47,030 bases of DNA. It comes from Discostella pseudostelligera (lineage: Eukaryota > Bacillariophyta > Thalassiosirophyceae > Thalassiosirales > Thalassiosiraceae). The stretch spans positions 1 to 47,030 of the forward strand of contig JALLBK010000031.1 of assembly GCA_036940085.1 (NCBI GenBank), given 5' to 3'. The notes under the pieces were generated by a model. That model was not told where the DNA came from. It was given only the letters and a program-made list of their open reading frames with translations, and made no database searches. The translations under genes and the position numbers were made by a program. Below, in pieces: positions 1 through 47,030 of the stretch (its first letter is position 1; each line of letters begins with the position of its first letter).

Positions 1-1373
1 AATTGCACATCTCCTTCCAATTCATTTAGTTGTGTTCTTTCACTCAGGTCCCCAGCCCCCAGCTCAAGACAGTATTATGTTGATTATTATAACTGTGTTT
101 GTACCATCAGATGCCAATTTCTAAGATCTATAGTACAAGCAAATTGTTTCTAGCATTAACAAGATTCATTGCATTCTAGTTTTAATTAGTTCTCATAGCA
201 ATAGAGCATCGCCATTGAATTAGTTATTATTGAAGTATTTCCTGTTGTGAGTTGTTACATTAGTGTTATCCTTCTACTCCTAGAGACAGCCACAAAAGAC
301 ATGCTATGCTATTCTTGGGCCTGTTCCCTTTTTGCCCCCTGATCCATACAATATTAAATATAACACCTAATAAATAGAAATGAAGTCATCATCATCATGA
401 TCACTGTATCTTCCTCCTCGTACATCACCAAACTATCCTCTCCTGGGTTTGGGTTTTACCCACGGTGCCCAACCACTTTTGACTGGGCCTTATTTTTGTT
501 ACTACTAACTGAGAAACAACCTAGCAGCAGCTGACCATGCTGACCAAGACCACAACAAGATTGTCAACAAGAGAAAAATGATACTCGTGTCTTGCCAGCA
601 ACACCAATAATCATGCTGACCAAGAAGTATGACACTAAAACCAAGAAGAATGCTGCAGCTGGTCTGGTTGTTAGCATGCTGACACCATAACCACCATGAC
701 CACAACATGAACCATGACCACCACCAGCAGTGGGAGCAAGCAGCAGCAGCAGCAGCGGTAGCACGACCAGCACCACATTGATCAGCGATGATGGCGTGAG
801 TGGTCCTCACTTCACTTTTTACTTCACCTTTCACCTTCTTCCTCCTTCATCATGATCACAATGCTTTTTTTGGGGGGGGGTCTCATTCTTGTTGGCGGTG
901 CTGCCTGTCTGACATGTGGCACGAGGACACGACATTCTTTGGACCCCCACCCAACACCTTCATGTTCATGGTTCATGGGAGTCGTTCACAACAGCATTTG
1001 ACCCCATTGGACCCTATTAGATCCTTCCTCTTCCTCTTCCTCTTCCTCTTCCTCTTCCTCATGCTCATGCATGGATGAAAAGATTGGGATTGGAAGGTGG
1101 GAGTGCTGGATGCAGGATGGCAGTTGGGGGTAAGTACCATGCATACTACCAATCTATTCTTTGTACCTACTTTTGTCTTCTGTCCCCATAACCGCCAGAA
1201 AGACGAAATACCGCTTGGCCACAGATCCCGACGCCAGACAGACGCATTTGTCCATTGACATGCTGACCACCACTGAATGACGGCTGACCATGATGTCGGA
1301 CGTGCCCAGCGCAAAGGCACGCCCATCAATCATCATCTCCATTTTATTGTCTAGTCCTAGTACCATCATAGCT
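1..1373. other. gene-free 5' region upstream of the first gene
   Basis: I see no convincing gene. Open frames here are short and low in complexity: antisense runs rich in Ala/Trp/Leu around 505-834, and an Arg-Lys repeat caused by a CCTCTT hexamer. The stretch holds AT-rich sequence, scattered copies of CATGCTGAC(C/A) at 536, 612, 675 and 1259, the hexamer tract at about 1024-1060 and a short G run near 878. The last few hundred bases are probably promoter and 5' UTR of the gene that starts at 1374. Confidence 0.6.
1024..1061. repeat. CCTCTT hexamer microsatellite
   Basis: At least six tandem copies of a CCTCTT/TTCCTC hexamer, ending in CATGCTCATGCATG. Read on the minus strand it gives an Arg-Lys dipeptide run inside an otherwise unsupported frame, so it is best taken as non-coding simple sequence. 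Confidence 0.85.
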
Positions 1374-4300
1374 ATGGAACAGTATTATTTGAGCACCGTC
1401 ATCGTTCTCTTGCTGGTGTATCCTCTTGTTGCAAGGCCGGCATTCATTACTAGCACTAGCAACAAACATCACCGATTCTCGTCCACTACTACTACACTGC
1501 AATTATGGCAAGGTCCTCCTCGATCACCTCGGTGTACTTCACTTACATCGACAACTGCTAGAGACAGCAGCAGTCAAAGTAGTATCCCACCCGACTACAA
1601 TGTAATCTACCAAAAAGTACTTCGGGCACCCAGATCATCATCGTCATCACACACATTCCTACTAGATCTCATATCGTTTCTCCAGTCGGTGTATCAAGTG
1701 CCAAATGACCTACCCGTTCCCTATAAAGTCACTGTCCCGGACGAGGAGGGAGAAGAATTTATTTCACCAGGAAATAGAGCGGTATTGATTATCGACTCCC
1801 CACTGAGCAGTAGCCCCTTCGCAGCATGCATAGAAGTGGAGGTCATTGGCATCTTTCCCGACAATAGCGATGTACAAACTTGTCCCACCATGGCGATGGT
1901 GGCATTGAGGAAACGCAAGGATCCCAATAATCGCAGTGGCAGCAGAGTAGGTAACAATGGCGCTGTAAAGGGATTATTCGATGCTTCGGAAAATCAAATT
2001 GTGAAATCGTTCGATAGGGCAATGCAAGATTTTGAGGAGGGCCGCGTATTTATCCCACCAACTGTCACCTCCGATGACGAAATATTTGATAACGAAATTT
2101 ACGATGACGAGGATGGAGTGGACGCAGCAATAAAAAGAGTTGCATATAAGAATTCCATTGAAGCAGCATCAGCATCGAGCGAGAGAAAAAGTAATGGCCG
2201 AGACGTGCCCATTGTAATTGAGAGGGATGGGTTGGGAAATATCATTATTGATTCAACAGCATCACCAGTTGCGTCTCCGGTGAAGAATAATCAGAAAAAA
2301 GTGAAGGAATCAAAGATATCACAACCAATAGATCGTACTGCGAAAACAATTGGTCAATCATCTGTAGAGAATGGACTCATATCGGCGTCTACACAATATG
2401 AGCAGCAATTGGAAGGATATGAAGACTACGCAATTACGATGGCGCGTCAGCAAGCAAAGGCGTTGATGACTTCAGTTAAAGTAGGGAGTACAACTTCCTC
2501 AATGCAAGGGACCGTGGCCATATCAGGAGGAGAGAGTGATTTTGCAATAATGATAGCAAAGCGGGTAGCATCACGATTGCAGAACAATACTCCAGAAAAA
2601 CATGACAATAGCAAGACAGTTGAAGAGACATCGGCTAGAAACACATCGCCTACTTCAAGCAATGTCCAGAAAGGAAAGGTGCAAGATTTATCAAATGATG
2701 CAACGTTCTTAGAGCTTTGTGAGATTGCAAACCAGTCCAAGAAGACATCATGGAAACGCACAATATCCAAAACGAAGAGTAGGGATGCCTCATCGTCATT
2801 CGAGAGCGTAGACGCCACACCTACGAAGATCAATAAATCTCGACCTAATTCAGATCCAGGAAAAGCCACAAGGTCGCTAACGGCTGACGGAGAAGCGGGG
2901 AGCAATAGACGAGCAGCCCGCTTTGAGAAGACGGATGACGAAATACGAACTGACGTAATGAACATTGCACAAACAAACGAGAGAGTTCAGCAACAGTTGA
3001 AAGAGGCCACCGACATGATGCAGGTAGAGAAGGAGGGTGAGGAAGGTCTATCTCCGGAGGAATTGCTACGGCAAGTGCTAAAATTTGGCGACGAGAAGGA
3101 GAACGAAGTGAAGCCTGGGTTAGGTTTTGTCGAAGGTGCATTTGGCAAAGCCAAGGAACTGCTGAGTAACGGCAATGAATACGATCCGGTCAAGGATGAT
3201 AGCGTTAGAGATTTTGCTGATGACGATAGGAAGAGAGCAGAAGAGGAGGAACTGAAGCGTATATTTGCAGTGGGCCAGTCCGTGGCCGAAAGTAGAATGG
3301 TACTACAAACTGATTCAGTGCCGTCTATTTTAGCCAAGCCTCCAATCACTGACGACGATATCAATGAGCTTATAGATGCCGATGACACCGTGCCACGCAA
3401 TGCCCGAGTACTGGACGATGAACTAGCCGAGCTGGAAGTTCGTATGAGTCGAACGCTACAAGAAGGAAGTAACAAATTATTTGATGTGTTCTCGGGACCA
3501 GAAGTTTACAACCCAAACGTCGACCCCGAGACGGCGGTAAACTGGCCTGGGGCCAAGGAGGGTACACGGACTGATGTCAAGCTAGCTACCGATTTGTCAA
3601 CTGCTTTGAAGCAAGCAAGATTTGCATCCGCTGTGTTAACGGAAATAAGGGAGGAAAGTGGGGAAGAACACGAAGTCAGATACTTCATTGGCTCGAAAGA
3701 GCTCCCGATAGAACGAGTGGATCTGCTTCGAAAATGTGTGGATGAGGGTGTAAAGGCGGGGCTAATAGAAGACCCCGAAATTCTCATGATCGAACACGCC
3801 AGGCTTCAAATGGTGATCGACGAGCTGATATCCCAGCCAGAAGAGAGGTTAGAGGAAATTGCAATGAATTATAAAGATTTGCTGTTATCGGACAACCTAG
3901 TTGACATCATGAGAGAACGTGTACGTGCCATGGCACAGCGCGATTTGGATGCCCGTAGGGAAGGTAATGAGGAATCTGTCGCGGAAAGACATGCTAGTGA
4001 ACGTGCAATCATGAAGAATTTAGCTCGAATTGCTCAATTGCTGGTGAAGGAAGCTCAGGCTTTAGGTGCCGAACTGGAAGTATCAATGCTGGAAATTATT
4101 CGTTCCATTTGTGAGGTGGCCATGGACCCGTCGCACAAGACTGAGGAAGATACTGCACTTGCATTAACTGACGCAGTGAGAGATATGAGACCACTTTTGG
4201 ATGATGCATTTGTAGCCTATCTCAAGTATGCTATAGCCGAAGAGGAAGGAAAGCTCGCAAGAGCCGGCGTCGTCGATGACCCTGATCACAACCGATGGTT

Positions 4301-4781
4301 ATTTGTTCTAAAGATTGTCCAAGAAGGAGTGTACGCCGAGCTCTCGCAAGGCGTGAAGCGATACGTTGATCACATTTGGTATGTACTTCGAATGAAATCA
4401 AAGTCTGAGAGGAAAGAACTTCTTACAAAATTGATTGACGTCATGCCAACCATGGACGTCCGTCCATTTGTGCGGGTAGTAAACAATATCGTGTCAAGTC
4501 TTGGGACGACGGTAAAAGGCGACTTTACCGATGGAGTCATTCTCGGTGAGATGACAAATCAGTTATTGCAACTGCAGAGGGATGTTGGTGAGCTCTTACC
4601 GCCCGAGAGAATAAACGAATTGAGCAAAGATGCAGATGCGTGGGCAGCGGCTCAACGACAGAAATTACTCGAGCGTCGGAATTTGACGAGACAGCGCCTG
4701 GAGGCTGCAAGGATAACGGGTGACATCGATCCAGATAAAGTTATTATCCAGCCTGGCGCAGAAGCAGAGCGGTTTGATTAA
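1374..4781 (+). CDS. large plastid-targeted protein of unknown function
   Basis: A single open frame of 1135 codons from the ATG at 1374. I prefer this start to the in-frame ATG at 1290 because it puts a clean signal peptide at the N-terminus: MEQYYLSTVIVLLLVYPLVA, then RPAF. The Phe after the likely cleavage site and the Ser/Thr/Arg-rich stretch that follows are the bipartite plastid-targeting pattern of diatoms. After the transit peptide, residues about 84-180 look like a folded domain. Residues about 190-560 are acidic, Ser-rich and probably disordered. From about residue 680 to the end the protein is almost wholly helical and charged, with no transmembrane segment, so it may be a stromal scaffold. 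I do not recognise the family. It is convergent with the kinase gene, about 200 bp away. Confidence 0.8.
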   Translation: MEQYYLSTVIVLLLVYPLVARPAFITSTSNKHHRFSSTTTTLQLWQGPPRSPRCTSLTSTTARDSSSQSSIPPDYNVIYQKVLRAPRSSSSSHTFLLDLISFLQSVYQVPNDLPVPYKVTVPDEEGEEFISPGNRAVLIIDSPLSSSPFAACIEVEVIGIFPDNSDVQTCPTMAMVALRKRKDPNNRSGSRVGNNGAVKGLFDASENQIVKSFDRAMQDFEEGRVFIPPTVTSDDEIFDNEIYDDEDGVDAAIKRVAYKNSIEAASASSERKSNGRDVPIVIERDGLGNIIIDSTASPVASPVKNNQKKVKESKISQPIDRTAKTIGQSSVENGLISASTQYEQQLEGYEDYAITMARQQAKALMTSVKVGSTTSSMQGTVAISGGESDFAIMIAKRVASRLQNNTPEKHDNSKTVEETSARNTSPTSSNVQKGKVQDLSNDATFLELCEIANQSKKTSWKRTISKTKSRDASSSFESVDATPTKINKSRPNSDPGKATRSLTADGEAGSNRRAARFEKTDDEIRTDVMNIAQTNERVQQQLKEATDMMQVEKEGEEGLSPEELLRQVLKFGDEKENEVKPGLGFVEGAFGKAKELLSNGNEYDPVKDDSVRDFADDDRKRAEEEELKRIFAVGQSVAESRMVLQTDSVPSILAKPPITDDDINELIDADDTVPRNARVLDDELAELEVRMSRTLQEGSNKLFDVFSGPEVYNPNVDPETAVNWPGAKEGTRTDVKLATDLSTALKQARFASAVLTEIREESGEEHEVRYFIGSKELPIERVDLLRKCVDEGVKAGLIEDPEILMIEHARLQMVIDELISQPEERLEEIAMNYKDLLLSDNLVDIMRERVRAMAQRDLDARREGNEESVAERHASERAIMKNLARIAQLLVKEAQALGAELEVSMLEIIRSICEVAMDPSHKTEEDTALALTDAVRDMRPLLDDAFVAYLKYAIAEEEGKLARAGVVDDPDHNRWLFVLKIVQEGVYAELSQGVKRYVDHIWYVLRMKSKSERKELLTKLIDVMPTMDVRPFVRVVNNIVSSLGTTVKGDFTDGVILGEMTNQLLQLQRDVGELLPPERINELSKDADAWAAAQRQKLLERRNLTRQRLEAARITGDIDPDKVIIQPGAEAERFD

Positions 4782-4981
4782 TGTTATTGAAATAATTCAC
4801 ATATTTTGCATAATGCGAATTATACATTCACCACTGTTTAGATACATCAGAACAATCGATTCATCATTCCACGCCGACTGTTCCTGCCCATGTAGTTCTC
4901 ACTCACACCTTTGAGAATCATCAGCTGAGAATTGTGTATTGTATCGAGTAGCATATTTTCCAACTCCTTGATCATCATCTC

Positions 4982-6033
4982 TCATTCGGAAGAAAGGACC
5001 AATTTGTCTTTCGGTGTCGGGGCAGGATCATTCATAAAGTAAGGATGACTCAAGCACTGCGAGGCTGTAAATCGTTTATTCGGATCTAATACCAGCATCG
5101 ACCGTAGCAATGATATACAATCCTGCGGAGCCGCAATGAATATTTCATCGAATTGAACTGTCGGTGGACAATCATCCCACAGCAAACCCTGCGTGCAGAG
5201 AGGCAATGCACTGTGATCAGGCCAATTGGTCTCATTTGGGGTACCAAACACTGTGAAGATTGTATCGAGTTGACTAATGTCTGTCTGATTTCCCTGAAGG
5301 AAAGGTCTTCGAAGTAATAGCTCTGCAAAGATACACCCGACACTCCATATATCCGCGGCGGATGAATATTCGGATGCACCAAGGAGTAGTTCGGGAGGTT
5401 TGTACCACAATGTAATGGCCTGTGGAGATAATCGTGTCTTTGGCGTGCCATACATCCTCGCTAGACCAAAATCTGCTAATTTCATTGTACCATCCTTGAG
5501 AAATAGACAGTTGTCTGGCTTCAAATCTCTGGGAGAAAGAATTGATTTTGTTCGGGGTGGGTGCAAACTTTTTACAGAGGCAGACGGCAACAATATCTCG
5601 TGAATAGAATTAAACAAACCAACACTCACCTATGCAGTATCCATCGTTCATGACATGCCGAGATAGCCCGCAACAAGGACAACAAATGCTGCTTCGTATC
5701 CGCCAACGAAATCGAGATGGCCCGATTTTTTAATATTTTTGCCAAATCCGTATCGGCCACCTCATAGACCAAACATACGGCCTTGTCAGGTGTAGTGAAC
5801 ACATCGACTAATTCAATAATATTCTCATGTTTGAATTCACGGAGTAATTTAATCTCTCGTATGGCTGTGAAGTTAATTCCATCCTCGGGACGTTCACTCT
5901 TGATTTTTTTGAGTGCCACGAGACGACCGCTAACGCCGCCGCCACCGCCGTCAGGAGAAGATTTTTGTCTGGCAAGGTGGACGACTCCCCATGTACCTTG
6001 ACCGAGGGCCTTGATTACTTCGTAGTTATCCAT
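4982..6033 (-). CDS. CDK7: CDK7-type cyclin-dependent kinase (CDK-activating kinase / TFIIH kinase)
   Basis: Two exons, 6033-5630 and 5528-4982, joined across a 101-nt GT-AG intron. The splice restores the HRDLKPDN catalytic loop, with the Arg codon split AG|A, and gives 316 aa. The order is: glycine loop GQGTWGVV near residue 11, catalytic Lys in VALKKIK, a cyclin-contact helix NFTAIREIKLLREF that resembles the NRTALRE of CDK7, HRDLKPDN, DFGLAR, a WYKPPELLLG substrate segment, and a C-terminal PAPTPKDKL resembling the CDK7 tail. In other eukaryotes CDK7 pairs with cyclin H, phosphorylates cell-cycle CDKs and the RNA polymerase II CTD, and belongs to TFIIH. The usual T-loop Thr appears as Ser (LSPQ), and LWYKPPELLLG is closer to CDK9, so a CDK7/CDK9-like divergent member cannot be excluded. 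It is divergent from Prp28. Confidence 0.85.
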
Positions 6034-6505
6034 TGTGGCATCTCTTCATTTAATTATGGTCGATGCGCCCTTACTCTAGTAGGAGTGCTAGATAGCATAC
6101 GGTATTCGTATGGTTTGGTTTCGCGGGCGGCGGCGGCGGCAGCGCCAAATCTATGCCACATGTAAGTGTATTTAGTCGAGTCATTGGATAGCCTCCCGCC
6201 AAATCTATGCCACATGCAAGTGTGTTGGGTCGAGTCGATGAACAAAGCAGTCTCCCGCCAAATCTTAGATGCGACAGTGTCCTCGTCTGACCGTCGATTT
6301 CTTTGGCGCGAAGCCCACTTGAATTTCCTACCCGTAGGCGACCGACGTTGGATTTAGTATGAGAAGTGGAGCCTGAATTCGGCTCATTTCTCATTCATGC
6401 ATCTGCTCCATGTGTACCATGAAAATCGGCAGCGTTGGCAGCGGCACCGGCTCGTGGTAGTACCAACTCAGAGTGGGTGCAATATCCCACCACAGCCCCT
6501 AAGCC
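6034..6505. promoter_or_regulatory. shared CDK7/Prp28 promoter with repeated composite elements
   Basis: This is the gap between two divergent genes. It holds three copies of a direct repeat that starts CGCCAAATCT, at 6143, 6197 and 6256. The first two share the full CGCCAAATCTATGCCACATG, followed by AAGTGT and then GTCGAGTC. The third diverges after CGCCAAATCT. Spacings are 54 and 59 bp. Each begins with an E2F-like CGCCAAA core, and the first two end in a GCCACATG E-box-like half. A GCG-rich run lies at 6122-6142. I see no credible coding frame. Confidence 0.6.
6143..6265 (+). repeat. three direct repeats of the E2F-like/E-box composite element
   Basis: Copies start at 6143, 6197 and 6256. 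The first two are identical over 20 bases and similar over about 50. The third keeps only the first 10 bases and then a related TTAGATGCGAC. The orientation is the same in all three. Few copies and uneven spacing, plus the eukaryotic setting, speak against a CRISPR-like array. Confidence 0.8.
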
Positions 6506-9067
6506 ATGGCATCTATGAACAATGTCCACCACCCACAGTATAATGGCGACGATGACAATGGTGATCTTTCGTCGCTCATCGACCCCTCCCTCCTCGCCGG
6601 TCTTTCAGAGTCCGAACGACATGAGGCACTTGCCGCAGCGGCGGCGGCAAAGCGCGCTGAACGACGGGCCGAGGAACGTGCTCGACAGCGACAGAAACAG
6701 CGAGAGGCAGCGGCATCATCATCATGGTTGTCATCTGATGTAGGCCCTGCCGCTACTGATGCATCATCACGAGCTGCAGCATCATCGACTGCAAAAGCTG
6801 TTGTTGGTGAGAATGGTCACTGTGCAACTACTACCAGCACAACAACTGTCGCGTCAGAGGAAGAAGAGGAACAACGTCTGTTGGCCGAGGCGCTCGAACG
6901 ACGACTGCAAGAGAGACAACGAGAACGAGATGCCGAGCGAGCGCGACTTCAGTCTATGATGAGTGATAGAAAAATTATTGCAAGCGGCAATATCAACAAT
7001 GGGATTGCAATCAATGGGTTGTCGACTGCTACGGAGGGTACGGGTAGTGGAGGGTTGCAATTTGTTAGCAAGAAGAAACGTGGCGTGGGTCAACTATCCA
7101 TCGGTCAGGAAGATACCTACACTAGTGGCATTAGACCCTTGGCAAAAAAGTTGGAAAAAGATAATGTAAACCAGAAGCAGCAGCACCAACCATCAGATCC
7201 CAACGCTAGTGCACATGAATCTCACTTGACGGCATCTCAATTAGCCTCCATTAAAAAGGCATACCTTGGAGAAAAGGCCGTGATAAGTGAATCGTCCACA
7301 AATAATAACAATGCACCACGTTCTACTACTCAATCATCGAATGCAACTCAGTTATCGACCCAATCGATACGACAACAACTTCGAGAGCAGCGCATGAAAC
7401 GTCGTGTGAAGAAGGCGACGTTCAAATTCGAATGGGGAGCGGAGGAGGATACATTCGAGGATGATGATCCATTGTATGGCGGGTCGGCTACGACGTCGAG
7501 TGGTAAGATCTATCAGCAGCAGCAACCACTGTTGCCAGGACAGGGAACTGGTGGTATTGGCCGACCGAGCAATTTCCGTTCCCAAACACATTTACCATCA
7601 CCGCTGGATGGGGAGATTAAATTCGGTAAAAAGAAGATGCGCTCCAACAATGATGCCATTGCCACGGTTGACACAGTTGCCACCAAACCACTCGATAAGA
7701 TGACACCTCGAGATTGGCGCATATATCGTGAAAATTTCAATATCGTCGTGAAGGGTGGCAAATCACCACCACCTCTTCGTTCCTTCCGTGAGATGCCCGT
7801 AGGTGTCCCACCCATCCACCCCAGTTTGTTGGATGCTATCGAAAATAAATTACAATACAAGACACCCAGTCCTATCCAACGACAGGCCATACCCATTGGA
7901 ATGCAACGTCGTGATATGATTGGCATTGCCGAGACGGGAAGTGGAAAGACTGCCGCATTTGGCGTGCCGCTATGTCATCACGTGTTGTGTTTTCCACCAT
8001 CGATATTAAACACGGTTGCCGAGGAGGGTCCATTGGCACTAGTTATGGCACCGACGCGTGAATTGGCATTGCAAATTAATGTCGAATTCGGAAAGTTGTT
8101 AAGTTCTCAACGGAATGTCGTTAGTTTGGCCATTGTGGGCGGACAGAGCATTACTGAGCAGGCTACCAAATTACGCAATGGTGTGCATGTCGTCGTTGGC
8201 ACTCCCGGTCGTATTAATGACTGTGTCGAGATGGCATATCTGGTCTTGAATCAATGTTCGTACATTGTACTCGATGAAGCCGACCGAATGATTGATTTAG
8301 GGTTCGCTCCACAAATTGAACAAATATTAGATGCCATGGGGGCAAAGCTCAAGAGTGAAGATGAATCAGAGGCCTATCGGCAGGAACGAGAGGATTTGGA
8401 AATTCTTGGCAAGGCCGTGCCCAGCCATCGATTAACTGCCATGTTTAGTGCCACAATGCCCAGTGAGGTGGAACGCATTGCCAAACGCTACCTTCGCCAC
8501 CCCGTCGTGGTTTCTGTGGGAGATCAGGACTCTGGAAAAAATACACGTATTACCCAACGAGTACTCTTTTTGTCCTCGCCGGGACAAAAGGAAAACACAT
8601 TGCGAGACTTGCTACGTCGTGCCCATCCCAATGAGAAGATTATTGTGTTTGTCAATGAGAAGAAGCATGCCGATGGAGTGGGACGTATGGTTGAGAAGGC
8701 GGGGAGACAATGTGTTGTTCTACACGGTGGCAAGACGCAAGAACAGCGAGAGGAGAATCTAGCCATGTTCCGTCGTGGAGGTGTGGTCCTTGTGGCGACA
8801 GATGTCGCGGGAAGAGGGCTTGATATCCCTGACGTCAATCAAGTTATCAATTATGATCTTCCCACGAGATCTATTGACAACTATTGCCATAGGATTGGGC
8901 GTACAGGGAGAGCCGGAAAAGAGGGCATTGCTACGAGCTTTATTACCGATGAGGATGAAGGAATAATGGCGCCGCTGAAGCAGTACTTGGAGAGCACCGG
9001 TATGACCGTCCCTGATCGACTTGCGAGACATCCTGCTGCATCTGGTTCTGGAGAATTCATCCGGTAG
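6506..9067 (+). CDS. PRP28: DEAD-box RNA helicase Prp28/DDX23 (U5 snRNP)
   Basis: An intronless frame of 853 aa. The N-terminal half (to about residue 390) is Ala/Arg/Glu-rich and disordered, like the RS-type N-terminus of DDX23. The core starts with TPRDWRIYRENFNIVVKGG, a signature of Prp28, then the Q motif TPSPIQRQAIP. Helicase motifs follow in order: AETGSGKT (475-482), PTRELA, TPGR, DEAD (590-593), SAT (648-650), VATDVAGRGLDIP and HRIGRTGRAG (from 795). In yeast and humans Prp28 swaps U1 for U6 at the 5' splice site before spliceosome activation, so a nuclear role is expected. All motifs needed for ATPase and helicase activity are intact. I chose the first ATG, which is followed by the continuous acidic/Arg-rich N-terminus. 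Confidence 0.92.
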   Translation: MASMNNVHHPQYNGDDDNGDLSSLIDPSLLAGLSESERHEALAAAAAAKRAERRAEERARQRQKQREAAASSSWLSSDVGPAATDASSRAAASSTAKAVVGENGHCATTTSTTTVASEEEEEQRLLAEALERRLQERQRERDAERARLQSMMSDRKIIASGNINNGIAINGLSTATEGTGSGGLQFVSKKKRGVGQLSIGQEDTYTSGIRPLAKKLEKDNVNQKQQHQPSDPNASAHESHLTASQLASIKKAYLGEKAVISESSTNNNNAPRSTTQSSNATQLSTQSIRQQLREQRMKRRVKKATFKFEWGAEEDTFEDDDPLYGGSATTSSGKIYQQQQPLLPGQGTGGIGRPSNFRSQTHLPSPLDGEIKFGKKKMRSNNDAIATVDTVATKPLDKMTPRDWRIYRENFNIVVKGGKSPPPLRSFREMPVGVPPIHPSLLDAIENKLQYKTPSPIQRQAIPIGMQRRDMIGIAETGSGKTAAFGVPLCHHVLCFPPSILNTVAEEGPLALVMAPTRELALQINVEFGKLLSSQRNVVSLAIVGGQSITEQATKLRNGVHVVVGTPGRINDCVEMAYLVLNQCSYIVLDEADRMIDLGFAPQIEQILDAMGAKLKSEDESEAYRQEREDLEILGKAVPSHRLTAMFSATMPSEVERIAKRYLRHPVVVSVGDQDSGKNTRITQRVLFLSSPGQKENTLRDLLRRAHPNEKIIVFVNEKKHADGVGRMVEKAGRQCVVLHGGKTQEQREENLAMFRRGGVVLVATDVAGRGLDIPDVNQVINYDLPTRSIDNYCHRIGRTGRAGKEGIATSFITDEDEGIMAPLKQYLESTGMTVPDRLARHPAASGSGEFIR

Positions 9068-9580
9068 TGCTCCTCCATAATAATTAGGCTCCATTAATAA
9101 TTGTATTGATATTGACTTGTTCAACAACTTCTGCCTTTTCCTTTTGTCGACAACTTCTTCATTCTTCATGATGTTGTTGTCTACGATTCAACCATCCAGT
9201 ATCGTAGATAGTTCAGAAGAACATAGGTGATCCAGCGCAGAGCTTGGCGCCAAATCAAAGAAGAAAGAAGATCCAACTTTCGCGCCAAATCAAAGATCCA
9301 ACTTTCGCGCCAAATCAATCAAAGATTTTGGCGCCACGCGTCAAGACTCAAAGACTCAAGCAGAAAGATCCATCTTTCGCGCCAAATCTGCCACATCGTT
9401 CGACAACGCGCCAACCGCGATGACTCATTGCTGACTCACTCATCCTGACGATGAATGAAATCGATGACGATGACGATGAATGAAGCGATGCACCACATTC
9501 TTGGTACCATAGTCGCCGCCCCACTTCGCTCATAATTTCATCACTCGTTCATTATCTCTCCATTCATACTCACATCAACA
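9068..9580. promoter_or_regulatory. light-harvesting gene promoter with a cluster of E2F-like sites
   Basis: Three near-identical copies of GATCCA(A/T)CTTTCGCGCCAAATC sit at about 9271, 9296 and 9368, with the exact core TTTCGCGCCAAATC at 9278, 9303 and 9375. The palindromic TTGGCGCCAA is at 9244, TTTTGGCGCC at 9326 and ACGCGCCAAC near 9406. The copy at 9375 runs on into TGCCACATCG, resembling the composite element upstream of Prp28. TTTCGCGCCAAA fits the E2F/DP consensus TTTSSCGC. A GATGAC repeat follows at about 9449-9481. No coding frame is supported. The region could also hold 3' sequence of Prp28. Confidence 0.6.
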
Positions 9581-10276
9581 ATGAAGGTCGTCCTCGCTGC
9601 CCTCGTCGCCGGCTCCGCCGCTGCCTTCGCGCCATCCACCTCCGTCGTCTCGACATCCTCTGCCCTGCGCATGTCCGAGGTCCCTGCCGAGGAGACTCCC
9701 TTCGTTCCACCTCCTCTAAAAATCAACGGGTGGTCCGCCGATGCTTCTCAGCCATGCTATGGTCTTCCCGGTGCGGTTGCCCCCCTTGGCTTCTTCGATC
9801 CTCTTGGCTTCACCACAAATATGGAACTCAGCGGCGTGAAGCGATTCCGTGAGGCAGAGATCATGCACGGACGTGTTGCCATGATGGCCACTCTTGGATA
9901 CATCATCGGTGAATCGACTCCTACCATCACCTACGGAATGGACATCCACCACACTATTGCCAACAACCAGATTCCTGAGGTTCCCGGAACTGTCCTCTTC
10001 CCATTCTTCCTTGCCATCAACATTAGTGAGGCCCTACGCGCCAACGTTGGATGGATGGAGCCTGGTCTTGGACCACTCTTCACCCTCCGTGAGAAGTACT
10101 ACCCTGGTGATATTGGATTCGATCCCCTTGGCTTGAAGCCCAAGGATGCGAAGGACTTCGCCGATATGCAAACAAAGGAGTTGAGCAATGGACGTTTGGC
10201 TATGTTGGCGGCTGCTGGCATGTGTGTTCAAGAACAGATTAACGGCCAGGGTATTTTGGAGAACCTTGGATTTTAA
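9581..10276 (+). CDS. fucoxanthin-chlorophyll a/c light-harvesting protein
   Basis: An intronless 231-aa protein. The N-terminus MKVVLAALVAGSAAAFAP is a textbook diatom bipartite presequence, with signal peptide cleavage before the Phe of SAAAFAP, so the protein goes to the thylakoid through the four-membrane plastid. Two chlorophyll-binding helices are clear: EAEIMHGR with the E93...H96...R98 pattern, and KELSNGRLAM with E200, N203 and R205. A more divergent middle helix lies near residues 140-158, and YYPGDIGFDPLGL before helix 3 is a family hallmark. Codons are strongly C-ending near the start, as expected of a highly expressed gene. The subfamily (Lhcf, Lhcr, Lhcx or other) cannot be fixed by eye. 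The gene is convergent with the RNase H-like gene, 155 bp away. Confidence 0.92.
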   Translation: MKVVLAALVAGSAAAFAPSTSVVSTSSALRMSEVPAEETPFVPPPLKINGWSADASQPCYGLPGAVAPLGFFDPLGFTTNMELSGVKRFREAEIMHGRVAMMATLGYIIGESTPTITYGMDIHHTIANNQIPEVPGTVLFPFFLAINISEALRANVGWMEPGLGPLFTLREKYYPGDIGFDPLGLKPKDAKDFADMQTKELSNGRLAMLAAAGMCVQEQINGQGILENLGF

Positions 10277-10431
10277 GGTTGTTGCTTAAAGAAAATAAAA
10301 ATCTGTTGTACTAGAACATCTATTATCACTATGTATCTAACTGCATTACGTATCCTCACGAGACTATCTGAGTCTTTCCTTTACTGCTTACGTGGACGGC
10401 TGCGACCTGCGACACCGATAGGCGGTCGTCC

Positions 10432-11619
10432 TCAATTTGCGGATAAGGTCTTCACTTCCTGAGATTCCAATACCCACAAGTCTTGACCACTTGACACATT
10501 GTTAGCTTTAGATCTCACAAGAACTTTCTCACGCCATCGTTTCAGCTGACCTCGTCGAGACTTGGTTGGACTACAACTCTTGACAATATCAGAAATATTC
10601 TCATTGTACGGATCGAACAGATTTGAGACTAAGCCCGAATAATTATCGACGAAGTAGTTTGATTGGTCAATGCGAAGGCAACCTCGGGACGAAGCATCAA
10701 TCTTGTAATGCCGTGATAGATCCCTACATGCAATGCTAACTTCTTTCAACTCCTGTTTCTTTTCATTGACAACATCATCATCATCATCGTCCTCTGGGTT
10801 CCAGTAGATCTTTGAATATTGTCGCGACAAATCCATGTAATATCCGGACAACTCATCAAGAATCGATGCATACGTGCCTGCGTTTTCCCATTTTCCCATT
10901 CGAGCCAAGTATATCAATTCCTGTGCAAGCTTTAACGACAAATAATATCGAGATGAATGACATAAACTTGTGTTCCGAAGTAATTCATCGAGTGCTAACT
11001 CCAAATCATCAGATATAATCAATCTATCGATTTTACTGACTTCATCAAGTAGTTTCTGAGTTGTTACCAACTTACAGATTGCATCACATAAACAATTCTC
11101 ATCTCTTGGAATCAACTCACAGACGACGCTTAGCTCTCTAGATGATTTGTCGAAGGACGACTTTTGAATGTCCCGAATATACGTCTGGGCAGTATTGTAG
11201 TGTGTTTCCATCTTTCTCGGTGATGATTTAGAATTCAGTTGATCAATTACAGCTTTGCAGTCTCCTCGAATAATTATCTTAGTGGCATCGCTCAGTACAT
11301 TTCGATTCAACTCCGTTCTGTCGCAATTATTTGGATTGTAGGCACTCGCCAACCAATTTAATCCGAGTAGTAGTCCTTCGTACTCCGCATCTGCAGATGT
11401 AATCCCTGGAACAATTGGCAAGAGCTTTCCACCGATGGCAAACGATGCTTCTTCGTGGTTGGGTAGTTGGAAGGATACGGTGGCACTGCATGATGCCATT
11501 TCTTTCCCTGAATTGTGTCTGAAGCCGGGTACGGGATCTCGTGGCAGACGGAGCGAGCCATCGAAATTGACAATGATGACGAGGCCGGCAACCACTGCGG
11601 CGAAACCAAGAGGCAGCAT
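10432..11619 (-). CDS. RNase H-like domain protein
   Basis: An intronless 395-aa frame. Residues 15-190 form an RNase H fold of the plant/archaeal 'reverse-transcriptase-like' type: VNFDGS (D20), ADAEYEGLLLGL (E79), IIIRGDCKAVIDQL (D120) and ENCLCDAICK (D179). The full D-E-D-D metal-binding set is therefore present and the domain may be an active nuclease on RNA:DNA hybrids. A helical region of about 200 residues follows with no family I recognise, including a short poly-Asp run and a basic C-terminus. No reverse transcriptase or integrase domain accompanies it, so it is not an obvious retroelement remnant. The first 17 residues are hydrophobic and could act as a signal or membrane anchor. 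Confidence 0.75.
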   Translation of the reverse strand: MLPLGFAAVVAGLVIIVNFDGSLRLPRDPVPGFRHNSGKEMASCSATVSFQLPNHEEASFAIGGKLLPIVPGITSADAEYEGLLLGLNWLASAYNPNNCDRTELNRNVLSDATKIIIRGDCKAVIDQLNSKSSPRKMETHYNTAQTYIRDIQKSSFDKSSRELSVVCELIPRDENCLCDAICKLVTTQKLLDEVSKIDRLIISDDLELALDELLRNTSLCHSSRYYLSLKLAQELIYLARMGKWENAGTYASILDELSGYYMDLSRQYSKIYWNPEDDDDDDVVNEKKQELKEVSIACRDLSRHYKIDASSRGCLRIDQSNYFVDNYSGLVSNLFDPYNENISDIVKSCSPTKSRRGQLKRWREKVLVRSKANNVSSGQDLWVLESQEVKTLSAN

Positions 11620-12159
11620 TTGTTGTCCTAATATTCAGCAGATGTAGCTACTACATGGTCTATGGTGAAGGTCGGTGGTCGGTGGTCGTGGTGAATTACT
11701 TGTGTTTATAAGGGATAGGTAAACTAAATAAACAATTCGTGAAGCGCGAACTCTACTTAATATTTTTGTTTATTTAATGTGCGAACTTCAAATATTAAAA
11801 TAATAAATGTAATTTGGTCCAACCTCCACACCTCGCTGTTGCCATTGCCACTGCCGTCGCCATAGCATTACCATTGCCATGGCATAGCATGTCATTGCTA
11901 TTGCCATAGATTGCCATCATAATCTTCTGCTCCCCACTCCACCCACCCCACTCATCGTCTCAATTATCATTAATATCCATCCTCATCCGCCACTCGAACC
12001 AGCCGCACAGCACGACGCACCGGCACCACATCACCCCAATACTACGCGTCTCTACCTCTACCCACTACCACTACAGCTGTAGTAGCTGCAGATAGCCGAT
12101 CGCGAGACTACACACTTGCACTTCTGCTACACATCATATCATCAATTGGTGTACGTACA
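11620..12159. other. divergent intergenic region with GCCATT simple repeat
   Basis: This lies between the divergent RNase H-like and lactonase genes. AT-rich sequence at 11700-11820 is followed by an imperfect run of ATTGCCAT/GCCATTGCC units at about 11837-11925 and a C-rich stretch of probable promoter or 5' UTR before 12160. No protein-coding frame is convincing. Confidence 0.55.
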
Positions 12160-13632
12160 ATGATGAATCATCAGTACAAATATATCGGATTCGTTGGCTG
12201 CTACACTAAAGAGGGGCAGGTGAGAAAATAATACGTGTTGTCTGAATTGGCCTAGATTGACATTCTCATGAGCTTTGTCTACATGTTATTTTCAACGATA
12301 TTTCATACACATAAATAATAGGCAGATCCATTCGAAGCATATCGCGGTGGAGTTCCACATGATCGTTCAAAGGTTGGAAGGGGAGTGCTTGCCGTTGGTT
12401 TGGATGCATCGGGGAAACTCTCCTACCTGAACCATGGAGAGCCAATCATATCGGCAGAGAAATTGCCCAATCCCTCCTACTTGTGCATATTGGAGCGTGT
12501 GAACGGCAGTATCAGTAGTAGCGGCAGCAATCGACCAAAAGCATTGCGTGATGGTGGACTGTGCATCGTGTCCGAGCTTTCAGAGGGGAAATTCCAGTCA
12601 TTTGCCGTGAAAGTTACACCATCTCAAAACGGGAAGCTGGAAGTACACGCAACAGCAATCGGAGAAGCGTTGGATACGGGTGGATCATGGCCATGTCACA
12701 TCATAAGCACAAACGTTGGTGATGCGATGGAGTGTATCATCGTATGCAACTATGGAGAAGCGGAGGGTGTATTGTCCGTATTTGGATTTCACAGTGATTC
12801 ACTGACAGATGTGTATTCCAAACAGTCAAGTATCTCATTTGGCCCTGGCTCCAAAGCCGATCGGGATCGACAAGAAGCATCACATGCACACTCCGCTTCC
12901 GTCATCCCATCCATATCCAACTGTTCATCGATGGACTTGTGCTGCGCTGACTTGGGATCAGATGCTATTGTGCAATTTTCAATGACTACCGATACTTCCA
13001 CTGCTACCAACGATGGACGAGGTTTGTCATTCCAATGCATTGAGAAGGATCGGCTGGCTGCTCCACCAGGATCAGGACCGCGATCACTAATGTTCAACCC
13101 AATCTTTACAAATGTTGCAATTGTAAGCCTGGAAATGACCGCGCAAGTATGTCTCATTCAACGTCGAGTGGGTGATGGAAAGTTCATAGCCTTGGGTGAG
13201 CCCATTTCTGTACTACCAGAAAATTGGCCGAGCGATACCGAACTGCAATATCAATTCAACCATGGACGATGGGCGTCGGATGCTGTGTGGAGTCCTTGCG
13301 GAAAGTTTGCATACGCCGCGGCTCGTTTGCACAACTCCATATCAGTATTTGAGATGAAACTGTCAACAAAATCTGCAGAGAGTTCATCCATCTCCACCGC
13401 TTGCGATATCAATGGGCTCAAATTAATCCAGAGAGTGTCCACCGATGGCATCACACCTCGATGCCTGTGCATGTCGGAGTGTGGTCAATTTGTGTTGGTA
13501 GCACATCAACATTCGCATGATATTTCTTCATTTCAGCGGAATGAGACCGATGGCAAAGTAATTTTCATTGATCGGATTGAGGTGCCGAATGCAGCTTGCG
13601 TGAAGTTAATCCGACCTCAAATGATTGGGTGA
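12160..13632 (+). CDS. lactonase-type seven-bladed beta-propeller protein
   Basis: Two exons: 12160-12219 (only 20 codons) and 12322-13632, with a 102-nt GT-AG intron in phase 0, giving 456 aa. The short first exon supplies the expected opening strand YIGFVGCYTKEGQ, which continues as ADPFEAYRGGVP. This matches the start of the 6-phosphogluconolactonase/3-carboxymuconate-cyclase-like family. Family features seen later are NPSYLCI near residue 57, a propeller-like pattern of strands, SPCGKFAYAAARLHNSISVFE, and GITPRCLCMSECGQFVLVAHQHSHDISSF split over the last blades. Family members hydrolyse sugar lactones in the cytosol, but many homologues have other or unknown substrates, so the substrate stays open. 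A GTG inside exon 2 is not the start. The acyltransferase follows in the same direction, about 300 bp on. Confidence 0.8.
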
Positions 13633-13689
13633 GGTGAAAAGGCTTGACAAGGGTATCGGTGAGATTATTTGATGACTCGACTCCACTTT

Positions 13690-13800
13690 CATCTTCCACG
13701 TGGCATCGATTTGGCGGGAGATTTCGTGGCATCATTCGGCGGGAAACTGATACTCGACTTCTATCTACTATTCTTCCACGTGGCAAACGGTTTGGCGGTG
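13690..13800 (-). promoter_or_regulatory. three E2F-like/G-box composite elements upstream of the acyltransferase gene
   Basis: Read on the minus strand, 13716-13697 is CGCCAAATCGATGCCACGTG, which differs at two bases from the 20-mer found twice upstream of Prp28. A second copy at 13741-13725 reads CGCCGAATGATGCCACG. A third at 13797-13777 has CGCCAAAC, six bases, then GCCACGTG. The elements are close to one another and end about 130 bp before the start codon at 13931. Confidence 0.65.
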
Positions 13801-13930
13801 GTGTGCTGGGTGTCAACCTCAGTAGATACGACTTCGAGTTCGCATCGGCGGGCATCGATCGCACGTCGCACCGCCCAACACCAACTTCGCACAGAAAACA
13901 CAATCACCAAAGCCAAAAGAATAATCGAAC

Positions 13931-15628
13931 ATGACAATATTCTCATTTCAATCTCAGAAGGAGGGATGGGCGATCAGTGTCACATCATGCACTTTAGTTT
14001 CAGCCACTCTGATCCTTTTCCGATCTTTTTCGCTTGGGCAACTTATGACCTGGCCCTCGGCCTCGACGCCACCTCGGCATGATGTGTTTACAATAACAGC
14101 ATTTTGCGTGCTCGGTTTGATAACTCTTCTCTTTTTCCGGACCGTTTCGCGTGCGCGATATGAATCATTGAAGTCAAAGGAACAAGCAAAGTCAGCTTAT
14201 CACCGTAGACGATTGACCCCAATCGGCAAGTTTACCTTGCTTTCTCAAACGGAACGGAACCCATCGATAATAGCATTCTTCTGTGCTCTAGCAATCAAAG
14301 ATGACAAGGGCATGGAGATTGGGGAGTTTCGTCAATTATGGAATGAGGTTATGAGCAAGCATGAGCGTCTTCGATTCTGTGTGCCTGATGCAGATAACTT
14401 TTTTGCGGATGGATCAAAGTCTATTGATGACTACGTACTAGACTTGCCACATCCACGCAGTCCAGATGAGTTCAAAGCTAGACTGAACATTTTTCTTACT
14501 TCGCCTATCAACGTCGAGGAGCAGCCCTTCGAAATTGCGTTTTCGTCTGGGCCTCTCGGGGCATCGGGTGCCATTATCAACCACGACGATCTCGTCCAGC
14601 AGGGCTACAAAACTGAGACTGTTGCATTATTTCGCATTCACCATGTCATTTGTGATGGAGTCTCTTTGAGTGCTATTATCAAAGATAGTGCCGACGAGAA
14701 GGATCAGTTGGACGGAATAATGAGTGATGCAATTCAGAAGCATCGAGCACATGCCAGAAACATTAACGCATTCAAGAAAATCTTTCGGTTTGTGATGTAT
14801 TATATTTTCGGCTCAGCAGTTGCTCTGGCGCTTCAGATTTGGAATATGCTAACGTTGACGAACCCATTCGACGAATTCACCAATGACAAGGAACTAAAGG
14901 AGAGTACACGTTCTGTCTCGTGGAAATTTCTCACCACAGTTGAAGAGGCGAAGTCTGTGACAAAGGCAATCTCAAACCAAACGTGCTTGAACGATTTATT
15001 CGTTGCTCTGTTGGTCTCTGCTCTCGAACGGCAGTACAAGGAGCTTAAATCAAAATCAGCAATATCATGGTCTAAGGGCCCATCATCTGTCGGCGTAGTG
15101 GTTCCGGTTCACCTTACTGGAACAATTCTGCCTGGTCAATCGATTGGTAACAACATTGGGGCTTTTGTGTCGGCGCTTCCATTCGATGCATCGCCCAATG
15201 AGAAAAGTACAAGTTCGCTTCCGCGATTGCGAAAAATTTCCCGTATTCTTCGAAGTGCCAAGCAGACCCCAGCACCTCAAATCTCATGGTTGATCACGTC
15301 ATTGATAAGCAAATTAGGGATCAAGTGCGTTGCAAAACAGGCAATTGTGCGGTGTAATTGCCACGCATCAGCAGTTATTTCGAATGTGCATGGATTCCCT
15401 TTTCAGGTACACTGGAAGGGTATGCCCATCGAATCAATTGTCCCCCTTATTCCTTTGCCCCCAAAAGTAAAAATTGGAGTAGGCGCTTTTAGCTATGACG
15501 GAAAGATTGCCTTGAGTGTTGTGTCATCAGATGAGCGAGTAGTTCCCAACGCCGGCCGGTTCTTGGACTTCATGTTGGAAGAATACGAAGCAATCAAAGC
15601 TGAGGTGTCCAAAGACGATCGTGAATAG
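13931..15628 (+). CDS. WS/DGAT-like membrane acyltransferase
   Basis: An intronless 565-aa frame. Two hydrophobic segments lie at about residues 17-40 and 55-70, so the protein is probably anchored in the ER or lipid-droplet membrane. The catalytic HHxxxD motif is HHVICDG (H237, H238, D242), inside FRIHHVICDGVSLSAII. Later blocks fit the wax ester synthase/diacylglycerol acyltransferase family: NDLFVALLVSALER, VVVPVHL, GNNIGAFVSALPF, AVISNVHGFPF and VGAFSYDGKIALSVVSDE-like near the C-terminus. That family esterifies fatty alcohols or diacylglycerol with acyl-CoA. The HHxxxD fold is shared with alcohol acetyltransferases and condensation domains, so the acceptor is uncertain. Composite promoter elements lie just upstream. 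It is convergent with the HA-domain gene, 95 bp away. Confidence 0.75.
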   Translation: MTIFSFQSQKEGWAISVTSCTLVSATLILFRSFSLGQLMTWPSASTPPRHDVFTITAFCVLGLITLLFFRTVSRARYESLKSKEQAKSAYHRRRLTPIGKFTLLSQTERNPSIIAFFCALAIKDDKGMEIGEFRQLWNEVMSKHERLRFCVPDADNFFADGSKSIDDYVLDLPHPRSPDEFKARLNIFLTSPINVEEQPFEIAFSSGPLGASGAIINHDDLVQQGYKTETVALFRIHHVICDGVSLSAIIKDSADEKDQLDGIMSDAIQKHRAHARNINAFKKIFRFVMYYIFGSAVALALQIWNMLTLTNPFDEFTNDKELKESTRSVSWKFLTTVEEAKSVTKAISNQTCLNDLFVALLVSALERQYKELKSKSAISWSKGPSSVGVVVPVHLTGTILPGQSIGNNIGAFVSALPFDASPNEKSTSSLPRLRKISRILRSAKQTPAPQISWLITSLISKLGIKCVAKQAIVRCNCHASAVISNVHGFPFQVHWKGMPIESIVPLIPLPPKVKIGVGAFSYDGKIALSVVSSDERVVPNAGRFLDFMLEEYEAIKAEVSKDDRE

Positions 15629-15723
15629 TACGGATATAATTTAACTATCATTCCTAGTGCCTACATGTACCTACTTGACGGATACAATCGGAGAAGACTG
15701 ACACGAAGATGCAATATGTATTA

Positions 15724-18700
15724 TTAAGACAATGTTTGACTGTCTTGCGCACCATTGGGTTTGCTTGCAACAACAACACTCCCTTGCGCAACATCATCGA
15801 CATTTTTTGTGTCGACCTCAATAAACTCTCCGCCGACAAAATCGTCGTCATCGTCGTCGTCAATTTCGTCGTCATCATCGACGTCGCCCTCTTCATTGGT
15901 TCGATTTCGAGTATGAATAGCCCACTTCAAACCTATCGCATCTAATTGTTTGACGTATTCATCTTTGAGACGGCCTTTTGCATGAGCGGACCTTTGCCGA
16001 TTGACCCATCTCCCAAGACTTAAAGAAGGATTTGATCGAGTTTTGAAATTTGCTGGGACGTTCCCATCCCATCCGTGGGGGCTCTGTTTGCGCTTTTCTT
16101 CGGCATAGGCGCAAAGACTATCGTACATTGTTGTCCAGGATGTTGTTAATAGTACAGACCATTTCAAGCCAATTCTTTCCAAATCTTGCTGACGATCTTT
16201 TTTGAGTTTCCCAGCCTGAAAGAGACTTCTCTGTCTATTGACCCACCGCCCCAAGTTCTTCTCCTCGTCATCCGTGTTATAAGTGGGTATGTTACTTTTA
16301 ATCTTGTAATTCGTAGGGACATTACCGTCCTGCGATGTAGAGTAAGGGTAAATTCTGCTGTGAGGGTGGAAGAAACAAAACGCTGATAGGTAGTCTCGAT
16401 ATATGCACTCACCCATATTTGACCGTCTTTTGTTTGTTCATTAACATATATTTCCAACTCACGAAGCATTTGTCTCCAAGAATTCGTCGTAAGCACGCTC
16501 CACTTTAGACCAGTACTCACAAGTCTTACTTCTCTGTCGTCCTTCAGTGCCCCCTTCGCCTTTGCCGATCGTTGGTTATTTATCCACCGACCAAGAGCTT
16601 TCCCGCACGAGGTCTTATGGCTCGTAGGAACGTTGCCATCCCAAATCCATGCTGCCTTCTGTTCATCGGTCAAGTTTTTAGTTGCCTTTTCACGGGTCTC
16701 TTCGATGAATTTCACCAAGCACTCAAACATGTCATCCCACTTTTGCTGGGATTGCAACGTGCCAGCTTTGGAACTCGGTGCTGACGATGGGACAGGTGCA
16801 GGCTTGATATGCGAGTGAGCCGTTTGGAAATCTTGAGAATGAACATGGTCCGGCATAGGAATGAATGGCGGAAGTGGAGCTACACCCCTCTTTTTTATTG
16901 GAATGCGAGTAGGCACGCCAGGTTGAACCGTTAGTGAAATTGACGAAGTTACTTGCATTGGTCGCGGCGGCGGTGGTCTCTTGAGAGGTGTTTTCCCATC
17001 TAGACCTGGTGGCACATACCCAGCAGCCGCTCTGGCCCGCTCTTGTCTCGCCTCCATTTCTTCTTTAGTCTTGGTGCATGTAGGTATTGGGACTAGTGGA
17101 ATGTTTATACTTGAAACAGGGAAGGATGTTGGAGGCTTAGTGGGAAGACCAAGTAGTGAGCCAGAAACAATCGGCTCTGGAGTTGCCGAGAAGAGCTGAG
17201 GAGTTACCTTCGTCGATGCAACAAAGGGTTTAGGTTGAGATTTATTGTGCAGGCGTGGAGGATTTTTCGCATTTGAAGATGGATCCTTCGATGTCACAGG
17301 AGCTTTTTTGGGAAGTGGCGTAGCATGCTGGGAGGGTCTTGAAAAGACCAATTGGTCTTTGACCTTGCCTCCCTTGATGGTCTTTGTTGTTGAATCTATG
17401 ATGTGGTTAGTAGGTTTGGAAGCGCACGGTTTGCCAAGAATTGTATTCAAATCCAAGCCATCTGTGGCAGCATTTGCGGCGTGGACAGCAGATGCAATGG
17501 CGTCGTAGTCGACAACTATTGAAGCAGCTCCAACGGATGACACATCTGATGGCTTAACAATACGGTGTTGAACATTGCCCTTCGCACTTTTTGTCGCCGG
17601 TGTTTTAGTATTCGCCGGCTTTGAGGTTGAAGTGTCAGAGAGCGATGCAAGAGACAACGACGCAAGAGAATCCAGTCTTTGCCTCCCCTTCTGCATTGAC
17701 AACGAGTTCGATCCAACACTGGCACTGCGATTGTCCCTCATGCGTTCGAAACTAGCAACTCCCTCAGACAAATCATCATATCCCAAATCGGCAGCAGCTG
17801 CCAAAACATCATCAAGTATACCAGTGTCTTTAAGTGCCATGTGAGTTGCAGCAATAGCCGATGAACCCATCGCTCCAGTACTTAAATCAGACATGCCCCC
17901 CCAGCTTTCAAGGCGATTTCGACTCATGCTGTTCGAGAAGCTGTCTTGAGAATTGCTCAACCTCCTTCCCGACTCAGGACTTTTGCGCAACTTCTTTCCC
18001 ACGGAACTCCCCTCATCCGATTTCGTCTTCAGTGAAGAGAGACCGTCCATCACATCCGAACTTAGATGTCGCTTAAAGCGCAATATTTTTGTTGACTTAG
18101 CCTCGCTACCTTTTGGATCATCGCAGAGTGCCTTCAAGTGATCGAGTACATTACTGTTGGCATTATGATCTTCGATATTATCCGGGAGAATTAAATCATC
18201 AATGCTTCCCTCCGGGAGTTCTGTTGAACCAATCAAAAATTCCACAGTATTACTCCGTGCTCGAGCTGATGCCATATTTGAATAGATTTCCAAGGTATTG
18301 CTCCGTGGCCTCCTCTGAGAATATTCAGAAGAATGGTCACTTGCCATTGACTCCGCACCCTCGCGTCCCATCTTACCCCCATTGTGATCGGGCGAGAGCA
18401 GCAGTCCATGCTCTGCGGCTACCGATACAAAGAAATCAAGCTTCGCGCTATTGATCGAGCTCGCTGTGGAGTCGAGGGTATCACTCCGCGGACGTTTGGG
18501 GAGAAGTGGATTATATTTTGTTGATGCTCCACTCGGCGCGCTAACGTGATGCGTCGTGAATGTTGCCCCATCATTGGCAGCAGCCGCTGCCGCAGCATCA
18601 AGATCATGACCCAAGTCTCCAGCAACCGCGGCAGTGAGAAAGTCCAGTGTGTCAGAACGAGATCTCCTTCCAAAGATATCAAATGTGTCATACCCTGAAC

Positions 18701-20090
18701 CAGTTTCAGCCAATATGTCATCGTCATCCATTCCATCCGCGCTGTGAAAAAAGTTCTCCGGACCATCCCGTTGATGGTTCTTATCCAACGACGCTTCTTC
18801 TTCCTGCAAAAGAGCAAATGACAGTGATCGTGTCCGGTATCGTTTCCGTAATGGCCCCTGCGATGTTGACTCAGACGACTGGCTCGTCGCGCGCAGTCTA
18901 TTCGTTATTTTGGGTGTTTTGCCATCTGCATATGCACCTCCCTTTCCTCCCTTGGTTGATCTTGTGCCACTCTTCGGCACATTCTGGGTTTGATAATTAA
19001 TAGCCACCTTCTTGACAACCGTGGCGGGGGGTTTGTCGATTGCGTGTTCCTTTGTTGAACCGATGGGAGAAAGTTGAATCTCATCTAAATTGTTTGAAGT
19101 GTCACCATCAAGTTGGAATTCCACTGCCGATGTCAAGAAATCAATGGTATCGGATCGATCTCGGCCAGGCACGGGGAAATAATGGTTGTCTGAATCTCCA
19201 ATTTTTGCATCGTCTCTGTTCAAACCAGGAAGAACAATAGATTCGGTAGGGATTTCATTGTTTAGATGGGAATCCATTGCAGCGCGGAATGATTCAATGG
19301 TGTTGCTTCTTTCCCTCGTTTGGGTACATGCTGTGAGTGATATTGACGAAGACGTGCTGTAATTCTCAAAAGGCGGCAGTACATCCTCCTTGGAATCTGC
19401 AGCAGCTGCAATCTTGGCCTGGGAAGATTTTGTCGCAGACGAATTGGTCCGAAATAATGCCCGCGGTCCCTCATTCCTATGCCGTTTCCTCACCGGTCCC
19501 CGCGATGACATTCTATTCGTTCGCAGAGGTGTCTTTCCATCATCGTCAAATAAAATAGGATCCATGGAATCGTCTCCCCCAAGGCTGTCCCCGCCTGATT
19601 GAGAGGACAATGCAGAGGAAAGACTACGTGTGCGACTTCGGGTGGATGGCTTATTCGAGTCTGAATTTTGTGAATCCGCTGGATTGCCCTCTGATGCGTT
19701 CCCAACTGCGGATACCTTGGTTGCCTCAGTGACGTCTGTGCTGGTGTGAATCTCATTGTCAATTGAGAATGGTGATTCTCCAATCCCTTCAAGAGGAGCG
19801 GTTTTATTCTTTGATGCCAATTCATCAATAATCGAAATTCCAGATGGCGCAGAATTTACTACTGCTACTGCATCGACTGCATCGCTCGTACAGTCTGCTA
19901 TGATGGGAATCTTCTCGTCAGAATCTGCACTCGCCACCGCCGTAAAATCATCTTCTGTTTCCGCTGAAGTCTTAGCGGTGCTAGAAGAATCATTCACCGT
20001 ATTATCACCATCTGACGTAGCCGCTCGTTGAGCAATAATTTTCTGCGTGGACATGTTGTGATTATTGCCAGTCTGTCGGTGTAGGGACAA
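15724..20090 (-). CDS. helicase-associated (HA) domain protein with RS(N/D)T repeats
   Basis: Two exons, 20090-16413 and 16329-15724, around an 83-nt phase-0 intron, giving 1427 aa. The splice joins ...KDGQIW to DGNVPTNYK and so restores the middle HA domain. Three HA domains (the PF03457 type found in many diatom proteins) lie in the C-terminal quarter, each with WDGNVP, LGRW(I/V)N(N/R)QRS and GLKW(S/A) blocks. The long N-terminal part is Ser/Thr-rich and probably disordered, and carries six RS(N/D)T(I/L/V)(E/D) motifs at residues 261, 312, 478, 535, 596 and 612. It ends in a poly-Asp stretch. HA domains were first seen beside bacterial helicases and are thought to bind nucleic acid; no helicase motifs are present here. 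A nuclear, DNA-binding role is an inference. Translation may start at 20090 or at the Met 12 residues on. Confidence 0.82.
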
Positions 20091-20887
20091 GATATGCGAA
20101 TTCCAGGCAGATGCCGATGCCGATGCGGTTACCCTTCAGCTTCAGACAATATTTGCTGGTGATGCGATTGCGCTAATAAAATTTTGATCCGGGTAGACGC
20201 ATGGATGGATGGGTGCACATTTCTCTGCAAGCTGATATGCTGACAGACCCTTGTTTGCATCACTACTACGACCTATCTCTCGGCGGCGTCCATCGTTGGC
20301 AACTGAAACTGAAAATAAATGGAGGTGAAGAAAATCAATGGCAATGATGGGCAACATGGTCTTGCATCGTCAGTGCTCGGAGACAGGGCCATTTCGCGAA
20401 AGAGTCATCGCCAAGTGATCGCGCCAGCCACGCTTTCTCTTGACTTTGATTGACCCAATTCAAAATTCAAATCAATTCAAATTCGAGAAATCTCGTCTTT
20501 GTATAGATTCCTTTGAATTCGATTTCGACAGAGTGGTCGGCCGGCGCACCACCTCGCTCGTCCTTCCCGCCACGCCGTGAGGCCCTTGAACTTGTGACTT
20601 TGACCTCTTTGACCATGACGACCGACGGAAATACTCACACGCATCACGATATCAATAGCATGATAGTAGCATCCTCTCGCCTAGCGGTTGAAAGCAGTGG
20701 CACACTTCCACAGCGACAAAATCATGCATTCATTCTCATCACATCAATTACTTTAACATTGTTCTTCGTTGTCTGGTATCAGATGATATCTGCACTTTCA
20801 CTTTGCATCCGATGCACTACTAGCTACTCACTTGTTGTTACAAATAATAACACTCCCACCTACTCCCATTCACGAATCTCTGTCTCT
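20091..20887. other. intergenic region upstream of the HA-domain gene
   Basis: It holds an E2F-like TTTCGCGAAA at about 20393, a run of AATTCAAAT-like units at about 20457-20485, and AT-rich sequence. A 71-codon minus-strand frame (20357-20142) and a plus-strand frame with one hydrophobic helix from the ATG at 20614 exist, but neither resembles a known protein. The second runs antisense into the HIG1 gene, so I do not call either. Confidence 0.45.
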
Positions 20888-22116
20888 TCACTCTTCCTTC
20901 AACAATCTCTTAATCTCTCCAGACTTTATCATGTCCGCCTCATGCGCTTTCCTCCTCTTCTCTGCCACAGCCTCCGTCTCCAACCGATCCCTCTGCAATC
21001 TCAAAAGCAGTTCCGCACGACTTTCTCTCATTTGATCCACACGTGCCTGAACCTCCTCCTCGGTAATAAACTTGCCACTTCGATCCATGTACTCCTTAAA
21101 TCCCATCAATGTCAATAACATGGTGATGACGGCAAATTGTCCAAAGACGCGAGTGTGCATGACTTTCATTTGGAATTGGAGATGTTGTTGACCTTCGCGA
21201 CCTTTGAAGATGTAGAGTATGGTGGGCACTGAATTCGGCAACGACCAAATAAAATGATTAGTTTCTCATTACACAAAGCATGATTGCTACAACCAAACGA
21301 CGGACTGCAATGTAACGATAGGAAGAAAAATCTTACCTCCAATACCCGCTAGAATCTTAAACGGATTCTCTTGCCAAAAGTTGGCTATCTCATGATGCAA
21401 TCCTAGGGAGTTACCAGGCACCACCCTCACCCCGGAGTTAACCACACTCTCACGAAACTTCTCAACAAGTGCATTCTCCTGTTCATCATCATATCCCCCA
21501 ATATCCCCCATCATACCCGCCTCGGACAATATTTTCTGAGTGGTCATTCGTTGTAATTTCTTTCGATGTTCATCGAGATCATTGTACCTCTGTTGTTGTT
21601 GCTGCTGCTGCGTTTGCTGTTGTTGTGACCATTGCGCCATCTTCTCCGAATGGTCGGCGTGCGATGCCATTTCATGCATTCGATGTACCAGTTTGCTTTC
21701 GGCGGCGGCAGCGAACGCAAAGAGTGGTGGCATGATAACCAAGGCTGTTCGGGAGGACCAGTTGGTGGCCTTTGAAGAAAGATGCATGAATTTGAGGGTG
21801 AGAAGAACATGTGCAGAAATAATATCGATACTGTAGTTGCAGGAGTCATCTCACCTTAACAAACCTTGGACTGAAGTTCATGGCCGCGTACACTGTGACC
21901 CAGACGCAAAGAAAGCAAATGAACAAGCAATAAAGAAAAAAACATGAGATGAGATGAGAAAGGCAATGCTCATTCTGAACAGAGAGGGAATATCTCCGTA
22001 GTAGGCTTACCCGCGAGCGCCGACGGAATCATGACCAATCCACCGCTCGCAAATCCCTCCTTCATTGCCATCCAGACGGTTTCATCGGATTTATTTTGGG
22101 GTGTTAGAGACGGCAT
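20888..22116 (-). CDS. HIG1-domain mitochondrial inner-membrane protein (Rcf1/Rcf2-like)
   Basis: Four exons, 22116-22011, 21892-21855 (38 nt), 21769-21337 and 21228-20888, separated by introns of 118, 85 and 108 nt, all GT-AG with phases that fit; product 305 aa. The N-terminal half has two hydrophobic helices (GLVMIPSALAVYAAMNF and ALVIMPPLFAFAAAA). A Gln-rich tract with seven consecutive Gln follows. The C-terminal half is a HIG1 domain: NPFKILAGIGVPTILYIF, then MHTRVFGQFAVITMLLTLMG, which keeps the H-x-R-x3-Q core of the family motif. A charged coiled-coil tail ends the protein. Yeast Rcf1 and Rcf2 support the cytochrome c oxidase/bc1 supercomplex; Rcf2 also pairs an N-terminal membrane region with a C-terminal HIG1 domain. 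Assignment to Rcf2 rather than another HIG1 protein is tentative. Confidence 0.8.
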
Positions 22117-22368
22117 ATTGACAATTGATATTATGGATACAACTCTCCCTCTGAATTTGTCCACTTTATTGGTGTGGAGAGCCTATCGCCTATCGCGTGT
22201 CGATGATTCGGATTTTGGCTTGGATGTGTTCTCTTTTGTTGCTGCGTTGGCTGCGCGGCATCGGATTTTGGTTTTGGATTCGGGACTTTTCGGACAAACG
22301 ACGATCTAATGAGACGGATCCACGTGGAGTCGTAATTTCGGGCCATGCCAATGGCGCAATAGGGCGCA

Positions 22369-24646
22369 ATGCTCTATGCTCTACTAGCGATATGGATATC
22401 TATTGTCTCTTTACCATTCAATTGCGAGTCATTTAATACGGCACCCAAGATGTCGTCCATGAGAGATCAGTTGGTCAATAATGCATCCTCGTCTCGTCGC
22501 GATGTCATTGTTCTTGATGGTGATGGTGACGATGATAGCAGCATTGATGTCGATGACGATGTCGCATTTGTCGGCACCTCGCAACCTCCTCCGGCAGCAG
22601 CAGCGGCAGCGGTAGGGTCCATATCAGTGCCGTCTCAAGCAACAACTGCACGACGACGAGGAAGCACAACACCGCAGTTGTTCACACCATTTTATTTGTA
22701 CGCGTCGAGGGCATCAACTACTACCACCTCATATTCGTACCTTCAGACAAATGATGGCGGGAAGTCAACCAAATATTTCCGAACATTACGACAAATGATT
22801 GGGTTTGATAACGACGATATGACAAGAAGAAAGAAGAGGAAATATCAATGGCTAGCAATCTTCAATTTCCTGGTCGATTTTTCCTATCTGACCAAAAATT
22901 TAATGCCCGATCTACTGCAATTCCATAGAATCATTGTATTCTACGGCACAAACACTGACCAGGAAGATGAAGCTAATATGAATCGATGGAGGCAACTAAT
23001 CGTCGGGACTGACAGTACTGTGGAATTCATCAGCCTCATACCATCCGATCCACCACGTTCAAAGACCAATCCTCTACCAATAAAAATACCCTACGGTGTG
23101 CACCACACCAAAATGTTTTTGATGGGATATCGTGACGAAACAGAATCGAGAGATTATTGTCGAGTTGTGGTACATACAGCCAATTTAATCCAGGGAGATA
23201 TCGAATACAAAATGCAGGGTGCATACTGTCAAGATTTTCCGTTGAAACCAAAGACTGGCAATCGGGTGCACCAGTTAGTAAATCCATACAAGAAACAACG
23301 TGTCGAGAACCAAATCGAGGGGAAGAGTAGTAATAGTGGTTGGCCATTTGACGATGAGGAAGAAAACTGTCAATTTGAGGAGGATTTGATCACTTACCTT
23401 GAAAGCTATCGATATCTAACGCGTCAAACATGGTGCACTGCATCATCGTCGTCCTCCACGTCACCCGCAGCATCGACGAACGATGGTTACTTGAGCGACA
23501 AACCCATGTCATGGCTTCAGCTCATTCGACAATATGATTACTCAACCGCCTATGCAATATTGATACCATCTGTACCCGGACGGCATCGGCGTAATGTGTA
23601 TGACAACTTTGGATATTTGAAGTTACGACAAGCCATCATACTGTCGACTTCTCCTCAGAAGCAGAATGGGAAACGGACCACTCCGCCAGCGCCACTCATC
23701 TGCCAGATATCATCCATCGGTTCACTGAATGTGAAATGGCTAGACCAATTCTTATCAGCGATTGACTCTTCATCAACACATGAATTAGATCCAGAACATG
23801 ACATTTCGTCAAGCGGGGAAGGCGGAAAGAAGTCTGTCCACACCGACAAGCAGCGGCCACTCTCGTCCAGGCTGAAAATCGTCTGGCCAACAATGGAGGA
23901 GATACGCACGAGCATTGAAGGATATAGTGGTGGTGGAGTAAGTGTGAACGCGAACTCTATTACATTACGTCGTCAGAAATACGCTACCACTACTTATCAT
24001 CTTACACATTTGACCATTGCCAAAGTCCGTGCCAGGGACAATTGCAAACGTATCCAAAGACTTTCTATCTCCTCTCTTCCACCGGTGGTCGCTTCGACGT
24101 AATCCTGGTGGCGCGAGGATCAAACAAATGAATGGTAACATGGATCCATTGAACACTGCACGCCATGTCCCACACATAAAAATGATCATCCAACCTTCAT
24201 CTACGAATGTTGACGACGATGATGAAATAGAGTGGCTTGTGTTGACAAGTCACAATTTATCCATTGCTGCATGGGGACAACTTCAAAAGAGTAGTGCGGA
24301 TGGAAATATTCGGATTGATGACGAGAAGGTTCTATTCATTCGTAGTTGGGAACTTGGTGTTTTTATTTCGCCTGCTACCCTGATGGCTGGTGGTCACGCC
24401 TCCGCGGGCAATAAACTTCGCATGCATCCGTTTCGTGGTATTTCTGACTCCTCTCCCGATGCCATAATCAATGTCGACAGCGATGATGATGACGACGATG
24501 GCGGCAATGAGTGCAAAAAGTCGAACGTTGTCCTCGTTCCAATACCATTTGACTTGAACCCAGATCCCTACAACAACGACGATGTTGCCTGGGCACGTGA
24601 TCGTAGTTGCTCGATTCCGGATGCATTTGGATGCATCATGCGCTGA
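22369..24646 (+). CDS. TDP1: tyrosyl-DNA phosphodiesterase 1
   Basis: Two exons, 22369-23937 and 24026-24646, with an 88-nt phase-0 intron; 729 aa from the first ATG. The splice yields EGYSGGGSVPGTIANVSKDF then FHRWS, which matches the human TDP1 block around EGYPAGGSLPYS. TDP1 removes topoisomerase I peptides from DNA 3' ends through two HKN half-sites. The first is VHHTKMFLM with H246, K248 and N272 (HTANLI). The second is PHIKMIIQPS with H573 and K575, then TSHNLSIAAWG with N600. FIRSWELGVFI also matches the family. All catalytic residues are present. Residues about 29-100 are acidic, Ser/Ala-rich and disordered. The first 27 residues are hydrophobic and could be a targeting peptide; the alternative start at 22450 (MSSMRDQ) removes them. 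CCACGTGG lies at about 22321, upstream. It is convergent with the MerC-type gene. Confidence 0.9.
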
Positions 24647-24785
24647 TAAGAGCCTCCAAATGATGGCCTCATTTGCAGGATTTTTCCGAGGGCAAGGTTG
24701 CACTGGCGAGGATTTGGAACGCATTACAACAGCATTACAGTATTTAGTCATTATCTACATAAATCGATCGGTCTTCCACCCGTCT

Positions 24786-26333
24786 CTAACGCCGCCGCCC
24801 TGAACTCTGTTTCCACTGAAAGAAATTCTCTCCTTCCCTCCTATTGGAGGAGGCGCCTAATGCACTCCCGGCACCGTATGATGGTCCACAGTCACTGCAA
24901 CCACACACGAACACAGCCCCAGCTACTCTACCATCCTCTCCACTTTTATCTCCACCACCCCAAGCATCGGAGAATGCACTCGCTGCACATCCTCTCGCAC
25001 TACTACTGCTCTTCTTGGCTTTCTCCATGTATTTCTTACCAGCATAATTACTTCCAAGTAAGAAAACACATCCCATTGTATTCGTGAGACGATGGACCAA
25101 CCCTTCCGCTCCTCCGCCGACAATGGGAGGACACGTATGTGCCATCATGGATGTAGCAGCTCCAACCATGGCACCACATGCATCATGTGCATGATGGTGA
25201 TGAAGGTGAGCAACCTCAATGCCTAGTGAACCACCCACTAAGCCCATGACATTGGAATTGGTAATAAATATCAAGACCAATCCCACTAATGAAAAGATAC
25301 TAAACTTCCATTCACCATGCCCATAATAATAATTGATGATGGAGGTTACTATCCCCATGGGTATCACAAAGTAAAGTGCAATACCATGAGACAATGTCGG
25401 TAAGTAGGTCCAGATTGCATTCATCATGCCACTCCCAGCTCCAGCAGCAGCACCAGCACCGATGACATTACCACCAACAACTCCCGCGCCCCATGACAAT
25501 GCCGGCATAACGACAGAAAATAGTGGTAGTAGTGTACAATCTAGTATGCATAGGAAGGATGCAATGTTGGATACATTCACAAGACGTTCTTTCCAAGTAG
25601 TAGTAGTGATTGGGTTTGCACTGTTGCTTTCGTTACTAAATGTCGTCGACGACGACGATGCTGCTAATTCTGATGATGCTGGAAACATTGCCGACGAAGA
25701 GGGTCCCAATATTTTTGGTGCGATGGCATTATTGTCCCGTCGTCTATTGTTTGATTTGGGCGATGTGAAGGCTCGTGTGGATGGGAGGAGATTGTCGAAT
25801 ATGGCATCATTTTTGGCATTGTTGCGTGCAAATGAGGTATCGAGACGAGCAGATGTTGATGATGATAATGATATGTCATCGTCGAACGATGTAATTTCAG
25901 AAGTAGGGCTAATTGACATTGGAATTGGTGTTACTGTTGCTGCATCCGCACTATTCGTCGTTGTTGTTGTACTCTCATCGAAATGTTCATCAAACGTCAT
26001 CAGCAACGGATGGTGGTGACGATTGCTCCGTCGGGTGGACGATACTCGTGCTAGTACTGACTGCGATCGATGAGGCACGATCCCAGCCATCTTGAATTGA
26101 TGATGATGCATCGTCGTCGGGAGGGGCGACAAGTAGGCGCAAGCTACGGGTGGCGACATCATTGTTCGTCGGGGAGCGGCAAGGAGGCAGGTAGTGGTGG
26201 CGGCCGCGCATAGAATCGCAAGACGACCGTCGTTGCCATGACCGATACCGATATCACGGCGACTACGACGACGACCGCTGCCGCCGCTACTGCCGCTGCT
26301 GCCGCCACTGCTATTCGATGGGCGATGCATCAT
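24786..26333 (-). CDS. MerC-domain membrane protein with His-rich loop and CxCxxC tail
   Basis: An intronless 515-aa frame. The first 230 residues are Ser/Thr/Arg-rich and disordered, with a hydrophobic patch near 38-53. The MerC-like part follows: LVNVSNIASFLCILDCTLLPLFSVVMP, with C262 and C266, then three further hydrophobic helices (about residues 310-400). Bacterial MerC carries mercury inward using paired cysteines; eukaryotic relatives are poorly known and may move other metals. A HLHHHHAHDAC cluster lies after the fourth helix, and VCGCSDC (C477, C479, C482) near the C-terminus could bind a metal. The Asp in CILDC stands where bacterial proteins often have other residues, so the transported ion cannot be read from the sequence. 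It is divergent from the ferredoxin fusion, 386 bp away. Confidence 0.72.
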   Translation of the reverse strand: MMHRPSNSSGGSSGSSGGSGRRRSRRDIGIGHGNDGRLAILCAAATTTCLLAAPRRTMMSPPVACAYLSPLPTTMHHHQFKMAGIVPHRSQSVLARVSSTRRSNRHHHPLLMTFDEHFDESTTTTTNSADAATVTPIPMSISPTSEITSFDDDISLSSSTSARLDTSFARNNAKNDAIFDNLLPSTRAFTSPKSNNRRRDNNAIAPKILGPSSSAMFPASSELAASSSSTTFSNESNSANPITTTTWKERLVNVSNIASFLCILDCTLLPLFSVVMPALSWGAGVVGGNVIGAGAAAGAGSGMMNAIWTYLPTLSHGIALYFVIPMGIVTSIINYYYGHGEWKFSIFSLVGLVLIFITNSNVMGLVGGSLGIEVAHLHHHHAHDACGAMVGAATSMMAHTCPPIVGGGAEGLVHRLTNTMGCVFLLGSNYAGKKYMEKAKKSSSSARGCAASAFSDAWGGGDKSGEDGRVAGAVFVCGCSDCGPSYGAGSALGASSNRREGENFFQWKQSSGRRR

Positions 26334-26719
26334 GGTTACTACGATATATCGGACCGATGATTTGGTTCTTTTGCTTTTGCCCTTTTGCCAAGCGAGCGGC
26401 GGACGGCGGAATTTGGAATTTTGGATTTCATGGCGGCGGAGAGAAAAAAGAAAAAGGGCTCCAATTCTGACGTTTTAGCGATCGGAATTGAGACTGATTC
26501 GCTGAAAACACGTCACGCACATCTGATGTCATACCTTAAGTATCTTCTGACGTCATCAAGCCCTCTCGCTCATCGCTCACGCATCGACGAAGATCGACGC
26601 GAGAGATCGACGATGACGATGACGCCCGCCGACGGACCTACGCCGACCGACGACGGCAGCGACGATTCATTTCATCCATATACCCGACAATCAAAGCACC
26701 CAGAAATCACTGCAACAAT
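26334..26719. promoter_or_regulatory. divergent promoter region, MerC-type and ferredoxin-fusion genes
   Basis: This is the gap between two divergent starts. It contains GAC-rich sequence with CGACG repeats (about 26580-26670) and two TGACGT half-sites near 26473 and 26548. An open frame crosses it on the plus strand but is compositionally simple and ends at the next gene's start, so I read it as non-coding. Confidence 0.5.
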
Positions 26720-27658
26720 ATGAAAATATCTACGCCAATGGTAACATCTTCAGCCGTCGTCATTGTCGCGATGACGGCGCTATTATCGATGACTTGCCCA
26801 GCTCAATCATTCGTCGTACAGCCAATGACGACAACAACTACGGGGGCCGCATCGACACCGGTTGCGCCAGCAGTGGCTCTTTCCTCGCCAAGAGGTGGTG
26901 ATAGGCGACACAATAATTCATTGACAAAATCCTACACTTCATCCTGTCTATCCGCGGCATCGGATGTCACTGCACAATCTACCACCAACACTCTAACACT
27001 CACGCTCGAGAAACCACTTGGTCTCATTTTGGAAGAGGTCGAATCCACCACCTCCTCTACCGCTGGTGTCATTGTCACCCAAGTCAATGAGAATGGATCC
27101 GCCTACACATCGTCCTACAGAGATTCATTACCACAAATGAAAATTAAGTCTGTTATGGGAAAAGATGTTACTGCATTTACTTTGGAGGAGGTGATGGATG
27201 TGATTATTGGTGCACCTTCTCCGGTGGATATTGAGTTTATCTCATTATATTCATCATCATCAGCTTCGGTGGAAATGAATGAGACTACCACTCCCGATAC
27301 CACCTCTCCAAAGTATGAAGTGGGTACACCCGTTACAATAACAGTCCAACAACCGTCCGAAACGCGCAAACCCGAAATCACTATCGAAGCCAAGGTCGGT
27401 GACAATTTACGCAAGACATTACTTGCCAATCCAGACATTGAATTATACCGTGGACTAAAGAAGAAGTTTGGGAATTGTGGTGGAGGTGGCCAATGTGGAT
27501 TTTGTGCCGTAGAGGTCATTGATATGGAAGAAGAAGGGAAAGTGTGGGGTGAACGGAGTGACTATGAGGCGACGAAAATTGGAAAGAATGGCAACGAGAA
27601 GACACGTTTGGCATGTTTGAATAACATTGCTGGTCCTGCGATTGTAAAGACATTGTAA
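26720..27658 (+). CDS. plastid-targeted PDZ-like + 2Fe-2S ferredoxin fusion protein
   Basis: An intronless 312-aa frame. The signal peptide (about residues 9-31) ends at CPAQSFVV, where Phe follows the likely cleavage site, and a Thr/Ser-rich transit peptide follows. Residues about 92-180 resemble a PDZ domain: LEKPLGLILEE, GVIVTQVNENGSA, IKSVMGKDVTAFTLEEVMDVI and PVDIEFI. Residues about 200-312 are a ferredoxin-type domain with C253-x5-C259-x2-C262 in NCGGGGQCGFC and C299 in RLACLN. The last part resembles plastid 2Fe-2S proteins such as PnsB3 of the NDH complex, but diatoms are not thought to have that complex, so another partner is likely. The PDZ portion is assigned by pattern only. The gene ends 36 bp from the NSF-like gene's stop. 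Confidence 0.75.
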   Translation: MKISTPMVTSSAVVIVAMTALLSMTCPAQSFVVQPMTTTTTGAASTPVAPAVALSSPRGGDRRHNNSLTKSYTSSCLSAASDVTAQSTTNTLTLTLEKPLGLILEEVESTTSSTAGVIVTQVNENGSAYTSSYRDSLPQMKIKSVMGKDVTAFTLEEVMDVIIGAPSPVDIEFISLYSSSSASVEMNETTTPDTTSPKYEVGTPVTITVQQPSETRKPEITIEAKVGDNLRKTLLANPDIELYRGLKKKFGNCGGGGQCGFCAVEVIDMEEEGKVWGERSDYEATKIGKNGNEKTRLACLNNIAGPAIVKTL

Positions 27659-27694
27659 TTAGTGGGAACAACACAACTTTCTAATAGCATTTGT

Positions 27695-30344
27695 TCATGA
27701 TTCCTTGTCCATTGCAGCATTGTCCGTGGTCTTTGCACTATTTGCGTCTGAGGAAGACGATGCCGAATAATCGTCTACCCCTCTCGAGCTCTCAAAGACA
27801 TCTTCAATAGCTTTCTCAAAGTCTTCTTGTGTTATTACACAATCCGATATGGAGTTTCTCATCTCGCTCTCCTCCTCAACTTCAATTGCCGAATCATTGG
27901 CAAGATGTCCAGCAAAATCAGTAACCGCCCGCTCTAATGCACGAGATGCCGCCGCCCTAGCAACTCCTGCCAAGGATGCACCCGACATGCCATCACATTC
28001 GACAGCAATGATATTCAGTAGTTCATCGTAGGTGGGTACGTCTTGCACCTCTTCTTCTCCCATGTTCTATGCAAGTAAACATTTATGAAGATGAGGAAAA
28101 CAAACGTCGATGAACACTGCAAACCCAGAGCACTGTACAATTCAGAGTCAAACTTACTCGCAGCACATTCCACGCGGCAGTACCATGCGGTGCATCCTTC
28201 ACTAACACTCGACCATTCCTTGCCATGCTATCCGTGTGGACACGAAGAATTTCGATTCGCTGTTCGGTAGTGCGTGGTTTGGGCACTTCTATCTGAACCT
28301 CGAACCGGCCAGGTCTCATCCTGATTTTCATTTAAGAACATAAACCAACAACATTTGGTTGAAACCAATTAGCGAACATGAAGTCAATTATAAGTTTGAT
28401 CGATAGGCTGTGGAGACCTCGAGAGAACTCACAATGCTGTGTCAATCAATGAGGGTTTATTTGTCAACCCAATTAAGAGAGTAGGAACACCCGACACATC
28501 CACTCCATCCATTTTCGCCAGCAGTCTGATGTATAGGGTCAGAGTGGAGAGTGGATGCAAATGAGAGATGCACGAGGTTTTTAGCTAAATTTGATAACTG
28601 GAAATAGTGTGTGTAGCAACTTACTGATTCACCACCGAGTCTCGAGCTACACCAGCATCTCCCTGATCACCCTTGCCTCCTGAACCACCTCTTCTTCGTG
28701 CAATGGCATCGAATTCTGTTTCCGTTTAATCATTCATTTCGATGGAAGTAGGACGAGAGATACACAATGAAGTGGTTAGACACGAGCCAAAAGAGATGTG
28801 CATTCATTTCATACGAGAACTTTGGTCTCACCATCCAGCACAATCACATGCAACGCCTGCTTCGACAACGCATCTCCATAATTCTTCTTATACTCATGAT
28901 AAATCTCCGGTGGATTATCAAACAACTCTCGTAAATTCTTCTCGCTCGATCCTACAAACTTATCCATAATCTCTGGACCACTAACAATAGTAATGGGTCT
29001 AGCTGGGGATAGGATGTCACCAAGCTTGCGTGCTAATAAAGTTTTACCACATCCTGGATCACCGTACAACAATAAACCACGAACGGGACGTATGCCAAGC
29101 TGGGATAGTAGTGAGGGTGGTGCCGCTAGGGGTATCCAGACACGACGGCGTATACGAGATAGGACATCGTCGAGACCACCCACTCCGAGGACAGAACCGA
29201 GGAAGGCATCTCCCGATCCAGCACGTGCGATAAGTTCTGAGGATTTGGCAGATGCGATGGAGTTGTAGTCAGTCACTGTTCTTTTCATATTGTCGCGTTC
29301 AGAGAATGTACTAGGATCGGTATTGTCGGATGAAATATCGGACGTGATTGATGATGATGATGATGATGATGATGTTATTGTTGATGACGGAGATGATGAA
29401 CCCAAATCAGCACCATTCATTGTATCATGCAATGATTTTTTATCCTCTGCAAACGAAGATAACTGTTCCAGTCCGTTTTTTGCAATATCCGGATCATTTA
29501 GAAGGGTAGTGGTAGGAGCATTATCCTTCATTTTGTTCATGAATTCAGATTTCTCCTTGTGTTTGCGCTCCCATTCAAGACGTTTGTTAACCTCTATCTC
29601 CCTTTGCTTCTCCTCCTCTGTAGGCAAAGGTGATGTAATCATGGCTCCCATGGGTTTTACAATCTTATGTGTATGTAGTTCTTCATCTTCCAACTGTTGA
29701 TCCACAGCTGGGACATGTTCCGTGGGCGGTAATGGAGGCGGCATCTCCATGGGCATACCCGATCGTCTTACCATCCGTTCAGCTTTACGAATTAGTTCCT
29801 TGTCCATGGATAGACGAATGATTTGTTGCAATATATTGTAGGCTCGTCTTCGTGTGGCCATGGATCCTGACACAATGTATTTATCGAGAAGGGATTCGAG
29901 GGTGGTGAGTAACCCATGGATGTACTTTGTGTTGCTTTGTTCCGTCTTTGATTGGACATTATTGTTTTCATTATGGACCTCCTCCAACAACTGATCCTCA
30001 GCCTCGGCCTCAGCCTCAGCATGATCATTCTCAAGGCCATCAACGGAATTGATAATGCTCTCGGACAGCGAGCCTGATTGTTTCCGGTTGTCGATCATTT
30101 CCGCCTGTAAACTTGGTTGCACTAATTTTCTGGACGACGACGACGCCGACGCCCACCCTCCCGGTTTCCCTCCCGCCATTCCAATTACAAATGGATGAAC
30201 GCCAACAATGCCGTACTGTTGAATTAGACAACATAGTATTATGATAGATAAAGTTTCTATGAGACGAGGAGGTGATAGATGAGGAAGAGGATGAGGCCAT
30301 CGTCGACAACGACTATGGCGGCGGTGAACCAATACCACGGTCAT
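27695..30344 (-). CDS. NSF/Sec18-like single-AAA ATPase with N-terminal membrane anchor
   Basis: Five exons, 30344-28832, 28715-28625, 28525-28433, 28320-28158 and 28066-27695, with introns of 116, 99, 112 and 91 nt; product 743 aa. All borders are GT-AG and keep phase. The AAA module (about residues 390-690) is closest to NSF D1: GVGGLDDVLSRI, Walker A GDPGCGKT (428-435), Walker B VIVLDEFDAIARRRG with D504 and E505, LTNKPSLID as sensor 1, then MRPGRFEVQIEV with R568 and R571 as likely arginine fingers. NSF normally takes SNARE complexes apart using N, D1 and D2 domains. Here no D2 follows, and the N-terminus is not the usual NSF N domain: a signal-anchor helix at 31-48 is followed by GVHPF, then low-complexity and helical sequence. 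Whether it acts at the ER, plastid envelope or elsewhere is open. Confidence 0.8.
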
Positions 30345-30600
30345 GGTAAAAGAGTGATTATGGTGAGATGTGATGGTGATGGCGACGATGGCGTGATGGT
30401 GATGGGCGCGCGGGTGATAGATGGTGATGACGTGGTTGGCGGGAAAGTTTGGCGGGGAGTTGGATAAAATGGCGGGAAGACAGTTTGGCGAAATCTACAG
30501 AGCCCACAGTTAGTCATTCGCCCATACTTCGATACCGATATCGTACCATGGCGGGCAAATTTCACCTCCCGAAACAAAAACTTAGAAGTTAGTACTCCTA
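30345..30600. promoter_or_regulatory. NSF-like gene promoter with clustered GGCGGGAA sites
   Basis: TTGGCGGGAAAG at 30436, TTTGGCGGGGAG at about 30447, ATGGCGGGAAGA at 30469 and TTTGGCGAAA near 30484 lie within about 60 bp, with GGCGGGCAAA near 30551. These are E2F-like half-sites less than 250 bp upstream of the start at 30344. No second GCCACGTG half is seen here. Confidence 0.5.
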
Positions 30601-31750
30601 GGAATTATTCTAGATACTCAGACAGTTTAACCCATCACCTCCCACCTCCACCACCACCACCACCATTACCACTTCATGCCTTCGAATATCTCTACAGATT
30701 GATAATTATCAGATTGATAATTATCACATCGCAATTGCCAACTCCATCCTCCTCCTCCATTTTCGAATATTATGTGCACTCTCCGTCATCCACAGTTCTT
30801 CTCTGCCGTATTATACTTCCCATCGATTCACCAATATTAATACAGACGCCTATCAAATTACATTTATTGAGACAATGGGAGGAAGTCATATCGGAAGATA
30901 TTGCAAAGATGTTGATTACGAAAATACTGCTTCATGGAGAGATTTGGTAGAAGAGGGTTGCATTTACATGTCGTTTGGGGGGTGGGGGGATGCGACGTCA
31001 TCCGGGGGTGCACATGATGATTTGGCTATTTGACGAATACTTCCTGTTGAAATCATTGTTGTCGACGCCCCATCCCCCCACACACATACAAACTACTCGC
31101 AATCGCAATCCATTGGATAATATCGGGGAGATTTTACTTTGACATGGTTGTTTGGGACTCTAAAGCATCGATTCACCATCATTGATACAGACGCCTATCA
31201 ACTTATATTCATTGAGACAGTATGAGGAAGTCATATAGGATGATTGCAGAGATTTTGATTACGAAAATATAGCTTCATGGAGAAAATTGCGAGCAGAGGG
31301 TTGTATTTCGTTGGGGGAATACGACATCATCCGGGGTGCACGTGATGGTTTGGCTACATGACGAATACTTCCTGGCCACAGTCAGACATCTACTTGTTCA
31401 TCTGTCTACCAATGAAATTATTGTTGTCGATGCCCTATCCCCCCACACATATACAAACTTCGCAATCTCAATCTATAGGATAATATCGTGGTGATTTTTA
31501 TTCGGCATGGTTGTTTGGACTCTAAAGCACACGAGGTTACCACCGCACATGAGCCGCGGATGACAACATCAATGTAAGTTGGTACTATGATCATTGAATG
31601 CCGCATACTGCTTATTGCGTATGTTCACACACGAATGTTCACACATATATCCACGACTTTTATCTACTGACTGTACTCCGATGGTGGCCCGGTATGGCGA
31701 CCTATGCAACATTTTGCTGGTCCCAATGACACTCACTGCACTAATGCTGT
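30601..31750. other. gene-free flank downstream of coiled-coil gene 1
   Basis: I see no gene here. It contains the tandem units at 30821-31529, a 43-base segment starting at 31564 that recurs exactly at 33861, and sequence related to the downstream flank of the second coiled-coil gene. It therefore appears to be part of the duplicated block. Confidence 0.6.
30821..31529. repeat. tandem duplication of a ~350-bp non-coding unit
   Basis: Unit A is 30821-31165 and unit B 31166-31529, head to tail. Both begin CATCGATTCACCA and share ACAGACGCCTATCAA, GGAAGTCATAT, GCTTCATGGAGA, TTTGGCTA, GACGAATACTTCCTG and CATGGTTGTTTGG in the same order. B has a roughly 30-bp insert. A partial third copy lies at about 33674-33858. 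No transposase, terminal inverted repeat or long frame is visible. Confidence 0.85.
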
Positions 31751-32922
31751 TCACACTTCATTCGACAGGGATATCTCAGTTCTAAGACGCTCATTCTCCT
31801 CTCTATTCGCGGCTCCTTCTCTCTTCTGATCAACCAAGGCCTTGGTGAGGTGTTTGCACAAAACTTGATAGGTAGACTTACTGTTGGACACTGCATCGTA
31901 CTCTTCTTTCGTTGCTAGTAACTCTTGTTGGATTGCCTGAAGATCGGAAGTCACCGCTTCGAGATTATGCATGACCTCATACTTGAGTACCTTGGTATCT
32001 TCGAGGGTGGATTCGAGTTGTCGTTTCTTCGAGTTCACGACGGTGAGTTCAGACCTCAACGATTCATTAGATTTTTCAAGTATCTTGCGATCGTCTTTTG
32101 ATTGGATGAGTTTCCCCTCGAGCTTTTTGGCAGTGGTATCGGTGGCCTGAAGTTTGATTTTGAGTTCATGTTTCTCGATGTTGATCAAGTCGAGCTCTGC
32201 CCGTAGCGATTCATTAGATTTTTCAAGTATCTTGCGATCGTCTTCTGATTGGATGAGTTTCCCCTCGAGCTTTTTGGTAGTGTTATCGGTGGCCTGAAGT
32301 TTGATTTTGAGTTCATGTTTCTCGATGTTGATCAAGTCGAGCTTTGCCCGTAGCGNGTGGCCTGAAGTTTGATTTTGAGTTCATGTTTCTCGATGTTGAT
32401 CAAGTCGAGCTTTGCCCGTAGCGATTTATTGGCTTCCTCGATAGCTTTCCGTTCGTTTTCAGATGTGGTGAGCCTTTTCTCCATTTCTGATAGATGTGCC
32501 TTGGTAGTGGTATCGGTGGCTGGAAGTGCAGTAAGTTTAGATCTGAGGGAGATGTTCTCGTGTTCCATTTTGATAAACTCTGCTTGGATACCCTCGACGC
32601 TTTGCGTGAGCTTGCTTACTAATTCGACCCTTCCTTTCTCATGATCTTTCATCATTTGCATGCTCTCGCTCAGTCCTTTGACTACATCATGTACTGTTCT
32701 TGGCGCCTTCGAATCATCGACTACCAATGCGCATTTCATGGTAGGCGGAGGCGGAGGAGGAATTGCTGCTTCGAGTTGTGCAGGTGACGTACTAACAGGG
32801 TATCCTCGTCGATTCTGCGTAGCCACATCTTTCGTTTGGTCTCCGCCTAGAACTGCTGGGAGGTGAGCCTGAAATGCCCCGAGTAAAGCTTGAAATGATC
32901 GATCTCCGCGATTCGAATGCAT
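31751..32922 (-). CDS. coiled-coil protein with 49-residue repeat, interrupted by an assembly gap
   Basis: Begins MHSNRGDRSFQALLGAF at 32922 and ends ...ISLSNEV at 31751. A Pro-rich segment (about residues 55-62) is followed by a long heptad coiled coil with no enzyme motif. The C-terminal part repeats a 49-residue (147-bp) unit containing LDLINIEKHELKIKLQAT and LIQS(E/K)DDRKILEKSN; 49 is seven heptads. The single n at 32356 stands for missing sequence: the text on either side belongs to the same repeat but is out of frame. A true insert of about 80 bases, plus any multiple of 147, would restore both the frame and the repeat period. The copy number is therefore unknown and the break is not evidence of a pseudogene. 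It is a paralogue of the gene at 34094-35365. Confidence 0.75.
32356..32356. other. assembly gap (single n) inside a 147-bp repeat
   Basis: The motif GTGGCCTGAAG starts at 32289 and again at 32357, only 68 bp apart, while the repeat period measured elsewhere in the gene is 147 bp. About 79 bases (modulo 147) are missing at this point. Confidence 0.9.
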
Positions 32923-33221
32923 CTTATGTCAAAATGAGGGCGACAACCTGAGATGAAACTGCTGCAAGGCGAGGTATCGATTCGACAGATGGAGATGTGA
33001 ACGGCACCGAGGTGGGTTGTTTCTTGGCGAATGGCGATGAATTCACTTTCACCAGATGTCGACCACAGAAAGTGATCTCTTCGATGATGGCCAAGGATAC
33101 AATAATATTGTATTACAGCATTACAAGCAAAGTGCCCGCCGGCCACCGGTCGCATCGGTATCTAAGTATCGTAGAAGGTGGTCGTTGAGGTCGGTGGTCG
33201 GTCGCTTGTCGCTTCACCGTC

Positions 33222-33273
33222 GGATTTGGCGGGAAACTGAGATTCGGTACAAAATGGATTTGGCGGGAAACTG
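33222..33273 (+). promoter_or_regulatory. pair of exact E2F-like repeats
   Basis: GGATTTGGCGGGAAACTG appears twice (33222-33239 and 33256-33273). The core TTTGGCGGGAAA is a near-perfect E2F-type site. GGCGGGAAACTGA also occurs at 13737. The position fits the promoter of the minus-strand coiled-coil gene starting at 32922. Confidence 0.55.
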
Positions 33274-33673
33274 CGAGGTGCGCAAATAATAGGCAGTGTG
33301 GCATGAACCGTCAACATTATTGAGTTGCATCTCTTAAGACAACGAGGCGAAAGATGGGGATGGGCATCGCAATGGAGGCAGTGCACCAGCACCATGGCTG
33401 TGGTGGTGGTGGGTGTCGTAGACACATGAAGTCGATTAGTGCATTTGAAGTTTAGTGCGGGGCCACGCACTGGTGTGAAGGGGTACCAGTAGCTATCGAT
33501 GTGCATAACCGCAGTGGTGGCATGTCAATGATGCAAGGATGTAACTACATCTTCTCCTTTTATTTCGAAAACAATTGCAATCATGGCTAGATGGAGGGAT
33601 AGTTGAACGTATTTTCTCGATAGCAACAACAATACTGATGAGGAAGGGGATAGTTCTGCTCTCCCATTTTGTC

Positions 33674-33903
33674 GTTTCACCAACATCATTTAAACAAACG
33701 CCAATCAAATTGTTGAGACAGTGCGAGGAAGTCATAATGGGAGATCGCAAAGATATTTATTACGGAAATATTGCTTCATGGAGAGAATAGTGAGCGATTT
33801 CCATTGGATTAATATCTGGGAGACTTTTCATTGACATGATTCACTCGGACTGTAAAGCGCAACATCAATGTAAGTTGGTACTATGATCATTGAATGCCGC
33901 ATA
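33674..33903. repeat. partial copy of the 30.8-31.6 kb repeat and flank
   Basis: It shares ACGCCAATCAAA-like sequence, GAGGAAGTCATA, GCTTCATGGAGAGA and TTGACATGATT with units A and B, in the same order but with much of the middle deleted. From 33861 there are 43 bases identical to the segment from 31564, ending near GAATGCCGCATA. This is flank of a duplicated gene block rather than a separate mobile element. Confidence 0.75.
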
Positions 33904-34093
33904 TTGCGTAGTGCTCTTACTACTAATATTCAGACGAGAATGTTCACACATTTATCCACGAGTTTTATTTTCCCCGTGTCTTGCGGTATGGCTACGTATT
34001 CACCTTTTCGCTCATCCCATTTCCACTCAGGTTGCACTAGTTGTTCAGTCTTTCATTCAACAGGGATATCACCTTTCCAAGGCGCTCATTATC

Positions 34094-35365
34094 CTATCTA
34101 TTCGCGGCTCCTTCACTCTTCATATCGTTCAAAGCTTTGGTGAGTCGCTTACACAAATCTTTGTAATGCGACTTGCTTCTAGACAATGCCTCACATTCTT
34201 TTTTCTTGTCCCTTACTATTCGGCGCTTCTTGGAGCCGACCAAGTCGAGTTCAGACCTCAAAGATGCTTCAAGAACCTTACGATCGTTTTCTGATTGGAT
34301 GAGTTGCTTCTCGAGCTTCAATAGGCTTGCCTTGTTTTCGGTGGCTTTGGCCTGCAGTGTAAGTTCGAGTTGTCGTTTCTCGGACTTGACGACGGCGAGT
34401 TCAGACCGCAAAGAATTATTGGATGCTTCCAAATCGTTTTGATTAGTTTTTGATTGGATGAGTTGCTTCTCGAGCTTCAATAGACTTGCCTTGGTGGCGG
34501 TGATGCTGGCCTGCAGTGAAAGTTCCACTTGTTGTTTCTCAGAATTGACGACGGCGAGTTCAGACCGCAAAGAGTTATTGGATGCTTCAACATCATTGCG
34601 ATCATTTCGTGATTGAAGAAGCTCGTGCTCGAGCTCCAATATGGTTTCTTTGGCGGCGGCATCGGTGCGGTGAAGTTTGGTTTCGAGTTCTAGTTTCTCG
34701 GAGTTGACCGACTCGAGCCTAGCCCGCAGCGAGTAATTAACTCCTTCAAAAGAGATCCGTTCGTTTTCAAATGTGGCGAGCTTTTTCTCCATCTCTGATA
34801 GACGTGCCTTGTCAGTTGCATCGGTCGCTTGGAGTTCAGTAAGTTGAGATGAGAGGGTGAGCGTCTCGTGTTTCATTTTGTTGAGCCCTGTTTCCATCTC
34901 CACCGCGCTCCGCTTGAGCTCGCTCATCATTCGGTTCTGTTCTTGTTCATATTTTTCAATGAGTTGAACATGAGCGCAATGGGAAGTCTCGACGTCGATG
35001 TTCCTGCCATGCGTTGCCACTATTTGGTCAACATTAACAGCTCCGTCTGAATGGGTTTGCAGGCTGCATTCCGTACAAATTTCCTCCTCGCGATTTTCCT
35101 CCTCATCACTACTTTCATTTGCGGATGCGTTTGAAGAAATTGACATGCTACTTGACGACGACATGTCTCTTATTGGGGAAAACGGTGGATTCATGGGAAG
35201 CAAAGGCGGAGGAGGAATTTCTGCTCCTAGTTGCGATCGCGCCTCACTAACTGAATATCTTGTTGTAATGCTTGATGTATCTTGTTGTAATGCTTGATGT
35301 ATTGGACTAACGTCGCCGCTGCAAATAGTGTCGTCGTCAGGATTCCTCCGCATTTTGGAGGGCAC
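34094..35365 (-). CDS. coiled-coil protein with 53-residue repeat, C-terminally shortened paralogue
   Basis: A 423-aa frame. The N-terminus has a Pro patch (EIPPPPLLP), a Ser-rich and then an acidic segment. From about residue 130 to the end it is a heptad coiled coil. Three units of about 53 residues carry SLR(A/S)(R/E)L...NSEK...LE...LQS/IQS, against 49 in the neighbour; the extra four residues (SLLK/TILE) look like a hendecad stutter. Gene order, repeat core and the shared C-terminal ALSRSKSHYKDLCKRLTKAL show common ancestry with gene 1. The frame stops at TAG (34096-34094) where the neighbour has GAG, and homologous codons continue beyond it, so about 17 residues have been lost. No function can be assigned; structural or cytoskeletal roles are common for such proteins. 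Confidence 0.75.
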   Translation of the reverse strand: MPSKMRRNPDDDTICSGDVSPIHQALQQDTSSITTRYSVSEARSQLGAEIPPPPLLPMNPPFSPIRDMSSSSSMSISSNASANESSDEEENREEEICTECSLQTHSDGAVNVDQIVATHGRNIDVETSHCAHVQLIEKYEQEQNRMMSELKRSAVEMETGLNKMKHETLTLSSQLTELQATDATDKARLSEMEKKLATFENERISFEGVNYSLRARLESVNSEKLELETKLHRTDAAAKETILELEHELLQSRNDRNDVEASNNSLRSELAVVNSEKQQVELSLQASITATKASLLKLEKQLIQSKTNQNDLEASNNSLRSELAVVKSEKRQLELTLQAKATENKASLLKLEKQLIQSENDRKVLEASLRSELDLVGSKKRRIVRDKKKECEALSRSKSHYKDLCKRLTKALNDMKSEGAANR

Positions 35366-35900
35366 TAGAGATGGAGAGTTGTTTACAATATGGCGAGGAT
35401 AAAGACAATGGTTGCTCCAGAGACCTGCCTGTGGAATTGCCTAAAGAAAGTCTTTTTGGTCGAAGCCGCGGCATTGGCATCGCCGGTAGTACACGCTTTC
35501 TTGCAAGCGATTCTATGGTGTTACATGTATGATGTCGCCGATTGTCGCTCTCAAAAGGATTGAATGAATGCACTGATTCAAACGACTCATGAAGGTGCAT
35601 GAAGGTGATGTTCTTGTTGGGAGACTTGAACTTGCCTTCACTGCTCGTGGTTTTAAACACCCCAGGGAGGTTTCAATTCACATTCAACAATTAACTTTCG
35701 GAGCTTGAATTACAATACTGGTCCAGCATACGTATCATGCTCACTGATTAATACTCGCAATGTTCATTTATATTTAAGTTCATAGTTCCCACACTAATTC
35801 TATTGCACAAAGACTGCATCATATTCCCTCGGAAAAAGCATGGATACTTCCCTTCCGCTATCCAATGGTCGCCACTTTTACTTTGTTGAGACGTAGTATA
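35366..35900. other. intergenic region upstream of coiled-coil gene 2
   Basis: A 107-codon minus-strand frame (35660-35337) overlaps the start of gene 2 in another frame. It contains a basic stretch (MPRLRPKRLSLGN) and could be a first exon joined through a short intron ending TCTCTAG near 35375, but the possible donor is weak. The rest is AT-rich with nothing recognised. Confidence 0.4.
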
Positions 35901-37413
35901 CTACACCTTGTTCCGAGCACCACCCATTGCCTTCAGCCTCTCCAATCGAATCACCGCCTCGGTCATTTTGGATGATTGAGCAGTTTCCGCGGTATTGACT
36001 CCAGCCCCAATTTCCAGTGCATCTTCTCTCATACTTCCACTTCGATACGTTGTATTCGGTCTCCTCTTCTTTCGCGCTTTGGTCAATTCCGCAGCCAACC
36101 GTTCCATACCAATAAACACAGTTCTACCTCCGGCAATGTCAGGAGTGCTACTTCGTCGATTATCCTCCCTCTCCTCAGATATATTGCCACCCACGACAAT
36201 ATCATCATCGTCCTCATCTCCATTCGACATTGATGACGACGAGGATGACTTCGATCCACCCCCTCGAGACGATGATGATATCGACGAGGACACCTTGAGC
36301 ATTCTCGTCTTCTTCTTTCCAATAATGGTGCGTCCATCGACAATTACCTCAAACACTGCTTCATCACCACCTCCTACGCGGGGCAGTATTCGCTTTTCGA
36401 GTAATACATCGGGATGTGCGGATTTAATTTCATTGGCCACGGTGAGGTAGAAGGGACGTAGACCGGCCTCGGCAGAGTAGCGGATTGTGACCTTGACTCG
36501 CTTTTCCTGTGTTGATGTTGTTGGATGACAATAATTAGTGTGAAGGCAAATAATGAAATAGCACAGCATCAAGCATCAACAAGGGCCGCAATTAGAAGAC
36601 ACCCGAAAACGAGATAGCTCTAATACAAAAGAAACAAAAGAAGCCACGCACCTGCATAGTCAAATATTTCTGATAGGTCATCATAGGAGCAAATGGAAGA
36701 CCACCATTGTTCCCTACTCCATTACTACCATCACTGTAGTAGATCGGGATGCCTCCGGTGCTGGATGATGCAGAGGCAGCCGCGGCATCATTTTCCAATG
36801 CCAATATATCCAATGCCACCTCCTTGGCCGATGTAGGAGGAGGGAATTCATCCACGTCGATGCCATTGTTTGTTTCCCCATTGTAATCTCCGACTTTGTT
36901 ACTGTTGCCTCCATCAACACTGGAGGGTGAGACCACGTCGGAGGAGGAGGGCGAGGCAGCATCATTCACCAATGCTAAAATATCCGGCGCGGCCTCTTTG
37001 GTAGTAAGTGGAGGATACATATTATTGTCGTGAGTGGTGTCGCTATTGCTCATGTTGCTATTAATATTGCTGCCGCTGCCGCTGCCATTTGTGGATTCGA
37101 CCTGCGAGGTCATGGATTCAGTGGTGCTCATGAACACCGCTGTCGAGTATGACGAAGACGATGACGACGATATTATTGATTGAGGCGGTCGAGACATCCT
37201 CATCATCTGGTAGGAATGACCATGATGGGGTAGTAGTGTAACGACGACGCCGATGGACAATAGTGTTATTAGAACCATGTCTATTGATAGACACCTGCCA
37301 TTATTCGATGACGGTGCTCTTCGTCCTCTGGGGGACGATGCCGATGCCGATGCCGATGCCACCGATGCCACCGATGCTACCGATGCCGATGACATCATCA
37401 TTATTCTCCCCAT
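35901..37413 (-). CDS. Rdx/SelW-like thioredoxin-fold protein lacking the CxxC motif
   Basis: Two exons, 37413-36652 and 36506-35901, with a 145-nt phase-0 intron; 455 aa from the chosen ATG. Exon 2 opens EKRVKVTIRYSAEAGLRP and continues to ILPRVGGGDEAVFEVIVDGRTI. This is the layout of the Rdx family (SelW, SelT, SelV), in which Y-C-x-x-C/U sits where YSAEA is here. S265 and A268 replace the two redox residues, and no in-frame TGA is present, so classical thiol-redox chemistry seems lost. The N-terminal 250 residues are Ser/Asn-rich, with a hydrophobic helix MVLITLLSIGVVVTLL that could be a signal anchor; a Met there (37278) is another possible start. An upstream in-frame ATG at 37566 is less likely because that stretch holds five G-boxes. 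The C-terminus is Ser/Asp-rich, then basic. Confidence 0.65.
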
Positions 37414-37727
37414 GGTCGTCGTCGATGGGTGATGGTGAATGGTGATGTTGCCACGTGCCACGAGGTAGAGTGATCTTCCACGTGTCACAGGGTGAGGTAT
37501 GATCTTCCACGTGGCCTCTTCCACGTGAGCACTGACCTTCCACGTGGCAGGAAAGGTGCACCACATTTCTACTGAGTCGAGTGGAAGAAGGATGCGTCTG
37601 TGCCTGCCAAAACGCTACTGTGGATTCGGCCATTTTCGGCCGTCATGGTTAGGTCCAATGTTTTGGTCTCGGAATCAATAAATCTCGAGTCGATACCACA
37701 GCAACAAGCAACAGCAAGCAGTGCCAC
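37414..37727. promoter_or_regulatory. bidirectional SelW-like/APC6 promoter with five G-boxes
   Basis: The palindrome CACGTG occurs at 37452, 37479, 37508, 37522 and 37541, mostly as TTCCACGTG(G/T/A). Five copies in 95 bp is far above chance for a 6-mer. The cluster sits between the divergent starts at 37413 and 37728, nearer the SelW-like gene. CACGTG is the classic target of bHLH and bZIP factors. Confidence 0.75.
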
Positions 37728-40700
37728 ATGCCACATCATCGAAATCGTACCAGTACCATGGCATCCGCCAATCCCAACCCTACTAGGAACGAATCCACCT
37801 CTGCATCCAACGTCAATATTGTCATCGGTGGCGGCAGTGGCATTAGATCTGCTCATCATGATCATGGCGTTAGTAGTGGAGGCAGCGGCGGTGGCGGTGG
37901 CATCGGCAGTCATCCCCATCCAGGAACGTCTGGCCGATCGCCCCCACCTTCTCGCATGGCATCATCATCATCATTGGTAGGAGGTGGCGGCGGCGGCGGA
38001 GGTGGAAGGCCGAGCATTGGCTCTACTTCTACTACAAGTGGGGTGAGCATTCCATCATCATCAACTACAGCTAATGTGGGTCGTCCATCTTTCGATGGCA
38101 GTGGCATGCGCCTCCCCCCAGCAGCAGCAGCAGGAGGTCGGAGCAGTGGTGGCGGCATTGGCATGATGATTAGTGGCACACGTCTCTCGTACAGCGGTGG
38201 CAGCAGGAGCAGTAGTGGTGGTGGTGGTGGTGGTGGTGGCGGCGGACCATCTTCGTCAGCTGCCGATGATGCTGCGGGCATTAATACAAGAACACCGGCA
38301 CCATATCAACAACAACAATTGCGCTCACTGGCATCCCCTCCTTCCACTTCTTCCACAAATAATGATGGAGACTACGATACCAATAACAATCCCTATTCTC
38401 AATCAGACTTTTTAGCAGCATTAAGTCCATCGACTGCCAATTTTTTACGAAGGGGACGGGGTGGAAGTGTCGTTGGTGAGAACATCAATCTTACCAATAC
38501 TGCTGGTTCTGGTTTGACCATTGGAGTCGAGCCACGAGTTGGAATGGAAGCAACATCAACAACAACAGCAGCAACATCAATGGCAAATAATACACAAGTG
38601 TTATCCCCTGCATCGGCAGCATCTTTGGCTGCGGAGAATGCTGTACGTACTGCTGCCAATGCTGCACGTGGTATCGATAATCATAATGATGCTGGGAATG
38701 AAGAGGACGAGGATAAGGACATTGACATGACGGATGAAAATGCTGGTGATGAATTCAATTTTGATGCTACCCATAATGGAGGACGGAAGAATCAGAATAA
38801 TCATCCAAATGAAGGCGATGGAGCGAAGCATCTCAACTCCATCGATAATGGTGATGACACTTCCCAGCTACGACAATTCGTCCAATCTCTCCTTGGGATG
38901 CAACTTCCCGCTTCTTCCTCAGATGGTTCCAATTCTTCTACCATGATGCCAAGCACCATGATCACACCCGATCCAACTTCGGCAGCCTTCTTTGCCATTT
39001 CTCTCCTTACAAAAACTGCATATTCATCGTCATCATCCCCGTCTGCTGACACCACAAACATCGATGGGAGCATTGGCGGAGAAGGACGAATGTCAGATCG
39101 TCTCAAAACCAATTGGCGTCCGGACGATGCCTACCTGGCTGCACGGGCACTTAGTTTAGGAGGGGAAGATAAGCGTGCAATTTATATACTGGATAAGGTT
39201 GGCTTGATTGGATTTGGTATGGAAGGGGCAGGTAGTGGTGGTGGTGGTGGTGTAGGTGCAGATGAAGAGGAGAAGTATGTTGGAAGACAGTCACCAACGC
39301 CTAGTACCACCCCACCCATTTCCAACAGACAAGGTGTACGAAATGCCATCCTCTTACGTGCCGAGTCGGCATTACTGGCTGGGCAATGCCTCATCCGTGC
39401 AGGAGACTATGAACGTGCATCTATTGTGTACGAGGAGGCAATGCGTTATCCACCACCGCCACCTCCTATAAGTTGGGGGATGTTTGGGTATGGCTACCGT
39501 CCTGATGATATTCGCCGGAAGCAAGAAGTTGGAGCCACTATTGGTACCTTTGATAAAATGGAGGATGGGGAGGAAAGAGAGGATAAGGACTTTGATGCGT
39601 TGCTGGCCGATGAAATGTACCTTCGCTCGTGGCGAGAACAGTCGTTATCTCATGCGGCTTTAATCGATGATGGTTATGACGTACGTTTGTTGCAGCTCGC
39701 GTCTAGCATACGACCGTTGCCCTTCTCGGATGCATCTACCAATACTGTCCCTGGCAGTATCGACAACAACAACATCATGGCGGGGGGGATACATCCCATG
39801 GCGCGATTATGTGCTGCACGAGGCATCGCGTTCGATGCCATGTCGAATCCGCACCGTGCCATATCCTTCTTGAAAGCAGCACTGAACATTGATGCACGGT
39901 GTATGGAGGCTTTGGATTATGTTATCAAGAGAAGATTACTAACCCCCGAAGAGGAGAGAGAATGGATAAATACCTTGAACTTTGGAGCGGGGGACTTGGG
40001 CAGTATGGGCATATCATGGTTACGGGATGCCTATCTGGCTCGTTTGCGTGGCATCGGCGGAGTGGTGGCATCGGCGAACGTGCCTCTCACATCCCTTCGA
40101 GATCAGTCTAGCAATGGAACTACTACTGGGGTGTCTCCTGTCCCTCGTTTGGATATGCAATCTCCATCGATTCTTTCGTTAGGCTCTCCAGACTTTGCGG
40201 GTGGAGCCATCTTAGGAGATGGCAGTAATCAAGCTCTGGCGGGTTCGTTCCCTCCCCCGAACGAATTTGCAGCTGCTGCCGAAAAGACAATCAGCATTAG
40301 TCGAACAATCGATGAGGCATTCCACAATCTCGCCATCACGCATAATCTAGGCCATTCGCCAGATGTGCTCTCTCACGCTGCCATCCGCGCATATGCCCTT
40401 CACGATCTCCATTCTGCACTTGCGTACTGCACTGCCATTGATGCTATTGATCCCTACTGTCGTACTGCGGGCTATGTCCACGTTGCTACATTGGTCGGAT
40501 TGACCCTGAAACGACGATTGTTCCAATTGGCACATCGATTGGTCGATACTGACCCAAAAGACGCTCTGGCGTGGTTTGCTGTCGGGAGTTACTATTACAC
40601 ATGTCGGCGTTATGACTTGGCGCAAAGACACTTCAGCCGCTCGACGAGGCTCGATCCAAGCAGTGCCGAGTGTTGGATAGGATTTGGTTGTTCGTTCGCG

Positions 40701-41707
40701 GCCTGCGATGAGAGTGATCAGGCATTGGCATCGTTCCGCGCCGCGCAAAACAAATATTCAGGTAGTCACGTGCCCCTCTTGTATATGGGTATGGAGTACT
40801 TACGGACAAATCACTTGAGTTTGGCAGGACACTTTCTGAACTCGGCGCAGAGGACGGACCCATACGACATGTTGTGCTGCAATGAGTTGGGCGTATGGAG
40901 CTATCGGCAGGGTGATATGAAGGATGCAGCGTTTTGGTTCCTGAAGGCGCTTCGGTTGCAATTACGCGCAGAAGGGTCGTCGTCATTGAATTCGGTAGAC
41001 GAAGGGTTGGGTGTGGATGGGTTCATTTTGTTGACAGGAAAATCGGCTAAAGGTGTTGATGGCAATCGAGAAGACTTCAACGATGATATGGTTGCAAGTA
41101 CTCCCGTTACTCCGTATCTTTCGAGACGAACAAGCCCGCCAGTGTCTACTGTTCTATGTGCCATCAAAACACCGTCCGGACATTCCATCGCCGCGTCCCT
41201 TTTCAGCGACACCAATGCAAATAGAGGCACTGATTTGCTCACTGATATTGAGTGTGTCGAGAGGTGCCAGGATCCATTTTGGGAGCCAACGATATTCAAC
41301 CTTGGGCAGAGCTTCAGAAAAATGAAGCGGTATGCAGATGCCATTGTATGTTTCGACAAATGCACTTCATTGTGTCCGGTGAGTGTTGCAATACATAAAA
41401 GTTCTCCCTGCATTGTTGTATGCATCCATTGTTAATCATTTTTGTTGGTGCCTGCATTTGAATGACAATTTAGGGAAATCATGCCGCCTATGCTGCGCTG
41501 GGATTTGCCAAACATCTTGGCGGAGATGTCGATGGTGCTATCGATATCTACCACAAGGCTCTGAGTCGAAAACCAGAAGATAATTTCACGTCAGAGATGC
41601 TGACGAGGGCACTTGCAGAGGCGGTGATATATCCACCGTCACTTGCCATGCTTTCATCGTCACATGATGTAGATGGCAGGTTCGGGGGGTTGACAGCTCC
41701 GTATTGA
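37728..41707 (+). CDS. APC6: anaphase-promoting complex subunit 6 (CDC16), TPR protein
   Basis: Two exons, 37728-41378 and 41474-41707, with a 95-nt phase-0 intron; 1294 aa from the first ATG (a second ATG at 37758 is equally possible). The first 450 residues are Gly/Ser/Asn-rich low-complexity sequence with poly-Gly, unusual for the family. TPR repeats fill roughly residues 915-1085: LVDTDPKDALAWFAVGSYYY, YDLAQRHFSRSTRLDPSSAE, CWIGFGCSFAACDESDQAL, VPLLYMGMEYL, and ELGVWSYRQGDMKDAAFWFL. This order is characteristic of CDC16/APC6. Two more TPR helices follow across the intron: KRYADAIVCFDKCTSLCP, then GNHAAYAALGFAKHLGGDVD. APC6 is a scaffold of the ubiquitin ligase that drives metaphase exit. 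Confidence 0.88.
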
Positions 41708-41983
41708 ATGACATTGCATCGAATGCAAATGATGTCGATGTGACTGCGACGCCTAGTGACCCAGTTTCTGGGGACAACCAACGTTATCGTGTGCAACTTT
41801 CATTTCATATTCACATCATCATATGAATACTTATGAATTTGATATTGTATCGTATCGGGTTCAAAACTTGCTGCCGCAAATTTCAAACATTAATTTCAAA
41901 ACAACTTTCTTGTCCCTCGGACTGAATCGGTTTTTCAATAACCTCGCCATGCTGGCTGAAGCATTAGCCTCGTGTGAGGAGAG

Positions 41984-42655
41984 ATGGGTGAGCTTCACGT
42001 GGCCATTACGCGCAATCAGCCTGACGAAGTGAGATTCATCCTTTCTCAAAGTCAACGTGACATACACGAGATCGACAGAAACGGAGACCAACCAGCTCAC
42101 ATCGCCGCACGTCTAAATCATATCGGGTGCATGATAGCATTGATCGAATACGATGCTCGCATGGGGAGGAAAAATTACCGAGGCTTGTGAGTGCTTTCCA
42201 TAATCTATCGGACGCAATACTTGTGAGTGACATGCTGTCCATACTAACCTATCACTTTCTTCTTGAACGTCAGAACTCCCCTAGGAGAAGCTCAAATGAA
42301 TGGTCACAAGGAAATCGCTCATCTAATTAAGGAAAATTACACGACAAAGGTGACTGAAGGCTGTCAGTGGAATGAAGACATTGAAAAAGACACCGCCGCT
42401 TGGCATGACATTTGGGATGAGAAGGCACAAAAGTTACGATGGTGTCGGCTTGGACCAACCGGTGAAATGGAGATTTCTGACAAGCCGCCGTCTATCGATT
42501 TCCAACGAGTTCTTCATGCAAGGGAAAAATGTGAGAGAATGGTTGTCCGCAGGATCCACCCTAAATCGCTCGTGTCAATGCAACAATTAGAGTTTGACAA
42601 GCAGCGACAACTTGAACGTGAGAAATTGACGATGATGCTGAAAGACTTCAATTGA
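41984..42655 (+). CDS. small ankyrin-repeat protein
   Basis: Two exons, 41984-42186 and 42274-42655, with an 87-nt intron that splits a Leu codon (TT|A); 194 aa. Three ankyrin-like units are visible: ELHVAITRNQPDEVRFILSQ, IDRNGDQPAHIAARLNHIGCMIALIE and, across the splice, NYRGLTPLGEAQMNGHKEIAHLIKE. The remainder is charged, Trp-rich in the middle (WNEDIEK...WHDIWDEKAQKLRW) and coiled at the C-terminus. Ankyrin repeats mediate protein binding, and no partner can be inferred. An upstream exon cannot be ruled out. It is convergent with the vWA gene. Confidence 0.72.
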
Positions 42656-42857
42656 TGAAAAGTGAAAAAAATGACGAGTAGAGGTGACGGAAATGATCCA
42701 ATGGTTATCGTGGACAAATAAATTTGGTCTAATATTGTGAAAGTAAACTTCAATAACTCAGAGGTACCACTTCACTTCCATCGAGACACAATAATTAAAT
42801 AAATATGGAAATCTGTGATGACGTTCCTCACAACGACGATGACAATTATTCAAGCAA

Positions 42858-44117
42858 TCACCAAAGAGACCATCTGCTATGTTTACAGAATATCTTGTTC
42901 ATTTCTTTAATGTCAATCCACGGTGTCACTTTTTTCTGAATGGGATTCCACTGACCACGTTGCTTCGCCAATAGCTTTTTCACAGTATTTGAGAAGAGCC
43001 TCCAATCCGCACTAGGATCGGGAAGCTCTGCCGCCGACGAATTCTCATCAAGTAGCAACAGAGTGCAAAATTCTCGTAACTCCTCATGCGTAAACGGTCG
43101 TTCATCCATCATATCAAACACCCTATGATGATACCCCATCTCCCGTAACCTATGCAACTGCAATGCGTAATTCAACCAAGGATTGTGCTCGTGCACTCCC
43201 TTGGCTTCCTCCTGAAAATCATCTAACACTTCCAACGATAATTCCAATTGACCATCTAAATTATTGTAGAAGTTCACCACCTTTTCTTCATCCGTGCAGA
43301 GTCGAATGACTACCCATACTGGAAGACCTTCTAATGCACGCAAAGCTTCCACAAATTGCTGTTGGATTGTTTCGCTACAATTTCCATTCATATCCGTGGG
43401 CAGACCATCCGTGGCAAGAATAATTGCCACACGACATCCATCGGCACGCAACGTGGGTGCTATTTCATACACGGATTGTTGAATTACTTCCAAATGCTGT
43501 ATCAATGGCGTCACACCATGAGGTTGTGCCGATTTCATAATGGCTACCGCTCGATCAACTTCTTCCTGCAAAACAGCAGGAGTGAGCGACGTCTCGGCAA
43601 TACAAAATTGTTGCGTATTTGGGCCACAACCTGGATTATTGAGCATACGGAATGTCGTGGGCGCCTCGAGAGCCGCGGCCATATGGGCATGATACTCTAT
43701 ACAATCTCGTAGTTCATGCCATCGAGAGCATTTGACGATCTTGACATCCTGTGTTCGCTTCGTTTCGACAAAGCGATGTCCATCGGCAGTCTGCATCGAG
43801 CCGCTATTGTCGACAACCCAAATTCGTAATGGGAAATTTTTAATTGTTTGAGCGAGAGAAATGGCGTGTCCGCGTGTGTAGCCCTGCTCAACTAGTTTTG
43901 ATATTTGTTGTTCGGAGATGGGGGCGAGAACGCCACTGCGACGGGAGGTGGGTAGATTGTAGGTGCTGGTGGAGGACATGGTCGCGTTCGCTGTTTCAAG
44001 CGTTGGACGGGCGGCAGGAGCCGTTGGGATAGTGCCGTCATGGATAGCATTAGATATCGGGAGTGGAATTGCCACTGGAATGATGCGCTCGTCTGAGCTT
44101 TTGTATTGGCTTGCCAT
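42858..44117 (-). CDS. von Willebrand factor A domain protein
   Basis: An intronless 419-aa frame. Residues about 96-300 form a vWA domain: LRIWVVDNSGSM gives the MIDAS motif DxSxS (D103, S105, S107), and IILATDGLPTD supplies the second metal ligand (T236, D237). Helix and strand order fits the family, with VTPLIQHLEVIQQ between. The first 70 residues are low-complexity. The C-terminal 120 residues (FTHEELREFCTLLLL and a Trp-rich end) have no family I know. No signal peptide or membrane helix is seen, so the protein is likely cytosolic. vWA domains bind protein partners through a divalent metal. It is divergent from the F-box-like gene. Confidence 0.8.
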   Translation of the reverse strand: MASQYKSSDERIIPVAIPLPISNAIHDGTIPTAPAARPTLETANATMSSTSTYNLPTSRRSGVLAPISEQQISKLVEQGYTRGHAISLAQTIKNFPLRIWVVDNSGSMQTADGHRFVETKRTQDVKIVKCSRWHELRDCIEYHAHMAAALEAPTTFRMLNNPGCGPNTQQFCIAETSLTPAVLQEEVDRAVAIMKSAQPHGVTPLIQHLEVIQQSVYEIAPTLRADGCRVAIILATDGLPTDMNGNCSETIQQQFVEALRALEGLPVWVVIRLCTDEEKVVNFYNNLDGQLELSLEVLDDFQEEAKGVHEHNPWLNYALQLHRLREMGYHHRVFDMMDERPFTHEELREFCTLLLLDENSSAAELPDPSADWRLFSNTVKKLLAKQRGQWNPIQKKVTPWIDIKEMNKIFCKHSRWSLW

Positions 44118-44625
44118 GGTTGCCTACTACTACTACTACTTCGAACGATTATGATGGACCAATGGCAATGGGAAGGAAGCAAGATCATGACGATGGCGAT
44201 CGTGCAGTGCAGATCGCGGACTCCCCATTGTCACTCAGGTGGCACGCGCGCGGGAAGAGATTTTGATTTTCTCGCAATTGAAGGCTTGCACCGATTCCTA
44301 CAGTACTCTTTTTAATTTCGAAATTTGAATATCAAATTTACATGGGTCCGCCTTATGTAGAGCCACGAGAGGGATTTCCTATGTGGAAAATGTAGTGTTC
44401 CGACATGTAGAGGGAGAAAGATACGCGTACATGAAACGGCGGGAACCATCATATCACCATTGGGGAAAAGTTGGCCAATTGGTAGTTGGTAGTGATAGGC
44501 ACTACAAACTGCATGCAGCCCCGCTGCCGTTTGTCGTCAGTACTGCTATCTAATCCGCGGAACAAGAGAAGACCATCCATACCTATCGTTGTCGTCATCA
44601 GTTCTCATCACATGATCTTTTCGTC
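44118..44625. promoter_or_regulatory. divergent promoter region, vWA and F-box-like genes
   Basis: Contains one AACGGCGGGAACC half-site near 44436, a CTACTACTACTACTACT run at about 44127, and AATTTCGAAATTTGAATATCAAATTT around 44313. No coding frame with recognisable content is seen. Confidence 0.45.
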
Positions 44626-45716
44626 ATGGCGAACCTTTCCGCATGCAACAAATATCATGGAGCAGAAGATGGTGTTGGTGTCGGCGGTCGACCAGCCGGT
44701 CATCATGAAGGAGACGCTGTATCCGCACTTGTGTTCAATACGCCGGAGCTCCTCCTCGATATAATTCGCATGATTGCCGACTGTAATTGCATCCAATTCA
44801 TCACAGATATTTCCTTGGTTTCCACGAGCTTCTACAACGCAACCGTATCGGAGCGACTGTGGCGAGAGATGTGCTACCAGCGATGGAAACAGAAGTGGGG
44901 CTTTCACAAACGGTGGGAAAAGGCATTGAATGATTTTGGAACGACAATTGAAGCGCAATCTAACAATACGGAAAGGTTCTGGTATTCACGTTATAGGTCC
45001 GAAGAGGAAGGTGCCAAGATTCAACATATTACTGCCGAAGAACTTGAATCATTGGTATTTGATTTTAGATTTTGGTTGGGAGAACCGATAGAAGCCGATG
45101 ATGATAATTTCAAGTATCAATCTGGCTTGACAAAGTCAGCAAGTAGAGAATTCAGGTTTCTGAGGAATGCCAGTGAACGCGAAGCACGATGGTCAGGCGA
45201 GGGGCCATACTGGAATGCAAAAGGACATGTTATTGGGCATCCAATCGATGAATCCGGAATCGAATGTGAGTAGTGTATGGTTCTCTGCTATTTTCTGAGA
45301 ATATGTACAGCAATCGGACTTAATTGCAACTTTCAGGGTTTCTTCTCTCACAGGAAGGGAGGATTCAGTGGGGAATAGTTCCCGAGCTTTGGCCCATGGG
45401 CAGGGTGAGGCGTTTGGAGAACTGGGGTTGGCAAATAGATAATCCGAATGTTGTGTTACGAGCAATTGATCCATCGCCATTGCAAATTACGGTAGACTCG
45501 ATTGGTTGGGATGGTAAAATAGTAGGGTCTTCTGAGAGAGAACCTGAAATCTGCACGAGATGCGGCGAAATATGTATCAGAGATTGTTTGTGGATTGATT
45601 TATTAGACTCCTTACAATCCATCCCTTTAGGAAGTGAAACGATGAGACAGGGTGTCCGTGTGACTGCTGAGCTTCCTTGGGAATACATTTTCCGTTTGGA
45701 GTTACCAGCGGACTGA
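44626..45716 (+). CDS. F-box-like protein
   Basis: Two exons, 44626-45265 and 45337-45716, with a 71-nt intron, the shortest in the window; 339 aa. The splice gives GIEW|FLLSQEGRIQWG, with the Trp codon split T|GG. Residues about 38-85 look like an F-box: TPELLLDIIRMIADCNCIQFITDISLVSTSFYNATVSERLWREMCYQRW (given here in parts: ELLLDII, DISLVSTSF, ERLWREMC). The F-box recruits the protein to SCF ubiquitin ligases through Skp1. The C-terminal 150 residues hold aromatic and Pro motifs (GIVPELWPMGRV, LENWGWQIDNP) and two cysteine pairs (CTRCGEICIRDC) that could bind zinc; I do not recognise this region. Confidence 0.7.
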
Positions 45717-45964
45717 CCGTTGGAGAGGCGTCTCGTTAAAATCTAAGCTGTAACAAAAGTAAGTAATAGCGGTTGGAGCCTCATTTTGAAAACACTGTTA
45801 CCACTAGATTACGCGAATCAAGGTGTCGTAAGTCATTCCGGGATAATTATTCCAGGTATTCTCCTCGATGATCCAGGACTCCGTCTCGGTAACATTGTCG
45901 AAACAATTCCAAGTCTCGAATACGATGTTCCGTGATGTTCAAACTGGTAGGAAATATCAAACTC

Positions 45965-46609
45965 TCAATCTATCAATTCTCTCCTTTTCAAATCTTCCAA
46001 TATCATAACACCCGTTACAGTTAATCTTTCTCTATCGAATGATGAGTCGATCCACTTTAATTCTTCCACTTCTTCGCTGGCTTTCACAAGATGTCCCAGC
46101 TCCAACTCTGCATCTCTCGGAGTTATTCGATAACATGTTAGACGTACCATTGTACCTGGTGGCTTACCATACGCTTGGGCTTCGAATGTCCCATATGGCT
46201 CTATGATTGCTGGTGTTGTAGATGACGATGTAAGGTCAATCGATAACTCCTCACGACACTCTCGTGTGAGTGCTTCTATATCTGATTCGCCTGCCTCACG
46301 TTTTCCTCCTGGAGTGTAATAGACAGTCCGATTACAAGACCGAGCGACCAATTGCTGACGCTTGGCGTTTATTAATATCAGTGCGAGTTTGTCAATGCAA
46401 TTTATACACTCCCTCCCCGCGGAGGATGACATAGTTTGCATCAATGGTACCGAACGGATAGTGTGCTGGACAGCAACACCTTTCGTCGGCCGGCACAGAG
46501 ATGTGAATGTTGGAACGGGTGCAAATGCTACAGAGATTGGTGGTACTGAACTGTTAAACTGGGCGACAGCTGTGACAAGGATAGCACGTCGGAAGAATAC
46601 CCCTGCCAT
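45965..46609 (-). CDS. plastid-targeted Nudix hydrolase
   Basis: An intronless 214-aa frame. The N-terminus carries a signal peptide, and SVAFAP at residues 26-31 is an ASAFAP-like plastid motif with Phe29 after the predicted cut. The Nudix box is complete: G102-x5-E108-x7-R116-E-x-x-E120-E121, in GKREAGESDIEALTRECREE, with Ser in place of the usual final Gly. Nudix enzymes cleave nucleoside diphosphates linked to another moiety; the preceding strand ALILINAKRQQLVARS and the following FEAQAYGKPPGTMVRLTCYRI do not settle the substrate. MutT-like (oxidised nucleotide) and isoprenoid or NADH-type substrates remain possible. Five GGCGGGAA-type sites lie upstream. The gene is convergent with the F-box-like gene. 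Confidence 0.82.
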   Translation of the reverse strand: MAGVFFRRAILVTAVAQFNSSVPPISVAFAPVPTFTSLCRPTKGVAVQHTIRSVPLMQTMSSSAGRECINCIDKLALILINAKRQQLVARSCNRTVYYTPGGKREAGESDIEALTRECREELSIDLTSSSTTPAIIEPYGTFEAQAYGKPPGTMVRLTCYRITPRDAELELGHLVKASEEVEELKWIDSSFDRERLTVTGVMILEDLKRRELID

Positions 46610-47030
46610 CGTCTGATCACCAGCAGTGGGTATGCATTGGCAGCGTTAGTAGCTGCTGGCGGCGGGCGGCGGCCGTCGCGTCGGCATGGCAGGCATGCAT
46701 GCAGCAGCAGCGGAGCCGATAGATGGCGGGAACAAAGATCAAAAAGATCCAAAAATACTGTTTCCCGCCATTTTGGTTGTTGAAGTTCGAAATAGCGGGA
46801 ACCAAACATCCAAATTTCCATATCTTTTCCCGCCATATTTGTAACTTCCGGTTCGACATAATATGGCGGGAACGATTGCCGATCGACCATCGACAATCCA
46901 TCGACCATCGAATCATCTGAGACTTTTACTGGACAATACTGGGTGCCTGCCGTAAATCATCCTCGGCGGTCTAAATTTTTTTTGGCGAACTTTTCTAAAA
47001 TTTAGACTACATTTAGAACTGGTTTAGAAC
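46610..47030. promoter_or_regulatory. Nudix promoter with clustered E2F-like sites
   Basis: TGGCGGGAA at 46725, TTTCCCGCCA at about 46761, AGCGGGAA near 46793, TTTTCCCGCCA at about 46826 and TGGCGGGAA near 46864 lie in both orientations within about 145 bp. Palindromic spacing (TTTCCCGCCATTTTGG) is suggestive. A CCATCGA repeat follows at about 46880-46910. The last 100 bases are AT-rich with nothing recognised. Confidence 0.55.

Follow-up and report, generated by a model that had tools for sequence, protein, structure and literature searches.

The window, which is the whole 47,030-nucleotide stretch of Discostella pseudostelligera DNA analysed here, carries arrays of short conserved boxes on the plus strand between a CDK7/KIN28-like kinase gene and a Prp28/DDX23 helicase gene, and on the minus strand beside a WS/DGAT-like acyltransferase open reading frame (ORF). 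The boxes, termed E, G and B, form units with a constant order: the E box TCTCCCGCCAAAT is followed after about 5 bp by the G box TGCCACGTG(T/G)AAG and this, after about 12 bp, by the B box AGTCGAGTCA, which some 8 bp separate from the next E box. Consecutive units are frequently arranged in tandem and in one direction. The features of the window are as follows.

4982..5629, minus strand: ORF of the 3' part of the CDK7/KIN28-like kinase (best PDB match CDK7)
5626..6033, minus strand: 5' exon of the CDK7/KIN28-like kinase, with its ATG at 6033, 109 bp from the first 20-mer
6142..6150, plus strand: E box of unit 1, GCGCCAAAT (sequence match)
6155..6162, plus strand: G box of unit 1, GCCACATG (sequence match)
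6174..6183, plus strand: B box of unit 1, AGTCGAGTCA (genome listing of B sites)
6193..6203, plus strand: E box of unit 2, CTCCCGCCAAA (sequence match)
6209..6216, plus strand: G box of unit 2, GCCACATG (sequence match)
6228..6237, plus strand: degenerate B box of unit 2, GGTCGAGTCG, with GTCGAGTC at 6229-6236
6252..6262, plus strand: E box of unit 3, CTCCCGCCAAA, without a G box after it
6506..9067, plus strand: Prp28/DDX23 helicase gene, its ATG 289 bp from the second 20-mer
9247..9387, plus strand: four E2F-like sites GCGCCAAATC, related but distinct, without G or B boxes; takes in the copy at 9378
13673..13682, minus strand: B box, AGTCGAGTCA (genome listing of B sites)
13697..13704, minus strand: G box, GCCACGTG then GAAG
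13710..13720, minus strand: E box, CTCCCGCCAAA
13725..13745, minus strand: degenerate unit, E box TTCCCGCCGAA then GCCACG
13751..13758, minus strand: degenerate B box, GTCGAGTA
13777..13784, minus strand: G box of the first unit of the array, GCCACGTG then GAAG
13791..13797, minus strand: E box of the first unit of the array, CGCCAAA
13931..15628, plus strand: WS/DGAT-like acyltransferase ORF, starting 134 bp from the minus-strand array

Searched alone, the 5' exon of the kinase has its best PDB matches in KIN28 and CDK2, with CDK7 lower.

The sequence-only reading had described a recurrent 20-mer joining two motif halves, and all six stretches that it named were located at its positions. The three 20-mers at 6143, 6197 and 13716-13697 are real: each matches CGCCAAATCKATGCCACRTG with 0 mismatches, at 6143(+), 6197(+) and 13697(-), and the scan found no further match in the window at up to 3 mismatches (shuffled-sequence expectation: mean 0.02, maximum 1). 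In the variant copy at 13777-13797(-) the halves of the unit stand one base further apart; the copy at 13725-13741(-) is degenerate, reading CGCCGAAT...GCCACG. The copy at 9378-9397(+) proved to be a different element, part of the local four-site GCGCCAAATC array upstream of a chlorophyll-binding (FCP-type) gene, in which three of the four sites are TTTCGCGCCAAATC, and it has no proper G or B box. The proposed composite of two halves is borne out in its pairing of E and G, but is incomplete, having overlooked both the fixed polarity and a third box, which lies at 6174-6183(+) and 13673-13682(-) and in degenerate form at 6228-6237(+) and 13751-13758(-). The 20-mer is the E and G portion, two thirds, of a three-part module.

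The abundance of the module was assessed across the window's own genome (23.0 Mb). The whole-genome search for the 20-mer with up to 3 mismatches, as the earlier reading had proposed, returned 370 matches, against 2 for the reversed pattern. Pairs of E and G boxes (CGCCAAA N0-30 GCCACGTG) number 382 vs 0 in the control, where random pairing is estimated to give about 7, or about 25 if only noncoding DNA is considered; by extrapolation, the pair occurs at about 300 loci. The B box AGTCGAGTCA occurs 286 times vs 20 in the control, with 159 G-to-B pairs vs 1 and 85 B-to-E pairs vs 0. In a 247-kb sample, TTCCCGCCA and CCACGTGG are the top non-repeat noncoding words. The E-G pattern has 0 matches in viral contigs, and in 257 Gb of prokaryote genomes it was found in 2 stretches from two unrelated bacteria, about 2 being expected under equal base use.

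Within the unit, the gap between E and G is 5 bp in 53 of the first 100 pairs listed, and in those 53 the gap usually shows a T...T frame (49 and 50 of 53). The gaps between G and B and between B and E vary. The relative direction of the boxes is fixed: B precedes E in direct orientation 85 times and in inverted orientation 3 times. Columns of the unit outside the boxes hold just 0.01-0.15 bits. Among the first 100 AGTCGAGTCA sites listed, 61 have a CACGTG or CCGCCAAA next to them, placed as in the module, and 39 lack this arrangement; the other B-box neighbour count is 27 of the 100.

E-like sites often occur unpaired, which would be expected if two promoter-enriched words merely co-occurred without forming a joint module, as would the independent lead of both words among non-repeat noncoding sequence. 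Co-occurrence of this kind, or simple chance, is nevertheless rejected by the controls, by the single gap shared by 53 of the first 100 listed pairs, by the polarity of the boxes and by the 382 pairs where about 7-25 are expected. The flank of the E box also differs in pairs: the letters before CCCGCCAA are CT in 33 and TT in 10 paired E boxes, compared with 7 CT and 14 TT in unpaired ones from the 247-kb sample (Fisher p 0.002, comparing like with like; p reaches 8e-8 only when the unpaired group is made to include CCCGCCAT sites). Within module loci, E boxes that have no partner show 10 CT and 7 TT. Hence mere co-occurrence appears highly improbable.

The positions of modules relative to genes were studied at 27 loci picked from the best matches, with mechanical ORFs of 100 aa or more standing in for genes. 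At 24 of these loci the module has an ORF start no more than 700 bp away; the remaining three have no qualifying start. The module points in the same direction as the gene in 6 of the 24, in the opposite direction in 12 and lies between divergent genes in 6, at distances of 7-536 bp in both orientations, measured to ORF starts rather than transcription start sites. It falls inside a mechanical ORF at 7 of the 27 loci. These results, alongside the 382 pairs vs 0 and the prevalence of the 5-bp gap, favour the common promoter module that the sequence-only reading had offered as one of two options. The upstream count that it had also suggested was made in the 247-kb sample only: 10 of 10 noncoding sites have an ORF start no further than 400 bp away, compared with 46% expected, but these sites represent just four loci, of which the discovery window supplies two. 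As the 200-kb sample outside the window contains the module outside ORFs at only two loci, L014 and L023, the unbiased positional evidence is thin. Sites of TTCCCGCCA are close upstream of ORF starts in 34 of 41 cases; CCACGTGG by itself shows no clustering around starts, with 18 of 36 sites within 400 bp.

The other option was that the 20-mers are relics of a small dispersed repeat; copies derived from a longer transposable element were also among the findings that that reading had named as counting against its promoter hypothesis. Such an origin would fit the alignment of arrays from different loci across up to 204 bp, the 67-78% identity of the 25 longest cross-locus matches, and the local tandem duplications that take in spacer at some loci (L035, L038). 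However, masking the boxes reduces the BLAST matches between the 27 loci from 688 to 0, and keeping the boxes while shuffling the remainder still gives 531. As box masking splits the arrays into short pieces, this test probes the flanks better than the spacers, but columns outside the boxes are almost uninformative and most examined copies are near ORF starts. The abolition of all similarity between loci by masking makes a transposon relic unlikely, and we consider that there is only a very slight chance that the copies derive from the break-up of a small transposon or dispersed repeat.

Both halves of the 20-mer resemble known sites, as the sequence-only reading had noted, although the cores themselves were fixed by the search. 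The E2F/DP binding consensus is TTTSSCGC. The E-box consensus TCTCCCGCCAAAT, with its CGCCAA core set by the search itself, contains an E2F/DP core (TTTSSCGC or CGCCA); on the reverse strand the E box reads TTTGGCGG and the consensus ATTTGGCGGGAGA. Oomycete E2F proteins are described as binding motifs bearing CGCCA, and oomycete bHLH proteins as binding CANNTG (PMC11267843). The genome encodes E2F_TDP domains, with four matches above the cut-off, located on C723, C12 (twice) and C521, three places in all; in the DNA examined around them, neither a B box nor an E-G unit was detected. Relative to a typical E2F/DP site, the neighbouring genes of these putative sites are varied, rather than S-phase genes, and the flank of paired E boxes is more often CT-CCCGCC than TT-CCCGCC. 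Of 43 units examined, 40 carry the G-box core CACGTG and 3 the form CACATG seen in the window (CAC.TG being fixed by the search). This core is common to the G-box/E-box sites of bHLH/bZIP factors, but the flanks here are asymmetric, TGCCACGTG(T/G)AAG, with a preferred direction relative to E. There is only one HLH match in the genome and there are fourteen to bZIP_1, twelve of them over the cut-off. Motif likeness, the presence of E2F, HLH and bZIP genes and the oomycete data (PMC11267843) suggest that an E2F and a G-box factor may bind the module.

Pairing of an E2F-like site with a second element has precedents. In mammals, paired E2F-E-box promoters are reportedly bound by E2F3 with TFE3; there too an E2F-like site is joined to an E-box, but the module described here has largely fixed spacing and polarity, a third box, frequent tandem units and hundreds of loci. 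In CDE/CHR elements, the CHR motif is of the TTTGAA type and lies about 4 bp after the E2F-like site. These elements and DRM/DREAM sites share with the module an E2F-like site beside a second conserved element, but that element is here GCCACGTG, and the consensus after CGCCAAA is TC(T/G)ATGCCACGTG, so the module is not a CDE/CHR bipartite element. DRM/DREAM combines E2F/DP with LIN54 (PMC3093354). CO2/cAMP elements (CCREs) are known in Thalassiosira pseudonana (PMC5067629). In the literature covered, mostly outside subscription journals and in part as extracts, no description of the three-part module was found, and the gene-control system that it would mark, shared among loci, is apparently undescribed.

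The arrangement is probably best explained as a three-part composite cis-regulatory module, E-G-B, present at several hundred places, mostly promoters, and read by an E2F-type protein, a bHLH or bZIP protein and a third factor. An E2F/DP-type protein would occupy the E box and a bHLH or bZIP dimer the G box, the two binding cooperatively; their sites are about 12 bp apart, centre to centre, which would put the two proteins on much the same side of the helix. The third factor, on the B box, would complete the unit, and tandem units may raise occupancy. The array would then behave as an upstream activating, rather than repressing, sequence working in either orientation, and could serve both sides of a divergent promoter such as that of CDK7/Prp28 in the window.

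The fixed order and polarity and the recurrent 5-bp gap could also arise if one large DNA-binding protein, for instance with multiple zinc fingers, read E, G and B as a single long site. This is unlikely, given that the G-B and B-E gaps vary, that E-like and G words are also found apart from the module and that both halves correspond to sites of ancient factor families with members in the genome. A slightly smaller probability still is attached to the module being chiefly a replication origin or chromatin boundary that lies beside promoters by happenstance. Its free orientation to the gene, varied neighbours and intergenic arrays accord with such a role; the position of TTCCCGCCA sites close upstream of ORF starts argues against it, as does the finding of 0 of 11 composite matches in convergent intergenic DNA, a small number from few loci in the 247-kb sample.

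A more specific form of the three-factor reading can be put forward tentatively, and we judge it somewhat less probable than its negation: that the module is a lineage-specific unit, rigid inside and free in its orientation to the gene, defining one regulon of about 300 loci, in which E2F, perhaps through a distinct version of its site, has been recruited from cell-cycle control to general growth genes, along with a G-box factor and a third, dedicated one. To our knowledge, little is known of the cis-regulatory grammar of diatoms. Recurring at hundreds of sites with defined boxes, spacing and direction, the module predicts a regulon and nominates candidate factors, and is itself a candidate short promoter part; it also raises the question of how E2F-like sites came to lie beside housekeeping genes. 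The B box, often found in the module arrangement, may be the mark of a factor that is new to science.

Pfam families were assigned to 18 of 30 scanned neighbouring ORFs and are diverse; no obvious functional class links the neighbouring genes among these ORFs, and a single-pathway regulon is not seen. At four loci (L029, for the ORF at 1693-2400, L038, L040 and L043) the scanned ORF has its 3' end, not its start, towards the module, and at L031 the start of the Bax1-I ORF is over 700 bp away from the module.

Each of the six stretches singled out by the sequence-only reading was found in the window where that reading had placed it. The 20-mer shared by the best of these has three exact matches there (6143 and 6197 on the plus strand, 13697 on the minus strand) and no others at up to three mismatches, against a mean of 0.02 in shuffled versions of the window. 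Across the assembly (23,041,147 bases in 963 contigs, the window being contig C31), a search with the 20-mer, allowing up to three mismatches, returned 370 matches, compared with two for the 20-mer read backwards. On the strength of these two comparisons, the observation is real and genome-wide.

Variable-gap searches reveal the 20-mer to be a piece of a larger unit: an E2F-like E box, a G box of the CACGTG type and a third box, B. In the genome there are 382 cases of CGCCAAA with GCCACGTG 0-30 bp after it (control 0), some of the pairs overlapping; with the flanks in the opposite order, CACGTGGC, there are 62 (control 1), including some palindromic CCACGTGGC sites. When the two words change places, GCCACGTG coming first and CGCCAAA second, the count is 164 (control 2), as expected given that units lie in tandem. 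The third box is prominent between units, with 159 cases of CACGTG N3-33 GTCGAGTCA (control 1) and 85 of GTCGAGTCA N0-30 CCGCCAAA (control 0), and only three of the inverted box ahead of CCGCCAAA. On its own, AGTCGAGTCA has 286 matches (control 20). In the first 100 listed, CACGTG lies upstream in 50 and CCGCCAAA downstream in 27, and 61 have either in the module arrangement. The spacing is likewise constrained, the E-to-G gap being 5 bp in 53 and 6 bp in 13 of the first 100 of the 382 pairs, with peaks at 12 bp for G to B (26 among the first 100 of 159) and 8 bp for B to the next E (23 of 85). A pattern with looser boxes and narrower gaps gives 380 sites (control 1). These counts establish the order, spacing, polarity and copy number of the module, which forms two arrays in the window.

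Module arrays in the window (primes and small letters mark degenerate boxes)
6142-6262, plus strand, E-G-B-E-G-B'-E
13673-13797, minus strand, E-G-B'-E'-g-E-G-B

The stretch at 9378-9397, previously counted as a variant copy, is a different thing: it has no proper second half and belongs to a local array of four GCGCCAAATC sites (9247-9387), all in a single direction, three of them TTTCGCGCCAAATC, which are E2F-like and without G or B boxes. This array lies upstream of a fucoxanthin-chlorophyll-type gene (Chloroa_b-bind, 9581-10276).

For 43 distinct units, some in the window and the others in fetched loci, the consensus is (T)CTCCCGCCAAATC(T/G)(A)TGCCACGTG(T/G)AAG, the columns beyond carrying 0.01-0.15 bits; its inner letters are biased, CGCCAA and CCAC.TG having been fixed by the unit search and 25 loci picked via the 20-mer, and its flanks, CTCCC and TAAG/GAAG, are free of this selection. 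Among the first 100 of the 382 pairs, which were selected on CGCCAAA and GCCACGTG alone and so escape this bias, 53 have a 5-bp gap; it begins with T in 49 of them, has C second in 34 and ends with T in 50. The flank of the E box also differs with pairing: before CCCGCCAA, paired E boxes have CT in 33 cases and TT in 10, versus 7 and 14 for unpaired boxes in a 247-kb sample (the window plus 10-kb stretches of 20 different contigs; Fisher p 0.002), a contrast that is exaggerated when CCCGCCAT sites are classed as unpaired (29 + 8 vs 10 + 39, p 8e-8).

It had also been suggested that the copies might be relics of a small dispersed repeat. This was examined in 27 loci, namely 25 fetched around matches with 0-1 mismatches (5 + 20) and two in the window, which are best matches and a non-random set. 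BLAST finds 688 cross-locus matches among them, and none survive once the E, G and B letters (2,396 of 66,485 bases) are masked, a test stronger for the flanks than for the spacers because masking cuts the arrays into short pieces. When the boxes are retained and all other letters shuffled, 531 matches are recovered. It is thus the boxes that make the loci alike, and a repeat relic is unlikely. Local tandem duplication has enlarged some arrays (L035 and L038 among them); at L035 1052-1357, an array of at least four units has repeated spacers too, reflecting local tandem growth of the module.

By the strict definition the 27 loci hold one to four units each. An ORF start (mechanical ORFs of at least 100 aa) lies within 700 bp in 24 of them and is missing in three, at distances of 7-536 bp (59-339 bp in 22 of the 24); six run along the module direction, 12 run opposite and six modules lie between divergent ORFs. 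At seven of the 27 loci the module itself lies within an ORF of 100 aa or more; at L030, for instance, this is a myo-inositol-1-phosphate synthase ORF, and the module sits ahead of the Pfam-matching part. In the unbiased 247-kb sample, 10 of 11 composite hits (an E box with a G box after it) are noncoding and all 10 lie within 400 bp of an ORF start, these coming from only four loci, of which the window supplies two. Extrapolation from 78 loci in the first 100 of 382 sites gives about 300 E-G pair loci genome-wide, the B box not being part of the count. The neighbouring genes are varied, a Pfam family being matched in 18 of 30 ORFs scanned; they include CDK7, Prp28, a HIND-motif protein, a MINDY deubiquitinase, a ribosomal L5-family protein, myo-inositol-1-phosphate synthase, ClpS-domain, DnaJ, thioredoxin-like, ABC and CFA20 proteins and an SRP54-type GTPase, among others.

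The module is set against a background of related words. The top non-repeat words in noncoding DNA of the 247-kb sample are TTCCCGCCA (41 vs 0.4 expected) and the palindrome CCACGTGG (36 vs 1.8, each site counted twice). Of 41 TTCCCGCCA sites outside ORFs, 34 are at most 400 bp upstream of an ORF start, against an expectation of 46%, and none of the 44 sites in all falls in intergenic DNA between convergent ORFs. By itself, CCACGTGG is not concentrated in this way in the sample (18 of 36 within 400 bp). (T/C)TCCCGCCA is found within 400 bp upstream of 30 of 128 ORFs and the composite upstream of five, the window's own ORFs included. AAGTATCTT (13 vs 0.8) and ATGACCATG/CATGGTCAT (16 vs 1.4) are also over-represented against expectation in the noncoding DNA of this sample. 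In the window, TTCCCGCCA-type clusters at 30437-30478, 33227-33269 and 46724-46872, instances of the genome's common unpaired E-like word, lie just upstream of minus-strand ORFs starting at 30344, 32922 and 46609. Five CACGTG sites within 100 bp (37450-37548), four of them preceded by CTTC, lie upstream of a TPR gene (37728-41435) that has ANAPC3-like matches; none of the E and B words searched for in the window lies within 200 bp of this cluster.

Binding, protein identities and the sign of regulation we infer. Judging from the box sequences, the E box is most likely bound by an E2F-family protein and the G box most likely by a bHLH or bZIP dimer, with a third candidate factor on the B box; these factors would cooperate within units, which would serve as an orientation-free upstream activating sequence. 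The genome has E2F_TDP matches at three places. At one of them (L050 and L051, G000:C12:39480-40166) there are two such domains, separated by about 210 bases and each lying in an open frame of 333 aa; this arrangement is presumably that of atypical E2F7/8 or DEL proteins. HLH is matched once, within a long open frame, and bZIP_1 fourteen times, twelve of these matches being above the cut-off. In an oomycete, another stramenopile, protein-binding data show CGCCA-bearing motifs bound by E2F proteins and CANNTG by bHLH proteins (PMC11267843). Two observations count against this mechanism: no B box or E-G unit was found beside the E2F_TDP loci in the fetched DNA, and no coherent class was seen among the module-neighbouring genes in the 30 ORFs scanned.

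E2F-E-box pairs in mammals are composite elements similar to the module, and the CHR is the second part of the CDE/CHR element. The module itself was ruled out as a CDE/CHR element because its second box is a G-box. Its general resemblance is to composite elements pairing an E2F site with a second site, such as CDE/CHR or DRM sites (PMC3093354). No description of the module was found in the literature searched, whose reach excluded most subscription journals.

Proteins encoded in the window include a chlorophyll-binding protein, a CDK7/KIN28-like kinase and Prp28/DDX23. Among the named relatives of the Prp28 protein are those of Thalassiosira profunda (71% identity over 97%), Skeletonema marinoi (85% over 57%) and T. 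pseudonana (87% over 53%). Judged by this one protein, the host most likely belongs to the diatom order Thalassiosirales. The minus-strand ORF at 10432-11619 is weakly similar to RNase H (RVT_3, E 1.5e-4) and may be what is left of a transposon, or else a domesticated RNase H. At 15724-20090, also on the minus strand, are two overlapping ORFs in separate frames, each of which matches the helicase-associated (HA) domain.
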